Position numbers and translations under genes: made by a program. Positions 1 to 64,000 of a DNA stretch of 64,000 nucleotides are shown in pieces; positions within the stretch are counted from its first letter, which is position 1, and every line of letters starts with the position of its first letter. This stretch comes from Haliscomenobacter hydrossis DSM 1100 (GTDB lineage: Bacteria; Bacteroidota; Bacteroidia; Chitinophagales; Saprospiraceae), in assembly GCF_000212735.1 (NCBI RefSeq), contig NC_015512.1, positions 62,001 through 126,000 of the forward strand. Direction: 5' to 3'. The notes beneath the pieces were generated by a model that saw only the letters and a program-made list of their open reading frames with translations, ran no database searches and had not been told where the DNA came from.

Positions 1-1634
1 GCAAACAAATCAAGTGTTGGGTCTATCTGATTTGTAATCCAACCAATCATACCTTTTTGGAGCGTATTTGCACAGTTTGTTTCATTAGTTATTCGTTCAG
101 CCTGAGTAATAATTTCGCTCCACTGCATCGCAATATACTTTTCTCCAAACTCTATTTGAGCATCTTGGGAGTTAATATTCTTTCTTCCAGAAACAATGAA
201 ATTATTATATAACCTAAATACCGTCGCAAAGGCCTGCACCGCCTCTACAATTGCTGTTTTTGGGGCCTTAAGCAACTGGTGATAATGGTACTCCAGCATC
301 CAACCCCGCCAAGTCGAATCCTTCCATTGAGCATCCCCTGCCAGCCCAAGTAGATTTGCTCTCTGAAGGTAATAAGCAGCCAGCTCCTCATTCAAGCGCT
401 CCCAGGTTTCCAAAGATAACTGCCGCTGGTACCGTAGCATCAGTTCACGTACATAGGCATGATACGCCCAGTGATCGCCGCGCTTATACACAAACGAATT
501 GCTGCGCAGCCACTCAAAGTGCTTTCCTACATCAGCCCCCTCTGGCAATAAACGTTTCACAATATCCTCGTTCAACAAATTGGGCAATGCAGCATGCAGC
601 GCCAGGTCTTTCAACACCGGGTCTTCGATCCATTTCAAAAACCGTTTCACTGCCGTATCGCTGGGATCATTCACTGCATCCGGAGAATCTGGTGCTTTAT
701 CGGCCAGCACTTCCAATAACACTGGCAATCGACCCGAAAGCTGGATGATGGTATCCACTGTAGCAGCATCCGCTATTTTCTTTCGCTCCAGGTAACTCCG
801 AGCCTCCATTTCGCTGAAAGGCTCCAGGGAAATGGTACTCATAAAATCGGCATAAGCCGACCAAGTATTGGGGTTAAGTGGCTCTCGGCCAGCGATAGTG
901 ATCAAAAGGTTTTCGGGAGCGTTGCCAAATTTGCCCTCCAGCAATTGACGTAACCATTCGTCCAGGTATATATCGGTAGTTTCGTAGGTATCAAAAAAAA
1001 GGCAGATTTTGGGCTTGGCTGTATATTCTTTTAACTCTTCCAAAAATATAGGCGTAAGTACGTCTACTGGATGTAGCAGCAATTCCACTTCATCTTTGTT
1101 GGTCAGTTTTTTCTTCAGAAAGCTGGCCCACTCACCCATTTGTTCCCCAATTCCATCGACATTGAATTGATCCATGATCAGTCCTGATCCAGGAACAAAG
1201 TTGCGGAAGAGTTCTTTGCCCCCTTTGGCCAGCATCTTACCACCAAAAGCCCAGGTGCTGCTGGGTGCTTCAGGGTCTGCTTCCAGTCGCTTTTTCTCTT
1301 GCAGATAGGTACGATGGCGGTCTTCCAGTTTTTTGAGAGGTGCACCCTGGTCTCTGAGTTGTTTGGCCAAAGCCGCAAGCAGATCGGGGACTTCGCGGAC
1401 GTCCTCATTGGCATAAGTGACGAGTGCCTTTTGATCCCTGGCTAGTTCCTGAAACTTGTTGACAAGAGTAGTCTTCCCTACCCCACCCTGGCCATGGATG
1501 CTGAAAATAAAGTAGTAGTCTTCACTATCGAGGGCGCGGTTGAGGTTTTGTTTGAATAGTTCGAGTTGCTGCTCACGGCCAATAAAGGTAGAACTGCGGC
1601 GCTGGCGGAGATGGTCTTGGAGCGATTTAGCCAT
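1..1634 (-). CDS. STAND/NB-ARC-like P-loop NTPase, 3' end outside window
   Basis: The frame is open to the left edge, so about 544 N-terminal residues are visible and the C-terminus is missing. FIGRE (17-21) leads into a P-loop GQGGVGKTT (48-56). A hydrophobic strand ending in acidic residues (ICLFFDTYE, about 208-216) fits Walker B, and LLITIAGRE further on fits the next core strand. This order is typical of STAND NTPases, oligomerising switches used in signalling and phage defence. There is no effector domain before the NTPase, so an effector or sensor, if any, lies in the unseen C-terminus. The start ATG at 1634 is chosen because FIGRE follows closely and no upstream in-frame coding is evident. 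The exact role is unknown. Confidence 0.8.
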   Translation of the reverse strand, partial: MAKSLQDHLRQRRSSTFIGREQQLELFKQNLNRALDSEDYYFIFSIHGQGGVGKTTLVNKFQELARDQKALVTYANEDVREVPDLLAALAKQLRDQGAPLKKLEDRHRTYLQEKKRLEADPEAPSSTWAFGGKMLAKGGKELFRNFVPGSGLIMDQFNVDGIGEQMGEWASFLKKKLTNKDEVELLLHPVDVLTPIFLEELKEYTAKPKICLFFDTYETTDIYLDEWLRQLLEGKFGNAPENLLITIAGREPLNPNTWSAYADFMSTISLEPFSEMEARSYLERKKIADAATVDTIIQLSGRLPVLLEVLADKAPDSPDAVNDPSDTAVKRFLKWIEDPVLKDLALHAALPNLLNEDIVKRLLPEGADVGKHFEWLRSNSFVYKRGDHWAYHAYVRELMLRYQRQLSLETWERLNEELAAYYLQRANLLGLAGDAQWKDSTWRGWMLEYHYHQLLKAPKTAIVEAVQAFATVFRLYNNFIVSGRKNINSQDAQIEFGEKYIAMQWSEIITQAERITNETNCANTLQKGMIGWITNQIDPTLDLF

Positions 1635-1843
1635 GGGCTTGGGTTGTAAAGCATTCAGTTTGTTCAAAAATAGAAAAAAAGTGGGATACTGTTGTAGATC
1701 ATCCAGTTTTGTAAAAAATCACCATGCATGGTTTATCAGCTTGCTACTCCCCTCCCCCCTTTCACATCTCCCTTTCAAACATCCAAAAAACAAAAATCTA
1801 ATTCAATCAACAAAAAATAACACAAAACCTTTTAAATTTCCGT

Positions 1844-1869
1844 CCAGTTAGCACATACTATGAAACTGG
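1844..1869. promoter_or_regulatory. Possible operator upstream of umuD (inverted repeat CCAGTT/AACTGG)
   Basis: A 6-bp inverted repeat, CCAGTT and AACTGG with 14 bases between, lies about 35 bp before the umuD start in an AT-rich spacer. An SOS-type operator would be expected here, but the sequence is not a recognised LexA box, so this is only a positional guess. Confidence 0.2.
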
Positions 1870-1903
1870 GGCCATAAAACATGGCCTCACAAAGAAAACA
1901 ACC

Positions 1904-2356
1904 ATGAGCAGCACCAAAGTTGAAGCGGACACACGTGTGCCCGTCATTGAAATCAGCCGCATCCATAGCAACCTGCCCTACTTCCAGTCGGTCCCAGCGG
2001 GCTTCCCCTCCCCTGCCGACGACTACGTAGAAGAAAAGCTCAACCTCGACAAGTACCTGATTAAAAACCCGGCAGCGACCTTCTTTGTCCGGGTATCGGG
2101 TGACTCCATGACCGGAGCCGGTATTTACCCGGAAGACATTCTGATTGTGGACCGATCGTTGTCCGCCAAAACCGATGACGTGATCATTGCCCTGCTTGAT
2201 GGCGCATTTACGGTCAAACGCCTGGTGTATGAACAAGGGCGCTACTGGCTCAAGCCCGAGAACCCGCAGTTGGCCCTCATTGAAGTAGGGGCAGAAAGTG
2301 AGTTTTTGGTGTGGGGCGTGGTCACAAGCGTCATACATAAGCCGTATGTGTTGTGA
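1904..2356 (+). CDS. umuD: UmuD-like S24 peptidase, DNA polymerase V accessory subunit
   Basis: This 150-aa protein is the self-cleaving subunit that, after RecA-stimulated autoproteolysis, partners UmuC in error-prone translesion synthesis. The S24 catalytic dyad is visible as Ser68 in SGDSM and Lys105 in FTVKRL. A plausible cleavage site Ala32-Gly33 (PAGFPSP) precedes them. There is no N-terminal helix-turn-helix, so it is UmuD rather than LexA, and the length fits UmuD. It is followed by umuC on the same strand after 134 bp, the usual umuDC arrangement. Start at MSSTKVE; the upstream region is AT-rich. Confidence 0.93.
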   Translation: MSSTKVEADTRVPVIEISRIHSNLPYFQSVPAGFPSPADDYVEEKLNLDKYLIKNPAATFFVRVSGDSMTGAGIYPEDILIVDRSLSAKTDDVIIALLDGAFTVKRLVYEQGRYWLKPENPQLALIEVGAESEFLVWGVVTSVIHKPYVL

Positions 2357-2490
2357 GCGAAAAGCTAAAAGCGAATAGCGAATAGCGAATAGCGAATAGC
2401 TAAAACAGCAAACAGAGGAATTCAAATCGTGTACCTAAGCATTATACTGAATACTATTCGCTATTCGCTTTTCGCTATTCGCTTCAAGCT
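2357..2490. repeat. Tandem GCGAATAGC units and their inverted copies between umuD and umuC
   Basis: Just after umuD come several head-to-tail copies of GCGAATA/GCGAATAGC (about 2366-2402), and just before umuC the complementary GCTATTCGC units (about 2456-2483). The two clusters could pair into a long hairpin spanning the umuDC spacer. Such short direct and inverted units are typical of slippage-prone dispersed repeats. An effect on umuC translation or transcript stability is only a possibility. Confidence 0.7.
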
Positions 2491-3753
2491 ATGACCTATC
2501 TCCTCGCCGATGCCAATAATTTCTACGCCAGCTGTGAGCGGGTCTTCAACCCCAAGCTCCGGGGGCGACCCATTGTGGTGCTCTCCAACAACGACGGTTG
2601 TGTGGTGGCGCGCAGCAATGAAGCCAAGGCCTTGGGGATTCCCATGGGCGAGCCATTTTTCAAAATCAAAGCCTTGGTAAAAGCCCAACAAGTGGAGGTT
2701 TTTTCCAGCAATTACACCCTGTACGCCGACATGTCGGCCCGGGTGATGAACATCCTGCAAGCCCACTGTGCGGAAACCGAAGTGTACTCCATCGATGAAG
2801 CCTTTCTTCAGCCCAATCGCTATGGAGCCACGCTGGCGGAGAACCTGGACTTTGCCAGTACCCTGCGCCAAACCGTGCTGCAATGCACCGGAATACCCAT
2901 CTCTGTGGGGTTAGCCAACACCAAAACCCTGGCCAAGTTGGCCAATCACCTGGCTAAAAAACGCAGTCCCAATGGCACCTACCACCTGGAAGCCAGCAGT
3001 CCGGAGCTCGCGGAACTGCCCATCGAGGAACTCTGGGGCGTAGGTGCGGCCTACCAGCAGCGTTTGGCGGGGGTAGGTGTGCGCACGGTAGCCGAGTTGG
3101 CCAAGGTACCTGAAACCTGGATGCAAAAGGAATTTGGGGTGGTGGGATTGCGGCTGCTCAAGGAAGTCAAGGGCCAGGCCTGCTATGGATTGGAGCCTCC
3201 GGTGGAAAGCCGCAAGTCGATAGTGGTGTCGCGTTCATTTGCCAAAGACGTCCAGGAACTCCCGGCGCTGAGCGAAGCGGTGGCCCGTTACGCCACCCGA
3301 CTGGGTGAAAAGTTGCGGCACTACGAGCAACAAGCCGAAGCGATTACGGTATTTGTGTGGGCCAATCGCTTCAAGCCATCTGAACAGGCGGCTTTGCAAT
3401 GCAGTGCGCTGAGCGTGGAGTTGCCCCTGGCCAGCAGTAATACCAATGAGTTGATTCATTGGGCGAGGCTGTTGGTGAGTAGGTTGTACCAGTCGGGGGT
3501 GCGCTACAAAAAGGCGGGAATCATGGCTACGGCGCTGCGGCCACAAACGAGTGTACAAATGAACTTGTTTGTGGACGAGGGCGCGTCGTTGCGCTCGGCG
3601 CAGTTGATGCAGACGCTGGACGGGATCAACCGGAAAATGGGGCGGAATACCGTGTACTTCGCGGCTTGTGGAAATAAGCCGGAGTGGGGGCCGAAAGCGG
3701 AGCGGAGGTCGGGGCGGTTTACGACAAGGTGGGGGGAGTTGATGAGGGTGTGA
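2491..3753 (+). CDS. umuC: UmuC, Y-family DNA polymerase V catalytic subunit
   Basis: This 420-aa Y-family polymerase carries out translesion synthesis with processed UmuD. The N-terminus reads [13 protein letters not shown], the first catalytic Asp motif of the family. [14 protein letters not shown] is the conserved finger/palm block, and YSIDEAF holds the second catalytic acidic pair. A helix-hairpin-helix-like ELWGVG segment and the little-finger region follow, and the full length matches UmuC. It pairs with the preceding umuD. The inverted GCGAATA-type repeats sit immediately upstream, so a separate promoter or an mRNA structure may set its level. CRISPR array 1 starts about 40 bp after the stop. 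Confidence 0.96.
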
Positions 3754-3794
3754 TCGGGGGATCGATGGACGACCACAGAAGGTCGCCCTTACTT

Positions 3795-5007
3795 GTCACG
3801 ATTCGAAGCGGAAACAGGCTCTTGGTGCACCCAAATTGATTACAATCACCACTTAAATAGTCGCGATTCGAAGAGGAAACAGGCTCTTGGTGCACCATTC
3901 TCTTAGCTTCTTCAGCTCATATGTCGCGATTCGAAAAGGAAACAGGCTCTTGGTGCGCTTGTTTTAATGTGGGTGAATTGTTTATTTGTCGCGATTCGAA
4001 GAGGAAACAGGCTCTTGGTGCACCTGATTTTTTCATCCTTAGCGATGTGTGTCGCGATTCGAAGCGGAAACAGGCTCTTGGTGCACGTCAATTCATTAAA
4101 ATGAAAAACCTAATGTCGCGATTCGAAGCGGAAACAGGCTCTTGGTGCACCCGATTATCTTAAATATGTTATTAATGTGCCGCGATTCGAAGAGGAAACA
4201 GGCTCTTGGTGCACCATCGTTTTTGTTTTTTCTTTTCCGTTCGATGTCGCGATTCGAAAAGGAAACAGGCTCTTGGTGCACCATCAACTTACTCTTATAG
4301 CGGATTGTATGTCGCGATTCGAAGAGGAAACAGGCTCTTGGTGCACCATTTAATTCATAAACTAATTTATCAACGCCATGTCGCGATTCGAAGAGGAAAC
4401 AGGCTCTTGGTGCACCATCATTCAAAACTCACAATAATGAATACTGTCGCGATTCGAAGAGGAAACAGGCTCTTGGTGCACCTGTTTTTTTAATCCCTTT
4501 GTGGCTTTTGTCGCGATTCGAAGAGGAAACAGGCTCTTGGTGCACCATGAACTAATTTTCATTATAAACCTTTAGTCGCGATTCGAAGAGGAAACAGGCT
4601 CTTGGTGCACCTTGAATCAAAACTTAAAAATATGAAAAAGTCGCGATTCGAAGAGGAAACAGGCTCTTGGTGCACCTATTTCATCATTCAAACTATACTT
4701 CTAATTAGTCGCGATTCGAAGAGGAAACAGGCTCTTGGTGCACCAGTAAACAAGCATAAAAAAACAACTAATGTCGCGATTCGAAGAGGAAACAGGCTCT
4801 TGGTGCACCAGTTTAAACAATTATTATTTCACCCATTTGTCGCGATTCGAAGAGGAAACAGGCTCTTGGTGCACCACAATCAAACAACTAATCAATATGA
4901 AAGGTCGCGATTCGAAGAGGAAACAGGCTCTTGGTGCACCTTTTTTTTTTAACCAAAATCCACGCAAGATGTCGCGATTCGAAGAGGAAACAGGCTCTTG
5001 GTGCACC
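3795..5007 (-). CRISPR. CRISPR array 1: 19 repeats, 18 spacers
   Basis: Nineteen copies of a ~37-nt repeat start (as read on +) with GTCGCGATTCGA and end with CTCTTGGTGCACC. Spacers are 26-32 nt. The leftmost repeats are degenerate (TCACG, GAAGCGG, GTGCGCT) and a conserved AT-rich leader follows the right end, so the leader-proximal end is on the right and transcription is assigned to the minus strand. Most repeats carry GAAGAGG, where AAGAG can pair with CTCTT to form a 5-bp stem. Spacers 2 (3897-3922) and 3 (3960-3987) have near-identical copies in array 3, and spacer 3 also in array 2. cas2-cas1 follow the leader. Confidence 0.98.
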
Positions 5008-5100
5008 CTATATTTTTTCAACAAGTTGAAAATCAATAGCTAATTGAAAAATAAATTGCAGGACGATTGTTATAGTAATCATTCTACGTCCTCAATTCGA
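5008..5100 (-). promoter_or_regulatory. CRISPR leader of array 1
   Basis: The ~85 bp right of the last repeat are conserved beside all three arrays: CTAT, then a T-run, then TCAA(N4)TTGA inside TTTTCAA/TTGAAAA arms, and further on a shared ATTGTTAT block. Conservation next to otherwise different arrays and position at the well-kept repeat end identify it as the leader, expected to hold the array promoter and the Cas1-Cas2 docking signal. The 5101-5210 spacer up to cas2 shows nothing else recognisable. Confidence 0.8.
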
Positions 5101-5210
5101 TGAAAATCAGAAAATCACCGATAAAATGCTGTCAAAGAACAACGGAGGCTACAGAAACCAGCTAAAAATAGTATAAATGGGTCATTCAACAAAACATTTG
5201 GAGAAAATTC

Positions 5211-5510
5211 TTAGAGGATAAGGTAGCGATCTTTGCCCAATAGAAGCCGGGTATCCATTTCCTGGCCAAGCATGAGCATGTTCAGCAAAGCTTGTTCATG
5301 AATTTTCAGGAAATGAATCTTGTCGTGACCAGCAGTTTTGTGTCCCATAAGCGCTTGTAACCTTTTGGCTAGGAGAGACACTCCCGTAGAAGAAATCATG
5401 CCAATGAACACCGATTTCTGGATGCGCACAAAGCCACTATTGACCAACTCTTTGGCAATTTTGCTGCGTTTTTTGGTGCTGCTGATGTCGTAACAAACGA
5501 GATAAGGCAT
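5211..5510 (-). CDS. cas2: Cas2, CRISPR adaptation protein
   Basis: This 99-aa ferredoxin-fold subunit of the Cas1-Cas2 integrase inserts new spacers at the leader end. The N-terminal strand MPYLVCYDIS carries the conserved Asp8. KRSKIAKELVNSGFVRIQKSVF is the usual first helix and second strand region of Cas2. It lies 5 bp after cas1 on the same strand and its 3' end faces the array 1 leader. A dead copy of its last dozen codons is found beside array 3, indicating that an array-leader-cas2 segment was once duplicated. Confidence 0.95.
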   Translation of the reverse strand: MPYLVCYDISSTKKRSKIAKELVNSGFVRIQKSVFIGMISSTGVSLLAKRLQALMGHKTAGHDKIHFLKIHEQALLNMLMLGQEMDTRLLLGKDRYLIL

Positions 5511-5515
5511 AAGCT

Positions 5516-6481
5516 TTAGTCTATTGGGAGGTGATGAATCAATTGTTGAAGTTCTTTGACTCGTTGAAACATCTCCGTTTGTTTGGAAGTCTTGGGCTGT
5601 GCCCCAGGCTCTTCCAAAATCTCGAATATGGCCTTAATCAATTTTTCTTTACCAGTAGGGCCCAGCCAATATCCTCCTTCGGGTTGTAGTGCAAAATCTT
5701 CGGGAGCTTTCCATTGAGCGCTTTTAGCCAAATGCAAACACGCTTGTTCAACCCAAGGACGAAAGGATTCGATCAAATCGTAGACCAAAACAGGGTTGCC
5801 ATCGCGTTCCTTGTGAAAAAAGCCAATGTAAGGATCCAGGCCTACCCGTTGAACCTGCCCCTGGAGCATGCCATAAAAAATGCCATAGCCATAATTGAGT
5901 CCTGCATTGAAATAATCCAGGGCGGGTTGGCGGCTGCGTTTTTCAAATTGGAAAGGTACTGGAAGCAGGTCGCTCAATAGTCCAAAAAACAATCTGCCGA
6001 AAACGGCTTCCTGCAATTCGGGTACAAAAGTCAATTCTGGCAACTGTAGTTCCAGTTGTGCCTGATTGTTTAAGGCAATGGCTTTTAGCTTTTCAAAATT
6101 CAGGAGTCCAGATTGATCTAAATGCATCGCTAGCAACTGGTATTGCCGGACTTGTTTTTCAACAATCCAGGTCGCAGCCAGGCGCTGTGCATCCGGGCTA
6201 TTGGCAAACAGCAGCTGCCTGCGGCGGGCTCTTGCCCCAATGGGGTTGACCCAGGGACTAAGGGTGCCCAAAGGGCTTCCTTCCCCAGAACAGATGACCA
6301 GTTCAATTTGAACTTCCAGCAATTTTACCAACAATTGAGCCGCAATGGAGGTGCTGGGGTGTATCCAGATGCGTTCAATTTGTTTGAAAGCAACGGGAGT
6401 ACGTTTTTCCCCATTCACCACCAAAATAGTACCTTCGTGATAATCGAGGTAAACGTTTTCAGATTGAATAAATATCTCCAT
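5516..6481 (-). CDS. cas1: Cas1, CRISPR integrase
   Basis: This 321-aa metal-dependent integrase joins prespacers to the leader-proximal repeat together with Cas2. The C-terminal helical domain shows the family metal ligands: Glu158 (QEAVFGRLFF), His223 (GFFHKE) and Asp235 (VYDLIESFRP). The N-terminal beta domain (about 1-80) is normal and the length is typical of stand-alone Cas1. It is not fused to a reverse transcriptase, although an RT gene lies just beyond the divergent cas6. The start codon is only 6 bp from the cas6 start on the other strand, so the two 5' regions must overlap. Confidence 0.96.
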   Translation of the reverse strand: MEIFIQSENVYLDYHEGTILVVNGEKRTPVAFKQIERIWIHPSTSIAAQLLVKLLEVQIELVICSGEGSPLGTLSPWVNPIGARARRRQLLFANSPDAQRLAATWIVEKQVRQYQLLAMHLDQSGLLNFEKLKAIALNNQAQLELQLPELTFVPELQEAVFGRLFFGLLSDLLPVPFQFEKRSRQPALDYFNAGLNYGYGIFYGMLQGQVQRVGLDPYIGFFHKERDGNPVLVYDLIESFRPWVEQACLHLAKSAQWKAPEDFALQPEGGYWLGPTGKEKLIKAIFEILEEPGAQPKTSKQTEMFQRVKELQQLIHHLPID

Positions 6482-6487
6482 ATTTGT

Positions 6488-7201
6488 ATGATGCTGAACT
6501 ATTATACCCTAAACACTTCCACCCCTGCCCTACCCGCTGAGTTGTATGCCTGGCGGAGTGCCATAGCCAATCTGTTTCGGGAACAGTCGGGGTGGCACAA
6601 CCACGATCCGGATACGGGGCGATCGATCCACCGTTACCCGGTGGTGCAGTACAAATTGCTGCAAAACAAGCTGGGCATTGTCGCTCTGGAGTCCGAAATA
6701 GAACCCATGCTGGAGTTGATCAAAGCCTTACCCCGTACCTTTTGGATCAACAATGCGCCAAAAAGATTGGACTTTCAGCGCCTGGAACGTCATGAATTCC
6801 AATTTCAAGTCTTGGCCAAACCCGCCGTGTACCAATGCGACAACTGGTTGCCGATGAATTCAGAACAATTTCAGGCATACAGCGCCTTGTGTCGCGCAGA
6901 AAACCTGAATCCGGGCAATCGCCAAATTGAATACCCCAGTTTATTGCTCTACTTCCAGCAGCTGTTGAGCGAACAAATCCGCTGGCACCTGCGGGGTTTT
7001 GGCTGTGAGGGAATTGCCGAACAACTGGAACTTACGTTGCTGAGTGAGCAATTGTTGCACCACCAAACCACTTATCATCGTGGCCTGCAAATCTCGATGA
7101 TGAAAGGCGTCAAAATTGTACTCAACATCAATTGGCCGCTGCACCTGGGGATGGGGACAGGAGCAGCGATAGGCTATGGAATGTTAAAAAAAACGCCATA
7201 A
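6488..7201 (+). CDS. cas6: Cas6-like crRNA-processing endoribonuclease
   Basis: This 237-aa RAMP protein is expected to cut pre-crRNA within the repeat. The C-terminal glycine-rich loop GMGTGAAIGYGML is the Cas6 hallmark, and the protein starts MMLNYYTLN, a beta strand typical of the ferredoxin-like N-domain. The open frame extends upstream to about 6143, but that part is antisense to cas1, so the ATG at 6488 (or 6491) is preferred. RT follows after 3 bp, so the two are probably co-transcribed. One Cas6 would serve all three arrays, whose repeats are nearly the same. The subfamily is not certain. Confidence 0.85.
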   Translation: MMLNYYTLNTSTPALPAELYAWRSAIANLFREQSGWHNHDPDTGRSIHRYPVVQYKLLQNKLGIVALESEIEPMLELIKALPRTFWINNAPKRLDFQRLERHEFQFQVLAKPAVYQCDNWLPMNSEQFQAYSALCRAENLNPGNRQIEYPSLLLYFQQLLSEQIRWHLRGFGCEGIAEQLELTLLSEQLLHHQTTYHRGLQISMMKGVKIVLNINWPLHLGMGTGAAIGYGMLKKTP

Positions 7202-7204
7202 GTC

Positions 7205-8197
7205 ATGCATGCACTATTTAAAAACGAACCAGATCAGTTGGCGCAATCACTCAATTGGCCTGATGACTACCAGGATGTCATCAAAAAACAAAATTATCAC
7301 CAGTTTTCCATGCCAAAAAAAGACGGTACCCTACGTGCCATTACCGCGCCAGGCAACAAACTGAAGTTTTTGCAAAAGACATTGAGCCATGCTTTCCAAT
7401 TGACGTACCTGAACAAAATTCCAGATTGTGTACACGGGTACGTACCCGGCGACATCCACCCGGAAGTAGGTACTCGCCATATTTTGAGCAATGCCCAGGT
7501 CCACTTTGGAGCCAAATATTTACTAAATCTGGACATCGACGATTTTTTTCCCAACCTCGATAGCCTGCGCATCCTCGATGCCTTGCGTTACTGGTATCCA
7601 GAAATGCCACAGGCAACACAGGAATTATTGGTGGGCATTTGTTGCTACAACAACCAGCTGCCGATGGGTGCACCAAGTTCGCCCGTACTGTCCAACATGT
7701 GCGTACACCAAATGGATTTGGCTTTATTGACACTTTGTGCACAGCATCAGGTTACTTACTCGAGGTATGTAGACGATATGAGCTTTTCAAGCTCCAGCGA
7801 TAATTTACTCGCCCTTGAACCTGCCTTAATAGAAGCCCTTCAAAGTTTTGGTTTTACAATCAACCAAGCCAAGCGGATGCATTTTGGCCCGGAGGGCCCT
7901 AAAATTGTCACGGGCCTGATCATGGATGAAACAGACATTACTGTAAATGATACTTTTTTGGACAACCTGAACGAGTGCATCAAAGAATACAGTCAACTCC
8001 GCTGGCTGAGCCGACAACTGGAAATGGACAAAAAATGGTTGCAGTCCAAGGTGCGGTTCGCGGCTCAGTCCATTGAAGGACAGTTGGCTTTTTTGTCTCA
8101 AATCCAGGGTGCAGATGATGCAGTGTACCAGAAATACCACCGAAAATTTGACAAGGCTCAAAGTATGCGCCCGCCTAACTACGACTTCTATTTCTAG
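7205..8197 (+). CDS. Stand-alone CRISPR-associated reverse transcriptase with retron-like motifs
   Basis: This is a 330-aa RT with no Cas1, maturase or endonuclease domain. Core motifs are LNLDIDDFF (108-115), MGAPSSP (154-160) and the catalytic YVDD (188-191). NAQVH (96-100) just before the first Asp motif matches the NAxxH signature of retron RTs, and VTGL (235-238) matches their region Y. The MGAPSSP block differs from the SQ-containing block of diversity-generating retroelement RTs. It lies 3 bp after cas6 and ahead of array 2. Most CRISPR RTs derive from group II introns and are often fused to Cas1, so a retron-like one is less usual. A role in acquiring spacers from RNA is inferred from context; a retron-like ncRNA partner is not evident. 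Confidence 0.93.
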   Translation: MHALFKNEPDQLAQSLNWPDDYQDVIKKQNYHQFSMPKKDGTLRAITAPGNKLKFLQKTLSHAFQLTYLNKIPDCVHGYVPGDIHPEVGTRHILSNAQVHFGAKYLLNLDIDDFFPNLDSLRILDALRYWYPEMPQATQELLVGICCYNNQLPMGAPSSPVLSNMCVHQMDLALLTLCAQHQVTYSRYVDDMSFSSSSDNLLALEPALIEALQSFGFTINQAKRMHFGPEGPKIVTGLIMDETDITVNDTFLDNLNECIKEYSQLRWLSRQLEMDKKWLQSKVRFAAQSIEGQLAFLSQIQGADDAVYQKYHRKFDKAQSMRPPNYDFYF

Positions 8198-8224
8198 CGT
8201 TGCACATAATCCTTATAATCCCTG

Positions 8225-8269
8225 AATTGGGCGACACTTCATTTGCTGGAGCATCGCCCAATTTTTTTT
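8225..8269 (+). terminator. Rho-independent terminator after cas6-RT
   Basis: A perfect 10-bp stem, AATTGGGCGA (8225-8234) and TCGCCCAATT (8254-8263), with a 19-nt loop, runs into eight T residues. It lies 28 bp after the RT stop and would end the cas6-RT transcript before array 2. Confidence 0.85.
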
Positions 8270-8334
8270 GGCCCCATCACAATTGTGATTTCATCGGAGT
8301 GGTTCGAAAAGACCCCAGAAGCTTTACTGAAGCT

Positions 8335-8895
8335 GTTGCGATTCGATAAGGAAACAGGCTCTTGGTGCACTTGTTTTACTGTGGGTGAATTGTTTATTTG
8401 TCGCGATTCGATAAGGAAACAGGCTCTTGGTGCACCTTTTTTTACCGTAATCCAATTCACTTTGGTCGCGATTCGATAAGGAAACAGGCTCTCGGTGCAC
8501 CCAATTGTTTTCATTCCGAATTTCTCACGTCGCGATTCGATAAGGAAACAGGCTCTTGGTGCACCAAATTTTTTCATTATGGGCACATTCGAGTCGCGAT
8601 TCGATAAGGAAACAGGCTCTTGGTGCACCCTATTATTAACCATATTTTTCAAACCAAAGTCGCGATTCGATAAGGAAACAGGCTCTTGGTGCACCATTCT
8701 TTGATTATATCCTTTTTAGCATATATGTCGCGATTCGATAAGGAAACAGGCTCTCGGTGCACTATTACTAACCCATATACCCATCAGTTAGTCGCGATTC
8801 GATAAGGAAACAGGCTCTCGGTGCACCTATTCACTCGTGGACAGAAAAGTTCACACAAGTCGCGATTCGATAAGGAAACAGGCTCTTGGTGCACC
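8335..8895 (-). CRISPR. CRISPR array 2: 9 repeats, 8 spacers
   Basis: Nine repeats belong to the same family as array 1, but all carry GATAAGG in place of GAAGAGG, and three read CTCTCGG instead of CTCTTGG. The first repeat (GTTGCG, ending in T) is degenerate, and the leader is on the right. The first spacer (8372-8399) is a one-base variant of array 1 spacer 3 and is also present in array 3. The array lies between the RT terminator and the 3' end of the cmr operon. Confidence 0.98.
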
Positions 8896-8985
8896 CTATG
8901 TTTTTCAATAAATTGAAAATCAAGGACTAACAAGCAAAACAATTCCAGGGCTATTGTTATCACTAGATTCTTACGATCACTTTCA
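8896..8985 (-). promoter_or_regulatory. CRISPR leader of array 2
   Basis: This leader is homologous to those of arrays 1 and 3: CTATG, a T-run, the TTTTTCAA/TTGAAAA inverted repeat, then the AATTCCAGG and ATTGTTATCAC blocks shared with array 3. It is closer to the array 3 leader than to that of array 1. The remaining 8986-9127 up to cmr6 holds no recognisable element and no cas2 remnant. Confidence 0.78.
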
Positions 8986-9127
8986 CCCCTCTTATAGCCT
9001 TAAAAGTAGTTAAAACCCCTATTTCAAAGAACAAATTGGCAATTTTTTCGCCGTATAATGTTTGTTTTTACAAATTTTATTGATAAAATCAGACATTGGG
9101 AGGCCTACTTCGTCCCAAAGCGCTGGT

Positions 9128-9922
9128 TCAAAATTTTTCCCAGGTCGCCTGATCAATTCGACCAAAATCGTAATTGGTTTTGGCCCCCAGGCCATACCGG
9201 GTCAACATTTGGGCGAAACAATCCAGTAACTGGTCAGCAGGGAAAAAGGAAGTAACGTGAGCACTCAGGTAAAAATAAAACTGAAAATGCCCGCCCGCCT
9301 GCATCTTTAAAAAAGGAAGCGGGGTGGGTTTTTTCAAAGGATGTTGGTGCGGGGTAATGATGTCGGTACCCAGCAGCACATCCACGGCCGGCGCAGCACC
9401 AATAAAATGGCACTGCTCGTAAGTTGACAACCAGCGTGGCGCTTTGGGGTTGCGGGTATCCTTGCCCTCAAACAGCAGATCGACGAACTGTTTTTGGGTG
9501 AAGGGATGCTGCTCATTTTCCAGCAAAGGTTGAAGTATCGTGGGCGTATTGCGTTCACAATGCGCCCGCAGGGCACCTTTGAGCGAGCTACCGGCGATGA
9601 AGGGCATACCCGTAGTAAAATCAAAGGTAAAACCCATCACCAATTCATTCAGTAGGCCCATGTTGTGTTTTATGCCCACCCCACTGAGGATACCACGGCC
9701 AGCAATCTGGCCTTCAATCATGGCGTTAGCACTTTTACGCAGACGCTCGTGCAACAAATCCAGGTATTCGCCCTGGTAGCGGAGCGGGTAGCCATTTTTA
9801 AACATTTTTTGGGCTTCTACAGACCCACCACTCATTTTAATCTTGCCCTCTATTTCCTCATGAATCAGCCCCTTGTAATATTCGCGATAGTAGGCCCAGC
9901 CCAGATTTTTTTGTTCCATCAC
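9128..9922 (-). CDS. cmr6: Cmr6, type III-B RAMP subunit
   Basis: This 264-aa RAMP protein is the Cas7-like cap at the 3' end of the crRNA in the Cmr complex. The segment FDFTTGMPFIAGSSLKGALR (100-119) is the conserved RAMP loop of Cmr6, and GLGAKTNYDFG near the C-terminus is the glycine-rich motif. It is the last gene of the operon and overlaps cmr5 by 4 bp (ATGA), which suggests translational coupling. The start may be either of the two leading Met codons. Confidence 0.93.
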   Translation of the reverse strand: MMEQKNLGWAYYREYYKGLIHEEIEGKIKMSGGSVEAQKMFKNGYPLRYQGEYLDLLHERLRKSANAMIEGQIAGRGILSGVGIKHNMGLLNELVMGFTFDFTTGMPFIAGSSLKGALRAHCERNTPTILQPLLENEQHPFTQKQFVDLLFEGKDTRNPKAPRWLSTYEQCHFIGAAPAVDVLLGTDIITPHQHPLKKPTPLPFLKMQAGGHFQFYFYLSAHVTSFFPADQLLDCFAQMLTRYGLGAKTNYDFGRIDQATWEKF

Positions 9923-10332
9923 TTTTGTTTTATGGGTTGCGACACTTGAATGGCCAGTTTAAAATAATCCACCGCTTGTTTGATCTCGTGTTGTAATTTG
10001 CCCATGTCTCCCGTTTTAATTTCCTCCACATAATTGCTCAAGAACCCTTTGTACTTCCCTGTAATATAGTAAAATAGTGCTTTGCAAAAAGTGGCACGCT
10101 TCTGTTCGACATCACTCCCGGTCGGATTTTTTTCAAAATACAGGCAAGTTTCCAGCAGTCCGATGTTAAAAACATTGTAGATGAAGTCGGAGCAGATGGG
10201 CACATAATCCTTGGTATCCACCGGGTATTTGGTTTTTTTGTCCGCCACATGCAGGATATGACAATTGATCAAGGCATCGAAAGCCTTTTGGATAAGTGGC
10301 AGTTCGAGTTTATTGATCATTTTGGTCAGCAT
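9919..10332 (-). CDS. cmr5: Cmr5, small (Cas11-type) subunit
   Basis: This all-helical 137-aa protein sits between cmr4 and cmr6, where the small subunit of type III-B complexes is encoded. It begins with the helix IQKAFDALINCHI and ends with a helix rich in Lys/Gln, and length and helicity fit Cmr5, which lines the target RNA channel. It overlaps cmr4 by 23 bp; the internal Met at 10320 would shorten the overlap. Identification relies on position and general character more than on a strong motif. Confidence 0.85.
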   Translation of the reverse strand: MLTKMINKLELPLIQKAFDALINCHILHVADKKTKYPVDTKDYVPICSDFIYNVFNIGLLETCLYFEKNPTGSDVEQKRATFCKALFYYITGKYKGFLSNYVEEIKTGDMGKLQHEIKQAVDYFKLAIQVSQPIKQK

Positions 10333-11344
10333 TAAGGGTTTTTAAAACAGACTCCAATTTTCGGAACTCACAACGTCCGTATCCTACCGACAAATTCGCA
10401 GCGATGTTGATCACCTTTTCGTCGATTTGTTCATCGAATTTCACTTTAAACTTATGGCTACTGTCCCCGCCAGCATAACCAACAAAAGAATAAAAGCGGG
10501 TTTCAGCGTGCAAAACCTGCTCAAACCAAACCTGTCTGCTGATGCGGTGCTCAAGCTGGTTGCGCGGCACAATCGGCAAGTGAAAATCATCCACCAACAC
10601 GTTGAAAGGCGCATCACTCCCCTGCTGGTCGCCTTGATCCATCACAATGCCAATAAAATTGTGGTTGCCGAAAAGAGACTTCAAGATGGGTAATTTTTGG
10701 CCATCCACCTGGGTCAATCGCGCTTTTATCTCAAAGCGTTCGAGGTAGATTTCGGAATCGGTAGTCGGCTCAGAACCGAGGTATAACAACCAATTGCTGG
10801 TGTTGTGCAAAAAACCCTCCTTTTCAAGAAAATCAATCTCTGATCGAATCGCGGAGCTGCGATCGGTGCCCAGGAAAAACCGGCTTTTTTCGCGCAAGTC
10901 CTGCAAAATCTGCGGACAAGTGACCAGGAAGAAAGGGCGATAATTGCTACGCACAGGAATGGCCAGTAATTCGGCGTCGTGCAAGGAAAAACGTCCAGCC
11001 TGGAAGACCTCTTTCACCTGGCCATTGAGTTCTGATTCCAGGATGTCAAGGGTATCCTGATCCAGTTTCAGGTCCTTGCGTTTTTGCAAGTTTCGCAGCA
11101 CCTGGATCAAGGCATTATCGAGCGAATGATTCCCGCCAAAAGCATAATTCACCAAATCCCTGAGCGCAGGATCCTGCATCAAATATTCCCGCAGCGCCCC
11201 TTTGAGAGAGCTATTGTGGATGGTAGGGAAACCCCGCCAATCCCGTTGCACCTTATGGTCGATGGCTTCAAATTCGCTACGTCCCGTTCCGGGATGTAAA
11301 GACATGAGGGCGCGAAGGAAAAAAAGGTCATATTGTGTTGGCAT
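10310..11344 (-). CDS. cmr4: Cmr4, Cas7-type backbone and target RNA nuclease
   Basis: This 344-aa RAMP repeats along the crRNA and cuts target RNA every 6 nt. The N-terminus shows LHPGTGRSEFEAIDHKVQRD; Asp29 corresponds in position to the catalytic Asp of known Cmr4 proteins. The RAMP loop GFPTIHNSSLKGALRE follows at about 38-53. Near the C-terminus LSVGYGRCEF is the glycine-rich segment. It lies 12 bp after cmr3. Target RNA cleavage should be intact, which would also time the shutdown of Cas10 signalling. Confidence 0.93.
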   Translation of the reverse strand: MPTQYDLFFLRALMSLHPGTGRSEFEAIDHKVQRDWRGFPTIHNSSLKGALREYLMQDPALRDLVNYAFGGNHSLDNALIQVLRNLQKRKDLKLDQDTLDILESELNGQVKEVFQAGRFSLHDAELLAIPVRSNYRPFFLVTCPQILQDLREKSRFFLGTDRSSAIRSEIDFLEKEGFLHNTSNWLLYLGSEPTTDSEIYLERFEIKARLTQVDGQKLPILKSLFGNHNFIGIVMDQGDQQGSDAPFNVLVDDFHLPIVPRNQLEHRISRQVWFEQVLHAETRFYSFVGYAGGDSSHKFKVKFDEQIDEKVINIAANLSVGYGRCEFRKLESVLKTLNADQNDQ

Positions 11345-11356
11345 GATGGTGACAGA

Positions 11357-12463
11357 TTAATCGATGGGCAAAAAATGATTGTAACCAATCTTGTGATAAT
11401 CCTCATACTGGGCGCAAAGCGCCCGGGGTTCAGTATCTTTATTCAGGTAAAGGATAGCGCCTCGTCCTAGCAGGTATTTGATTTCCGAAAAGCTGGGCAG
11501 CGCAAAATAGTTGGTGGCAGTGCGATTGGTGCGCGTTTGGTGGTGCCGAAACTGTACCACTTGTCCAATTACCGTTTGACAAAGGCTAAGGTAGTTGGCA
11601 TCCATGTACGCGTCCGACAACAATAAATACCGGCTACCTTTGCGCGCACCCAGATCCTGGAGCGGTTCAAAAGGTTCCGGTGGATTGTCTTGAGGAAAAA
11701 CCTCCATTTTAAAGCGGCTGCGCCGACCTCCCAGGGTGATAAAATCATTCTGCAAAGTTTGTCCATTGGCCAAAGCAAGGTAAAAACCAAAACCAAAGCC
11801 TGGTTTCAATCGAAATGAAAGCGATTTGAAGCGGCCCTGATCAAGGTTGGTTCCCTGGAGGCTTTTGTTGTTGTGGTCGCGGTGCTGAGGAATAAGCACC
11901 TCATCCAGGCTAAATGCAGGACCGCCTGTGGAGATCAGCAAAGGCACAAACTCGTTTTTGGCGCTATACGGAGACAAAGAATAGGCACTGCCCGGTTTCG
12001 CTTCATCGAGCAAGGAATAAGCCTTGTCGTTAACATTGGCCATGCGTCGAAACACTTCCTTCCTGCTTGGCCCATCTTCATCTGAATGGAGCATTTGGGT
12101 AAACTCGTGGCTGCGCAACAAATAAGGAATATTGCGTTCCCCTTGCAACAAAAAAGCCGGGGAAATGGACTCAATCGCCCCATAGTTTTGGCCTTCGGCT
12201 GGAAAAGAACCCGGACCAATCAGGGCCTCGGCCGCATGAGCTTGCGAAAGCGTTGCATCACCACGGCTGATCAGTCCCGCCTGCAGGAGGAGCTGGTAGC
12301 GAACCAGGCCCAGCAAAGAAGTTTGCTGAGGAAACCGAGCCGAATGCGTATAATACGTTGCCGGGTTGGCCAGTTCTGCATAAGTATTGGTGCCGAAGAA
12401 AAACGCATCACAAGGCGTCAAGCGCACCAAAAAATATTGAGTTTTCGGTATCGATGGGTTCAT
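11357..12463 (-). CDS. cmr3: Cmr3, Cas5-type subunit
   Basis: This 368-aa RAMP binds the 5' repeat-derived handle of the crRNA beside Cas10. It starts with VRLTPCDAFFFG, the usual Cmr3 opening, followed by the Cas5-like stretch FPQQTSLLGLVRYQLL. It lies 1 bp after cmr2 and 12 bp before cmr4, in standard operon order. No unusual feature was seen. Confidence 0.92.
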   Translation of the reverse strand: MNPSIPKTQYFLVRLTPCDAFFFGTNTYAELANPATYYTHSARFPQQTSLLGLVRYQLLLQAGLISRGDATLSQAHAAEALIGPGSFPAEGQNYGAIESISPAFLLQGERNIPYLLRSHEFTQMLHSDEDGPSRKEVFRRMANVNDKAYSLLDEAKPGSAYSLSPYSAKNEFVPLLISTGGPAFSLDEVLIPQHRDHNNKSLQGTNLDQGRFKSLSFRLKPGFGFGFYLALANGQTLQNDFITLGGRRSRFKMEVFPQDNPPEPFEPLQDLGARKGSRYLLLSDAYMDANYLSLCQTVIGQVVQFRHHQTRTNRTATNYFALPSFSEIKYLLGRGAILYLNKDTEPRALCAQYEDYHKIGYNHFLPID

Positions 12464-12464
12464 A

Positions 12465-14159
12465 TCAGCGTTGATTAGAGCGGTTGTAAAAATGAATCAA
12501 ACGCACCAGGGCAAGCACGAGCGCCGAAGGTTGCAACTTAGGGTACACCTTTCGGCATTCTTCGCTATACAGTAATTCTAAATATTGGATGAAAGCCTGG
12601 CCTTGGCCCAGGAATTGAGCGTTTTGTTTGATCAGGTTTTCAAAAACGAGGCGCAGTGACCACTCACGTTGGTAGCGCATGTATTCAAAAAGCGGATCCA
12701 ACAATACCAGTCTGCGGGCCAGAGCGTTGCCAAAACTTGCCTCATCACCCTTATTGCCAATCACCAGGTACTCGCTTAAGGTGTGCAAAAAGCTCTCCCA
12801 GAGGGGTGGATGATTGCCCATGGGTAGCTCAATGCTCAACATCCGGCCACTGTGCGTGCCCAGGCGCAAAGCCAGGGTGTGTTTATCTGTGGCCTTTTTA
12901 GCAGCTTTTAGCGCATCCCGGGACATTCGAATGGATTCGTACAAGGGGGTTTTGTAGTGGGCAATGCTAACGCCAAAAGAAAGAGCAGGTTGCTCTTCCA
13001 ATTTTTTCAACTGCTGGGGGTAATTTTGGCGGAACTTCTCGTAATGCTCCTGAAATTTTTTGTCCAGCACGTCCAGCAACTTGAATAAGTGAGGGCTAGT
13101 TCCTGGGGTCTTTTTTCCGGCATCATCACTTGCAATTCGTCGCACAGGAGCCATAAAAAACAGGTCATCGCCGCCGATGTAAACCGGCACCCCGCCGTAG
13201 CTGGAAATCAGCTGCGCCGCATCCTGTGCAAAGTTGAACATGAATTTAGAAAAGACTTCAATCTGTCCAGGCTCTTCACCGATGCATTCCAGTACCTTCC
13301 CCAGGTAATCCCCGTCAGCGTGTACGATAGCGAGGTGTTTGTGGAGGTGCAGGAACTTGTCCCCAAAAGAAGCTTCCAGATCCGCGATCAATTCCGCTTC
13401 AGCCTGGTCGTCCCCTATGTTCGCGGCTTTAAAATGTTTGGCAATGAGGTCATCAAACACCGTTGGCTTACTGTCCCTCAGCTCCCTGGCGGCAATTTCG
13501 ATCAAGGAGTCGAAACGTTTGCCTTGGCCAAAACCATCCTGGATCAAAAAAGAAGTATCCTTTTTTGTCCGGGCATTGACCAGGTTAAAAAAATGAGCGA
13601 GGTGATTGGATGCCGGAGCGATGTCGGGCATTTTGGGGGCCAGTTCGATGGCATCAAGAAAAGGAGAAATGGTCAATATGACGTTTTGTCCCGATGGAAT
13701 GTCTACCTGTTGCGCATTGAGTTGCAAGAATTGGAACAATTGCTTCTGCACTTCGTCTTGTGAGGGTGCGGACTGCTCCTGGTGGTGTTTCAAGTGCAAA
13801 GCGATTTTTGCTGCCACACCCTTTATCACTTCTTTTGCTGCATTGCGAATGCTTTGAATATCTGGTGCCGCACCCGTGTGGTGCAAAATGATGCGATCCG
13901 GGTATAAACCAGCGCCAGTTTTGGCCATAGGTTCAGCTTCAACCGGAGGTCCAGCCTCAACCAGGGGCGCATCATCCGGAGCTGGGCGATCAAGGTAAGG
14001 CAGGATCACCTGACAATCCGATAAAGCCGACAATTTCAAAGCCAATTGGTGCATGAGGTAGGAAAAGAAGTAGGACGAAGCCCAGAGCTCGCGGGTAAAG
14101 CGCGCATTTTCGATGGTACGGTCAATAGGGCCAATAGTGATTCCGGTGTAAATTGGCAT
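12465..14159 (-). CDS. cmr2: Cmr2/Cas10 without HD nuclease domain, GGDD intact
   Basis: This 564-aa large subunit is much shorter than HD-containing Cmr2 (about 850-900 aa). It starts directly with the ferredoxin-like region (TRELWASSYFFSYL, 22-35) and has no HD motif. Palm 1 shows HADGDYLGK (280-288) with Asp282 and Asp284, and palm 2 shows YIGGDDLFF with GGDD at 329-332. Single-stranded DNA cleavage is therefore not expected, while nucleotide polymerase activity is. Known HD-less Cmr2 proteins make second messengers, in Bacteroides fragilis SAM-AMP that opens a CorA-like effector. The CorA-like gene at the head of this operon fits that scheme. Confidence 0.93.
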   Translation of the reverse strand: MPIYTGITIGPIDRTIENARFTRELWASSYFFSYLMHQLALKLSALSDCQVILPYLDRPAPDDAPLVEAGPPVEAEPMAKTGAGLYPDRIILHHTGAAPDIQSIRNAAKEVIKGVAAKIALHLKHHQEQSAPSQDEVQKQLFQFLQLNAQQVDIPSGQNVILTISPFLDAIELAPKMPDIAPASNHLAHFFNLVNARTKKDTSFLIQDGFGQGKRFDSLIEIAARELRDSKPTVFDDLIAKHFKAANIGDDQAEAELIADLEASFGDKFLHLHKHLAIVHADGDYLGKVLECIGEEPGQIEVFSKFMFNFAQDAAQLISSYGGVPVYIGGDDLFFMAPVRRIASDDAGKKTPGTSPHLFKLLDVLDKKFQEHYEKFRQNYPQQLKKLEEQPALSFGVSIAHYKTPLYESIRMSRDALKAAKKATDKHTLALRLGTHSGRMLSIELPMGNHPPLWESFLHTLSEYLVIGNKGDEASFGNALARRLVLLDPLFEYMRYQREWSLRLVFENLIKQNAQFLGQGQAFIQYLELLYSEECRKVYPKLQPSALVLALVRLIHFYNRSNQR

Positions 14160-14162
14160 GGT

Positions 14163-15500
14163 TCAGTGATTTAGCGTCTGGGAAGAAGAGGTTATTTTGG
14201 TAAGTCCCAATGGTTTCACCTCATCGCCACCTTGATTGGACAATTCGATAGCAAAATCAAGGAAAGCAACCAGGTCAAACTCAGCTGGAGTTTTTAAGGC
14301 AAAATCCATTTCTTGTTTGACCCCATCTATTCCCTTGGGTGGTTCAGTCCCTTGAGGTGGTTTTTTAACAAACCTGGCACTAAAGTTGAACGGAACATCA
14401 AACAAAGCAAGTGGAATCAGCAAAGGGACAAAAAAGGCAAAATCCTGAAAAATTTTGATGCGTAGAGGCGAAGCGAATTGTTCAGGACCCTTTTTATCTT
14501 CAGCATCAATTTTAACTTTCATCCGTTCAAAGGGGCCGTGCATCAAAAACTCAAAATTTTCTGCTAAACCGAGCATGGCCCGGATGTACCAACTTTCATC
14601 ATAAGCATATTTGGGGTGGATGTCCTGAATTTGATTCCCCTCTGCTTTAAAATTGAGCTGGTCGTATTTTAAGAAGCGAAACACTTCAGGAAACTTTTCT
14701 TTGAGTCCCACTTTGATTGCCTTCTTTTCCCAACCCGGATAATTGGCCTGACCAGGATAGTCCGCGCTGTTGAAATAGCGCATCAAAAAGGATTTTTCAT
14801 AATGCTTTATATTTTGTTTATCGATGTAGTTTATCCCCGCCTTAAGTCGGCCATACACCCTGCGCAGATCATTCGGCTCCTGATTTTCTACAGCATTCGT
14901 GTATACCCCCCATTGGTTTCCATTTTGGATCGTAGTCGGATATACATTATCATTGATCTTAAAGGTATAGAATGGACCGCCGGGCTGGTAAAAATCATAA
15001 AGTACTTTCCCAATTTCTCCAACAGGAGGCAGTGACAAGGCCTCATCATCCAGGCAAGCGAGAGAAAACTGGCCATAGCCCTTACTTTGTCTACGTCCGA
15101 AATTTTCAACCAGAAAAAAAGTCGACAAGTGTTCCCGAGTAAACTGCAAGAGCCCCGGATGATCCGTCTGGAATTTACAGGAAAAAGCTTCCTCCTTATC
15201 CACAGCAAAGCGAGGGATCATTTTGGCCCCCACTACATTGGTATCCGGGCCATCAACAAATTCAGGGTTTGAGCATCCATACAGGGCAAAATCCAGCGCT
15301 TGGTGCTCTGCATTTCCCCGTCCCAAGAGCCAATCCTCCGGAACTGATTTTTGATGGATTCCTTGGTATTGAGCAAGTAAGAAGCGGTTCAACTTAGGTT
15401 TGAGTTCAGTTGAGCGCAAAAAATGCTCCGTTTCATTCTTGGCAATCAACACCGGAGTATGTTGGCGCAAGACCAGGGTAATTTCATCATTGTGGCGCAT
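14163..15500 (-). CDS. cmr1: Cmr1-like RAMP subunit
   Basis: This 445-aa protein is at the Cmr1 place in the cmr operon, 3 bp before cmr2 and overlapping the end of the DHH-CorA gene by 14 bp. The glycine-rich loop NFGRRQSKGYGQF (133-145) is a RAMP hallmark, and the N-terminal strand ITLVLRQHTPVLIA fits a Cas7-like fold. A lysine- and proline-rich linker occurs near residue 380. Cmr1 caps the 3' end of the crRNA with Cmr6. Sequence drift makes this call rest partly on operon order; another Cas7-type subunit is possible. Confidence 0.75.
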   Translation of the reverse strand: MRHNDEITLVLRQHTPVLIAKNETEHFLRSTELKPKLNRFLLAQYQGIHQKSVPEDWLLGRGNAEHQALDFALYGCSNPEFVDGPDTNVVGAKMIPRFAVDKEEAFSCKFQTDHPGLLQFTREHLSTFFLVENFGRRQSKGYGQFSLACLDDEALSLPPVGEIGKVLYDFYQPGGPFYTFKINDNVYPTTIQNGNQWGVYTNAVENQEPNDLRRVYGRLKAGINYIDKQNIKHYEKSFLMRYFNSADYPGQANYPGWEKKAIKVGLKEKFPEVFRFLKYDQLNFKAEGNQIQDIHPKYAYDESWYIRAMLGLAENFEFLMHGPFERMKVKIDAEDKKGPEQFASPLRIKIFQDFAFFVPLLIPLALFDVPFNFSARFVKKPPQGTEPPKGIDGVKQEMDFALKTPAEFDLVAFLDFAIELSNQGGDEVKPLGLTKITSSSQTLNH

Positions 15501-18180
15501 CAGTTTTGGATTTTCTGTTGTTTAAAGAATCAGTTTGGCGCTTGAGTAACGAATCGACTGGGAGTGTTTTAGGATCAGCAAGAGTCTTTTCCTTTTTGAG
15601 CCCCCCTTGTTGAAGTTGCTGTTCATTTTTCTCCCCAGCCCGTTCAAAGCAAAAGGGTAAAATAAAAATGAGGATAAAAAAGACCACTGCCAGAGCAAGA
15701 TGAATGGTTTCATTACGGTTGAACTTCTGCCCGGTTTCTTTGCGCATAAACGCATGTAAAGCCCGGTAAGCAAAGAACGACGCCCCCAGGATCAACAATA
15801 GAATGCCCCCCAGAACAAGGGGGCTAAAGGGCGATAACTGGTCATCGAACACATTGATGCCATAATAGGCCAGGGCAATTCCTGGCACAGCCAAAATGGT
15901 AGACAACAAAGCCAATAGACGATTGAGTCGCTCATTTTTTTCATTGCTTGCTTCACTCTCCTGGAGCACGAGGATATTGTGGTGGCTATGCAATTCACGC
16001 TCCAGGAACACCACCTCTTCAGCAATGCCCATTTGGTTTTGCAACAGCTTGTACAATTCAATCCCTTGTGCTTGCGCCGTTACCTCCCGAAAATATTGTC
16101 GATTGACAAATACAGAATAGTTTTTTAAAATGGCCTTGATTTTGGCGGGGTCATTGGTATACATTTTAATTTGATCCGAAAAAGTCAACAAGGAGGCTTT
16201 TTGGATCAGGCACAAATTGACCATTTTGAAATACAACGTTTGCAAGTGATGCAGTAAAAAATGGGTATTGTTCTTTTGGAGTGTACTCCATTGGGGGGTT
16301 AGTAACACAAAACTGTAGCGGGTGACCCCAAAGAGGGTACTATAGCTGCTCCAGCGCGCATTGGTGCTTTGCTCAATGTGTTGCCTGGCCAGGGGAGGAT
16401 ACGGGCAAGACTTCGCCTGGGGATTGTCGACAAACACATATTCATACCACCAATCATCGTTGAGGAAATTGGCATTCCCGGAAGCATCCCCTTGACCCAG
16501 ATGGCTGGAAAGCAGGTCGTGCCCATACCAGGACAATACAAACATGCGGTCGTCGAGGATAGGAATAGGAGGGGTAGTGATCGTTGCTGAATCCTTCCAA
16601 AGCAGCTTTTGGATAAAAGCTGGAATTCGAGGTTCTTCAACAGGAGAAAGGTAAGCATCAAAGGTTTCTTCGAATCCCAGCACCGTTAAGGATTTGGCCA
16701 GTTCAAGGTCTTGAACACCCAGGATAGATTTGGGATTTTTGGTCTCGGTATCAAAGTTCTCTCCTTTTAAAGCTAGTATCCATTCAGCATCCTTACCTGG
16801 GCTTTCCGTTTGAGCTACCGTAGTTGCTGACGTCATCAAAAAGGGAGGATAAATTCTGCGGCCAAATTGGTTGATGCGCTGGATGTCGATTGGTTTTGAC
16901 TGTTCCTTCTCCTTATTCTTCAAGTGAAAAGTGAGCACTCCCACTCCAGTAGGATGTAACTGCAGCGTGAGAGAGTCTACACTGAGGACATAGGTTTTAC
17001 CCCCAGGTTCTTGATGGCTGGGAGCAATCTGAATTTTGTATGTACGATCTTCTTTCTTTGCTAAATTATAACTTCGAAAATAAATGTCTTTGGAGTCAGG
17101 TCCAAGATCAAAAAGTGCGTCGCGGGTAAAGTCATAAAAATAGTTGAACTCGTTGTAATAAACTGGAGCAGAAAGTTCATACTTGTTATTTTCCCAATCC
17201 TCCTGCAAATGCTCCAATACCGATTCCCAGTGAGATTTTCCATTTAATACATTTTGAGCGGGCTCTACCGGGAACGATTGTAATTTGAAAGGGAAACTAA
17301 AAATGTGATAGCTGTAGATTTCATCCAGGCGATCGATGTTGCGGCTGAGGTGGTATTGGGGTTTAAGAAAGGTGGCAATTTTTCTGGCCAGGTCTTTCGG
17401 CTCATCCGATGATTTGGAAAGATTGAGGCCAAAATAGCCGTTAAAACCTCCACCAGAATAGGCTTCTTTGTTGTTGATTTCCGCTGCAAATTTATCCCTA
17501 AGCACCCCCACTCCTGGCCCATAATAAACGATTGCATCTTTATTGTACAAAATCAAATGGGTAGTTTTTTTTTCTTCAAGTGTCAGGTAGTCAACAATGG
17601 GTGCAAATGGAAGATTCAAGCGAACATGGATGGTGGTAATGTCAGCTTCCTGCTCGATAGGATTTTTTTGCAGGTCAGAATCCTTACTGGTTGACGTTGA
17701 AAGAATAGATTCAATCTCCTTTCGAGAAGGTTTTGCAATGCCCTGGGCCTCCCAATCTTTTTCCCGAATCTCTTCAATTTCAAAACGAGATAAGCCTTCC
17801 GCCAACAAACCTGGAATGTATGCTCTGTCATTGATGGCAACCAGGCGATGATAGTCGGAAAGTTCAATATTGAGCAGGGCAGCAACTTGTTCAATGGAAC
17901 TAAGGCGGGAATCATTTTCATCGTGGTGGTCAATAATCCGGTAGTCGGTAAGGTCTTTTAGAATTGTATCGTCGTCTATGGTTAGCTCTATAAAAACCAA
18001 GCAATGCGTTTTTTTCCTTTCCTTGATTGATGCCTTATAGCTAGAGAGTTTCGCGGTTTTCCAGCTCAATTTATTGCTGATGGTTTCTTCTTTGTGCTCA
18101 AGGAGTATTTTCTCAATTTCCTGCATCTCGAGGTCCATTCCTCCCAGGAAAAAACAATAGGGTTTTTCAGTATGGGTCAT
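15487..18180 (-). CDS. DHH/DHHA1 phosphodiesterase fused to CorA-like membrane effector
   Basis: This 897-aa protein begins the cmr operon. The N-terminal part (about 1-270) shows IIDHHDEND (82-90, DHH at 84-86), SSIEQVAALL, the later AINDRAYI and a DHHA1-like GGGFNGYFG loop, as in DHH phosphodiesterases of the NrN/nanoRNase type, though the glycine loop lacks the usual His. The middle (about 280-740) is a soluble domain I cannot name. The C-terminal part has a long helix (EERELHSHH-like region to NERLNRLL) and three membrane segments (about 755-775, 786-805, 826-845); YGIN after the first resembles the CorA GMN motif. In known SAM-AMP systems CorA is the effector and NrN the degrading enzyme, encoded separately in Bacteroides fragilis. 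Here both would be one chain. Function is inferred. Confidence 0.8.
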   Translation of the reverse strand: MTHTEKPYCFFLGGMDLEMQEIEKILLEHKEETISNKLSWKTAKLSSYKASIKERKKTHCLVFIELTIDDDTILKDLTDYRIIDHHDENDSRLSSIEQVAALLNIELSDYHRLVAINDRAYIPGLLAEGLSRFEIEEIREKDWEAQGIAKPSRKEIESILSTSTSKDSDLQKNPIEQEADITTIHVRLNLPFAPIVDYLTLEEKKTTHLILYNKDAIVYYGPGVGVLRDKFAAEINNKEAYSGGGFNGYFGLNLSKSSDEPKDLARKIATFLKPQYHLSRNIDRLDEIYSYHIFSFPFKLQSFPVEPAQNVLNGKSHWESVLEHLQEDWENNKYELSAPVYYNEFNYFYDFTRDALFDLGPDSKDIYFRSYNLAKKEDRTYKIQIAPSHQEPGGKTYVLSVDSLTLQLHPTGVGVLTFHLKNKEKEQSKPIDIQRINQFGRRIYPPFLMTSATTVAQTESPGKDAEWILALKGENFDTETKNPKSILGVQDLELAKSLTVLGFEETFDAYLSPVEEPRIPAFIQKLLWKDSATITTPPIPILDDRMFVLSWYGHDLLSSHLGQGDASGNANFLNDDWWYEYVFVDNPQAKSCPYPPLARQHIEQSTNARWSSYSTLFGVTRYSFVLLTPQWSTLQKNNTHFLLHHLQTLYFKMVNLCLIQKASLLTFSDQIKMYTNDPAKIKAILKNYSVFVNRQYFREVTAQAQGIELYKLLQNQMGIAEEVVFLERELHSHHNILVLQESEASNEKNERLNRLLALLSTILAVPGIALAYYGINVFDDQLSPFSPLVLGGILLLILGASFFAYRALHAFMRKETGQKFNRNETIHLALAVVFFILIFILPFCFERAGEKNEQQLQQGGLKKEKTLADPKTLPVDSLLKRQTDSLNNRKSKTDAPQ

Positions 18181-18404
18181 AGTTGTGATTGATATTACCT
18201 TTTATCTATTGAATGGGTAAAATATGTGTTTTGGTGATGTAATGCAAATTTTTATTATAGATTATTATAGGAAATAAAAGTGAAAAATTGGGATGCAGCA
18301 AGAAGGATTGGTCTGGAAGGTTGATTTGGGAAAGGATGAGGTTTTTGAGGCGGGTATAGGTGCTTAAGGTGACAGTTGAAGCAACCGCAAGGGTTGCCCC
18401 AACT

Positions 18405-19484
18405 GTCGCGTTTCGAAAAGGAAACAGGCTCTTAGTGCACCTTCATTCTTCCATCATAGCGCCTTGTTTGTCGCGATTCGAAAAGGAAACAGGCTCTTGG
18501 TGCACCTATAATATTTTCAACCTTAAAAAACAATGTCGCGATTCGAAAAGGAAACAGGCTCTTGGTGCACCTTCTAAACTTGTATCACTATGGATCCATT
18601 AGAAGTCGCGATTCGAAGAGGAAACAGGCTCTTGGTGCACCTCTTCTTTGCACTCTTCAACTGCTTCAACGTCGCGATTCGAAAAGGAAACAGGCTCTTG
18701 GTGCACCTCATCTTTCGCTTTATTTTTGTCGATTGTCGCGATTCGATAAGGAAACAGGCTCTTGGTGCACCAAGTACATATTTAAAAACCTTTAAAAGTC
18801 GCGATTCGAAGAGGAAACAGGCTCTTGGTGCACCTTTTCTTAACCCCGGTTTGCAAGAGTGTCGCGATTCGAAGAGGAAACAGGCTCTTGGTGCACCATA
18901 TATTTCTTCTCTTTGTGTGTGTTTTGTCGCGATTCGATAAGGAAACAGGCTCTTGGTGCACCATTCTCTTAGCTTCTTCAGCTTATATGTCGCGATTCGA
19001 TAAGGAAACAGGCTCTTGGTGCACTTGTTTTAATGTGGGTGAATTGTTCATTTGTCGCGATTCGAAGAGGAAACAGGCTCTTGGTGCACCACCATGAAAA
19101 TAACTAAATATACCATGAAAGTCGCGATTCGAAGAGGAAACAGGCTCTTGGTGCACCTGTTATTTAATTTTTTTACAGTTTTTTTGTCGCGATTCGAAGA
19201 GGAAACAGGCTCTTGGTGCACCGACCTAATCGGCATTTCTTGTTTCAAAAAGTCGCGATTCGAAGAGGAAACAGGCTCTTGGTGCACCAAGGAGAGAGAA
19301 CAAGTCCACAGTCAAAAGTCGCGATTCGAAGAGGAAACAGGCTCTTGGTGCACCAACCTATTTTTATGAAATATTTGTTTGTCGCGATTCGAAGAGGAAA
19401 CAGGCTCTTGGTGCACCTGATATTCGTATATTATTTCATAACTTAATGTCGCGATTCGAAGAGGAAACAGGCTCTTGGTGCACC
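18405..19484 (-). CRISPR. CRISPR array 3: 17 repeats, 16 spacers
   Basis: Seventeen repeats of the same family have mixed variants: GAAAAGG at the left, GATAAGG in the middle, GAAGAGG towards the leader on the right. The first repeat is degenerate (GCGTTTCG, CTTAGTG). Spacers 18963-18988 and 19026-19053 are shared in the same order with array 1, and the second also with array 2. In arrays 1 and 2 these units are at or near the old end, but here eight older spacers precede them, so this array looks closest to the common ancestor. It lies beyond the 5' end of the cmr operon. Confidence 0.98.
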
Positions 19485-19575
19485 CTATATTTTTTCAATA
19501 AATTGAAAATCAATAGCTAATGGGCGAAATAATTCCAGGATCATTGTTATCACAAGCTCTTTACGAGGCAAAGTC
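19485..19575 (-). promoter_or_regulatory. CRISPR leader of array 3
   Basis: The first ~35 bases match the array 1 leader with only two changes, and the following AATTCCAGG and ATTGTTATCAC blocks match array 2. The TTTTTTCAA/TTGAAAA hairpin is kept. The leader is followed, about 110 bp further right, by a remnant of cas2. Confidence 0.78.
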
Positions 19576-19688
19576 GATGAGCAGAACAAAATGACCGTTG
19601 AAAAAATGTCAATGAACGATAGACATGCTAAAAGTAAACAAATTAGCTTGTCCAACAAAGCAATGGGCGTGATTTTTCAAAGAATCAG

Positions 19689-19724
19689 TTAGCCATCTTT
19701 GTCCAAAAGCAGCCGAGTGTCCAT
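19689..19724 (-). pseudogene. Remnant of the cas2 3' end beside array 3
   Basis: Read on the minus strand these 36 bases encode MDTRLLLDKDG and a stop, against MDTRLLLGKDRYLIL at the end of the intact Cas2. The nucleotide match to the cas2 3' end is about 80 percent, and its distance and orientation relative to the leader are as at array 1. The remnant ends exactly where the E2-like gene stops, marking the junction where the rest of cas2 was lost. Confidence 0.8.
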
Positions 19725-20395
19725 TAGAGGAGGGGGTCTGTATTTATTGAGTTTATCACTTGCAAATCGCTAAGTAACAAAGCAGGAGGATAACTTTTCA
19801 GGAAAATATACGCCTGGTTGTGGCAGTTTTTTGCTTTTTGGTTGCTGCCACAAAAGCAAGGTTCATTTCGGCTCAACTGTTTTTTTACAAGCGTATTGAT
19901 CCCTTTGACGATTGTAGCCATATTCTGGGTACGGAATAATTGCTGGTAAAATTCCAATACTCCTTCATCCCCATGTCCATATTCTCCTTGCGGAAAACTT
20001 GTGATCAGTTTTTTATTGATTGCGCTTTGCACAGCCAAAAAGGGTATAAGTACTTCCTCAAAGAACTTAAGCAAAGTGATTCCCCTCCTGCATATTCGAG
20101 CTTCCTCTGGTGGAACAGCTAAACACATGGATCCATCACTATTGATGTGTCGGTCACCCTCGCGAGGTATGGTCCCAGCAGTTTCATAAACTTTAGGAAA
20201 ATGCAAATTTGATTGGTCCGACAATTTAATCAAGAGTGAAAAGGAATCCAGGGCACCTAGCTCAGGGTTGTTTTTGTTAATAATATCAACCTTGCCTTTC
20301 AGTTGCCTTTTTCGAGCATCAAAAGTCAGGCCTCTGTATTCCTTCAGAAGCCTGACAATTTCTTTGGGTGTTTCGGGCATGATCATGAGCGACAC
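19724..20395 (-). CDS. E2-like ubiquitin-conjugating fold protein with C-terminal SEC-C motif (CBASS accessory)
   Basis: This 223-aa protein has an E2-like core: FPKVYETAGTIPRE, then HINSDGSMCL with candidate catalytic Cys91, as in prokaryotic E2 proteins. The C-terminus carries a SEC-C zinc motif, RNEPCFCGSNQKAKNCH (176-192). It overlaps the CD-NTase gene by 13 bp. In short type II CBASS a lone E2-like protein primes the CD-NTase by conjugation without E1 or JAB partners. The extra SEC-C motif could help substrate or protein binding. Starts at 20395, 20386 or 20380 are possible. The E2 assignment is by motif and context. Confidence 0.75.
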   Translation of the reverse strand: MSLMIMPETPKEIVRLLKEYRGLTFDARKRQLKGKVDIINKNNPELGALDSFSLLIKLSDQSNLHFPKVYETAGTIPREGDRHINSDGSMCLAVPPEEARICRRGITLLKFFEEVLIPFLAVQSAINKKLITSFPQGEYGHGDEGVLEFYQQLFRTQNMATIVKGINTLVKKQLSRNEPCFCGSNQKAKNCHNQAYIFLKSYPPALLLSDLQVINSINTDPLL

Positions 20396-21558
20396 CAGGG
20401 TTTAACGGTTGCTTTAGTAGCCATTGCAAGCAGCGCCTGGTTCTTTTGATCCTCCAGGGAAGGACTCGCCGGGAATATTTCCAAAGTCAAATTAATGGCC
20501 CGGTTGGCTATTTTGTCGCCAAAACTATTGTGAAGCAAAGCCCGAATGTCGGTGATGTTTTCAAAACTTAAGGCGGAGATAAAATCCTTTTTAGCTTGTA
20601 CAACCCACTTGTAGAAGTTTTCTTCTTGCTGAGGAAATTTGGCCCAGTCTGCGGCAAAATTTTCTATAGGGTTTACTGGATTTTCGATTACAGCCACACC
20701 ATTTATCCGACGGATATGTGCAGGCATCCGGTCAAGGATATTGCCGATAGCCGTGTATACATCCGCCTCTTCCGCATAGGCTCTGGCCGCAAGTGTGGTG
20801 ATGATGATGGAAATAGGGCGATGTTCCTTTCCTTCAAACATGATGTCTCGATGCCGCTTGAGGATTTGGACCGACCGTTGCAAAGGTGTTTTGACCTGGT
20901 GATCCTGAATCTCTTCCACCGAGGCACGCATTTCCAGTGCCATGGCTTTCCGGCGCGCTTCAAACTGCGTTTTCATGCGACTCATGAACCACTCTGCATA
21001 ACCAGTTGGGTTAGACTTTGGCCAATCGTTGCTGTACTTTTTGTACGTTTCGGAAAGTTGGTCGGTGATGTGCAATGCATGAACGGTCCAATGAGGATTG
21101 ATTTGCGGCAACTCCTGCAATGCGTTGATATCCGCAATAGCTGGTAGGATATCCATATGAAACCGGGTAGCATCGGCATAATTCAAAGTCCAGCAGAAGC
21201 GATATTCCTCATCTAGCATGTTGCGGTAGCGGTCACTCTCCTTGAGTCGATCACCGATCATTTGTTTTAGCTCATACTGGGTAAAATCAGCGGTGGTGCC
21301 TTCCACCTTACAAACCAAATCCACGTCATACTGATCCTCGTCGGATAGGGGTCGAACGACTGTACCTAAACGCATAGACCCCTGCGGGAAAATTGCGGGA
21401 TTGAGGTGAGCGAGTGCCGAACCATCGGCTCCTAAATAAGCGCCTACTGCTTCATAATGAGCCTTGGCTTCTGCAAATTGGGTAGGCGTAATGTCTAGAG
21501 CCTCTGCCAAGCGCTCCAAAAGATAGTTCAACTGAACCCTGTTTTCAACTTTAATCAT
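20383..21558 (-). CDS. CD-NTase (cGAS/DncV-like nucleotidyltransferase) of CBASS
   Basis: This 391-aa protein has the SMODS-type active site: FPQGSMRLGT with Gly60-Ser61, DQYDVDLVC with Asp78 and Asp80, and a third acidic residue in FHMDILPA (Asp136). Such enzymes make cyclic oligonucleotides upon phage infection to switch on a downstream effector. It is followed by the E2-like gene and preceded by what remains of an HNH effector, so the usual receiver seems missing. The start overlaps the HNH remnant by 8 bp. The product nucleotide cannot be told from sequence. Confidence 0.93.
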   Translation of the reverse strand: MIKVENRVQLNYLLERLAEALDITPTQFAEAKAHYEAVGAYLGADGSALAHLNPAIFPQGSMRLGTVVRPLSDEDQYDVDLVCKVEGTTADFTQYELKQMIGDRLKESDRYRNMLDEEYRFCWTLNYADATRFHMDILPAIADINALQELPQINPHWTVHALHITDQLSETYKKYSNDWPKSNPTGYAEWFMSRMKTQFEARRKAMALEMRASVEEIQDHQVKTPLQRSVQILKRHRDIMFEGKEHRPISIIITTLAARAYAEEADVYTAIGNILDRMPAHIRRINGVAVIENPVNPIENFAADWAKFPQQEENFYKWVVQAKKDFISALSFENITDIRALLHNSFGDKIANRAINLTLEIFPASPSLEDQKNQALLAMATKATVKPWCRS

Positions 21559-21850
21559 TGCTAGCTATGGTTTGTAAAAAAATTCGTCGCGTTGGACGTT
21601 TTGATCTCGAATCGTCAGGAGTGTTGTGATTTAGGTGGGTTGGTAGAAAGGCTACTAATGTCCTTGTGATTTTGGGTCTATTACATGCGATATGGGCGTG
21701 GTAGGCGATGATAAACTCAATTATGGTTTCTCCAACCAGCCATAAAGGCTTATGGCAGCCATCATATTGACATCTGCCTGCTGCTTTTGCCCAGCGCAAA
21801 AAATTAACCTGCGCTGGAATTGGTTTTCGTTTTAAATTCTCCATAATCAA
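21551..21850 (-). pseudogene. Truncated HNH effector (Cap5-like), SAVED domain lost
   Basis: The 99 codons begin KRKPIPAQVNFLRWAKAAGR and CQYDGCHKPLWLV, as in the N-terminal HNH domain of HNH-SAVED CBASS effectors. After about residue 60 the similarity fades; an alternative frame gives VIDPKSQGH and then stops, as expected for a frameshifted HNH core. No SAVED ligand-binding domain remains before the CD-NTase. The frame is nevertheless open up to the next start, so a short protein may still be made. Confidence 0.65.
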
Positions 21851-22199
21851 TCTGCACTAAACAAATAATTTCAATGCAAATTGTTCTGAATTCGGCATAA
21901 AAGCAAAACAAATTTGTGGAAAAAGACTAACACTTTATCCACAGGAGAATAAAAAATATTTGACTTTTTCTGTAATTATACAGGTCTGTTGATAAAGCGC
22001 CTTAGGAAAGTAACAATCTAACATGCTTTAAAAAATCAAGTACACTTATCAACTAAGCTTTCGTCCGGTTTAAAATGATTTTTTGAAAATGTTTGCAAAT
22101 TCAAACTCTCAACGTAATTTTGTAAACGAAATCAAAACCCATTCTAAAATGGGGCACAGCATCAATGAAATAAGCATTTGAAGTCAAACGCAAGCTACC
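21851..22199. other. 349-bp AT-rich spacer between CBASS remnant and next genes
   Basis: No gene is seen. It must hold the divergent promoters for the CBASS genes (minus) and the gene at 22200 (plus). A short inverted repeat, TGTGGA (21915-21920) and TCCACA (21938-21943), could be a regulator site or a weak hairpin. Confidence 0.4.
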
Positions 22200-22553
22200 A
22201 TGAGAACAAGAGAAAAGTTAATTCAGCTGTTCATGTATGAGCCACGCGGTGCAAACAATGATGTTTATTTGCTGTCTTATGAGTGGCGAAAACAAGCCTA
22301 TAAGGAAGACAAGCCCATACTGGACGAATTGATAAAGGAAGGATTGGTAACTGTTGTTGAGAAAAACACAAAAACAATTCTTTTTCGATATCAACCACCA
22401 AAGCAAGGTGGGAAAAGAAAAGGAGCAGGTCGCGCTCCAAAGTTTAAGGAAGCAACCACTACTTTTTCATGTCGAGTGCCTGTATCAAAAAAACAAGAGC
22501 TAAGGGATTATGTCAACGCTAAGCTGCTGGAGTGGTCGCAAGGTAGCGAATGA
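22200..22553 (+). CDS. Small basic hypothetical protein
   Basis: This 117-aa protein has no firm family. The N-terminal half looks like a compact helical winged-helix-like domain (EKLIQLFMYEPRG ... LDELIKEGLV). A basic linker GGKRKGAGRAPKF leads into a strand-helix-helix tail (FSCRVPVSKKQELRDYVNAK) resembling ribbon-helix-helix DNA-binding domains found with GRP-type linkers. It may be a plasmid- or element-borne regulator; this is inference only. Confidence 0.55.
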   Translation: MRTREKLIQLFMYEPRGANNDVYLLSYEWRKQAYKEDKPILDELIKEGLVTVVEKNTKTILFRYQPPKQGGKRKGAGRAPKFKEATTTFSCRVPVSKKQELRDYVNAKLLEWSQGSE

Positions 22554-22596
22554 CGGATTGATTCAATTTAATCTTAAATCGAAAAACACACCAAAA

Positions 22597-22845
22597 ATGG
22601 AAGATCAAAAGGAAATTTCACCCTACATCGTGGAAATGATTGTCGAGTGCATCCGCCGCGAACAAAGCCGGGTAACTTTGGAAGAAAGCAAAAAACAAGC
22701 AGTCATGCTGGTAACTATGGCCGAACAAACTGAGGACTGGCGAAAGCTGACTGAGCAGGAGCAAAATGCATTCATTGAAGATGCCTATGCATTATATAAC
22801 CTGAAAAAAGAGTTTGAACTCTATTTAGGGCCGCTTGAACAATAG
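22597..22845 (+). CDS. Small acidic hypothetical protein
   Basis: Start is taken at ATG 22597 (MEDQKEISPYIVEM), giving 82 aa. The frame continues upstream, but there it overlaps the preceding gene. The protein is helical and charged, with no recognised motif, and it follows the preceding gene by 43 bp, so both may be one transcript. Its stop is immediately followed by a recombinase remnant. Confidence 0.5.
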   Translation: MEDQKEISPYIVEMIVECIRREQSRVTLEESKKQAVMLVTMAEQTEDWRKLTEQEQNAFIEDAYALYNLKKEFELYLGPLEQ

Positions 22846-22976
22846 GGGCGAGGAATCCTTATTGATCGAACCAAAGCCGGGTTAAGTGCTGCTCGTGACA
22901 GAGGCCGGGTAGGTGGCCGCCCCAAAGGGCTTTCTCAAAAGCCCCGGACAAGGCGATCATTACAGCTGTGCTCTAA
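22846..22976 (+). pseudogene. Remnant of a serine recombinase (invertase/resolvase) C-terminus
   Basis: Translation gives RTKAGLSAARDRGRVGGRPK followed by GLSQK, the conserved linker of Hin/Pin-type serine recombinases. A one-base shift then gives APDKAIITAVL and a stop, the expected continuation. No catalytic domain is present, so this is a scar of a past mobile element. Confidence 0.75.
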
Positions 22977-22983
22977 ACATGAT

Positions 22984-23853
22984 CTACTCCACAATCTCCT
23001 CTTTTGATTCCCCATCGAGTAATTTTTGTTTCTGTTTCGCCTCGGCAATTTGCGCTTTGAAATTCCTCGCGGAGACGACCTTTTTACCCGTTTTTTCTTC
23101 ATAAGTGGCCAATGCAGCGCCAGCTGCGGTGCCCCCATCAATAGCCGCTTCTTTATTTTCCTCAAAACCCAAGGCATCTCTATCGACAGCTTCCTGTCTG
23201 GTTGTTTCCTCGCCGAGCATGGTAAAGATCAATTCCAGCGGATTCATGTGGTCCCGCAGGTTTTCATTCTTCAGCCCTTTAACTTTTTTATGTTCACTGG
23301 GAGCCAAGCCAAAAGTAGCTTTAGCGATTTCTGCCGTAAGGATAGAAAATTCCAGGCCTTCTTTAACCCCTCTGTCTTTCCACTCGTCGGTAAGTCTTCC
23401 TCTGGTATCAATCGACTTTAAGCGGGTATCAATCCAGGCCTCATCATAGCCGAGATCCCGGTAGTATTGGCGGGCGCGTTCAGCGGCCAATTCCGGGTTT
23501 TCTATTTCCTGGATGCGCTCGTAGCCAACTTTGGCCAGCCATTGTTTGAAAGGTTCGGCTTTGGGGGAAGGGATGGACTGGATGATGCGGAATAAAGTCT
23601 CCGTATTGGCGCAGTCGGTAACCCGCATTTTACCGTCCGCCGCCTTTAATTTCAAACCGTTACATTTTGTAACGGTTTGGTTGGAACCTTCATCAAGTAA
23701 GCGTTTTTTGAGCACCCGCCAATAAACGGAAGGATTTGAGCTTTCTGTGAGCACCTCGATAACATCCACCACAGCAAACCACCATTCCTCATTGTGCCAA
23801 ACCCGGCGAACTTGTTTGGACTCAAAAACTACGATTTTATCCTTTGGTTCCAT
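22984..23853 (-). CDS. BRO-N domain protein
   Basis: This 289-aa protein has an N-terminal BRO-N-like domain (KIVVFESKQVRRVWHNEEWW ... FAVVDVIEVLT) as in phage and mobile-element antirepressor-type proteins. The C-terminal half is a charged helical region ending in a Lys/Glu-rich tail. BRO-N proteins bind DNA and often sit in phage or conjugative elements. Its first codons and upstream 20 bp are duplicated at 24343-24372, next to the methyltransferase gene. The role here is unknown. Confidence 0.75.
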   Translation of the reverse strand: MEPKDKIVVFESKQVRRVWHNEEWWFAVVDVIEVLTESSNPSVYWRVLKKRLLDEGSNQTVTKCNGLKLKAADGKMRVTDCANTETLFRIIQSIPSPKAEPFKQWLAKVGYERIQEIENPELAAERARQYYRDLGYDEAWIDTRLKSIDTRGRLTDEWKDRGVKEGLEFSILTAEIAKATFGLAPSEHKKVKGLKNENLRDHMNPLELIFTMLGEETTRQEAVDRDALGFEENKEAAIDGGTAAGAALATYEEKTGKKVVSARNFKAQIAEAKQKQKLLDGESKEEIVE

Positions 23854-24369
23854 AAGTTGTATTTTATGCTACAAAATAAGGATTTTATTTTTTAATTAAA
23901 ACAAAAAAGATAAAAAAATACTCATTTAACAGCAAGTTATTGAGTAACAAAAAATCCAGAAATCCAGGCGTGAAACTGCGGTGTGTTTTCCACATTTCGG
24001 GAGCAGGTCTCCCCAACCCTATGTCTTTAGTTCATTGATTACATTGACTCCATTGAGCGGCATTTTTTTACCGCAGAGGAAAAGAGTACCCGCCGAGTTT
24101 CGCGGAGTTTAGGCCACCTGCGGTGGAAAAGAGGACACGGAGGCCGCCTTTGGACAGAGGTTTCGGATATGTTGAAGCACTTGTTTCGTTCGCTAAGGTT
24201 GGCAATGCCGCACTGCCCATGAAGCCCATGATCTTTTCCGTAATCTCTTCTTTTGCTTCCCTCCAGTTGTGTCAACAGAAAGGGTGTACAAATTGTACCC
24301 CCTTTGAAAAATTCGGGGGTTTAGGCTTCTCGTTTCCTTGATCTTTGGTTCCATAAGCCGTATTTTATG
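23854..24369. repeat. Non-coding remnants: dispersed GC-rich repeat and duplicated BRO gene start
   Basis: There is no intact gene. About 24070-24130 is a GC-rich repeat ending GGCCACCTGCGGTGG that recurs near 34500. The 30 bp at 24343-24372 repeat, with two mismatches, the start region of the BRO-N gene (23842-23871), including its first codons, so a second BRO-like gene was probably deleted here. Confidence 0.6.
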
Positions 24370-25806
24370 CTAAACAAACTCCTCGCTCAACCACCCCTTC
24401 TTTCCCCACACAAAACGATTCAACTCCCGGTGCAAGTCCACATCTTTAAAGACCAGGTGCAACGTCCCCTTTTTAAAATACCGCATGTTGAAAAAAGCAC
24501 TCTCCGCCTCCCGGCAAGTATCATCCTTGAACGCCTCGCGCAAAGCATCGACGATGCTCAGAATCTCCTCCAGTCGCTGGCCGGTCAACATACAAAGCGC
24601 CTTATCCACGTCGGTGAGCCACACATCTCGGCGGTGGTAGGACAAACTAAAAGACTGGTTGTACTTAGAACATTCCACAAAACCCGGTAAAATCACTTTG
24701 CGGCGAACCTCGTACTTATCGTTGGTTTTCCAGCCCTCGCGGTACACCCGATTGTCGGCGCTGTAGCGGCACATCGTATCAAATACATCCAGCACACATT
24801 GTTCCAGGATAGACTTTTGGTTACAGATCAGCAGCTCCAGCAAGGCCCGAATGTTCTCTTCCGAAAACACCTTTTGTCCCTGCAACTGGCGATGTTTTAC
24901 AAAGTTCTCCTGCATCCGGGCCGTCAGCACCTTTTGAAACTGGGTCTGTTGGAAAAGGCTCTGCCAAGCCAGGTCGGTTAGGGCCAAATTAAACTCCGTC
25001 ACTTTCAGCGCCGGAATCCGCTCCTTGAGTGCCGACTCGACCATGCTGGTCAACTTATACACACAATCCTGGAGCAGCGGCTGGATGTAGTAGCTCAGGC
25101 GCTCGTAACATTTCACCAGTTCCTGAAAAGCCGCCACAGCATTTTGTTGCCAACCCACCATATCGCGGATAAAGTCGGGGCACTCCAGGGCCATTCCCTG
25201 GCTACGCTCCGAAAACCAGGTCTGGAGGTCGTACACCGGAACTTGCACCTGTTGCTTCAGTCCCTCCATAAAATCAAAATGACAATCCACCTGGACCTTG
25301 CGCAAGTGAACCAAGGCAACATCGACGGGCGTTTGCCGTTCCGCATCTGCAAAAGCACGCGGGTAAAACAGCACCTGGCCACTATCGACAATGAGCTTGG
25401 TCAACAGTTGCCGTTCCTCAGAATAAGGATTGCGGATGGTCTCCGCGTTCAGCAAGCAAAGGATTTCCCCTTCACTAATGATGTTCCAGGCATGCAACAA
25501 ATGCTGCACCCCCTGGGAAAAAGGCGGGTTCATCACCACCAGGTCGAAGTAGTACCCTTGTGCCGTAAAGCTGAGAAAATCATCGTTGAGGATGGTCACT
25601 CCCTTGCCATTGAGGATCATTTGCAATTCTGGATCGATCTCGCAGCAATAAATCCGGGGTCGGTGCATTTTGGAGCGAATCACCTCGATGATGTCTCCTT
25701 TGCCCGCGCTGGGTTCGAGGATCGAGTGAACGGAGCGCAAGTTCACCAGGGACAACATTTCCTCGGTCAACCATGCTGGAGTTGGGAAAAATTCAGCGTT
25801 GAACAT
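24370..25806 (-). CDS. DNA adenine methyltransferase-like protein with long C-terminal helical domain
   Basis: In this 478-aa protein, motif I is EPSAGKGDII (31-40), an acidic loop CCEIDPE follows, and the catalytic NPPF tetrad is at 93-96, as in N6-adenine methyltransferases. The first residues FFPTPAWLTEEML are typical of element-borne methylases that bind DNA near PTP. The C-terminal half is an unassigned helical domain of the kind attached to such methylases in Bacteroidota elements. No restriction endonuclease is adjacent, so it is probably an orphan methylase protecting or marking a mobile element. Confidence 0.83.
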   Translation of the reverse strand: MFNAEFFPTPAWLTEEMLSLVNLRSVHSILEPSAGKGDIIEVIRSKMHRPRIYCCEIDPELQMILNGKGVTILNDDFLSFTAQGYYFDLVVMNPPFSQGVQHLLHAWNIISEGEILCLLNAETIRNPYSEERQLLTKLIVDSGQVLFYPRAFADAERQTPVDVALVHLRKVQVDCHFDFMEGLKQQVQVPVYDLQTWFSERSQGMALECPDFIRDMVGWQQNAVAAFQELVKCYERLSYYIQPLLQDCVYKLTSMVESALKERIPALKVTEFNLALTDLAWQSLFQQTQFQKVLTARMQENFVKHRQLQGQKVFSEENIRALLELLICNQKSILEQCVLDVFDTMCRYSADNRVYREGWKTNDKYEVRRKVILPGFVECSKYNQSFSLSYHRRDVWLTDVDKALCMLTGQRLEEILSIVDALREAFKDDTCREAESAFFNMRYFKKGTLHLVFKDVDLHRELNRFVWGKKGWLSEEFV

Positions 25807-25879
25807 GTGGAATGAATTGGGTAAAAAAATGGGTTAAGTGGGTCTCCCCCACCCGCTGCCTTGGGGGCTTTTAGTAACA

Positions 25880-25958
25880 TTTTTCACCACAGATTCGCGC
25901 GGATTCACACAGATTTCTTCCTAATCCGTGCGAATCCGCGCGAATCTGTGGTGAAAAA
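25880..25958. repeat. Perfect 27-bp palindromic element
   Basis: Two perfectly complementary 27-nt arms (25880-25906 and 25932-25958), reading TTTTTCACCACAGATTCGCG at the left end, enclose a 25-nt loop. It sits between the methyltransferase start and the end of the next gene on the same strand. A relative with the same CAGAT/CGCAGATT design is at 34088-34161. It could end transcription in both directions or be a mobile palindrome. Confidence 0.85.
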
Positions 25959-25970
25959 ATATTCACTACA

Positions 25971-26616
25971 TCAAGCCGCTGAAGACAAGCTCACCGGTGT
26001 CTCAGCGGTGCCCACCTGGTTGCAAACCTCCACCGGTGGATTGAAATTATAGCTCAGGATGGGTTCCGCGTCGCCGGTGAGGGTATCCTCGCGCCAAAGC
26101 GGCATGCCCTTAAAAACTGCCTCTTGGGTAGCGATTGCCTCGGCGCTCAGGCGTTTGAAGCTGAACTCCGCGATAAAAAAGCGGCTGTTGTTGGCCTCGG
26201 GTGCCTTGCTGGTCCGCTCGGCGGGGGTGATGGTCAACTCAATTTGGCAGAGGTTGACCTTTTCATAAAAAATCTCCTCGTTGAGGTCCATCAGGTTGTC
26301 GACGCTGTAGCCGTGCAGCAGCAGGTTACAGACCTGGTTCCCTGATTGAGGAAAAGAATTCCGCCCAACGCTTGGTACTTTGGCCCAAGATACTATCGCG
26401 AAAAATCCGGAAAGCAACGGGAATAAGGGTTAAAGATTCCTTGGGTTTGGTGATGGGGGTCTCCCCTTTCAGGTTGAACATGCCCCGGTTGGCATCGAAG
26501 CGGTACTGGCGGGGGCGACCGGGCAGGTAAGCGATTGGCGCGATCTCCGCAGTTTCAGCGTTGAGTAATTGAGCAATACCTGTCGAAGGTAACGGCAATA
26601 ACGTTGCTGTTTTCAT
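25971..26616 (-). pseudogene. Frameshifted hypothetical element gene
   Basis: Two overlapping frames, 26616-26326 (MKTATLLPLPSTG ...) and 26417-25971 (... GNQVCNLLLHGYSV), look like one protein split by a shift. The first frame runs to AEFFSSIREPGL, the second continues as SFPQSGNQVCNLL. The shift falls at the run of four T (minus strand) at 26352-26355; removing one T gives a continuous AEFFPQSGNQ reading of about 210 residues. The family is unknown. It may be a true mutation, a programmed slip, or a sequencing error. Confidence 0.6.
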
Positions 26617-26664
26617 TGTTTTAGGTTTTTATAAATGAGAAAATATAGACTGAGTAAAAGAAAA

Positions 26665-27540
26665 TCAAAGGCAAATTTCTTGTGGTTGCAAGAGCAGATC
26701 AGCCGCCTTTTGCGCCTGTGCGGCAGCATTGAGGATTAGCTTGGGGTCGCCTTTCAGCTTGTTGATCCAAGCCTGGAGGTAGGCTGCATTGTTGGCATCC
26801 AGCTGCGGCGAATCAATCTGGCAATGTGCGCAGACAAAAGCCGAACACAGTTCCGCCACCAGTTCCTCCCGGCTGTAATCCGGGCTACCAAAAGCGGGGA
26901 TTGGCTCCCCCTCCGGGAAACGATTGAGGCGGGACGGGTGACCAGTCCAATGCGCCAGCTCGTGAAACAGCGTCGCATAATAGTCTTCCGGGCTGTTGAA
27001 CTGTTGCAGCTCCGGCAAGCGGATAAAGTCCTGGAACGGATGATAAGCCGCTGAATTTCCAGCGTGAATAATGTTAGCACCAGTACTTTTGACCAGTTCC
27101 TCGCAGTGTTCAATCCGTTCATGAGCTGTAAACAGTTCGTTAGAAGGATACACAAAATCGATGCCTTCAATATCGGTTGCATTGAACACGTGGTAAAAAC
27201 GCGGCTGGGGAATGCGCACTTTGGCGAGAGCTTCCTCCTGCACCTTCTCGCCCTGGGCATCGAGGTAGAGCCAGTTCCAGAAAAAGACCAGGTCAGCTTT
27301 GGCCCCCTTGCGGATGCGGCCGCCGCGATCCTGAACCTGTTTGAAGGTCATGAAGTAAGGATCCTTATAAAAGTAGCTCAGGTAAAGCTGGTTGAAGCCT
27401 CGGTAAGGCGTACGGGTGGCGTAGTTCATGGCGGGCAGGTACAATTTGTCGGTCCAGGACTTGCGCCAGGGGGCCACCCCTTGTTCCAGGAGGGTGAGGA
27501 TTTTTTGGGTGGCAATTTCGTAGACGGATACGTTTTTCAT
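26665..27540 (-). CDS. ardC: ArdC-like antirestriction protein
   Basis: This 291-aa protein has the two ArdC domains: an N-terminal ssDNA-binding domain (APWRKSW ... NYATRTPYRGFNQLYLS) and a C-terminal zinc metallopeptidase-like domain with HELAHWTGH (193-201) and a downstream Glu in EELVAE. ArdC protects incoming conjugative DNA in the recipient. The start at 27540 (MKNVSVYE) is preferred over a longer frame to 27633, because ArdC proteins begin shortly before the VYEIATQKIL helix. It supports the view that 22-29 kb derives from a conjugative element. Confidence 0.9.
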   Translation of the reverse strand: MKNVSVYEIATQKILTLLEQGVAPWRKSWTDKLYLPAMNYATRTPYRGFNQLYLSYFYKDPYFMTFKQVQDRGGRIRKGAKADLVFFWNWLYLDAQGEKVQEEALAKVRIPQPRFYHVFNATDIEGIDFVYPSNELFTAHERIEHCEELVKSTGANIIHAGNSAAYHPFQDFIRLPELQQFNSPEDYYATLFHELAHWTGHPSRLNRFPEGEPIPAFGSPDYSREELVAELCSAFVCAHCQIDSPQLDANNAAYLQAWINKLKGDPKLILNAAAQAQKAADLLLQPQEICL

Positions 27541-27572
27541 GTGAATGGAATGGATGGTGAAGGAATAAGAGG

Positions 27573-27806
27573 CTACCGCTGGGTAGCCTCGAAAGGAAGT
27601 GCAACTCCGGCCGATTTTGTCAGTACCTGACAATGTACCCGGCCATTGATTTTAAGATAATCGGCAATCGTGCAGGCAGTATAAAAGGGATGACGATCTG
27701 GGCCATTGTGGCGCAAATAGCGGCGATAAGCACGGTTTAGCTCCAAATCAGATACAATATACTGCGGGCCCAGCTGCTGCCGGACCTGGTCTTTGATGGC
27801 TTTCAT
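27573..27806 (-). CDS. Small hypothetical protein upstream of ardC
   Basis: This 77-aa protein with no recognised motif has a helical N-terminus (KAIKDQVRQQLG) and contains YRRYLRHNGPDRHPFY and a short strand region. It is 32 bp upstream of ardC on the same strand and likely in its operon. Such small genes are common beside ardC in Bacteroidota elements, but I cannot name it. Confidence 0.5.
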   Translation of the reverse strand: MKAIKDQVRQQLGPQYIVSDLELNRAYRRYLRHNGPDRHPFYTACTIADYLKINGRVHCQVLTKSAGVALPFEATQR

Positions 27807-27848
27807 AAGTGAATGGTTGAGGAGGTTGAGAAAGTTGAGGAGGTTGAG

Positions 27849-28346
27849 TTAAGCGCAACGTTGCGGAGCGTAGATTGGAAGGGCTGGTTCCCTGGCAACC
27901 CGGCCATTCAAACCCGCGCTGTAGAATTTCCGCTCGACTTGCTGCCGCAGCAATCGATAACTAATCAAGGCCATGTGCGCCTCGATGCGGGCGGTGGTCA
28001 GTTCGAGCTGGGCTTTTTGGTAATCCAATAAAAGATCAACAGCACGGAGCAGGTGGTTATGATCGTCGAAGTCATTGCAAGGTAGAAACAGCGAAAGGGC
28101 AATGGCCTGATCTTCGAGCAAAAGCGCACGAATATCATGTTCTTGATTCAGGTAAAAGGCAATCTCCCGTTTGGAAAGGGTGACCGGTTCGGGGAGGAAC
28201 AAAGTCCATTTGTTCAACCCATCGTGCCGCAGTTTAAAATCATTTTTGGGCTGGTATTCGTCTTGCAAACGATCTTCCCAGTATTGATCCAGGGAACGGT
28301 GCAAGGCGGAATAATAGCTGTTTTCGATGAATGTGTCCGGTGTCAT
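27849..28346 (-). CDS. Hypothetical protein of mobile-element cluster
   Basis: Start is taken at ATG 28346 (MTPDTFIENSYYS), giving 165 aa; an upstream ATG at 28388 lies in the promoter box. The protein is helical, with HNHLLRAVDLLLDYQKAQLE and a basic segment SYRLLRQQVERKF near the C-terminus. No family recognised. It is the first gene of the leftward group ending with ardC, and its promoter mirrors the one of the rightward genes at 28540. Confidence 0.55.
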   Translation of the reverse strand: MTPDTFIENSYYSALHRSLDQYWEDRLQDEYQPKNDFKLRHDGLNKWTLFLPEPVTLSKREIAFYLNQEHDIRALLLEDQAIALSLFLPCNDFDDHNHLLRAVDLLLDYQKAQLELTTARIEAHMALISYRLLRQQVERKFYSAGLNGRVAREPALPIYAPQRCA

Positions 28347-28383
28347 AACGTACAGTGTTTTTGTTGCTTTTCTTTTATAAATA

Positions 28384-28518
28384 TACACATTTTGTGTTTA
28401 AATTCAAAATTTTATGCAACATTTTTTAACTATTTTTTACACTAAAAACCAACAAAATAAACAAAATAACAGCATAAAAACTTATCAAAAAGCTTGCAAA
28501 TACAAAACAAAATGTGTA
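28384..28518. promoter_or_regulatory. Divergent promoter region with inverted copies of a 12-bp box
   Basis: TACACATTTTGT at 28384-28395 and its exact complement ACAAAATGTGTA at 28507-28518 face outward, each followed by an AT-rich -7-like box (TATATTTA leftward, TAATTTAA rightward) and then a start codon within 25-40 bp. Two identical boxes on divergent operons suggest a shared regulator or a shared promoter type. Confidence 0.55.
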
Positions 28519-28539
28519 ATTTAAAGAAAAAACACCGAC

Positions 28540-28686
28540 ATGGACAACAAACTACAACAACTGACCGAGGCGCTGGCTACCGGTACCTGGGCGGAGCTGC
28601 TGAGCCTCCACGAAGAAGCCCTAAACGACCTGGAGGGTGACACCGAAAAACTGTACACAGCCATAGTCCAATACCTGGAGCAATGA
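28540..28686 (+). CDS. 48-aa hypothetical protein coupled to the SLOG gene
   Basis: The frame starts ATGGACAACAAA and encodes a helical acidic peptide (LQQLTEALATGTWAELLSLH) ending YLEQ. Its TGA overlaps the ATG of the next gene (ATGA at 28683-28686), which argues that it is translated and coupled. It begins 22 bp after the rightward promoter box. Function unknown. Confidence 0.6.
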   Translation: MDNKLQQLTEALATGTWAELLSLHEEALNDLEGDTEKLYTAIVQYLEQ

Positions 28687-29078
28687 AACTACTGATCACG
28701 GGCAGCCGCCGGGCCACTGCGCAAGACTACGCAGGCCTGGTGGCGGCCATCCAAAAATATGCCCCCCAGGCCAGTGAGATTCTGCACGGCGGGGCAATGG
28801 GCGCTGACCAACTGGCCGAACAATACGCCCGGGCGCAGGGACTACCCGTGACCGTGATCCGCCCCGACTATACCCAATGGCCGGCCAAAGTGGCCCCGCT
28901 GAAAAGGAACCACCAGCTGGTGGCCCTGGCCGATGGGGTAATCGCGCTGTACAAAGGCAAGCGCAAAGGGGGTACCGCCTATACCGCCAGGCTGGCGCAG
29001 GATGCCGGTAAACTACTGGTAGAACTGCACGACAGCGGAGAATATACGCCTGGTGAGCAACTGAGCATGCCCATATAA
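28683..29078 (+). CDS. SLOG/YspA-like (DUF2493) nucleotide-binding protein
   Basis: This 131-aa Rossmann-like protein starts KLLITGSR, followed by ILHGGAMGADQLAEQYA, the glycine-rich SLOG signature, and then VIRPDYTQWPAKVAPLKRN, typical of the DUF2493 branch. SLOG domains bind nucleotide-derived ligands, and stand-alone forms occur in mobile and conflict loci. It is translationally coupled to the 48-aa gene before it. The ligand is unknown. A very long palindrome starts about 140 bp downstream. Confidence 0.85.
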   Translation: MKLLITGSRRATAQDYAGLVAAIQKYAPQASEILHGGAMGADQLAEQYARAQGLPVTVIRPDYTQWPAKVAPLKRNHQLVALADGVIALYKGKRKGGTAYTARLAQDAGKLLVELHDSGEYTPGEQLSMPI

Positions 29079-29219
29079 GCACAAACTGGCCTGCCCAACC
29101 CCGCACGCTGCTACGAGGGGGGAACTGCAATAGGGGAAAAAATCCCCCCCTGCTAAAAATAAAGTGGCGAAGCCGCCGCTTTGTCTTTCTCCCGACCGCA
29201 AGCTGCCCGCTGCGGAACT

Positions 29220-29447
29220 GCACTAGTACGAAAACTCCCCCCGGAAAAAAGGCCAAGCAATGTGCAGCCAGTGCCGGGCATGGATGCAAGGTGGAGCGCC
29301 CGCAGTGAGCGTTTTTTTTTCTGGTGCGTAGCTTTAGCGGAGCAAACCAGAAAAAAAAACGCGAGCGAGGACGTACGACCTTGCAGCGATGACTGGCACT
29401 GGCTAACTTGCTTTGGCCCTTTTTTGTGGGGGTTTTTGAGCTAGTGC
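29220..29447. repeat. 228-bp near-palindromic element with GCACTAG/CTAGTGC ends
   Basis: The two ~110-nt arms are complementary over long blocks: GCACTAG, AAAA.CCCCC, AAAAAAGG, AGCAA, AGCCAGTGCC, CAT, TGCAAGGT, and at the tip GCG plus nine T plus CTGGT with its complement. The interruptions are of equal length, so the fold is one long hairpin. No gene is inside. It could be a MITE-like element or a structured RNA. The bases 29079-29219 before it are GC-rich and without a gene. Confidence 0.85.
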
Positions 29448-29595
29448 TGGTATGGTGGTGGAGGGGGAAGAGTTATTGATAATTAGTTGTGAGTAGCATT
29501 TAATAGTTTGAGAAAATATAAATATTTAACTGAATTCATTTTTTTGTAACAAAACTATTCGGTTTACGTATGAAAGAAGCATAAAGTCCTCTATT

Positions 29596-29775
29596 ATGAG
29601 TCAGTACAATGTGAACGTTGTTATATTCTCAGTATTCGGTAATTGTATTGAGAACTTCCAGTGTTTGTGCATTGAGTGCCATTCACAAGTAGACGATATA
29701 CATCGAAGAAATTTTGATACAGAAGATCAAAGACGGGAGTTGAAAGAATTTAAAGCTAAGTATCGAAAGCAATAA
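29596..29775 (+). pseudogene. Possible HNH endonuclease C-terminal remnant
   Basis: This 59-codon frame contains GNCIENFQCLCIECHSQVDD, which resembles the end of an HNH domain (Asn-rich loop, then CxxCH), followed by a charged helix KEFKAKYRKQ. The expected upstream HH residues are absent, so it is probably a fragment. It precedes the CHAT gene by 58 bp. Confidence 0.4.
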
Positions 29776-29833
29776 GGTAATATTGTAAAGTAGGTAATTT
29801 TTCACCATATTTATCCAAAACAACCCAAACACC

Positions 29834-32800
29834 ATGTCCCAACTGCCAGTCATCCTTACAGCCTTTGCCAACAGCTACCACGCTGATTACCTGGCTCACC
29901 TGGAGCAAGAGCACGACCGTTTGCAACAGATTCTGGCACCCCTCTCCTATTTGCGGCATGTACCCCTGTCGAGCGCCAAAACCGGGCAGCTGGTCAGCAC
30001 ACTCACCCAGTACCAACAGGAATTGCTAATTTTCCATTTTGGTGGCCATGCCGATGGGGAGCAATTGCGGTTTCGGGATGCGGGCGGGCAAGTAGCGGGG
30101 CTGGTGGAGCAGTTTGGCTTACACCCGCAGCTCAAGTTGTTGTTTCTGAACGGGTGCAATACGCAAGGGCAGGTACGACAATATTTGGAGACGAGTATTC
30201 CGGCAGTCATTGCAACGACTTGCTCGGTACAAGATGGACAAGCCAGACAATTTGCGGAACTATTTTACAATGCCCTGGCGACTGGGCATACACTGCAAGA
30301 GGCTTTTACCCGGGCGAAAGGAGCCATGAAGCTGGTGGATGGGGCCGTTCAGGGAGAAGAAATAGTGAATTTGCGGGACGCGCGCTTGCGGCAAGAACCA
30401 GAGACGGAAGTACCGTGGCGCTTGTATGTGGCGGGGGATGAGGTATTGGATTGGAAATTGATCCATGAAAAAAAGAGCACCCAGTTACTCAGTCTGGACC
30501 ACCATCGCCAAGCGGGGCCGGTAATTGGGCGAACCGATGAACTGAAACAGCTGGAAGCACTGGTTCAACAAGCAAATCAAAATCCGATTGTCATTTATGG
30601 ACCCAGTGGCATTGGCAAGACCCTGCTTGCGGAACTCTTCTGGGAAAAGCACAAAGGTGACTTTGAAGTAGCGGCCTGGATCAACTACCGTACCAGCCTG
30701 GTTCATACCATCCTGGAAGAAATCAGGCCCAAAAACGCAGCATACGTAGACCTTGACGAGGCTCCAGAGAAGAAACTGGAGTGGATAGCCCGGCAATACA
30801 TCCTGCATGAACTACAAAACCCTCCTGGCAAAAAGCTCCTGGTGCTGAATAATGTACCGCTGGGTTCGGACTTACCAACACATGTGGAATGGCTCAAAAT
30901 TTCAGACTTATACCTGCTCATCACGGCCAACGAGGCCATCCCGCAGACTACTGCTTACCCTTTGCCTAAACTAAGCGATGCGGAGATCATTGAATTGTTT
31001 AAAGCCCTGACGGGTAAAAACGCCAATGAAGCGGTCCAACAACTTTTGGCACAATTGGGGCAAAATGCTTTGTTGACTCGGATCATTGCACAAAACATCC
31101 CGCATGATGATTTGCAGGAGGCTAAGGCGCTCATCACCAAGCTACAAAAAGGGTTGGCCGCAGATACTCAAGCGACCTCTGCTGAGCACAACCTGCTGTG
31201 GGCCTTGTTGCACCACGCCGTAACGGATCCTGCTCAACAGTGGATCCTATTGCAATTTGCGGCGATGCCGACGACAGGATTTGATGCCGATTCCTTTGCT
31301 GAGCTGGTGCTACCCGAAGACGGAGATTTGTCCCTTGCGACAGGGTACCAAAACTATCTTGAAGACCACGGGCTGGTGGGTCAGGAAACTGGATTAGAAG
31401 ATGCTCTAGAGTCCTTGGTACAAGGTGCCTGGCTGGAGCAAAAGGAAGATGAACTGTGGTTGCCGGATGCCGTGCGGGAAGTGGTGGGGCAGCAGTATCC
31501 TAAGCACAGTCGGTATTTCAAAGATTTGATTGAATCCATCCGGTTGAGCTATTTTGGTGAAGAATATGGGCCGGTAAAGGGCAATGCGCTGTTCGTTTCA
31601 CATCTGCAAAGCATACTGCCATTTTTGGAATATGGCGAAGCGTATTTGACGCTGCATCGTTTGTTGATCAAAACCTACAACGATTTGGTGTATTGGTATG
31701 AGGAGGAGAAGGAGCTGAAATTGTTGCTTGATGTAGTGGAGAAACATGAAGGGCAGTGGAGTAAGCAATTTTGGGATATCTGCTATAATCTATCCGAATG
31801 TTGCAGAAGAACTGGGCATATTCATGATGCTGATCATTATAGCCAAATACAGTTAGCTGTAGCACAAAAAATCTATGCCAATCATCCAAATTTAGCTGGC
31901 GCTCAAAATGAGCGTGGATTAGTCCTTCGTGATTTAGGGGACTACGCAGACACAGCTCAACTCCTCGAACTCGCTTTGGACTCTCATCTGCGCAACTTTG
32001 GCGAGGACCATCCAAACGTCGCCGTGAGCCAGTGTAATTTGGCTTTAGTGTATCAAGATTTAGGGGACTATGCTCGCGCAGCTCAACTCCTGGAACTCGC
32101 TTTGGACTCTCATCTGCGCAACTTTGGCGAGGACCATCCTATAGTAGCGAAAATACAGGTTAATTTGGCCAATGTCCTTCGTGATTTAGGGGACTATGCT
32201 CGCGCAGCTCAACTCCTGGAACTCGCTTTGGACTCTGATATGCGCAACTTTGGCGAGGACCATCCAACTGTCGCTGAGAGCCAGTCTAATTTGGCCAAAG
32301 TCCTTATGGCTTTAGGGAACTACGCTCGCGCAGTTCAACTTCTCGAACTCGCTTTGGCCAGTGCGATGCGCAACTTTGGCGAGGACCATCCAAACGTCGC
32401 CGTGTGCCAGTCTAATTTGGCCGCTGTACTAATATCTTTAGGGGACTACGCTCGCGCAGCTCAACTCTTCGAGCTCGCCCTGGCCAGTGCGATGCGCAAC
32501 TTTGGCGAGGACCATCCAAACGTCGCCGTATACCAGTCTAATTTGGCCAATGTCCTTAGTAATTTAGGCGACTACGCTCGCGCAGCTCAACTCCTCGAGC
32601 TCGCGCTGGCCAGTGGTCTGCGCAACTTTGGCAAGGAACATCCAAACGTCGCCGAGTGCCAGTCTAATTTAGCCACTGTCCTAAGCTCTTTAGGGAACTA
32701 CGCTCGCGCAGCTCAACTCCTCGAGCTCGCCCTGGCCAGTGATCTGTGCAACTTTGGCGAGGAACATCCAAACGTCGCCATTCGTCAGTGTAACCTCGCT

Positions 32801-32959
32801 TCAGTCTATTATCAGCTAGATCGATTGGATGAAGCAAAAATATTTTTGGAGCAAGCATTAAAGACCTTCGAGAAAAGTCTGGGCGTGAATCACCCATACT
32901 ATTCAGGGACGGTAAGTTCGCTGAAGGCAGTAAACGAAAAACTCGATGCCACCAACTAA
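29834..32959 (+). CDS. CHAT protease - STAND NTPase - TPR protein
   Basis: This 1041-aa protein has a CHAT caspase-like domain (about 1-200) with His72 in FHFGGHADG and Cys108 in LFLNGCNTQ. A P-loop NTPase with GPSGIGKT (about 256-263) and a helical regulatory part follow. Its C-terminal TPRs (about 690-1000) contain seven near-identical 42-aa units (GDYARAAQLLELAL ... NFGEDHPNVA) and a diverged last one. Such proteins are regarded as NLR-like sensors in which TPRs bind a trigger, the NTPase oligomerises and the protease acts. The catalytic dyad is intact. The target is unknown. A role in immunity or self-recognition is inferred from architecture. Confidence 0.9.
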   Translation: MSQLPVILTAFANSYHADYLAHLEQEHDRLQQILAPLSYLRHVPLSSAKTGQLVSTLTQYQQELLIFHFGGHADGEQLRFRDAGGQVAGLVEQFGLHPQLKLLFLNGCNTQGQVRQYLETSIPAVIATTCSVQDGQARQFAELFYNALATGHTLQEAFTRAKGAMKLVDGAVQGEEIVNLRDARLRQEPETEVPWRLYVAGDEVLDWKLIHEKKSTQLLSLDHHRQAGPVIGRTDELKQLEALVQQANQNPIVIYGPSGIGKTLLAELFWEKHKGDFEVAAWINYRTSLVHTILEEIRPKNAAYVDLDEAPEKKLEWIARQYILHELQNPPGKKLLVLNNVPLGSDLPTHVEWLKISDLYLLITANEAIPQTTAYPLPKLSDAEIIELFKALTGKNANEAVQQLLAQLGQNALLTRIIAQNIPHDDLQEAKALITKLQKGLAADTQATSAEHNLLWALLHHAVTDPAQQWILLQFAAMPTTGFDADSFAELVLPEDGDLSLATGYQNYLEDHGLVGQETGLEDALESLVQGAWLEQKEDELWLPDAVREVVGQQYPKHSRYFKDLIESIRLSYFGEEYGPVKGNALFVSHLQSILPFLEYGEAYLTLHRLLIKTYNDLVYWYEEEKELKLLLDVVEKHEGQWSKQFWDICYNLSECCRRTGHIHDADHYSQIQLAVAQKIYANHPNLAGAQNERGLVLRDLGDYADTAQLLELALDSHLRNFGEDHPNVAVSQCNLALVYQDLGDYARAAQLLELALDSHLRNFGEDHPIVAKIQVNLANVLRDLGDYARAAQLLELALDSDMRNFGEDHPTVAESQSNLAKVLMALGNYARAVQLLELALASAMRNFGEDHPNVAVCQSNLAAVLISLGDYARAAQLFELALASAMRNFGEDHPNVAVYQSNLANVLSNLGDYARAAQLLELALASGLRNFGKEHPNVAECQSNLATVLSSLGNYARAAQLLELALASDLCNFGEEHPNVAIRQCNLASVYYQLDRLDEAKIFLEQALKTFEKSLGVNHPYYSGTVSSLKAVNEKLDATN
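31937..32818 (+). repeat. Seven tandem 126-bp repeats encoding TPR units
   Basis: The unit beginning at the GDY/GNY codons recurs at 31937, 32063, 32189, 32315, 32441, 32567 and 32693 with exact 126-bp spacing. Long stretches (for example CGCAACTTTGGCGAGGA) are identical at DNA level, while a few codons at the helix A start and around the Asp/Ala-Ser loop vary. Recent duplication or gene conversion within the array is indicated. Confidence 0.93.
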
Positions 32960-33097
32960 ACCCCTCATCCATCCATTTTGGGGTCGTCAAACTCATTCTA
33001 TTCGGTTCAATATCCAGAATTTGCCCTAGTCAAAATCCCGCAAAAGTGCCGTGCATTTTCCATTCTTTCATTTATCTTGTTTCCCAAACCAGCACCC

Positions 33098-33478
33098 ATG
33101 AGTACCAAACCCACGCTCCTTCCCCCACAAACCGGATTTCTCCTCGTCGAAATCGTTTACGGCCTGGTATCCCGCGACTGTCGGGGTATGGGCATCTGCA
33201 AGCTACGCCCCGTGTCTCCTACCCTGGCGCTCAGCAGCACCAGTCCCTGCGGGTCGAGCATCGCCTGGGCAGGGATGGGTAAACAAGGCAGCTTTGAGCT
33301 GCTGGTGCTCCGAAATACTGTAAGCGAGGAGCAATGGGAGCGACGATTTACAGGGGGCAGATTCGTGATGGAAGAGGCATTTGGATTGCCGGAGGAGCTA
33401 TTGGGACAAAGCAGGGAAATTCAAGCGGGGAGTTATCCGGTAGAAGTCAAGGAGAATTACCTCCGCATCCTCTTTTGA
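33098..33478 (+). CDS. Hypothetical protein
   Basis: ATG 33098 (MSTKPTLLPP) is preferred over an upstream ATG at 32978 because the latter lies in the spacer after the CHAT gene. The 126-aa product has a strand-rich N-terminal half with RDCRGMGICKL and a C-terminal helical segment. I do not recognise the family. The spacing (138 bp) suggests its own promoter. Confidence 0.5.
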   Translation: MSTKPTLLPPQTGFLLVEIVYGLVSRDCRGMGICKLRPVSPTLALSSTSPCGSSIAWAGMGKQGSFELLVLRNTVSEEQWERRFTGGRFVMEEAFGLPEELLGQSREIQAGSYPVEVKENYLRILF

Positions 33479-33502
33479 GTCAAGTCGATGTGGCTAGGGA
33501 TA

Positions 33503-33735
33503 AAGTACTACCCAAAACCTCGCGCTCAAAGCACCCTTCGCAGCACCGGCGACCGCAGCGGCTTACCGAGCCGCGAGGTGGCGGGGGATGCGAAGGTCTA
33601 GGGCGCGGTGGAAAACGGATGCAGGTACCTCACGCTGAATGGGGAAAGCCCAGGCACTGGCCCGAGGGAACGCAGTGACGGAGGGCGAGTGCCTGGGCGC
33701 TGGTTTACGGTGGGAAGCGACAAAAATGAGTACTT
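33503..33735. repeat. GC-rich multi-hairpin element with AAGTACT/AGTACTT ends
   Basis: Outer ends AAGTACT (33503-33509) and AGTACTT (33729-33735) enclose two hairpins: CCTTCGCA with TGCGAAGG, and GCCCAGGCACT with AGTGCCTGGGC (11 bp). Overall size is similar to the 228-bp palindrome at 29220, but the sequence differs. No gene is visible in 33479-33813. It is probably a non-coding repeat or structured RNA. Confidence 0.6.
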
Positions 33736-33743
33736 GTTGCCAA

Positions 33744-33771
33744 CAAAAAAGGCGAAGCCGAAGCTTCGCCT
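33744..33771 (-). terminator. Terminator after small peptide gene A
   Basis: On the minus strand a 9-bp stem AGGCGAAGC / GCTTCGCCT with a TTCG tetraloop is followed by a T-run. It lies about 40 bp after the stop of the 53-aa gene at 33814-33975. Confidence 0.85.
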
Positions 33772-33813
33772 GCAAATAACAACCCTATATCATAGCAATG
33801 CATCTTTGGTCAG

Positions 33814-33975
33814 TTAAGGTCCAATCCGGCTGAGGGTCAGGTCGAGGGAGCCGATCTTGGTGCGTCCGCTGCTTTCGGCAGTGGAGGGCGTTGGTGTGGA
33901 GGTAGTGGAGGCGGTGATGGAAGTTTGGTTGCTTGACAGCAGGAGATGTAGGAGCAGGAAAAGGATAGTGTTCAT
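33814..33975 (-). CDS. Small membrane or secreted peptide A (53 aa)
   Basis: The peptide starts MNTILFLLLHLLLSS, a hydrophobic signal or membrane segment, then a Ser/Thr/Pro-rich stretch, and ends with SLDLTLSRIGP. A longer frame starting at 34068 exists, but the internal ATG at 33975 matches the start of a paralogue at 34798, with the same upstream TAAAGCT. A strong terminator follows. Together these support a real small gene. Function unknown. Confidence 0.6.
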   Translation of the reverse strand: MNTILFLLLHLLLSSNQTSITASTTSTPTPSTAESSGRTKIGSLDLTLSRIGP

Positions 33976-34087
33976 AGCTTTAGATGGTAAAGGTTTGTTC
34001 TGGGTGAGCAGCCGCCTGCGGCGGTGAGTTTTTTTTTGCCACAAATGACACAAATTTTCACAAAGCAATGCGTATGCATTTTTTCGC

Positions 34088-34161
34088 CCGCAGATCCCGC
34101 AGATTTACGCAGATAATGTCTCTTTCTTGAAAGAATCTGCGTGAATCTGCGGGATCTGTGG
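34088..34161. repeat. Palindromic element related to the one at 25880
   Basis: Two 27-nt arms (34088-34114 and 34135-34161) pair at all but two positions and are built from CAGATC, CCGCAGATT and ACGCAGAT units. The loop is 20 nt. It belongs to the same CAGATT-type palindrome class as 25880-25958. Confidence 0.8.
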
Positions 34162-34223
34162 GGAATAAAAAAACTACCGCAGTCGAGTGCTATCCCAGAA
34201 AAATAGTTTTCTCACAGAAAAGG

Positions 34224-34331
34224 TCAACAGGTACTCGAATCGTAGAAATTGGTGATGGAGATGATCCAGAGGAGGAGGCCAGAAATGGCGGTAGGGCTGC
34301 GCTGGTGGCGGAAGGATGTTTGTTTGTTCAT
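34224..34331 (-). CDS. Possible third small peptide (35 aa)
   Basis: ATG 34331 follows TAAAGCT just as in the two neighbouring peptide genes, and the frame encodes MNKQTSFRHQ, then SGLLLWIISITNF. It lacks the shared MNTILFLLL start and has no terminator of its own, so it may be a decayed copy or chance. Confidence 0.2.
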   Translation of the reverse strand: MNKQTSFRHQRSPTAISGLLLWIISITNFYDSSTC

Positions 34332-34454
34332 AGCTTTATTTGTTAAATTTTAAACAAAGTTATTATTTTTTAAACATAAGGCAAATTTTTTAGACTTTTT
34401 ATTTGGTGGCGGTTAGATTCGAGGGTAGCGTTTAAACACCGCGCGGCATTTTTT

Positions 34455-34540
34455 AACCGCGGAGAAAGGAGGGGACGCTGAGTTGCGCGGAGTTTTTTTA
34501 GGCCACCTGCGGTGGGGAGGAGGAGGTCGCGGAGGGTCGC
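34455..34540. repeat. Dispersed GC-rich repeat (second copy)
   Basis: AACCGCGGAG ... TTGCGCGGAGTTTTTTTAGG and then CCACCTGCGGTGG resemble 24070-24130, including the 13-bp CCACCTGCGGTGG. These look like copies of an intergenic dispersed repeat. Confidence 0.6.
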
Positions 34541-34593
34541 TTTCGGTGAGCGTTCTTTGCAGTACATATAAAAGTGGTCAGGCTACGTCTAAA

Positions 34594-34622
34594 ACAAAAG
34601 AGGCGAAGCCGAAGCTTCGCCT
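34594..34622 (-). terminator. Terminator after small peptide gene B
   Basis: Same 9-bp AGGCGAAGC / GCTTCGCCT stem with TTCG tetraloop as after gene A, followed on the minus strand by CTTTTGTTTT. It lies 26 bp after the stop of gene B. Confidence 0.8.
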
Positions 34623-34648
34623 GTAGTGTAGTACTTAGCACCTATTGT

Positions 34649-34798
34649 CTAAAACGTCAGGTCGACATCAACCACTTTGCCGCGGCTGCTGGTGGTGACC
34701 TGGGTAGTAGAAGCAGGTTCGTGGGTACTGGAAGTGGAAACGGGAGTTGGGCGGCCTGACAGCAGGAGCTGCAGGAGCAGGAATAGGATGGTGTTCAT
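34649..34798 (-). CDS. Small membrane or secreted peptide B (49 aa)
   Basis: The peptide reads MNTILFLLLQLLLSG, then a Ser/Thr-rich part, and ends KVVDVDLTF. It is a clear paralogue of peptide A: same first nine residues, similar low-complexity middle, and DLT at the end. Upstream TAAAGCT and the downstream terminator are also shared. No known family; a lipoprotein or toxin-like peptide cannot be told apart from this. Confidence 0.6.
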   Translation of the reverse strand: MNTILFLLLQLLLSGRPTPVSTSSTHEPASTTQVTTSSRGKVVDVDLTF

Positions 34799-35381
34799 AG
34801 CTTTAGGTGTAAATGGATTTTGTTAAATTTTACACAATTTAATTATAAATTTAACAAAATCCAAATTTTTTAGACTTTGCTCATTCCGTAGCTGTTCCGG
34901 GTACCACTCGTGCACGAATTTCAATCTCCGGAAGTACTCAGCGGGGAGTAGGATACAAACCTCCGGCCACGCTACGCGAGGATTCCCCGCGCTAGGGGGC
35001 TGGAAGGTGCTGCGTTGAGCAGCAGCCCGCAGCGATAGCGGAGGGCCGAGCCGCGAGGCGAGCCTGGAAGACACCGACCCGACGCAGGAGGGGAGCGCCC
35101 AAAAGATGAAAAACCTTGCTCATCACTCCCCTACTCAGTTACGATAGATTCGGCCACTTTAACGGGTTGCGGTTTCAAAACGAAGTCGATGACCATTGGC
35201 TTTTCGATCAAAGAAACAATTCAGTAAGCAGATTGAAACCTTTTTTAACAAAATCCGTACATAATAAAGTGGTATTGAATGTAATCATTTCCAACTGGCA
35301 ATATTGCCAAATCAAAAATTACTCGAATCAATTCTGTAAATTTATTTCTTCCCGTTCCTAAGCAGAAAACCCAAGCCGATT
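34799..35381. other. Intergenic region with GC-rich structured block
   Basis: About 34920-35100 is GC-rich with several short hairpins (for example CCCGCAGCGATAGCGGAGGG and GAGCCGCGAGGCGAG), similar in flavour to 33503-33735. The remaining ~270 bp before the helicase gene are AT-rich and probably hold its promoter. No gene is seen. Confidence 0.45.
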
Positions 35382-38300
35382 ATGCATCAATCAACCCATC
35401 AAAGCGGATTTATACTCCCTGATTTAATTCGACAGTTAAAAACAGCTGGCATTGCAGCTGGAGATCAAATCGATGCATTGTTGTCTTCGGTTGCGAACTT
35501 TCAGACCATCTCAAGTTTTGACCTGTCGAAGCGGTCGAAAGACGCCGACAGCCTGCTCTGCGTATTGCACAACCTCATTGTAAGAGGAGCGCCTACGTTC
35601 ATTCCGCTACAAATAGAAGCAGAGTTAGCCAAGCATCTTGATTGTCTGGAAGACAACGGATCTACCAGCGAATGTGGCTATCGCCTTATCGAACAAGGGA
35701 ACGAAGTTTTGCCAACCTGTTGGGATGCACTGCACCTTATTGACCCCCGGCTTACCCGTGAGGAGGCGCTTATCAACTACCATACCGGTGAAGAGCGCAT
35801 GGATAGTCAGGCAGAAGAGCACTTCTTCTTTGAACACATTCCTCAATATTTAGCAGAAGGTTCGGGAGATTTTTTGTTGCAGTTGTTCCAAACTCAGCGC
35901 AGCATGGACTCAATAGTTGGGAAAAAAGAAGCTGGTGGTTTTTGGGACCAACGCATAGATTTTGCTCTGGAATTTCCGTACCAAGTCGATGAAAAAAGAG
36001 GGCTGTGCCTGGAAGTAGATGGGCCTCATCACCTGGACATGGCCCAAAAAACGCTTGATCACCGCAGAGATGAAGTAGCCTTAAAAGCAGGGTACAATAC
36101 CTTTCGATTTCCCGTTGGAAACTTTGGCAGAGAGGAACATGTCACGCAATTCCACAAGCTCAAAGCAGCGCTCAATCATCCTTCCATAAAAAGATTTCAA
36201 TCCAACTACCAAAACCCACTTTACCGTTCAGCCGTAGGGCGCGTCGCATTACAATTGATGCTAAGTCCTATGGCCATTGCTAGAATACAACTGGTGTTGG
36301 CAAAAGCAATCATTGCCGGAGCACTATCCCTGGAAGCTGAAACCTGGAACATAGCTGTACTTGAAAAAGACGTCCCCTGCGCCAAGTTGGCCATTGACAA
36401 CTTCATGGAAACGCTGCGGCAACTGGTTGGCTTAGAAAAACAGCAACAAAGGCTCCCAAAAATAGCGCTAAAAGTATACGTGACGCCAGCGTTTCAGAAC
36501 TTTGAACTAAACCGGGCAACCAGCCTATTCCTGGATGAGGAACTTAGCCAAGATGAAACATCCTACGATTTGTATATTGAAATTAGCACCCTACAACGTA
36601 CACCCATGCTTTGGCGGAAGCACAACTGCCCGAGCGCAAAAAATCAGGTTCAGATTTTCTCTGCTTACCATCATCATGAACCCATTTCACTATTGTTTAG
36701 CGAACGCATCCAATGGAGGGAACTATGGGACGATGTATCAAAGCAACCCATACCAGCGGCGGAGAGCGCACTGACCTATTTTCTACAAAACATCTTCCGC
36801 AAGAAAGGCTTTCGGCCAGGCCAGATTCCAATATTGAATTGGGCCATGCAAAATCAAAGCGTCATTGGTTTGTTGCCCACCGGTGGAGGCAAATCATTGA
36901 CCTACCAAATTGCGGGACTATTGCAACCCTGCATGACCCTGGTTGTCGATCCGATCAAATCATTGATGAAAGACCAGGTCGACGGGTTGAAAAGAATGGG
37001 CATTCACCGTACCGTGTACATCAATTCAAGTTTAAGCTTCAAAGCAAAGCAACAAGCGCAGCAAAAAATGCGCACAGGAAAAGCCCTATTCGCCTTTGTC
37101 AGTCCTGAACGCTTACAAATGGACCTATTCAGGGCGTTGCTAAAAGGAATGTTCGACCATGGAATCTATTTCGCCTATGGAGTCATCGACGAAGTACACT
37201 GTGTTTCCGAATGGGGCCATGACTTCCGAACCTCCTATCTATTTCTGGGAAAAAACCTGCTAGAGCATTGTCGCACTAAAACAGGAAAAGTGACCCTATT
37301 TGGATTGACCGCCACCGCCTCCTACGACGTATTGGTCGATGTACAAAGAGAGCTCTCTGGCAACGAACCCAGGCATGAGATACCCGATGAGCGCATCATC
37401 CGGCATGAAACTACCATTAGAGATGAAGTTCAGTTTGTGGTCGACAAAATAGAAATAGAGGATGAGCAGCTGCACGAAATAATCGCAACTTCCACACCAC
37501 AGGCCTTTGCCTTTAATATCAACACCGCCATAGGAAAGTTAAAACAGGAGCGCAGCAAGTTTCATATTGAGCACGCAGCGGATAATTTGTCTCGGTTTCT
37601 CAATCACCCTGAAAAAGTAGTCAACGCGGACCTATTGCAATTGATCTATGAAGACAGCCAAATACCCAGTGTAGAGAGTGTACTTCAAAAAATAAGGCTT
37701 GAAGAGTTAGCGCTTCAAAATTTCTGGCTCAATGAAGGTTTGAATGCTGGCATCATTTTTACGCCGCACCGAAAAAAAGCATTTGGCGTTGAGGGCGTAC
37801 AAGAGCGGCTCGCCCTGGAGACAAATGTTCGACTTGGTACGTTTATGGGCGTCAACGATGAAGACCCATTGGTTGCGGCTGAAGTTGAACAAAACAACCT
37901 GCATAATCAAGACGCATTTCTGGCCAACCAACTTGACGTAATGGTGGCCACGAAAGCTTTTGGAATGGGCATCGACAAAAGCAACATCCGATTGGCGATA
38001 CACAACAACTACCCTGGGTCAATTGAGAGTTTTGTACAAGAAGCCGGTCGGGTAGGACGCGATGGCAAAATGGCAGTTTCGGTGATCCTTTTTAATGAGA
38101 AAAAATACCAGCACCCCAACACAACGGAGGCAATTGACCCCGATTTTGAAAAGCAGCTTTTTTTCCACCACCTAAGTTTTAAAGGTACTATCAAAGAAAA
38201 AGCGGTGCTGGCAGAATTGCTAACGCAAATTATCTTTCCGACAAAAAGCAACAATGCGTTACTGTGCGCAGGTATTTTACCAGAAGAAAAAGAGGTTTCA

Positions 38301-39812
38301 TGCACAGTTCTACTATCGGCATTTGGCGGCGACCATTATTTGTGGTTGAACGACAACAGCGGGGAAACCTATGGGAACATAAGGTGGTCTAACGGGCAGA
38401 TTAATACAAACAACGCCACGGTAGAGGCAAATCTGGCCTTACAGGCAATGCAACAACTGTACAGTCAAATGGAAGAAAGTGGTTTTCTTAAACAGCCCGT
38501 TGTTGACTTTCAAAATTGGCTGAATAAGGCCAATCCACAAACGCCAGAAGACGGCATTGAAAAACATCTGGTAAACTTGGAGGAAGGCGCATCCATTTCC
38601 ATAACCATTCCCTTTCAGAACGACCACCATCAAATTTATCGGCAGATTTTGCACCTGTGTGGCCCCATGGATCCGCACCTGAATACAGAAATAATCAGCA
38701 GAAATATCCAAAGCAACGGTCGTCAATTTTTAGAAAAATTGGCAGTCATTCTCCATTGGGCAACTGGTTTGGACGCAAAAATCCTGCTTGGTGCGAATCA
38801 ATTGAAACTATCAGCTGAACAATTTCTGCAGCGGCTTGAATTACAGCTCAACTCTATACGCGAAAAGTCCGATACCGAAAAAGCATTGTACCGGCTCTCG
38901 CTCATTGGGGTCATTGATGATTACACCGTAGATTTTCGGACCAAGACCTTTACCATTAAAGTGACAAAAAAACCTGTCCAGGAATACAAAAACCACCTTC
39001 GGAACTACCTCAGTAAATTTTACACCACCAGAAGAGTCGAGGAAATCCTGGAAGAGCTTCCAAGTCGAAAAGGCGCATCCGATATTCAACGCATCCTCAA
39101 TTTCCTCATTGAGTTCCTTTATGAGGAAATTGCCAAAAAGCGCTTTGAGGCGATCAATGCCATGCGTGCGTTGTGTACCCTTGGATATGAAGGAGGGAAC
39201 ATCGAAATAAAAAGCTTTATCCATCTTTATTTCAACTCCAAGTACGCCCAAAAAGAATATTACCTGACCTTAGACCCAGTAAGTGCCTCGGCCTACCGAA
39301 AATTATTCAAAACAGAAACGGACAATGTTTCGCTGAACCATTGGACAGAAGGAGGAAAAAATGCGGATATCGACCTGGTTTTTGACTACATGCAGTTGAT
39401 GTTAGACGACTACAACGGAGCACAAATCAACAACCTTAAACACCTGCGGGGAGCCTGTACCCGTTTGTTGATTGTATACCCGGACAATTACGTTTTGCGG
39501 CTACTGCGGGCTTACGCCATGATTCTACTCTCAGAGCGCCAGGCAAAAGGAAGGATACCCACCGAACTTGCACTATCCGACTTAGAAACAGGCTTCCTCC
39601 AGATCTACCAAGAAAAATCCAGTCAAAAGGCGTTGTGGGAAATTTTGCAAGCATTCAATACCGCAATACTTCATCAAATCGACGCCAGCAATACCTCGAT
39701 TCGGAACGAAATTGAAGCCATATTTGAACAAGTGCTGTTGTTGATACACAGCGAATGGACCAAAACCTTTACACAAACCCTATCCTCACAGCTTAATCAC
39801 ATCATGCCATGA
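35382..39812 (+). CDS. PD-(D/E)XK-like nuclease fused to RecQ-family helicase
   Basis: In this 1476-aa protein, residues 185-245 resemble a DUF559/PD-(D/E)XK fold: RIDFALEF with Asp193, LCLEVDGPHH with Glu211 and Asp213, then KAGYNTFRFPV. A RecQ-type superfamily 2 helicase follows, with LLPTGGGKS (about 497-505), VIDEVHCVSEWGHDF (about 602), FGLTATAS, and the C-lobe FGMGIDKSNIRLAIHNNYPG with QEAGRVGRDG. The last ~500 residues are unassigned. The stop overlaps the start of the coiled-coil membrane gene by 4 bp. Helicase-nuclease fusions of this size in defence islands usually attack foreign DNA; that role is inferred. Confidence 0.85.
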   Translation: MHQSTHQSGFILPDLIRQLKTAGIAAGDQIDALLSSVANFQTISSFDLSKRSKDADSLLCVLHNLIVRGAPTFIPLQIEAELAKHLDCLEDNGSTSECGYRLIEQGNEVLPTCWDALHLIDPRLTREEALINYHTGEERMDSQAEEHFFFEHIPQYLAEGSGDFLLQLFQTQRSMDSIVGKKEAGGFWDQRIDFALEFPYQVDEKRGLCLEVDGPHHLDMAQKTLDHRRDEVALKAGYNTFRFPVGNFGREEHVTQFHKLKAALNHPSIKRFQSNYQNPLYRSAVGRVALQLMLSPMAIARIQLVLAKAIIAGALSLEAETWNIAVLEKDVPCAKLAIDNFMETLRQLVGLEKQQQRLPKIALKVYVTPAFQNFELNRATSLFLDEELSQDETSYDLYIEISTLQRTPMLWRKHNCPSAKNQVQIFSAYHHHEPISLLFSERIQWRELWDDVSKQPIPAAESALTYFLQNIFRKKGFRPGQIPILNWAMQNQSVIGLLPTGGGKSLTYQIAGLLQPCMTLVVDPIKSLMKDQVDGLKRMGIHRTVYINSSLSFKAKQQAQQKMRTGKALFAFVSPERLQMDLFRALLKGMFDHGIYFAYGVIDEVHCVSEWGHDFRTSYLFLGKNLLEHCRTKTGKVTLFGLTATASYDVLVDVQRELSGNEPRHEIPDERIIRHETTIRDEVQFVVDKIEIEDEQLHEIIATSTPQAFAFNINTAIGKLKQERSKFHIEHAADNLSRFLNHPEKVVNADLLQLIYEDSQIPSVESVLQKIRLEELALQNFWLNEGLNAGIIFTPHRKKAFGVEGVQERLALETNVRLGTFMGVNDEDPLVAAEVEQNNLHNQDAFLANQLDVMVATKAFGMGIDKSNIRLAIHNNYPGSIESFVQEAGRVGRDGKMAVSVILFNEKKYQHPNTTEAIDPDFEKQLFFHHLSFKGTIKEKAVLAELLTQIIFPTKSNNALLCAGILPEEKEVSCTVLLSAFGGDHYLWLNDNSGETYGNIRWSNGQINTNNATVEANLALQAMQQLYSQMEESGFLKQPVVDFQNWLNKANPQTPEDGIEKHLVNLEEGASISITIPFQNDHHQIYRQILHLCGPMDPHLNTEIISRNIQSNGRQFLEKLAVILHWATGLDAKILLGANQLKLSAEQFLQRLELQLNSIREKSDTEKALYRLSLIGVIDDYTVDFRTKTFTIKVTKKPVQEYKNHLRNYLSKFYTTRRVEEILEELPSRKGASDIQRILNFLIEFLYEEIAKKRFEAINAMRALCTLGYEGGNIEIKSFIHLYFNSKYAQKEYYLTLDPVSASAYRKLFKTETDNVSLNHWTEGGKNADIDLVFDYMQLMLDDYNGAQINNLKHLRGACTRLLIVYPDNYVLRLLRAYAMILLSERQAKGRIPTELALSDLETGFLQIYQEKSSQKALWEILQAFNTAILHQIDASNTSIRNEIEAIFEQVLLLIHSEWTKTFTQTLSSQLNHIMP

Positions 39813-40372
39813 ACGAAAAAATCCATACCGCATTAACCAGTCTGGAAGATCACCTCAAAGAAATCAAACATTGGGCCGATTTAATCAAAAATACAGAAAG
39901 CGTAGCCACCGATTCCATTGAAAAGGCGGCTACTGGCATTGCAAAAGCCAGCCTCCTGGTCACTCAAATCCAGACGGATTATGAGACCGCGGTGTTGTCC
40001 TTACAAAGTTCGAGCACCCAGATGATGGCCATGGTAGAAGACGTCATCGATGAATACAAACAGTTGGCAAAGGCGGCTCAGGAATTGGTTGATTATCTTC
40101 GAAGCGTCAATTTTCCAAGTCGCCTGGATAAAATCGATACCTCCATCGCCGGGATCAATCAAGGGGTGAGTAACTTGTCGGATAAATTAGAAAGGTTCCG
40201 CGATCAGCTGATCACAAAAGTTGAAGCAGAGCACCAGGTTACCAGACAGAGTATACAAGACCTACAAGGGCAAGTCATTCGGTTGAAAAACCGGCAAGTC
40301 TGGTTTTTTGGGGTGTCTTTGTTCCTCTCCCTCTTGATTGTGGGCGCATTGCTTTACCTGATTTTGAGATAG
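39809..40372 (+). CDS. Coiled-coil protein with C-terminal membrane anchor
   Basis: In this 187-aa protein, residues about 1-160 are helical with heptad-like spacing (LDKIDTSIAGINQGVSNLSD), and residues 165-186 (VWFFGVSLFLSLLIVGALLY) form one transmembrane segment at the extreme C-terminus. It overlaps the helicase gene by ATGA, so the two are translated together and probably work together. Tail-anchored coiled coils next to a nuclease-helicase could tether the enzyme at the membrane or form an effector. No family recognised. Confidence 0.75.
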   Translation: MNEKIHTALTSLEDHLKEIKHWADLIKNTESVATDSIEKAATGIAKASLLVTQIQTDYETAVLSLQSSSTQMMAMVEDVIDEYKQLAKAAQELVDYLRSVNFPSRLDKIDTSIAGINQGVSNLSDKLERFRDQLITKVEAEHQVTRQSIQDLQGQVIRLKNRQVWFFGVSLFLSLLIVGALLYLILR

Positions 40373-40438
40373 GGCAACTGGAACAGCGCAATGAAATGCA
40401 GGGGGAGTGTCTTCAGGCACTCCTCCCCCACCCTTTCC

Positions 40439-41026
40439 TTACAGAGGCTGCGGCGGCGTGCCGTTCATCTTCAGCGGCTTTTTCGCCATGATCCGAAACA
40501 CAAACGGCTTCGCCGGATCGAAGCAGGCCCAAAACGAGTCCTCCATCTGGAGGATCAGGTAGCCCACGCTCCCGTAGCTGGGATCGCCCTCCTCGACGTG
40601 CATGACGTAGCAGGGTTTGGCACCGGTTTCCTGCTGGTAGAAGCGAAACGCTTCGTCCTGGCACCAGGCGGCGAAGTTTTTGGTGATGATGAGGATCTGC
40701 TTGTTGGGCGTACCATCGTGCTTCCGGGAGCGGGTAGAGTCGATGCAGACCGTTAGGTTAGGCGTGTGCAGCGGGTACTTGCGGCAATTGAGCAGCACTT
40801 CATTTTTGGCGAAGTTGATGGTGCCTTCGTGGGTGTAGAGGCAGGGATTCGGGCAGTCCATCTGGCCGGAGATGATGCGCTGGGGTGCTTGGTAGAGGGA
40901 GGCTTTGCAGTCGGCGAAGGATTGCTCCTGGGCAGCGGTGGCGGTGTTGAGGGTGGGGTCGAAAGTGGAAGTGGTGCAAGCGGCTAGGGCCAGGATGAGG
41001 GGGAAAATGAAATGGGTGGTTTTCAT
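40439..41026 (-). CDS. Predicted lipoprotein
   Basis: This 195-aa protein has a signal sequence and lipobox (FPLILALAACTTS, Cys17), so it is likely lipidated. The mature part has several Cys (DCPNPCLYTHEG, LNCRKY, TVCID) and strand-rich character. No family recognised. It is convergent with the coiled-coil gene and unrelated in function as far as can be seen. Confidence 0.65.
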   Translation of the reverse strand: MKTTHFIFPLILALAACTTSTFDPTLNTATAAQEQSFADCKASLYQAPQRIISGQMDCPNPCLYTHEGTINFAKNEVLLNCRKYPLHTPNLTVCIDSTRSRKHDGTPNKQILIITKNFAAWCQDEAFRFYQQETGAKPCYVMHVEEGDPSYGSVGYLILQMEDSFWACFDPAKPFVFRIMAKKPLKMNGTPPQPL

Positions 41027-41529
41027 AGCAAATGCGGTTTTAGAGATGAAAGATGAGAGATGAAAGCGGGTGGCGATCGGTCTCTTGGGTTTTGCGCGTT
41101 GCTATGAAAAGAGAGTTGGGTTCCGGAACCGGAACAGGAGACTGTGCTTCGTGGAGTGATGATGCCAGAGTGGCGGATTGCGGGGATAAAGATAGGGGGA
41201 ATTTGGGAATGGGGCAAGGGGGGGGGCCACGGGCGGCCACTTGGAAGGCGGCTACAATGGGGCGGCCACTTAGGGCCGCCCGTACAGGGGGAAAGTAGCG
41301 CTTAGATTACAGTTAATTCTCATTAAATGAGATATATTTATATTTTATTAAAAACAAATGTAACTCAGTTGACAAATTAAGCACTTATTTTAACATTAAA
41401 ACATATGACTTCTTCTTAACTCGGATTTACTTTACTATATTCGCAGGAGTGTGAACAAATTTTTTGAGTTGTCAAATTCAGCAGGCTTGACCGCTTGATG
41501 AGCAGTCGTATTCAAAAAACTATGAAGAA
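41027..41529. other. 503-bp spacer at the left edge of the AT-rich island
   Basis: The left part is GC-rich with GGGCGGCC repeats (41230-41280). From about 41300 the sequence becomes AT-rich. A TATATTCG box near 41437 resembles a Bacteroidota -7 element and could drive drmE. No gene seen. The abrupt change in base composition suggests an insertion boundary. Confidence 0.4.
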
Positions 41530-43908
41530 ATGAACGAACTCCTCAAATATATAACTGATTTAAAAGCGAAATCATCTGAGCACCTTACTCGAGCCTATAA
41601 CATAGATCGCTTTTTTCTTACCGATTTCGAACTAATTAATTTTTTCTTATTGGATCAAGCCATCAATAACGGACAGAATCTCTTTATCAGGGTTCCCCAA
41701 AAAAATCAGGAAAATGGAATTTATTTACCTACTATAATTTCAGTCGCGATTGCCCTCTTTTTCAAAAATTATTGTGAAAATAGTACTTCTTATAAGGTGG
41801 GAGACATTCTCCAGAAGAAAGGTACACGATACAGAATAACTGCTCAATCAGAAGGTAAGTTTAACTTGGAATATGTGCATAATGGCACAAAAACTTTGTT
41901 AGAAGGTGTCACTACTTCCGTTTTAAACAGAGACTATATAATCACAAACGCAGACTATAACAGTCGAAAAGTTAAAACAAAATTTATCGATTATAGAACT
42001 CTTTTTAAGGAAATTTTTAATACCGAAAAATTCCCTTCTTCCTTTACCAGCAAAGCAGTAGTTATAATTGAGAAAAAGGATTTTCTGGATGAGTTAAAAG
42101 GCCAGTCTTTTTCATCTACCATTAGATTGGATAAAGCCATTCCTTATCAATGGGTAAATAAAAATGGGAATTTTGAAACCACTCCTATTCCGATCGACCC
42201 TATGATTTATCTTGTCCCAGATTATGAAACATTCAAGGAATTCATTTTTGGTGCTGACATACAAGTTGATATGGTTGCTGTGGTTGGGAAGAACAAATAC
42301 CAATCTGACACTCTCAGACAAATCAAAAGGGATTTAAGGGAAGAAGTCATTCCGTTTGCAATGATTATTGGGAACGAACCCATAGAAGATGAACATGGGG
42401 TTTTCAAAAAATGGAACTGGACAAATTCTGAAGTAGCTATCCTTCAAAATACACAACAGGCTGTCACAAGAGTTCAGTCTACCCCTCAAGATGAGTTACA
42501 AATTGCAATAGAAAATTTCGAAAGTTATATTCATAAACTCAATGAAAGCTATGATATATCGCTACCTAAATTCAGTGGTTTTAAGAAGCTTTTGTATCAA
42601 CTAGTAATGCCTAGTGACAAAAGCAGGCTCAGAAATCAACTTGAGTATATAAGGTATAATATTGCCAAGTGTTACAGTGAAGAGATCGATTCTACTTTGT
42701 TCAATCAGGGCCTTGGCTCAATAGATGAGATCAACGAGTTAAATACCAAAGTAGAAAAACTTTTTACAGGGTTCTCCAATTCAAAACTTAAATTATTGAA
42801 TCAAGTTAAGTTCGACTTTGTAGTTATCCCCACAAATCCAAAAGATGCAGCTGACATTTGGGCTAAAGAATCAAAAGTAAAGACTTTGAATTTTCTTGAT
42901 TTTAAGCGTAAGATTAAAAGCATTACAAAACAAAAAACATTTTTGTTTCTCAGTCCATTTGGTTATACTTTGAATCTTCAAGACTTGTATGAGTTAATGA
43001 AATCGACTAATCATCACTACATCCTCTTGGGGTATGCTGAAGAAATAGAAGTATTTTATTGCCTAGAAAAACGGTATGAAAACTCATTATCTCTTGAATT
43101 CAAATCAAAAGAGAGGCAATCTCTCTCAGGAATTAAATTTTCTCATCTTGAGCAGCCAGAAGAAGTTCACAACCTGATTGACCGGATTGGTACAAAGTCA
43201 TCTGAACAGGAAGAGAGATATAACCTTCACGAAAATATACAAATCACAAATTATCAAATTGGTTTTGATACTGGAGAAACTCAAATTTTAGAAAGCACAA
43301 AATCCGTGCTCGTTGAAAAACATGAGCAGTCAACACGTCTCAAAGTATCAAGTCTAGTTCCTGGAGACCGGGTTCGAATTTATTTAAATCTTTCTAAAGA
43401 GCTACTTTTTGAGACGGCAAAAAAGCTAGACTCAGAAGGAACCCTTTCAACTATCGAGCGACATTCAAAACTTTGGAAAAAAGGCCTTTCAGATCATTTG
43501 CAAAAAAAGAATTCCAAGAACCCAGAAGAAGGACTACTTCAGGAACTAAAAAGGGAGGGTATCTCCATTACAAGCCCAGTTACATTAAAAAGTTGGCTTA
43601 ACCCAGACAGCGCTGTTAAATTCCCTCAAAAACAACGTGACCTAATGGCTATCATTAAGGCTATAAAAAACCAACAATTGGAAGAAGAGTTCTCTGCTAT
43701 TTGCCAAAGCAGAAGAACATATAATGGAATCATGATTGCACTAGGACGTGATCTCAGTGACGAGGTAATGGATTACATAGTATTTAAGAAAAAGGGGCAA
43801 ATGCTTAACACATTCCCTGAATCAGTAATTCAATCTTTTGTAAAAGCTTCAGCACCTATCAGGACAATCAAAACCATTCAAATTACTGAAAATGAAGAAT
43901 ATGGATAA
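41530..43908 (+). CDS. drmE: DrmE-like protein of class 1 DISARM
   Basis: This 792-aa protein is followed directly by drmA and drmB, as DrmE is in class 1 DISARM. Size fits DrmE. The N-terminal half (to about 300) reads as an inactive helicase- or nuclease-like fold (FLLDQAINNGQNLFIRVPQ, VAIALFFKNY); the C-terminal half is helical (LSTIERHSKLWKKGLSDHL). DrmE is needed for DISARM, but its activity is unknown. It overlaps drmA by 17 bp. The call leans on context. Confidence 0.7.
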   Translation: MNELLKYITDLKAKSSEHLTRAYNIDRFFLTDFELINFFLLDQAINNGQNLFIRVPQKNQENGIYLPTIISVAIALFFKNYCENSTSYKVGDILQKKGTRYRITAQSEGKFNLEYVHNGTKTLLEGVTTSVLNRDYIITNADYNSRKVKTKFIDYRTLFKEIFNTEKFPSSFTSKAVVIIEKKDFLDELKGQSFSSTIRLDKAIPYQWVNKNGNFETTPIPIDPMIYLVPDYETFKEFIFGADIQVDMVAVVGKNKYQSDTLRQIKRDLREEVIPFAMIIGNEPIEDEHGVFKKWNWTNSEVAILQNTQQAVTRVQSTPQDELQIAIENFESYIHKLNESYDISLPKFSGFKKLLYQLVMPSDKSRLRNQLEYIRYNIAKCYSEEIDSTLFNQGLGSIDEINELNTKVEKLFTGFSNSKLKLLNQVKFDFVVIPTNPKDAADIWAKESKVKTLNFLDFKRKIKSITKQKTFLFLSPFGYTLNLQDLYELMKSTNHHYILLGYAEEIEVFYCLEKRYENSLSLEFKSKERQSLSGIKFSHLEQPEEVHNLIDRIGTKSSEQEERYNLHENIQITNYQIGFDTGETQILESTKSVLVEKHEQSTRLKVSSLVPGDRVRIYLNLSKELLFETAKKLDSEGTLSTIERHSKLWKKGLSDHLQKKNSKNPEEGLLQELKREGISITSPVTLKSWLNPDSAVKFPQKQRDLMAIIKAIKNQQLEEEFSAICQSRRTYNGIMIALGRDLSDEVMDYIVFKKKGQMLNTFPESVIQSFVKASAPIRTIKTIQITENEEYG

Positions 43909-46900
43909 TAAAATCAACAAAAAGGCGAGAGACAAATTCCAACAGCGAATTACCAAAGGTATGATTGGTCCAGGTTCAGATACTTGGGGTTTGCCTGATG
44001 AGGAAGAAATCATATCTAACCAAACCCCTATCCAGCGTTATTTTTCGGGAATACTTTTCCCAGAAAGGGACCTTAAGGCTTGTCCAACTCAATTAGCATT
44101 GGATGATGCTGAAATCCAAAACCAGACAGAACCGACCGACGACAGTGATAAAATATCACCTGCGTTTGAACAAAGCGAGGATGAAGATAACAAACAAGAG
44201 GTCTCAGAATCGGAGGAAGATCGAGTGAGCAAAACTAATTTTTTTCCAACTAATATTGGGCTCTCGGTATGTCTACCCTCTTCAATTTCAGAAATCGATT
44301 TACTAATTTCATTTGGACTGTATTATCAGCCAAAGAATAAAGATGTTAAAATTAAAATTTCTGAGGAGGGTTATCGATCATTCTTCGGTGAAAAAATTCC
44401 TTTCCAGCTACCTTTCAAGGAAATTCTCAGATACGACGATGGATTTATGTTTTTGGATAGAGAATTGAAAGGTGACCTCGGGGGCAAGAAGCCAAGAAGC
44501 GAGGAATATTTAGCCTTCGACCAATTTAACAGTAAAGATAATCTGAAGGACTCCAATGCACGGTACTTCATTGATTACCTGGAAAAACTAACCAATATTG
44601 GTCGAATCTGGAAACGAAGAGACTTCAAACAGAACCTAACAATTCGGCTCAAAGATACGGTCAAGCCCATTGAAATCCCATTTGTGAGTGGTGCCCATCC
44701 CAAAACAAAAGTAGGATACAACGTAAAAATCATACAACAAGATGATAGACAGTACGTGAAAATACAACTTGTTAATTTGTCTGAAAAACAACCTGCAAAC
44801 AGGTACTCAAACAGAAATGAAAATCTGAATTTAAAAAGTATATTCCAAGCAGAAATAAAATTAACTTCAAATAATTTCTTGCCCTATAAGGAGTTTGCTT
44901 CGGATAAATTAATGCTTGACGATGAGGCAAAGGAGATTGATTTTATTTATCGTTCTATAAATAGCTATGCTATCGGTCACAACTGTTCTACTTCGTGGAA
45001 TGAAGATCTCGCCGAAATCAAGACGACTTTTATGCCTGTGCTAGATATCAAAGATGTAACCAATAGTTTTAACACTGGCGACAAAAAACTTCAACATGCA
45101 CTTGCCTTAAAAAATTTGACTGTCTGGGGCTTTGACCAACTACAAGTGATTGATCATTTAATCTACTTCGCGCAGAAATATGGAGACTGGATAAATCTTC
45201 AAGATGAGCAAAACAAAAAAGAGAAGCAAAGGGAGCCTGGCGAACAGATTATTTGGCGGCAAAAACAAAACTACAAGCGTCTACTTGACAATATTGAAAT
45301 ACTAAGGAATGAAGAGGTTTTCAAAGCCTTTCAAATTGCCAATACGTCAATGTATATTCAGCTTATCATTTCTAATGATGTTGATTTTGCAAATACAGAA
45401 AAGGAGCTTTCGAAGGCATCTATAGAAAACCTAAATAACCTAGAGTTTTTTAAAAACTACGATGCACAATCCAGAATGGATGAAGGAAAGATTCGATTTA
45501 TTCCAACTTATCGCCCCTTTCAGTTAGCATTTCTACTACTTAATATCGAAGGCATTGTATACCCAGACTGTGATGCCAGAAAGAATATTGTTGACTTAAT
45601 CTGGTTCCCAACAGGAGGAGGAAAAACAGAAGCTTACCTTGCAGTTACAGGATTAGCAATTACATTTAGGCGCATGACCAATAAAAAAGGGTATGAAGGT
45701 ACTACTGTAATCATGCGTTATACATTAAGGCTTCTAACGGCTCAACAATTTGAAAGAGCTTCAAAACTGATTACTGCGCTTGAGTTTCTTCGAAAACAAA
45801 AAGAGTTTTCTGCGTTTCTAAAAGATGAACCAATAAGCATTGGGCTTTGGGTAGGTATGGGTTCTACACCTAATAAACTAAAGGACGCCAAAAGTCAGAT
45901 TGAAGAAATAGACAATGAATGCGAAAAAATAAATCGCAAAGGGGAGTTGATTGGTAGCCCTCAAGAGAAGAATACTTTTCAAATCAATAGTTGTCCATGG
46001 TGTGGAACAAAGTTGATTACCCAGAAGGCCAATAAAGATGGAAAAACGATTTGGGTTCATGGATTTAGAGACTCGAAAAACGATTTCAAGATTATCTGCA
46101 ATAATATTCATTGTACATGCTCAAGAGGAATTCCCGTACAGGTTATTGATGAATTATTGTATGAAAAACCACCAACTCTACTTTTTGGTACAGTTGATAA
46201 GTTTGCCATGCTCTCTTGGCAAGAAAAAGCGCACAAATTTTTCAATTCATTAGACCCAGATAAGCTTCCTCCGGATCTAATTATTCAAGATGAATTGCAT
46301 CTATTGAGTGGCCCATTAGGTTCGATTACAGGAATTTTTGAAAGTATCATTGAAATCTTGGCTACCAAGGAAGATGGAGGAAGAACACCAAAAATTATTG
46401 CTTCAACCGCCACAACTCGAAATACTGAACATCAGGTTCAAAGGCTTTATGGTAACCGAAAAGTAAATGTATTTCCCCCTTCTGGTATCAACTATAATGA
46501 TAGTTTTTTTGCCAGTGAAAGTGAGTCCAGCAACCGGCGATATTTAGGATTCATGCCAACCGGCAAAACCTCAGTAGATACCCAGTTGCAAATTCTTGCA
46601 CATTTATTGGTAGCCAGACTAGAAGTATTTACCAATAAAATTACGAAATTCGAAATAAACAACTACTGGACAATTGTATCATACTATAACAGTTTAAAGG
46701 ATGTAGGTAGAACCTTTAATAAGGTAGGTGACGAAATCAGCTCTTTCACCTCAGCACTTCAAAATCAACTTCTAACTGAATTAGGTTCAGATAAGCGAGA
46801 ACTCGCTTTCAACTACAATGGGTTATCTAACAGAACCAAGGAATTAACCAGTCGAATCGAAAGTAACAAGATTAAATCCGTATTAAATGAAATAGAACAA

Positions 46901-47578
46901 CCTTTCTCGATAGACATGATCGAGAAAAGTGCAACGGGAAATACCTACCTCCGAGGCGTAGTAGATTTGGTTTTAGCAACCAACATGATTTCAGTGGGCA
47001 TCGACATTAGTCGATTAAACATAATGCTGATGAATGGCATGCCTAAGAATATAGCAGAGTACATCCAAGCGTCGAGTCGAGTAGGGAGAAGTACCAAAGG
47101 GCTTGTTGTTTCACTCATGAACCCCAATCGAGCAAGGGAAAAATCATACTTTGAAAACTTTAACAATTTCCATCAAGCTTTTTATCAAAGCGTTGAACCA
47201 TTAAGCATTACACCATTTACTGAGAACACCATAGAAAAAATGCTTTCAAGCCTAATCGTATCATATGTAAGGAACAAGGTACCTGGTATGGCAAGGAATG
47301 GTGATGTAGTCAATTTTCGAAAAGAAATGCTAGCTCCTTTAAAACGAAGTATCAAGCAGCGCTTTTCAGAAGACCCTCATGCTACTCATCTTTTCGAGAC
47401 TAGTTTGGACCATCTTGCAAATGATTGGCTGGAAAGAATTCACAAAGCTGGAATCAAAGAATACAAGCAACTATTGAAACGTCCGTCAGAAAAAGATGTG
47501 GAGCAGGATTGGGTGCTAATGCAATCCATGAGAGAGATTGATGCGAATACCTTTATCAACATCAAAGAAGTTTTTTAA
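43892..47578 (+). CDS. drmA: DrmA, DISARM SNF2/SF2-like helicase
   Basis: This 1228-aa protein starts with a MIGPGSDTW ... YFSGILFPE segment typical of DrmA. Walker A is WFPTGGGKTEAYLA (about 571-584), Walker B is IIQDELHLL (about 797-805), motif III is ASTAT, and the C-lobe shows ATNMISVGIDISRLNIM with QASSRVGRS. In DISARM, DrmA with DrmB binds and unwinds incoming DNA, especially with 5' overhangs, and limits phage genome entry. It is coupled to drmE and 2 bp before drmB. A CPWCG/HCTC zinc-like cluster lies between motifs I and II. Confidence 0.9.
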   Translation: MKNMDNKINKKARDKFQQRITKGMIGPGSDTWGLPDEEEIISNQTPIQRYFSGILFPERDLKACPTQLALDDAEIQNQTEPTDDSDKISPAFEQSEDEDNKQEVSESEEDRVSKTNFFPTNIGLSVCLPSSISEIDLLISFGLYYQPKNKDVKIKISEEGYRSFFGEKIPFQLPFKEILRYDDGFMFLDRELKGDLGGKKPRSEEYLAFDQFNSKDNLKDSNARYFIDYLEKLTNIGRIWKRRDFKQNLTIRLKDTVKPIEIPFVSGAHPKTKVGYNVKIIQQDDRQYVKIQLVNLSEKQPANRYSNRNENLNLKSIFQAEIKLTSNNFLPYKEFASDKLMLDDEAKEIDFIYRSINSYAIGHNCSTSWNEDLAEIKTTFMPVLDIKDVTNSFNTGDKKLQHALALKNLTVWGFDQLQVIDHLIYFAQKYGDWINLQDEQNKKEKQREPGEQIIWRQKQNYKRLLDNIEILRNEEVFKAFQIANTSMYIQLIISNDVDFANTEKELSKASIENLNNLEFFKNYDAQSRMDEGKIRFIPTYRPFQLAFLLLNIEGIVYPDCDARKNIVDLIWFPTGGGKTEAYLAVTGLAITFRRMTNKKGYEGTTVIMRYTLRLLTAQQFERASKLITALEFLRKQKEFSAFLKDEPISIGLWVGMGSTPNKLKDAKSQIEEIDNECEKINRKGELIGSPQEKNTFQINSCPWCGTKLITQKANKDGKTIWVHGFRDSKNDFKIICNNIHCTCSRGIPVQVIDELLYEKPPTLLFGTVDKFAMLSWQEKAHKFFNSLDPDKLPPDLIIQDELHLLSGPLGSITGIFESIIEILATKEDGGRTPKIIASTATTRNTEHQVQRLYGNRKVNVFPPSGINYNDSFFASESESSNRRYLGFMPTGKTSVDTQLQILAHLLVARLEVFTNKITKFEINNYWTIVSYYNSLKDVGRTFNKVGDEISSFTSALQNQLLTELGSDKRELAFNYNGLSNRTKELTSRIESNKIKSVLNEIEQPFSIDMIEKSATGNTYLRGVVDLVLATNMISVGIDISRLNIMLMNGMPKNIAEYIQASSRVGRSTKGLVVSLMNPNRAREKSYFENFNNFHQAFYQSVEPLSITPFTENTIEKMLSSLIVSYVRNKVPGMARNGDVVNFRKEMLAPLKRSIKQRFSEDPHATHLFETSLDHLANDWLERIHKAGIKEYKQLLKRPSEKDVEQDWVLMQSMREIDANTFINIKEVF

Positions 47579-47580
47579 TT

Positions 47581-49488
47581 ATGCCAAAATATACTGAAAC
47601 ACAATCAAGGAAAGTGATTAGTTCTTATGGTGGGGTAGAATCAATTATTGAAACTCCATTAGGCGCTTTAAAGATTGAACCATTTAATCTTTGGCCTTTT
47701 TTTAAGGCAATATGCGAAGGTAAACTCGATCCTCAAAAATTTATCATTGAGGATAATCGGCTATTAAGAAGACTCCAAAGTTTACATGGATTTCCAAAAC
47801 TGGAGAACTTTTTGGCTATACCAACAGATCAAGCTAATCCCAGAAACAAGTCTGTTCCTGATCATGCTAATAAATCAATTAGTGCAACTTACTTTCCAAC
47901 TTGGTTTTACTGTAATAATTGCAAAGGTTTTAACAACTTAAAAGACTGGTGGGCATTGTGGAAAAAGGTAGTTCAAAAACATGGAGAAAAAGCAGAGAAA
48001 GAAAAATTCATTCCTCCAAAATGCCCATACTGTTATGATAAAGCCAAAACATCTAACAGTAAAGAAGGCAAAAGAAGGCGTTTTTATTATGAGCTCGAAC
48101 AGGTACGATTCGTTATGACTACTCCTTCCGGAGATATTCGAGATATACCTTGGGAAAGATGGAACAAAGTAAAAAAAGATAATTCAGAACCTGAAAATTC
48201 AGAAGAAAAAGAGCATGGGCTCAGTTTTGATTGGGTCAATTTGTGCTGTGAAAATCAAGAGCTCCAGTACATCAAATCGACAAAATTTTCTGATTTGACA
48301 GGCATCCGAATCTCATGTAAAAAATGCAATTCAAACAATACATTGTCAGGCTTTTTTGGAATGAGAATTGGAAATAAAAATGGGGCATTTAAACCAGTCT
48401 TGAGAACCAGTAACAGTTGCTACTACCCTGTAATGATTAGTAGTATCTATCTACCTGTGGGAAAAGAAATAAGTCCTGAGGATGAGAGAAGGATTTTGAA
48501 ATGGTCGGAAAAAGGAAAGGACATTGAATTTATATGGGAAGCTTTAGATGAAAAGTATACTAAAAAATCAATCGATGGTTTTATTTCTGGGGAAGTCAGT
48601 GAAGAATTTGAAGCAGAAAATGAATACCGCTTAAAAGAATACCGTTTTCTTTTGGATGAAAAATCAAACAACACAAACCTGATCTATGATTCGGTTAACT
48701 TTAACCTCTTGTCCATTTTCGGGCTAGGTTTGCTGATTGCAATAAAGCGGCTTAAAGTCACTACTGTTCAAGTTGCCTACACCAGACAAGAGCCACTAAA
48801 TAATGATCAGTTTCTAAGCGGCGAAAAAATCAAAAATAAGATTGAAGCAAAATATACCTCCGAATGGGGCAATCAAACAACCTATTTACCAGCCATTGAA
48901 AGCTTTGGCGAAGGAATTTTTCTTAATCTAGATACTGAAAAAATAGATCATTGGCTTACAGATGTTTTTATGAATGAACGTTTTAGGGTAAGAATGGCTC
49001 ACCTCCTTCAAAACTCGCAGAGTAGTGACCTCAAAAGTATCCAACAAAAATTTCAAAGCGAGAACCATTTGGCTAGGTTTGTTCTAATTCATACTTTATC
49101 ACATATTCTGATCAAAGAGTTAGAATTTCTCTGCGGTTACCCCTCCACCTCTCTTAGCGAAAGGCTCTTCATAAATCAAGATCAAATGCATGGAGTACTG
49201 ATATATACAGTAGCGGGGACAGAAGGTAGCTATGGAGGACTAGCCTCTCAAGCAGATGATCAGAAGTTTGCCCGGATATTAAAATCGGCTCTTTATCGGG
49301 CTACAGACTGCGCCTCTGACCCGATATGCTACAATACTGAAGATGGGCAAGGTGTCGGAGGATTAAATTTGAGTGCTTGTTACTCTTGCTGTTTAATTCC
49401 GGAAAACGCTTGTGAAGAATTTAACAGCTTTCTTGATCGATCACTTTTGATTGATCGAGAGTATGGGTATTTTAGAAGTGTACTTTAA
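47581..49488 (+). CDS. drmB: DrmB, DUF1998 protein of DISARM
   Basis: This 635-aa protein has zinc-type pairs CNNC (111-114) and CPYC (148-151), and the C-terminal DUF1998 region shows HTLSHILIKELE, TVAGTEGSYGGL and a final Cys cluster (LSACYSCCLIPENAC). It begins 2 bp after drmA. DrmA and DrmB form a complex in known systems. No DrmC phospholipase or methyltransferase gene follows; the Septu pair comes next on the other strand. Confidence 0.9.
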   Translation: MPKYTETQSRKVISSYGGVESIIETPLGALKIEPFNLWPFFKAICEGKLDPQKFIIEDNRLLRRLQSLHGFPKLENFLAIPTDQANPRNKSVPDHANKSISATYFPTWFYCNNCKGFNNLKDWWALWKKVVQKHGEKAEKEKFIPPKCPYCYDKAKTSNSKEGKRRRFYYELEQVRFVMTTPSGDIRDIPWERWNKVKKDNSEPENSEEKEHGLSFDWVNLCCENQELQYIKSTKFSDLTGIRISCKKCNSNNTLSGFFGMRIGNKNGAFKPVLRTSNSCYYPVMISSIYLPVGKEISPEDERRILKWSEKGKDIEFIWEALDEKYTKKSIDGFISGEVSEEFEAENEYRLKEYRFLLDEKSNNTNLIYDSVNFNLLSIFGLGLLIAIKRLKVTTVQVAYTRQEPLNNDQFLSGEKIKNKIEAKYTSEWGNQTTYLPAIESFGEGIFLNLDTEKIDHWLTDVFMNERFRVRMAHLLQNSQSSDLKSIQQKFQSENHLARFVLIHTLSHILIKELEFLCGYPSTSLSERLFINQDQMHGVLIYTVAGTEGSYGGLASQADDQKFARILKSALYRATDCASDPICYNTEDGQGVGGLNLSACYSCCLIPENACEEFNSFLDRSLLIDREYGYFRSVL

Positions 49489-49512
49489 CGGTTTTTTTTT
49501 GATGTGTTAATT

Positions 49513-50481
49513 TCACCCCTCCAATCCAAACTGCTGAGTTATATCTTTTGTCAACTTAGAAAGTGGCCTCTTTTGTAAGTCAGAATCATCTACGTAACTG
49601 GCAGTAATGAAACGGATCAAATCTGACTGGCTTCGAAAGAGCGTACCTTCAAATTGCTTGAATAGACTATCCAGGTACTCCGGGCTATACACCAGTGAGC
49701 GATTGACTTGCTCATGTACATAGTCCAGATGCTCTGCATACAATTCTCTCAATTTGAAATCCCGAATGTTATTTTGAGCTTTTTGAGCAATTGTAGACTG
49801 CTCATCCGAAAATAAAAAATCAATGGTTCCAGCTTGAATATTGCCGGCAAAAAAAGATAGATCGTGGATGTTCAAAAAAAAACGGACATCATTGTCAAAT
49901 CCATGTAGATGAGGGTGTAAGTGGGTGTCGGTTGAAAATTTAGCTTTGCCCTTCAAATTTGAATTACAAACATTGCAAGAAGGGATAAGATTGTACAGCG
50001 ATACTGCCAAGAATGGGTAGCTGGCTTTATCCCAAAAATGGTCAAACTGGGGCCTGATGATGTCCTTTTTTTCGTTGCTTACCGTATGTGTATATAAGCG
50101 ATTGCAGTAAGGACACGTATCTACCCCTAATTGCGCTGCCAACCAATAAGCATTCCAGCCCTTTTGAGATTGTTTTTGGATAAAAAGCTCGTAATCAAAT
50201 ATTTTTTTGAGTGAAGCTTTTAGCTTTTTAGTGTTTCTCTGAAAAGCAGGATAGGTTTCAGCTTCTTCAATGATTTGACTCAATTTGTCAGGATCACCAA
50301 TCAGGATTTCATCAAGTTTTGAGTACAAGAACTGTAAGAATCTCTGCTGTACCGCAGGGAGTTTTTGACTCAGCTGCTGGTCAAACTTGAGTAGAATTTT
50401 CCCTTTCCTGGTATCTTTTGCCATTGATAAAAAATCATTGGCTATGGCGCCGACTGGTCTTTTGGGCTGAATTTTAATCAT
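49513..50481 (-). CDS. ptuB: PtuB-like HNH endonuclease (Septu)
   Basis: In this 322-aa protein, the HNH region has DTCPYCNRL (Cys123, Cys126), RPQFDHFW with Asp147-His148, and IPSCNVCNSN (Cys169, Cys172), a zinc-type HNH. The N-terminal ~100 residues are helical. It overlaps the end of the ATPase gene by 8 bp, the ATPase-HNH pairing of Septu. In such systems the ATPase holds the nuclease inactive until infection. The family could also serve a retron-Septu hybrid, but no RT is adjacent here. Confidence 0.85.
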   Translation of the reverse strand: MIKIQPKRPVGAIANDFLSMAKDTRKGKILLKFDQQLSQKLPAVQQRFLQFLYSKLDEILIGDPDKLSQIIEEAETYPAFQRNTKKLKASLKKIFDYELFIQKQSQKGWNAYWLAAQLGVDTCPYCNRLYTHTVSNEKKDIIRPQFDHFWDKASYPFLAVSLYNLIPSCNVCNSNLKGKAKFSTDTHLHPHLHGFDNDVRFFLNIHDLSFFAGNIQAGTIDFLFSDEQSTIAQKAQNNIRDFKLRELYAEHLDYVHEQVNRSLVYSPEYLDSLFKQFEGTLFRSQSDLIRFITASYVDDSDLQKRPLSKLTKDITQQFGLEG

Positions 50482-52321
50482 TGGGCAGGCGTTTTTTTAA
50501 TTCAGCAATTTCATCTTTTAGTTTTTGAATGTCCTCCTTAACGTTAATGTTCTGGCGCAAAGACTGTAGTTGTAGCAAGTACCTCTTAATGATAGGTTCG
50601 CCCAAGATGTCGGTAACCCTCTGGGCAAAAACTTCAGATTCTTCTCTATTTAGGTTATCGATAAGCATACCGTGCTGATAAAACTGAATGACTTGATTGA
50701 TTCGTTTTTGAGCAAAACTGCCCATAAGCCCGTTGTGCCTTTTCAGAAAAAAAGAATCAGAAAGCAAAGTATGGATGTTGGCTCCGAAAGTCTGCTGCAT
50801 GTCGTTCATACCATCCGAAACTTTACAGGTTCCATCTGGGTTTCGCTCCAGAAAAATGATATTTTCGCGAGGTAAATCAGAGACCATAAATGGAGAGTGG
50901 GAAGTAAGGATCAGTTGTATCTTGAAGTTGAGCGGAGGGTCCATTATAGGAAAAATCCGAGGTATGTTGTTAAGCAATAAATCCAAATAACGTTTTTGAA
51001 GCTCTGGATGTAGCCCCACTTCCCCCTCGTCAATAAAGAGCAAAAAAGTATTGGTGTGAACCAATTTTTCCCATATGGCAAAGATGCGAGCAAAAAGGTT
51101 GATCAAGTTATTGAACCCAGAGCTTAAACCTGCCTCTCGATCCTGGTCGTCTTTAAAAGTCCAGGCAATGTGAAAAGGAGAAGAAATTTGGATATCTATG
51201 TAATCAATATGGGTAAAAAATATGGATATTAACGGAGAGTTGGTGGGTAAGATTAAAGCATTGTCTCTGGTTTTAAAAATTGGGTCGGGCTCATTTTCAT
51301 AAAAAAAGGGGGTGCATTCCACAGATAGCCACTGGATAAATTCATGCATTGAACGCCATTTCCCAAAAGCATCATTTTGCACCTTTTCCAATAACACTAG
51401 TGGGTTCTGCTTTACTTGATCCTCATTTATTCTTTGTTTGAGATGCCCTATCGAATTCTCACCCAAACCAGATCTTGCACAAACATCGAGTAGTGTGGAA
51501 AACAACACAGCTCGAAAAATTTCAAAAATAAAGCCTGGCCGATCAAAAAAATCCCAGATTTCCTCGGAACCATGACCCCGGTCATCTTTAAAAGCATTTT
51601 TCAGGTATTCACGGTTGATGTCTTCATTCACAGTGATTTTAATAAAGTCTGGCACAGGAAAATCAAGTAAATGTCGGCCCCAATTTGAGAACAACTTAGC
51701 TTGACGCTTTATGTTGTTGTAATAGTAGTGTTTCGGCGAAAGGAAAGTTTCTTCTAGGGAGTGCTCTGATTTGGGTCGGACAATATTTCTGCGATTGCTG
51801 AGGTCTAAAAAGTTGTTATTTCTATTCAAACCGAAACGCGGGGTAACCCCATCGAAATATTGGGAGTAATAAGCAAAGGTAATCTCGTCAATTTCGTTAA
51901 CAGCCGTTATTCCACCATATAGTCCAGCTTCGAGTTTTCTCATCTTAAAAATTGATTTTTTAACGCTGAAGCCGTATTGCTCATCTGCCACATTTAAAGG
52001 CAGATCCTGGTAACACCAGACCCTCAAAATTTTGTCCATTCTATAGATCACAATGAACGGCTCATTCCAAAATCCAGTACCCTGATCAAAAAGGCGAATG
52101 ATGAACTCGACCAAATTGCTTTTTCCGCTACCATTCTCGCCGACAATAACGGTAACATTAGAAATTGAAGGACCAAAAAAATCTGGAGTAGCTTGCTCCA
52201 AATGGTCACTTTTCAAAATGCCAGAGTGAGGATTGTAGTGAAATCTCCATTGGGGGCTGAAGTTGAAGCCTTGCTCGATGATGTTTTTGTAGCTTTTTAT
52301 CCAGATGTAGAGTAGTTCCAT
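50474..52321 (-). CDS. ptuA: PtuA-like SMC/ABC-type ATPase (Septu)
   Basis: In this 615-aa protein, Walker A is VGENGSGKSN (60-69), the signature region is LSSGFNNLINLF, Walker B is LLFIDEGEVGLHPE (about 428-441), and the switch His is in LTSHSPFMVSD. The last ~90 residues are coiled-coil-like and end KDEIAELKKRL, which could be an oligomerisation or HNH-binding arm. It is paired with the HNH gene. The start ATG is at 52321, with a 114-bp spacer to the dGTPase end. Confidence 0.87.
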   Translation of the reverse strand: MELLYIWIKSYKNIIEQGFNFSPQWRFHYNPHSGILKSDHLEQATPDFFGPSISNVTVIVGENGSGKSNLVEFIIRLFDQGTGFWNEPFIVIYRMDKILRVWCYQDLPLNVADEQYGFSVKKSIFKMRKLEAGLYGGITAVNEIDEITFAYYSQYFDGVTPRFGLNRNNNFLDLSNRRNIVRPKSEHSLEETFLSPKHYYYNNIKRQAKLFSNWGRHLLDFPVPDFIKITVNEDINREYLKNAFKDDRGHGSEEIWDFFDRPGFIFEIFRAVLFSTLLDVCARSGLGENSIGHLKQRINEDQVKQNPLVLLEKVQNDAFGKWRSMHEFIQWLSVECTPFFYENEPDPIFKTRDNALILPTNSPLISIFFTHIDYIDIQISSPFHIAWTFKDDQDREAGLSSGFNNLINLFARIFAIWEKLVHTNTFLLFIDEGEVGLHPELQKRYLDLLLNNIPRIFPIMDPPLNFKIQLILTSHSPFMVSDLPRENIIFLERNPDGTCKVSDGMNDMQQTFGANIHTLLSDSFFLKRHNGLMGSFAQKRINQVIQFYQHGMLIDNLNREESEVFAQRVTDILGEPIIKRYLLQLQSLRQNINVKEDIQKLKDEIAELKKRLPND

Positions 52322-52435
52322 CCCGTACTAGGTTTACAGTGCTTGAAATGATAGCAATAATGAGATCAATGCTCTGATGCCAAATCGATTAAACTTATTT
52401 TGGGGTTAAACGTCAAGGTCTACATGTATAACAGT

Positions 52436-53824
52436 CTATATCTCGATGCCCCTTAATTTTCTATACAGTTTCAACGCAAAAAGATCAGTCATGCCGGAGA
52501 TAAAATCCAAGATGTGCATCACTTTTATGTACGGGCTGGATGTTTCGTCAAATCTGAATTGGTTGGGTAGCAGTTCCATGATTTTTTGTTGCTCTTTGTC
52601 TCGCCGGTCTTTGGATACCAGGGCAGAAGTCACAAAATCTTTTACAAGACCAGACATTATTCGGAAGCCCGCAATTTCTAACTCTACCACCCCTCTGGCA
52701 TTATAGATAGACTTTATCGACGCATCTTCTATTTTTTTCAATGTACTCCTAAATTCTGGTAGATCATCCATTAAGGCAGTATTGTAATTACCTGAAAGAA
52801 TTTTGTCCTTATCCTCCCAGAATTTCTCTGCACATTCTTTCGTCAATACATTTATCGCTTTTGATCTTAAGTAGGCTATGGTTTCATTATTGTCTTCCTC
52901 CAAGATACTCATTTTGAATTTCAGGTCATCCATTTTTGTTTCTGGGTCTTTTACAATGATATCGATGAACATGTTTTTTACAACTTCAAATGGGAGTAAT
53001 CCCAGTCTATGGGCATCTTCGAAATCTATAATGTTATAACAAATGTCATCAGCAGCTTCTACCAAATAAACAAAGGGGTGTCTTTTATACACTACCCGTG
53101 ACTCGACATTTTCTCTGATCATTTTTAGTTCATTGGCTACATCCAAAAAAACTTCTTCATCGATCTTAAAGTACCCATATTTTTTACGATGCTTTGAGCC
53201 CTTACTGCCTTCTGATCCGAGCGATTCACAAGGATATTTAATTATTGAGCCTATAGTGCTATAGGTTAGACGAAAACCTCCAGGAAACCTAGATCTTTGG
53301 TTCATGGTAATGATTCTTAATGCATTGGCATTTCCTTCAAAAGTGATCAGATCTCGCCACTCCCCTGGTGTAAATAAGCCCTTGAATTCTAGGTCTTCAG
53401 GTTTTTTTGTATCCCTTTCTTTGAAATACTTGGAAATTGCTTCCTCACCTGAATGTCCAAAGGCTGGGTTTCCCATATCGTGCGCCAGGCAGGCAGCAGC
53501 AATTACATTTTTCAAATCGTTTTGATAAAATTGCTTTGCATCTTCATCTAGTTCCAATTCACATAGTCGTTCCCCAACTATCTTCCCAAGCGATCTTCCA
53601 ACACTAGATACTTCCAAAGAGTGGGTTAATCGGTTGTGGACAAAGACTTCCTTCGGTAGAGGAAATACTTGCGTTTTGTTTTGCAAACGCCGGAAAGGAC
53701 TAGAGAAAATGATTCTGTCCCAATCTCTTTCGAACTCAGTCCTAATACCTTTGGGGGAATCATCAACTCCATATCTTTTTGGAGAAAAGCAATTGTTCCA
53801 AGTCATCATATCTTGCATATCCAC
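52436..53824 (-). CDS. dgt: dGTPase-like HD phosphohydrolase
   Basis: This 462-aa protein has the N-terminal block FSSPFRRLQNKTQVFPL and metal ligands NRLTHSLEV (His68), AHDMGNPAFGHSG (His115-Asp116, His124) and a later EAADDICY, as in dNTP triphosphohydrolases of the Dgt family. Dgt hydrolyses dGTP to deoxyguanosine and triphosphate. Related enzymes in defence islands starve phages of dNTPs. The neighbours (Septu, DISARM) support a defence role, but housekeeping dNTP control is equally possible from sequence alone. Confidence 0.88.
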   Translation of the reverse strand: MDMQDMMTWNNCFSPKRYGVDDSPKGIRTEFERDWDRIIFSSPFRRLQNKTQVFPLPKEVFVHNRLTHSLEVSSVGRSLGKIVGERLCELELDEDAKQFYQNDLKNVIAAACLAHDMGNPAFGHSGEEAISKYFKERDTKKPEDLEFKGLFTPGEWRDLITFEGNANALRIITMNQRSRFPGGFRLTYSTIGSIIKYPCESLGSEGSKGSKHRKKYGYFKIDEEVFLDVANELKMIRENVESRVVYKRHPFVYLVEAADDICYNIIDFEDAHRLGLLPFEVVKNMFIDIIVKDPETKMDDLKFKMSILEEDNNETIAYLRSKAINVLTKECAEKFWEDKDKILSGNYNTALMDDLPEFRSTLKKIEDASIKSIYNARGVVELEIAGFRIMSGLVKDFVTSALVSKDRRDKEQQKIMELLPNQFRFDETSSPYIKVMHILDFISGMTDLFALKLYRKLRGIEI

Positions 53825-54081
53825 TTTAATTTTAAGGCTATGTCTAATTTTTTATTCGGCTACAAAAGTTCTCTCCTGTTTAAAATTGATTCTTTATCAG
53901 CCAAATTCAATTATTTACACAATAAATATAGTAATTATTTTCCATAAAAATCAAAATCAGGAATGTCATTTTCTTATCATTTCTAACAACGATACACGCA
54001 TGCTCCTCGGTAGAAGCCATTTGTTGGGCATAGCTAGTTTTTGGGGGTCGGTATTGTCGGTGTCGACAAGGTTGTCTTTTT

Positions 54082-54318
54082 TCATCTCCTAGATGTTTTG
54101 ATAGCTATGTAATACAATAGAACGCAGGGTTGGTAGAAGTGGAAGTGGTCTTTTGAAGGGTGGTGATTCAGTTCCCCTTCTAATGCCGATTCCAGCAAAT
54201 GTTTGATCAGGGGGCCAAATACCCCCTTCTCCCCGTTCAAGGACTGACCAGCATAAAGTCCTGATAAAGCCTCTTGCTTAAAGGACTCAAAATCGAACTT
54301 TGGCTTCGCTTTTTCCAT
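54082..54318 (-). pseudogene. Remnant of an IS256-family transposase N-terminus
   Basis: MEKAKPKFDFESFKQEALSG and then LIKHLLESALEGELNHH resemble the N-terminus of mutator-type (IS256) transposases, where LLE.AL..E+..HL is conserved. The frame ends about 79 residues in, without the DDE catalytic domain. It marks an insertion event between the AT-rich defence genes and the caspase cluster. The 53825-54081 spacer otherwise shows nothing. Confidence 0.65.
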
Positions 54319-54421
54319 AATCCGCGTTTTTGTAAAAACCACTTTTTACCTGACACAGTTTATTGAACATCCTCTGACTAAACGGAATCCTAAACTATTG
54401 AAGCTATTCTTAGGAGATTGT

Positions 54422-55516
54422 TCAATAACTTCTAACCAATCTAAAGCCAAGAGCCGAAAAACTATATTTTGGATTTACATTATAATGGTATTCTATCATA
54501 GCGTGTTTATTTGGTAAATGCCATCCACCCCCACGACAACCATGTTTTAAAAGACTAATTGAATTATTTTTAAATATGTATTCATCCCAACACCACTCCC
54601 AAACATTGCCGCTCATATCATGAAGTCCCAACTCATTGGCTTTTTTTTGGCCAACGAGTTGGGACTTCCCTCCAGAATTTTCATTATACCAAGCTACTAC
54701 ATCTGCATTATTGCTACCGGCATACTCATAACCTTGGCTATTTTGTCCGCCCTTAGCAGCATATTCCCACTCTTCCTCGGTAGGTAGGCGGTAACCATCG
54801 GCTTGCCAGTTAGCAATTACCTGAAATTGGTTTACTTGATAAACCTTTTGAAAGCCATTCTGTTGACTACGCCAGTTGCAATAGTCGACTGTATCAAACC
54901 AACATACATTGATGGCAGGGCGCTGGCCTCTACCCCACCCCTCATCACTGGGTAATTTGCGGCCAGTCGCTTTACAAAAAGCATCGTATTCATCAAAAGT
55001 AAGAGGGTACTTGGCAATTAGGAAGTCGCTGAGGGTTACTGGGTGGACTGCTTTGTCTTCCCCCATCTGGAAGGTTCCCCCTTTGACGAGTACCATGTGG
55101 TCGGGGACGGCAAACTTAGGCGTAATGATCAGCGGCGGAACAATGGACTTTTGCTCTTTGGCTGCTTCAGCCACTGAGGGCTTTGCCGCAGCTTCCCGCA
55201 ATGCACTAGCCAACTGCTGAGCCTCTTTGAAGTGAGGGCTATGCGGGTTGTCCTCCATGAAACGCAGTAGTGCGGCCAATCTGGTCTTGGGGACTTTGCG
55301 CCAGGCGTCTTGTTCTTCCAGTTCCTCCATTTTGTCCAATGCTTGGCGGCGGTATTGGCTGGTGGGGTATTGGTCATAAAAATCGGTGTAGGCGTTGCTG
55401 AGTTTGGAGCAATGGAGGTAGTCGTTGATGGCGATTGCCAGCAGGTAGTTGGTGCCTTTAGGTGAAGAGGCATTGCTGCTTTGACGGTCTTTTCGGACGA
55501 GGTCGCGATCGGCCAT
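54422..55516 (-). CDS. Caspase-FGE paralogue 1, caspase core deleted
   Basis: The first 41 residues (MADRDLVRKDRQSSN ... HCSKLSNA) match the start of the caspase domain of its neighbours, then the chain jumps straight to YTDFYDQYPTSQYRR, which in paralogue 4 follows the caspase core by about 290 residues. Both catalytic His and Cys are missing. The C-terminal FGE/SUMF1-like domain is complete (MVLVKGGTFQMG ... EEEWEYAAKGG ... MSGNVWEWCWD ... GFRLVRSY). The frame is open, so a protein is likely made, but without protease function. It could act as a decoy or simply be decaying. Confidence 0.8.
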   Translation of the reverse strand: MADRDLVRKDRQSSNASSPKGTNYLLAIAINDYLHCSKLSNAYTDFYDQYPTSQYRRQALDKMEELEEQDAWRKVPKTRLAALLRFMEDNPHSPHFKEAQQLASALREAAAKPSVAEAAKEQKSIVPPLIITPKFAVPDHMVLVKGGTFQMGEDKAVHPVTLSDFLIAKYPLTFDEYDAFCKATGRKLPSDEGWGRGQRPAINVCWFDTVDYCNWRSQQNGFQKVYQVNQFQVIANWQADGYRLPTEEEWEYAAKGGQNSQGYEYAGSNNADVVAWYNENSGGKSQLVGQKKANELGLHDMSGNVWEWCWDEYIFKNNSISLLKHGCRGGGWHLPNKHAMIEYHYNVNPKYSFSALGFRLVRSY

Positions 55517-55653
55517 GAGGTGTTCGGGTTGTCTACAAACGAAGATAGAGTAAAATATTGAAAATTGGTAATATTGAGAGATTGAGAAACACCTTGTGCC
55601 ATGGCATGTTTAACGGGGCAATAATCAATTACAAACCGCATCGATTAAGTAGT

Positions 55654-57513
55654 TCATAATGCATCCCCATTTTTAGCAACACGAAAGCCAATAACATTTA
55701 ATCTTTCTAAAGGAGATGCACTAACTCGACTTGATGTCCTAAGAGAACTTGGTACTGAATTCCATGAACCGCCACGGCAAACTCGTAAAGCTTTATAATT
55801 AGACGGAAACGATTGGTTATATCGATCCCAGCACCACTCATGTACATTCCCGCTCATATTGTATAATCCTAATGCGTTTGTTTTAAGGCTATCTACAGGC
55901 ACGGTTTTATTCCGATAAAAAATACCACCTACCGTGTTTTTTTGGCCAAATCCTTCAAAAGCATTGTAATTCAATTCTTTAGGATTAGCAACATTAGTTC
56001 CGTTCCCGAACCTTTTGGCTTTACCGTATTCACGCGCAGCATACTCCCACTCTGCTTCAGTAGGGAGTCGATATCCATTGGCGTCACTATTCATTGCTAT
56101 TTTTCTTCCAGTCACTTTATAGACTTCGTTAAGCCCTTCCTCTCGACTTCGCCAATTACAATATTCAATGGCATCAAACCAACTTACATCAATTACTGGT
56201 AAATTATGTCTACCCCAACCATAATCTTTAGGAAAACGACGGTCTGTTGCTTGGCAAAAAGCATCAAACTCTGCAAAAGTCAATTCGCAATTAGAGATAT
56301 AAAAATCATTCACCTGAGTAGAAACCAGTTCTACAGAAATTCCAGTTTCATCTTTGAAAACATCACCCATTACAAAAGTATCGCCTTTAATCAGTCTCAT
56401 TTCTGAGCGAAATGAGCTAACAAATACTTGCGGGTGTTTTTTTTCGGTTGGTTTTGAGTTTAAACTGAAGTATGTAAGAGAAGCTACACAGGCTACCGTA
56501 AAAAAAAGTTTATACTTATTTATTCGAATCAACCCTTTATTGTAATTACCAGTTTTCCTAGGCAGTACAAAAATGTCTTTTTTTCCAATCCTTGAATTTT
56601 CCGACCATATCTGTTGATGCGATTCCAAATAATCCAGAATCATATCTTTCGCTTTTAGTTGGTACTTCCCGTTCGGGTATTTGTCCAAATATTGCTCACA
56701 TCCTTCAAGAGTTGAACAAAGGTTTGACCATTCTTCTTCCTCACCCTCCCGAAAATACAGCACCAACTGCCCTCCCTGATGCCCCAGCACCTGCAACGGC
56801 GACCCCATCGGCGTCTGTTCCGCATTCGCGGCCACCTTCTCCAGTACCAGGTCACAAATCCGCATGACACCAGGTGGCTGGTCGGCTTTGCGCAGCACAT
56901 CTAAGAGCGCGGTGGCAAAAGGGCTATGCTGACCTGGATGGCCATCGCTTACAATCTCTTTTTTGCCAGAGGTGAGTCCCCAGCGGCTAGGTTCGGTATC
57001 GCGGCGATCGCCGGAGAATTTTTCTTTGCTTTTGTCGATGAAAAGGGAGCCGGAAAAACAAGAATCGGCGATCAGGAAAGTGTGGAAACTTTTGATCTTG
57101 CCGAGGTAGCTTTTGATGGTATCGTTGGGGATGTAATCAGACCAATCCTCGTCGCTGGTACCTGCTTCTACCGGTATCCAATAACCGCCACGGCGCTCAT
57201 GGTGGCGACCATGGCCACTGAAGTAGACGATGAGGTTGTCTTGTTCGGTGACCACATCGATGAGGCGATCGAAGGCACGGCGGATGCGTTTTTCGGTGGC
57301 GTCGGTGTCTTTGATGAAGGTGACGTGTTCTGGATCGAAATGGTAGCGGGTGGTCAGGAGCTCGATAAAGGCTTCTACGTCGCGAACGGCATTGCTGAGC
57401 TTGGAGCAATGGAGGTAGTCGTTGATGGCGATGGCCAGCAGGTAGTTGATGCCCGGAGGTGAAGAGGTATTGCTGCTTTGACGGTCTTTACGGACGAGAT
57501 CGCGATCGGCCAT
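55654..57513 (-). CDS. Caspase-like peptidase with membrane segment and FGE domain (paralogue 2)
   Basis: Start at 57513 (MADRDLVRKD) matches the paralogues; the frame extends 132 bp further but without similarity. The 619-aa protein has a C14 caspase domain with His101 (YFSGHGRHH) and Cys152 (IADSCFSG), a transmembrane segment at about 335-352, unique in the family, and a C-terminal FGE/SUMF1-like domain ending VIGFRVAKN. The C-terminal half is AT-richer than in paralogues 3 and 4 and its variable end shows no NNC codon pattern, so it has a different history. Likely a membrane-tethered sensor protease. Confidence 0.87.
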   Translation of the reverse strand: MADRDLVRKDRQSSNTSSPPGINYLLAIAINDYLHCSKLSNAVRDVEAFIELLTTRYHFDPEHVTFIKDTDATEKRIRRAFDRLIDVVTEQDNLIVYFSGHGRHHERRGGYWIPVEAGTSDEDWSDYIPNDTIKSYLGKIKSFHTFLIADSCFSGSLFIDKSKEKFSGDRRDTEPSRWGLTSGKKEIVSDGHPGQHSPFATALLDVLRKADQPPGVMRICDLVLEKVAANAEQTPMGSPLQVLGHQGGQLVLYFREGEEEEWSNLCSTLEGCEQYLDKYPNGKYQLKAKDMILDYLESHQQIWSENSRIGKKDIFVLPRKTGNYNKGLIRINKYKLFFTVACVASLTYFSLNSKPTEKKHPQVFVSSFRSEMRLIKGDTFVMGDVFKDETGISVELVSTQVNDFYISNCELTFAEFDAFCQATDRRFPKDYGWGRHNLPVIDVSWFDAIEYCNWRSREEGLNEVYKVTGRKIAMNSDANGYRLPTEAEWEYAAREYGKAKRFGNGTNVANPKELNYNAFEGFGQKNTVGGIFYRNKTVPVDSLKTNALGLYNMSGNVHEWCWDRYNQSFPSNYKALRVCRGGSWNSVPSSLRTSSRVSASPLERLNVIGFRVAKNGDAL

Positions 57514-57531
57514 GCGGTGTTGGGTTGTTTT

Positions 57532-57565
57532 GCGTAAATATGAGTAAAAAGGTTGGGATGTGCAA
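57532..57565 (-). promoter_or_regulatory. Candidate promoter of caspase paralogue 2
   Basis: On the minus strand TTGCACATCCCAACC, a T-run and CTCATATTTAC precede the start codon by about 20 bp. The same block precedes paralogue 3. TTG and the TATTTAC box are about 20 bp apart, as in Bacteroidota sigma-ABfr-type promoters. Confidence 0.5.
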
Positions 57566-57807
57566 GAGGGAAGATGGATAATGGGGCAAGGGAGGCCACT
57601 TGAACATTGCCCTGGCACGGATAGCGGATAGCATCGAGCAATCAAAACCTATTCCGCCCCATTCTTCGCTTCAGACTACCAAACGGGTCTGAACAGAGTT
57701 TTTATCGATCACCAGCTCGCAGCAGGGATGCAGGATCCAGGGCGGGACAGCATCTTCGCCGGGCTATTTTTCTGAACAAGCAAGCTTCCCGAACGGATGA
57801 AGTATTG

Positions 57808-57870
57808 GTTAGCCGGAAACCATAGTTGTGGTTCGGATCATTGTTGCTGTAACTGGCAATGCGGGAATTT
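57808..57870 (-). pseudogene. Orphan FGE-domain C-terminal fragment
   Basis: The minus strand encodes RIASYSNNDPNHNYGFRLTN, matching the last ~20 residues of the FGE domain in paralogue 3 (IALRFSNDPYDAYNY, GFRLAR), but with no domain before it. It is the tail of a lost fifth paralogue or of a recombined copy. It is Asn-rich, which recalls a retroelement template, but its length differs from the paralogue ends. Confidence 0.6.
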
Positions 57871-58217
57871 ACAACCGAATTTTGAGTGCCTTTTTGATAC
57901 CAAAGTCTTTGACCAATTCATCTGAAAATCTCTCCAAAACCGGGTCAAATGGCAAGGTGAAGAGGTGCAGTTCTATATATTCTGTGCATATATTCAGCTA
58001 CGTTTTGCATGTTTTCCAAATCCGTACCAATATATCCAGCCGGGCCCATTTTTTATTTTTTGCTATATATGGCTTCTTTCCCGCATTTTTCCTGGTTTTT
58101 CACTTTCCGTTTCCCCTCATGCACCTTCAGGCATATATCCCAACCACCACATACTGCAAAAGAGTGAACACACTGCGTGTATCCCCCCTTCTTCCCTGCT
58201 TTTTTCTTCGCAAAAGG

Positions 58218-59993
58218 CTAAAAGGTCCTGGCTAACCGGAACCCACAGTAGTTGTAAGCGTCGTACGGATCGTTGCTGAAGCGAAGGGCAATGCGGCAAT
58301 ACCCCGCGCTGTAGCTCCAAGACCCGCCGCGAAGCACCCGGTACGAACCAGTATCTGGGCCTTTCGGGTCATTGCTGGCGTTGCTGGGGTAAGCAACTCT
58401 CCAATCCCAGCACCATTCCCAAACATTGCCAGAAAGATCATAAAGGCCCAATTCATTGGTTTTCTTTTGACCTACGGGTTGGGTTTTACTTCCTGAGTTT
58501 GTATCATGCCAGGCAACTTCGCCTACGTTATTGCTTCCAGCATAAGTGAAACCCTGGCTACTTACCCCCCCTCGAGCTGCATACTCCCATTCCGCTTCAG
58601 TGGGTAGGCGGTAGCCGTTGGCTTGCCAGTTGGGGTTTACCTGTGGTTTATTGACTTGATACACCTGGCTAAGCCCTTCCTGTTGGCTGCGCCAATTGCA
58701 ATAGTCGATGGCATCAAACCAATTGACATAAATGACTGGTCGCTTGCCCCTACCCCACTTTCTATCATCGGGCAGCTTGCGATCAGTCGCCTTACAAAAC
58801 GCATCGTATTCGTCAAAAGTCAGCTGGTTCTTAGCGATCAGGAAGTCGCTGAGGGTTACTGGGTGGGTTTTGTCTTCTCCCAACTGGAAAGTTCCTCCTT
58901 TGACTAGGACCAGGTGATCAGGGACGATGATGGAGGGCTTGGGTGGCACTAAGGATTCAGCAGGAGGTTTGATATTTGATTGCAGCTGGTCAATCAAGCG
59001 CTGTGCCTCGGCTACATAGGGGCTAGCAGAGTTTTCCCGAGTAAAGCGCAGCAAGGCGGCTTCGCGGTTTTTGGGCACCTGATCCCATATTTGCTTTTCT
59101 TCTATCAATTCCAGTTTAGCTAGGGCTTCATCGGCATAATTGCTATGGGGGTATTTCCGATAAAAGTTGGAGTAGGCTTGACGGGTATCGGCCTGGAGTG
59201 TGGTTTGCCAATCAGCTGCTTCATCCTCCCGAAAATAGAACACGTACTGTCCATATTGATGGCCTTCCACTTTCAAGGGTGAAAACATTGGCGTTTGGTG
59301 CTCATTGGCGGTAACGATTTCCATTACCTGATCGCATAAACTAACCACACCAAGTGGCTTATCCGCTTTCTTTAATATTCCAAGCAGTGCAGCTGCAAAG
59401 GGGCTATGGTGACCAGGTCGACCATCACTAACAATCTCTTTTTTGCCAGAAGTGAGTCCCCAGCGACTGGGGTCGTTGTCGCGGCGCTCACCGGAGAATT
59501 TCTCCATGCTCCTATCAATGAAGAGCGAGCCAGAAAAGCAGGAATCGGCAATGAGGAAAGTATGGAAGCTTTTGATTTTGCTGAGGTAATCTTTGATCAG
59601 TACGTTGGACAGATAGTCTGGCCAATCTTTGTCGCCTTGTCCAGCTTCTACTGGCACCCAGAATCCGCCGCGCCTTTCGTGGTGGCGCCCGTGGCCACTA
59701 AAGTAGACGATCAGGTTGTCCTGTGGTTCGATGAGATCAATCAGGTCGTCTAAAGCACTTTCGATGCGTTTTTTGGTGGCTTCGGTGTCTTTGATAAACG
59801 TGACGTGCTGGGGCTCTAGCTGGTAGCGGGTTGTCATGACCTCGATAAAGGCTTCTACGTCTTTGACCGCGTTGCTGAGTTTGGAACAATGCTGGTACTC
59901 GTTGATGGCGATGGCCAGCAGGTAGTTGGTGCCCAAGGGAGAGGCGGCATTGCTGCTTTGTCGGTCTTTGCGGACGAGGTCGCGATAGGCCAT
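58218..59993 (-). CDS. Caspase-like peptidase with hypervariable FGE domain (paralogue 3)
   Basis: In this 591-aa protein, the C14 caspase domain has His101 (SGHGRHH) and Cys152 (ADSCFSG). A helical linker (about 270-360) and the FGE/SUMF1-like domain follow (LVLVKGGTFQLGEDK, EAEWEYAARGG, LSGNVWEWCWDW). The C-terminus RVLRGGSW, a ~30-residue variable stretch rich in Tyr/Ser/Asn/Asp codons of form NNC, and GFRLARTF have the layout of diversity-generating retroelement variable regions on FGE-type lectin folds. A sensor domain coupled to a protease is the likely logic. There is no RT of that type in the window. Confidence 0.88.
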   Translation of the reverse strand: MAYRDLVRKDRQSSNAASPLGTNYLLAIAINEYQHCSKLSNAVKDVEAFIEVMTTRYQLEPQHVTFIKDTEATKKRIESALDDLIDLIEPQDNLIVYFSGHGRHHERRGGFWVPVEAGQGDKDWPDYLSNVLIKDYLSKIKSFHTFLIADSCFSGSLFIDRSMEKFSGERRDNDPSRWGLTSGKKEIVSDGRPGHHSPFAAALLGILKKADKPLGVVSLCDQVMEIVTANEHQTPMFSPLKVEGHQYGQYVFYFREDEAADWQTTLQADTRQAYSNFYRKYPHSNYADEALAKLELIEEKQIWDQVPKNREAALLRFTRENSASPYVAEAQRLIDQLQSNIKPPAESLVPPKPSIIVPDHLVLVKGGTFQLGEDKTHPVTLSDFLIAKNQLTFDEYDAFCKATDRKLPDDRKWGRGKRPVIYVNWFDAIDYCNWRSQQEGLSQVYQVNKPQVNPNWQANGYRLPTEAEWEYAARGGVSSQGFTYAGSNNVGEVAWHDTNSGSKTQPVGQKKTNELGLYDLSGNVWEWCWDWRVAYPSNASNDPKGPDTGSYRVLRGGSWSYSAGYCRIALRFSNDPYDAYNYCGFRLARTF

Positions 59994-60012
59994 GAGGTGT
60001 GTTGGGTTGTTT

Positions 60013-60046
60013 GGGTAAATATGAGAAAAAAGGTTGGGATGTGCAA
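60013..60046 (-). promoter_or_regulatory. Candidate promoter of caspase paralogue 3
   Basis: Minus strand TTGCACATCCCAACC, T-run, CTCATATTTACC, then the shared leader CAACCCAACAC before the start codon. It is nearly identical to the block before paralogue 2, which implies common regulation. Confidence 0.5.
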
Positions 60047-60077
60047 GGGGAAGGGGAAATGGGAATGGGTAAAAAGG

Positions 60078-62045
60078 CTATATGGCTACTGCCACCCTGG
60101 CAAGACGAAAACCTATATCGTCGCCGCGGCCATCCGGCGTGTTGTAGCTGCGAATAGCTACACGCACGACGGCCGGGTCGCTGTACCGCGAACTGCCGCG
60201 AATAACTCGGTCGGAGCCTGTATTCGGGCCATTAGGATCATTAGTAGCACTACTGGGATAAGCGCCATACCAATCCCAGCACCATTCCCAAACATTGCCA
60301 GATAGATCATAAATACCCAGTTCGTTGGCTTTCTTTTGACCTACGGGCTGGGTTTTATTTCCTGAATTTTTATCGTACCAGGCCACTTCGTCTACGTTAT
60401 TGCTTCCGGCATAAGTGAAACCCTGGCTACTTAACCCGCCCCGGGCAGCATATTCCCATTCGGCCTCAGTGGGTAGGCGGTAGCCGTTGGCTTGCCAGTT
60501 GGGGTTTACCTGTTGTTTATTGACTTGATACACCTGGCTAAGCCCTTCCTGCTGGCTGCGCCAATTGCAATAATCAACGGCATCAAACCAATTGACATAA
60601 ATAGCCGGTCGCTTGCCCCTACCCCACCCTTTATCTTTGGGTAACTCCCGGCCAGTCTCCTTACAAAACGCATCGTATTCGTCAAAAGTGAGCTGGTGTT
60701 TGGCAATGAGGAAGTCGCTGAGGGTGACTTCGTGAACTTCTTTGTCCTCCCCCATCTGGAAGGTTCCACCTTTGACCAGGACCATGTGATCGGGAACAGT
60801 CAGCTTAGGTACGATGATGGGAGAAGGCTCTGGAGTAATAACCACTGGTTGCTCTTCGCGCTTTTCTTCTGCGGGCTTTGTAACCGCTGATTCACGAAGC
60901 GCATCCACTAATCGCTGTGCTTCTTTCAAATAAGGGCTCTGGGGGTTTAGTTGGATGTAGCGTAACAAGGGAGCCTGTCGAGTTTTGGTTACTTTGTCCC
61001 ACTCCTCTTTTTCCTCCAAAATGTCCAGCGCATCCAGTGCCAGATCACTGTATTTACTCCGGGGATATTTGTCATGAAAATCGGTATAAGCCTTTATGGT
61101 ATTGGTAGCTAGCGCCCGTTCCCAAGCCATCTGCTCATATTCTGCTGCATCACCAAAATAATACGCAGAAATTAACCCTTTAGCAATCACTACATATTTT
61201 CCATTCGGGTATTTGGTCAAATACTCATTACAGCCCTCAGTAGTCTTCCACAAGGCCTGCCAAACCGCCTCCTCATCCTCTCGAAAATAGAATACCATTT
61301 GTCCACCCTGATGCCCCGGCACCATCAACGGCGACCCCATCGGCGTCTGCTCTGCATTCGCCGCCACTTTCTCCAGCACCAGGTCACAAATCCGCAGCAC
61401 ACCAGGCGGCTGATCAGCTTTGCGCAGCACATCCAGCAGCGCAGCTGCAAAGGGGCTATGGTGACCAGGTCGGCCATCGCTCACGATCTCCTTTTTGCCA
61501 GAGGTAAGTCCCCAGCGACTTGGCTCGGTATCGCGGCGATCGCCGCTGAACTTCTCTTTGCTCTTGTCAATGAAGAGGGATCCAGAGAAGCAGGAATCGG
61601 CAATCAGGAAGGTGTGGAAGCTTTTGATTTTGCTGAGGTAGCTTTTGATGGTATCGTTGGACAGGTAGTCAGGCCAGTCTTCGTCGGAAGTGCCCGCGTC
61701 GACAGGAACCCAGTTGCCGCCGAAGTGTTCATCGTGGCGACCGTGGCCGCTGAAGTAGATGATAAGGTTATCCCGAGGCGTGATCGTTTTGATCAAGCGA
61801 AAAAACTCTTGTTCGATGCGCCGCTTGGTAGCATCAGTATCCTTGATAAACGTGACATCCTCCTCTTCAAAGTTGTAGCGGCTGGTCATCACCTCGATGA
61901 ATGCGTCCGCGTCAAGTACCGCATTGTTGAGCTTGGAGCAATGCTGGTAGTCATTGATGGCGATGGCCAGCAGGTAGTTGGTGCCGCGGGGGGAGGCGGC
62001 ATTGCTGCTTTGTCGGTCTTTGCGGACGAGGTCGCGATCGGCCAT
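60078..62045 (-). CDS. Caspase-like peptidase with hypervariable FGE domain (paralogue 4)
   Basis: In this 655-aa protein, the C14 caspase has His101 (FSGHGRHD) and Cys152 (ADSCFSG). The linker is longer than in paralogue 3, and the FGE domain ends in GFRLARVAVAI. Its variable end (about 609-644) differs from paralogue 3 at most positions, although the preceding ~150 residues are almost the same. Most variable codons are NNC (TAC, AGC, GAC, GCC, GTC, GGC), as expected from adenine mutagenesis of AAC template codons. The upstream spacer differs from paralogues 2 and 3 but keeps AAAACAACCCAACACC. Confidence 0.88.
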   Translation of the reverse strand: MADRDLVRKDRQSSNAASPRGTNYLLAIAINDYQHCSKLNNAVLDADAFIEVMTSRYNFEEEDVTFIKDTDATKRRIEQEFFRLIKTITPRDNLIIYFSGHGRHDEHFGGNWVPVDAGTSDEDWPDYLSNDTIKSYLSKIKSFHTFLIADSCFSGSLFIDKSKEKFSGDRRDTEPSRWGLTSGKKEIVSDGRPGHHSPFAAALLDVLRKADQPPGVLRICDLVLEKVAANAEQTPMGSPLMVPGHQGGQMVFYFREDEEAVWQALWKTTEGCNEYLTKYPNGKYVVIAKGLISAYYFGDAAEYEQMAWERALATNTIKAYTDFHDKYPRSKYSDLALDALDILEEKEEWDKVTKTRQAPLLRYIQLNPQSPYLKEAQRLVDALRESAVTKPAEEKREEQPVVITPEPSPIIVPKLTVPDHMVLVKGGTFQMGEDKEVHEVTLSDFLIAKHQLTFDEYDAFCKETGRELPKDKGWGRGKRPAIYVNWFDAVDYCNWRSQQEGLSQVYQVNKQQVNPNWQANGYRLPTEAEWEYAARGGLSSQGFTYAGSNNVDEVAWYDKNSGNKTQPVGQKKANELGIYDLSGNVWEWCWDWYGAYPSSATNDPNGPNTGSDRVIRGSSRYSDPAVVRVAIRSYNTPDGRGDDIGFRLARVAVAI

Positions 62046-62364
62046 GAGGTGTTGGGTTGTTTTGGAAGGTGAATATAGGAAATAGTTGAGAAAATTAGTT
62101 CATTCGATTCATTTAGCACACTGAAAGGTCATTGATACCTTCAAGTCTTGTTTTTTAAAACCCCCGAATTCGGGGGTTTTAAAGAGCGAAAATCCTTCAA
62201 TTTTGGTTGGGGTAGGACACAAAGATAAAGGCTGATTTTGTTGGTCTAAGTTCTGGTTTAAGGATACTCCAGCGTCACGACGGAATAAAAACTTAAAATT
62301 GATTTCCTTTTAAATACTCCACAAAAAATAGTAAATTGAGTCATTATCTCTACGAAGCCAAACG
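62046..62364. other. Spacer between caspase cluster and WGR gene
   Basis: It contains the promoter of paralogue 4 (TATATTCACC box near 62072), a perfect palindrome at 62154-62183, and an AT-rich stretch before the WGR gene. No gene is seen. Confidence 0.5.
62154..62183. terminator. 30-nt perfect palindrome, possible bidirectional terminator
   Basis: TTTAAAACCCCCGAA and its exact complement abut without a loop around GAATTC, and T/A runs flank it. No gene ends here (the two neighbours diverge), so it may be a dispersed repeat or a site for a protein rather than a terminator. Confidence 0.4.
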
Positions 62365-62679
62365 ATGGAATATTTGATTTTGGAAAGTTGCGATGCCGGC
62401 AAAAACCGGCGGCGGCGGTATGCCATTCAGATCAGCGGGACTGGAGCTACCTGGAGCATCCGTACCCGGTGGGGCCGGATTGGCGCTTCATTAAAGGAGC
62501 AAACAGAAGAGGTCAGTGATGAAAAGAAACTGCGGAGTCGGGTACAAAGTATTCTGCGCAAGCGGGTGCGGCATCGGTACCACGTTTGTGAAAAGAGTAG
62601 GGCGTTTCCGGAGGTACCAGCGTTGGGGATGCTGGCGGAAGAGAAGCTAGAGGTGGGGATGCAGATGCGGTTGTTTTGA
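62365..62679 (+). CDS. WGR-domain protein
   Basis: This 104-aa protein has the pattern of a WGR domain: MEYLILES, KNRRRRYAIQISGTG, then WSIRTRWGRIGASL with the Trp-Gly-Arg core at about 38-40, and a helical segment (KKLRSRVQSILRKR). WGR domains bind nucleic acid ends in PARPs and in bacterial regulators or MolR-type proteins. Stand-alone small forms are known in bacteria with unclear function. Confidence 0.85.
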   Translation: MEYLILESCDAGKNRRRRYAIQISGTGATWSIRTRWGRIGASLKEQTEEVSDEKKLRSRVQSILRKRVRHRYHVCEKSRAFPEVPALGMLAEEKLEVGMQMRLF

Positions 62680-62867
62680 GGGGATAAGCATTACAACTGA
62701 TAATATTGGGGGGATTAATCAGGCGGATTTTCGTAGTGCATCCACTTTTTTGAATCCCTTGGTATAGCAATATCAGTGTAAAAGGTTCTGTGCATTGGTC
62801 AAGGTCCTCCTTCACTACATTCAGTGGGTTTTCATCCATATACTACTCATTGTATACCCGATATGAG

Positions 62868-62908
62868 CAGGGGTTATACCCCACCCAAAAGGTAAGGTAT
62901 AACCCCTG
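62868..62908. terminator. Hairpin downstream of the Cys-rich protein gene
   Basis: CAGGGGTTATACC (62868-62880) and GGTATAACCCCTG (62896-62908) form a 13-bp perfect stem with a 15-nt loop. It lies 37 bp after the stop of the minus-strand gene at 62945 but lacks a clear T-run, so termination is only likely by position. Confidence 0.5.
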
Positions 62909-62944
62909 AATAAAACCCTCATTGGAAAAGTACCCGATGACGTA

Positions 62945-63688
62945 TTAGGCTATTCTTTTGATCGTTACACGTTTAACCGCTAATCCACAGCAGTTAGAAC
63001 ACTGCTGTTCGGTTATTTTTTGCCAACCGGCTGGAATAGTTTGGCCTTGGCACATATTAACAACTGCGCCAATAGGCAATCCGCTAATTCTTTTAATGGT
63101 ATTATAGGGGATACTGTACCCACAGCAGCCATTGCAGGAGTGTTCTGAAATTTTAACCCAACCAATTGGTATTCTTTCCCCATTGCATATCCTTTCTTCG
63201 GCACCAGCGGGAAGGCCTTCAATTTTTTTAATCACCATCAAAGGAACATTGTACCCACAGCAGCCATTACAATCTTCTATTGAAGACTTTATCCAACCAT
63301 TGGGTATGGTTGATCCATTGCAAATCCGTTCAATGGTACCTGTGGGGAGGCCATCAATTCTTTTGATGTTCATTTGTGGCAAACTATATCCACAACAGCC
63401 ATTACATGAGCTTTCAGATTTTTTTACCCATCCTACGGGAATTCTTTGGCTGCTACATACTGTTTGATTGGAACCTACTGGTAATCCATCAATTTTCATG
63501 ATGACAATCTGAGGAACATAATAAGGAGGACAACATCCAGACCCTCTACAAATTCGTTCACCAATTTTCAACCATCCAACAGGGATTGATTCTCCGCTAC
63601 AAATTGTCTTGGTTTGAGCACTTAACAGTGTTGTTGTAAGCAATGACAAGAAAATCCATACAACTCCATTTAAAAGTAATCGATACAT
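62945..63688 (-). CDS. Secreted Cys-rich protein with five ~42-residue repeats
   Basis: This 247-aa protein has a signal peptide at the N-terminus (FLSLLTTTLLSAQ, cleavage near residue 25). The rest is five repeats of about 42 residues with the pattern ICNG..IP.GWVK.SE, CNGCCGY..P, IKRI.GLP.GA. Each has a Cys, then a CxxCC cluster (in repeat 1 CRGSGCC, in repeat 5 CSNCC), and closes with a hydrophobic strand. The Cys are probably disulfide-bonded or metal-bound outside the cytoplasm. I do not know the family. It may be an adhesin or binding module. Confidence 0.75.
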   Translation of the reverse strand: MYRLLLNGVVWIFLSLLTTTLLSAQTKTICSGESIPVGWLKIGERICRGSGCCPPYYVPQIVIMKIDGLPVGSNQTVCSSQRIPVGWVKKSESSCNGCCGYSLPQMNIKRIDGLPTGTIERICNGSTIPNGWIKSSIEDCNGCCGYNVPLMVIKKIEGLPAGAEERICNGERIPIGWVKISEHSCNGCCGYSIPYNTIKRISGLPIGAVVNMCQGQTIPAGWQKITEQQCSNCCGLAVKRVTIKRIA

Positions 63689-63935
63689 AAGTTTACTATT
63701 TAATTATGAAATAATTTTTGCAAATATTTTACACGCTATCCCTTTGATTCAAGTTTCAATTTCTATTCGATATTCAAATATAAGGCGTTTTTTTATAAAT
63801 TTTACGACGAATAGGTGCTTTTATTGTTGTGTTAAAAAAACAATTGAAATACTTTTATTGCCGTTACAGGGCAAGCCAGCCTCCCCTACCCTTTTGGAAT
63901 CTCTGAGCGATTTGTTTATCTTGGCTACTCAAAAT

Positions 63936-64000
63936 ATGGATATGAACAACATCCCAGCATTTGCCGCAGCCATTTTGCAGCTCATCGCCAAAGATGACTT
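63936..64000 (+). CDS. Start of an unidentified gene, cut by the window edge
   Basis: The ATG at 63936 (or 63942) opens MDMNNIPAFAAAILQLIAKD, which remains open at the right end. An upstream TTATCTTGG box at about 63917 could be its promoter. The short amphipathic helix is reminiscent of effector-associated domains at the start of CHAT or STAND proteins, but this is a guess from 21 residues. Confidence 0.4.
   Translation, partial: MDMNNIPAFAAAILQLIAKDD

What the first reader, a model, noticed from the sequence alone, without database searches (positions are those of the whole stretch)
7205..8197. Retron-like, unfused reverse transcriptase inside a type III-B CRISPR locus
The RT has NAQVH before the first Asp motif, VTGL after YVDD, and no Cas1 or maturase part, features seen in retron RTs rather than in the group II intron-derived RTs that dominate CRISPR loci. 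It is 3 bp behind cas6, near cas1-cas2. Either it is an independent recruitment of a retron-type RT for spacer acquisition from RNA, or a retron-type defence activity coupled to Cas6.
Basis: partly seen in the sequence, partly recalled or inferred. Interest (0 to 1): 0.75.

Follow-up and report, generated by a model that had tools for sequence, protein, structure and literature searches.

The report
Retron-derived reverse transcriptase serving CRISPR memory
A bacterium's CRISPR immune locus carries a reverse transcriptase that descends from retrons but has lost the retron's own RNA template and has evolved together with the proteins that write new CRISPR memories, so it probably helps to record RNA, a second route to this trick besides the well-known intron-derived one.

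Summary
The gene is real: a 330-aa, stand-alone, catalytically intact RT, 3 bp behind cas6, in a complete type III-B locus (cas1-cas2, cmr genes, a CorA-DHH protein, three arrays). It is retron-type, not group II-type. The genome's size fits Haliscomenobacter hydrossis, whose CRISPR-linked retron-like RT was published in 2017 and dismissed as a possible recent insertion. The data here contradict that dismissal. At least 38 related RTs sit beside cas1 across Bacteroidota, form one supported clade, and their distances track Cas1 and Cas2. A second such locus lies on the same genome's chromosome. The sister clade is an ordinary retron (DnaB-like ATPase, structured ncRNA, RT). The CRISPR clade has lost that ncRNA: RTs often abut cas6 or cas2, upstream folding is at chance, and a covariance model that finds 16 unseen sister ncRNAs finds none in 41 CRISPR-clade loci. 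Best reading: a retron RT without its retron, domesticated once into the Cas1-Cas2 adaptation module, probably to make spacers from RNA. RNA-derived spacers are not shown; no protospacer was found. The rival idea (retron defence coupled to Cas6) is disfavoured. The retron origin is known; the conserved module, co-variation and ncRNA loss appear new, but the key 2019 paper could not be read.

The parts
7205..8197 (+). Stand-alone retron-type reverse transcriptase (330 aa), catalytic YVDD
6488..7201 (+). cas6 (Cas6b), stop codon 3 bp before the RT
5516..6481 (-). cas1, divergent from cas6-RT
   Evidence: TIGR00287, 171.6 bits, over cut-off
5211..5510 (-). cas2
   Evidence: TIGR01573, over cut-off
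3795..5007 (-). CRISPR array 1; 37-nt repeats, 26-32-nt AT-rich spacers; leader at the high-coordinate end, so transcription on - strand is inferred
8335..8895 (-). CRISPR array 2, right behind the RT gene
18405..19484 (-). CRISPR array 3
5008..5090 (-). Leader-like sequence of array 1, repeated next to arrays 2 and 3
   Evidence: families D6 and D7
8896..8976 (-). Leader-like sequence of array 2
   Evidence: family D7
19485..19566 (-). Leader-like sequence of array 3
   Evidence: families D6 and D7
9128..9922 (-). cmr6
   Evidence: TIGR01898, over cut-off
9919..10332 (-). probable cmr5, by position only
   Evidence: no family match
10310..11344 (-). cmr4
   Evidence: TIGR02580, over cut-off
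11357..12463 (-). cmr3
   Evidence: TIGR01888 5e-7, below cut-off
12465..14159 (-). cas10/cmr2
   Evidence: TIGR02577, over cut-off
14163..15500 (-). cmr1, by position and similarity to the gene before cmr2 in related loci
   Evidence: no NCBIfam match
15487..18180 (-). DHH-CorA fusion, type III ancillary effector
   Evidence: CorA 9e-125; DHH_CorA 1e-46
8224..8264 (+). Long hairpin followed by a T run, possible end of the cas6-RT transcript
   Evidence: fold; not called by the consensus scan

Best explanation
The RT is a component of the CRISPR adaptation module. A retron RT lineage of Bacteroidota joined Cas1-Cas2 of type III-B loci once, lost its msr/msd RNA and its retron partner protein, and has since evolved with Cas1-Cas2. 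The most likely mechanism is this: the active RT makes cDNA on captured RNA fragments, either before or after Cas1-Cas2 joins them to the leader end of the array, so that the memory includes transcripts; crRNAs matured by Cas6 then guide the Cmr complex to RNA. Shown: descent from retron RTs, conserved linkage, distance correlation, intact catalytic motifs, absence of the ancestral ncRNA as far as tested. Inferred: protein contact with Cas1-Cas2, RNA as spacer source, order of steps.
For: Linkage: 25 of 32 nearest RTs in the first searches lie beside cas1; arrays, cas2, cas6 and cmr genes recur, with order cmr-cas6-RT-cas1-cas2 in L053, L064 and L148. One clade: 29 RTs (27 cas1-linked), 100/98 support; wider set 40 RTs (38 linked), SH-aLRT 99. 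Members include Phaeodactylibacter xiamenensis KD52, Lutibacter maritimus DSM 24450 and Prolixibacteraceae JC049. A second such locus lies on the same chromosome. Distances correlate with Cas1 (r 0.88) and Cas2 (0.87), less with Cas6 (0.48, 11 loci). ncRNA loss: upstream folding mean z -0.4 in the clade against -3.2 in sister retrons, p 4e-6; model R1 has 0 hits in 41 clade loci, hits in 16 unseen sister loci; RT abuts or overlaps cas6 or cas2 in several loci. Catalytic Asp pair intact in 40 of 40. Group II-type RT-Cas1 fusions are known to acquire RNA spacers (PMC11014452 abstract).
Against: No protospacer was found in the own genome (array 1 only), phage records or six exact viral scans, so RNA origin is untested. 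The pyrimidine bias of crRNA-strand spacers fits antisense targeting, but controls show a weaker bias the same way and the window's own arrays show the opposite sign. The distance correlation partly reflects shared descent. RT and Cas1 are not fused, so contact is not shown. The clade keeps NAxxH and VTG, motifs tied to msr recognition in retrons (general knowledge), so a diverged or distant RNA partner is not excluded; L250 has a structured 197-nt gap.
Confidence: 0.7

Rival explanations
1. Still a retron: the RT makes msDNA from an unrecognised RNA and works as a toxin-antitoxin type defence beside, or triggered by, the CRISPR locus or Cas6.
For: Retron-type fold and motifs NAxxH and VTG retained; a 3-bp gap to cas6 in the window.
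Against: No room upstream in many loci, chance-level folding, no hit of the sister msr model, no Rfam match, upstream 250 nt not conserved where RT genes are 55-70% identical, no retron effector, neighbours are cas genes. The Asn after VTG, present in 29 of 29 sister RTs, is kept in only 4 of 40.
Confidence: 0.12
2. Recent incidental insertion of a retron RT next to cas genes, without a CRISPR function (the reading offered in PMC5541045).
For: In 2017 its close relatives were reported not to be CRISPR-linked (PMC5541045).
Against: At least 38 linked members in one deep clade over several families, operon order and distance correlation with Cas1-Cas2. No ncRNA, hence no sign of a mobile retron unit.
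Confidence: 0.03
3. The RT assists adaptation from DNA only, for example by filling in or tailing prespacer ends as a DNA polymerase, and not from RNA.
For: Spacers of the chromosomal locus have genome-average GC (45%), as DNA-derived spacers would; many RTs use DNA templates (general knowledge).
Against: Effectors are type III-B with RNA targeting, and the analogous RT-Cas1 acquires RNA spacers (PMC11014452). Nothing here separates the two directly.
Confidence: 0.15

Closest known systems
Retron/retron-like RT linked to CRISPR-Cas in Haliscomenobacter hydrossis (GI 332661943; PMC5541045, PMC6013744; cited in PMC8934634)
   Different: The 2017 paper took it as a possible recent retrotransposition with unlinked close relatives; here it belongs to a conserved cas1-linked clade that has lost its ncRNA. 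Which of the two RTs bears that GI could not be settled.
Group II intron-derived CRISPR RTs and RT-Cas1 fusions (Marinomonas mediterranea type)
   Same: RT allied with Cas1-Cas2 in type III loci; likely the same biochemical role.
   Different: Different RT ancestry (far outgroup), not fused to Cas1, no maturase domain, independent origin.
Retrons, types XI/XII by nearest RT profile (PADLOC), and the DnaB-like ATPase retrons of the sister clade
   Same: RT domain, NAxxH and VTG motifs, predicted fold closest to Eco2 and Ec86 RTs.
   Different: No msr/msd RNA found, no DnaB-like or other effector partner; LPMG fixed, Asn after VTG lost, a C-terminal WxxFxY tail in 24 of 40.
Abi-P2-related RTs linked to type I-C CRISPR (as cited in PMC8934634)
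   Same: Another non-group II recruitment of an RT by CRISPR loci.
   Different: Other RT class and other CRISPR type; not tested here.

Membership tests
Retron | RT of the retron lineage with NAxxH and VTG motifs | tested here: met
   scores lie below NCBIfam's retron cut-offs
Retron | msr/msd RNA upstream of the RT | tested here: not met
   3-bp gap to cas6
Retron | Effector or partner gene/domain | tested here: not met
   330-aa RT only; neighbours are cas genes
Retron | Production of branched msDNA | not testable with these tools
   needs nucleic acid from the organism
Group II intron-derived CRISPR RT / RT-Cas1 | RT within the group II lineage | tested here: not met
   outgroup split 100/100; Foldseek retrons 1e-17 against group II 1e-10
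Group II intron-derived CRISPR RT / RT-Cas1 | Fusion to Cas1 or maturase domain | tested here: not met
CRISPR-associated RT (functional category) | Conserved linkage with cas1-cas2 and arrays | tested here: met
CRISPR-associated RT (functional category) | Spacer acquisition from RNA | not testable with these tools
   no protospacers found; assay needed
Retron-like CRISPR RT lineage of Toro et al. 2019 | Retron-like RT encoded in a CRISPR-cas locus | tested here: met
   the paper itself was not readable, identity of the lineages not checked
Type III-B CRISPR-Cas | Cas10/Cmr2 with cmr RAMP genes, cas6, arrays | tested here: met

The most novel reading that the evidence does not exclude
The RT keeps the retron way of priming (NAxxH and VTG retained) and applies it to captured RNA or CRISPR RNA instead of msr, so that spacer precursors would be RNA-primed, perhaps branched, cDNA: a different chemistry of RNA spacer capture from that of group II-type RT-Cas1.
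Probability: 0.12. Interest if true: 0.85.

Novelty: new variant of a known kind. Interest (0 to 1): 0.62.

Why it matters
It shows that CRISPR adaptation captured an RT from retrons in a stable way, spread over several families of one phylum and independently of group II introns, and pairs it with a living sister that still has its ncRNA. That pair makes testable how a retron RT loses its dedicated template and becomes a general RNA recorder, and offers small unfused RTs as candidates for RNA-recording tools.

Tried and rejected
Peptide-pattern search for close relatives of the window RT alone: none; an alignment query was needed. Plasmid DNA search: no match. Self-targeting or phage protospacers: none convincing. 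Start-codon enrichment in window spacers: generic ATG not enriched; the word ATGAA is (14 of 39 against 6.7 shuffled, p 0.0025; 5.6 in GC-matched genome fragments, p 0.0007), but the word was chosen after looking, so it is only a lead. Purine/pyrimidine strand bias as a sign of mRNA targeting: present in the clade (46.2% purine), but controls were mixed, almost all type III controls also carried RT hits, and the window is opposite, so not used as proof. Reading 'recent insertion': rejected by clade-wide linkage.

Full report
What is there. It starts 3 bp after the cas6 stop. Around it lie divergent cas1-cas2, a Cmr operon, a DHH-CorA fusion and three arrays with one repeat and shared leader-like sequences. 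The host genome has 8,771,651 bases in 4 contigs and the window lies on contig 3, 143,757 bases long; from memory this fits Haliscomenobacter hydrossis DSM 1100.

Retron-type, not group II. The best profiles are retron RTs (PADLOC RT-Protease_XI 1e-66, RT-TIR_XII 5e-60), against 5e-13 for the group II maturase profile. PDB sequence matches are Ec86, Kva2 and Ec67 retron RTs. The AlphaFold model (pLDDT 93.8) matches Eco2 and Ec86 RTs at 1e-17 and group II RTs at 1e-10. In an 84-row tree the group II RTs and RT-Cas1 fusions are split off with 100/100 support.

Known before. Toro et al. 2017 named a CRISPR-linked RT of H. hydrossis as retron/retron-like, said close relatives were not CRISPR-linked, and suggested a recent retrotransposition (PMC5541045). 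It then served as outgroup (PMC6013744) and is cited in PMC8934634. Toro et al. 2019 (RNA Biol 16:1486) could not be read here; from memory its abstract lists a minor retron-like lineage among CRISPR RTs. This genome holds two such RTs, so which one bears the published GI is open.

It is a conserved module. The chromosome of the same genome carries a second type III-B locus with an RT directly before cas1 (L046). Of 32 loci from the first searches, 25 have cas1 beside the RT. The cas1-linked RTs, with two on short or broken contigs, form one clade (29 rows, 100/98). A named-genome scan raised it to 40 rows, 38 linked, SH-aLRT 99, in Haliscomenobacteraceae and Saprospiraceae, Flavobacteriaceae and Prolixibacteraceae. 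Gene orders such as cmr1-6, cas6, RT, cas1, cas2 on one strand recur (L053, L064, L148), and arrays lie nearby in most loci. The sister-clade loci read at 10-20 kb have no cas genes by the same test. RT distances correlate with Cas1 (r 0.88, 25 loci) and Cas2 (0.87, 23), less with Cas6 (0.48, 11). Shared descent inflates such values.

The retron RNA is gone. Sister-clade RTs follow an ATPase gene, in the three cases profiled of the DnaB_C type (Pfam 3e-70 or better), mostly at 155-265 nt. That gap holds an RNA with end repeats GAGCCGTTG / CAACGGCTC, a conserved TTATGA, short hairpins and a long hairpin, as in retrons. Folding z-scores of the 200 nt upstream of the RT average -3.2 in the sister clade and -0.4 in the CRISPR clade (p 4e-6). 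A covariance model of the 5' part (R1) finds 19 loci among 36 others, 16 of them neither used in building nor near-copies of a row used, but none in 41 CRISPR-clade loci including the window and none in the own genome. Because R1 came from the sister clade, a strongly diverged RNA could escape it. But in the window, L016, L021, L026, L008, L009 and L027 the RT abuts or overlaps cas6 or cas2, which leaves no upstream place outside coding sequence. In the RT itself, the Asn a few residues after VTG (VTGxxxN) is kept in 29 of 29 sister RTs but 4 of 40 of the clade, LPMG replaces the LPQG of most retrons (39 of 40), and 24 of 40 have a C-terminal WxxFxY tail absent from the others.

Function. The correlation with Cas1-Cas2, operon structure and intact active site point to spacer acquisition; RNA as source is inferred from type III-B effectors and from group II-type RT-Cas1 (PMC11014452). 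No protospacer was found. crRNA-strand spacers of the other 19 loci are pyrimidine-rich (46.2% purine, 533 spacers), as antisense guides would be, but controls lean the same way more weakly and the window is opposite. The window's spacers are unusual: 26% GC and 28 nt, against 45% and 34 nt at the chromosomal locus.

Verdict. Observation confirmed; interpretation partly supported. It works, most likely, like the RT of RT-Cas1 systems, but by descent it is a retron RT, and it is not filed as a retron, because the defining RNA was tested for and not found.

Noticed in passing
window 3795-5007, 8335-8895, 18405-19484: Spacers are short (mean 28 nt) and very AT-rich (26% GC in a 45% GC window), unlike nearly all other loci of the clade; ATGAA/TTCAT occurs in 14 of 39 (about 6 expected), as if starts of AT-rich genes were sampled. 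Arrays 1 and 3, and 1 and 2, share near-identical old spacers.
   Followed up: partly
L033, L034, L136-L146, L256-L287 (sister clade): A retron group made of a DnaB_C-like ATPase, a structured ncRNA and an RT, common in Bacteroidota; PADLOC has no model that names the ATPase as a retron partner.
   Followed up: partly
L263 436-3543: Sister-clade retron (DnaB-like ATPase, ncRNA, RT) directly followed by a Cas6b gene on a 3.7-kb contig: possible intermediate between retron and CRISPR-linked RT, or chance neighbourhood.
   Followed up: partly
L046 (own chromosome, C1:7783000-7802900): Second type III-B locus of the same genome with RT-cas1, a 40-repeat array and another of 26 repeats beyond cas2.
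   Followed up: yes
window 15487-18180: DHH phosphoesterase fused to CorA, the kind of ancillary effector linked with SAM-AMP signalling in type III-B systems (last point from memory).
   Followed up: no
L150 (RT of L020): Another clade member with short spacers (26-34 nt), one array at 31% GC in a 53% GC locus, like the window.
   Followed up: no
L250 upstream of the RT: The only CRISPR-clade locus with a strongly structured 197-nt gap (z -4.1) before the RT; no resemblance to the sister ncRNA was found by R1.
   Followed up: partly
window 49513-52321: AAA-type ATPase gene overlapping a gene with a possible HNH motif, resembling a two-gene Septu-like defence pair; not tested.
   Followed up: no
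window 54422-62045: Several related proteins that look like caspase-like plus formylglycine-type domain fusions in a row; not tested.
   Followed up: no
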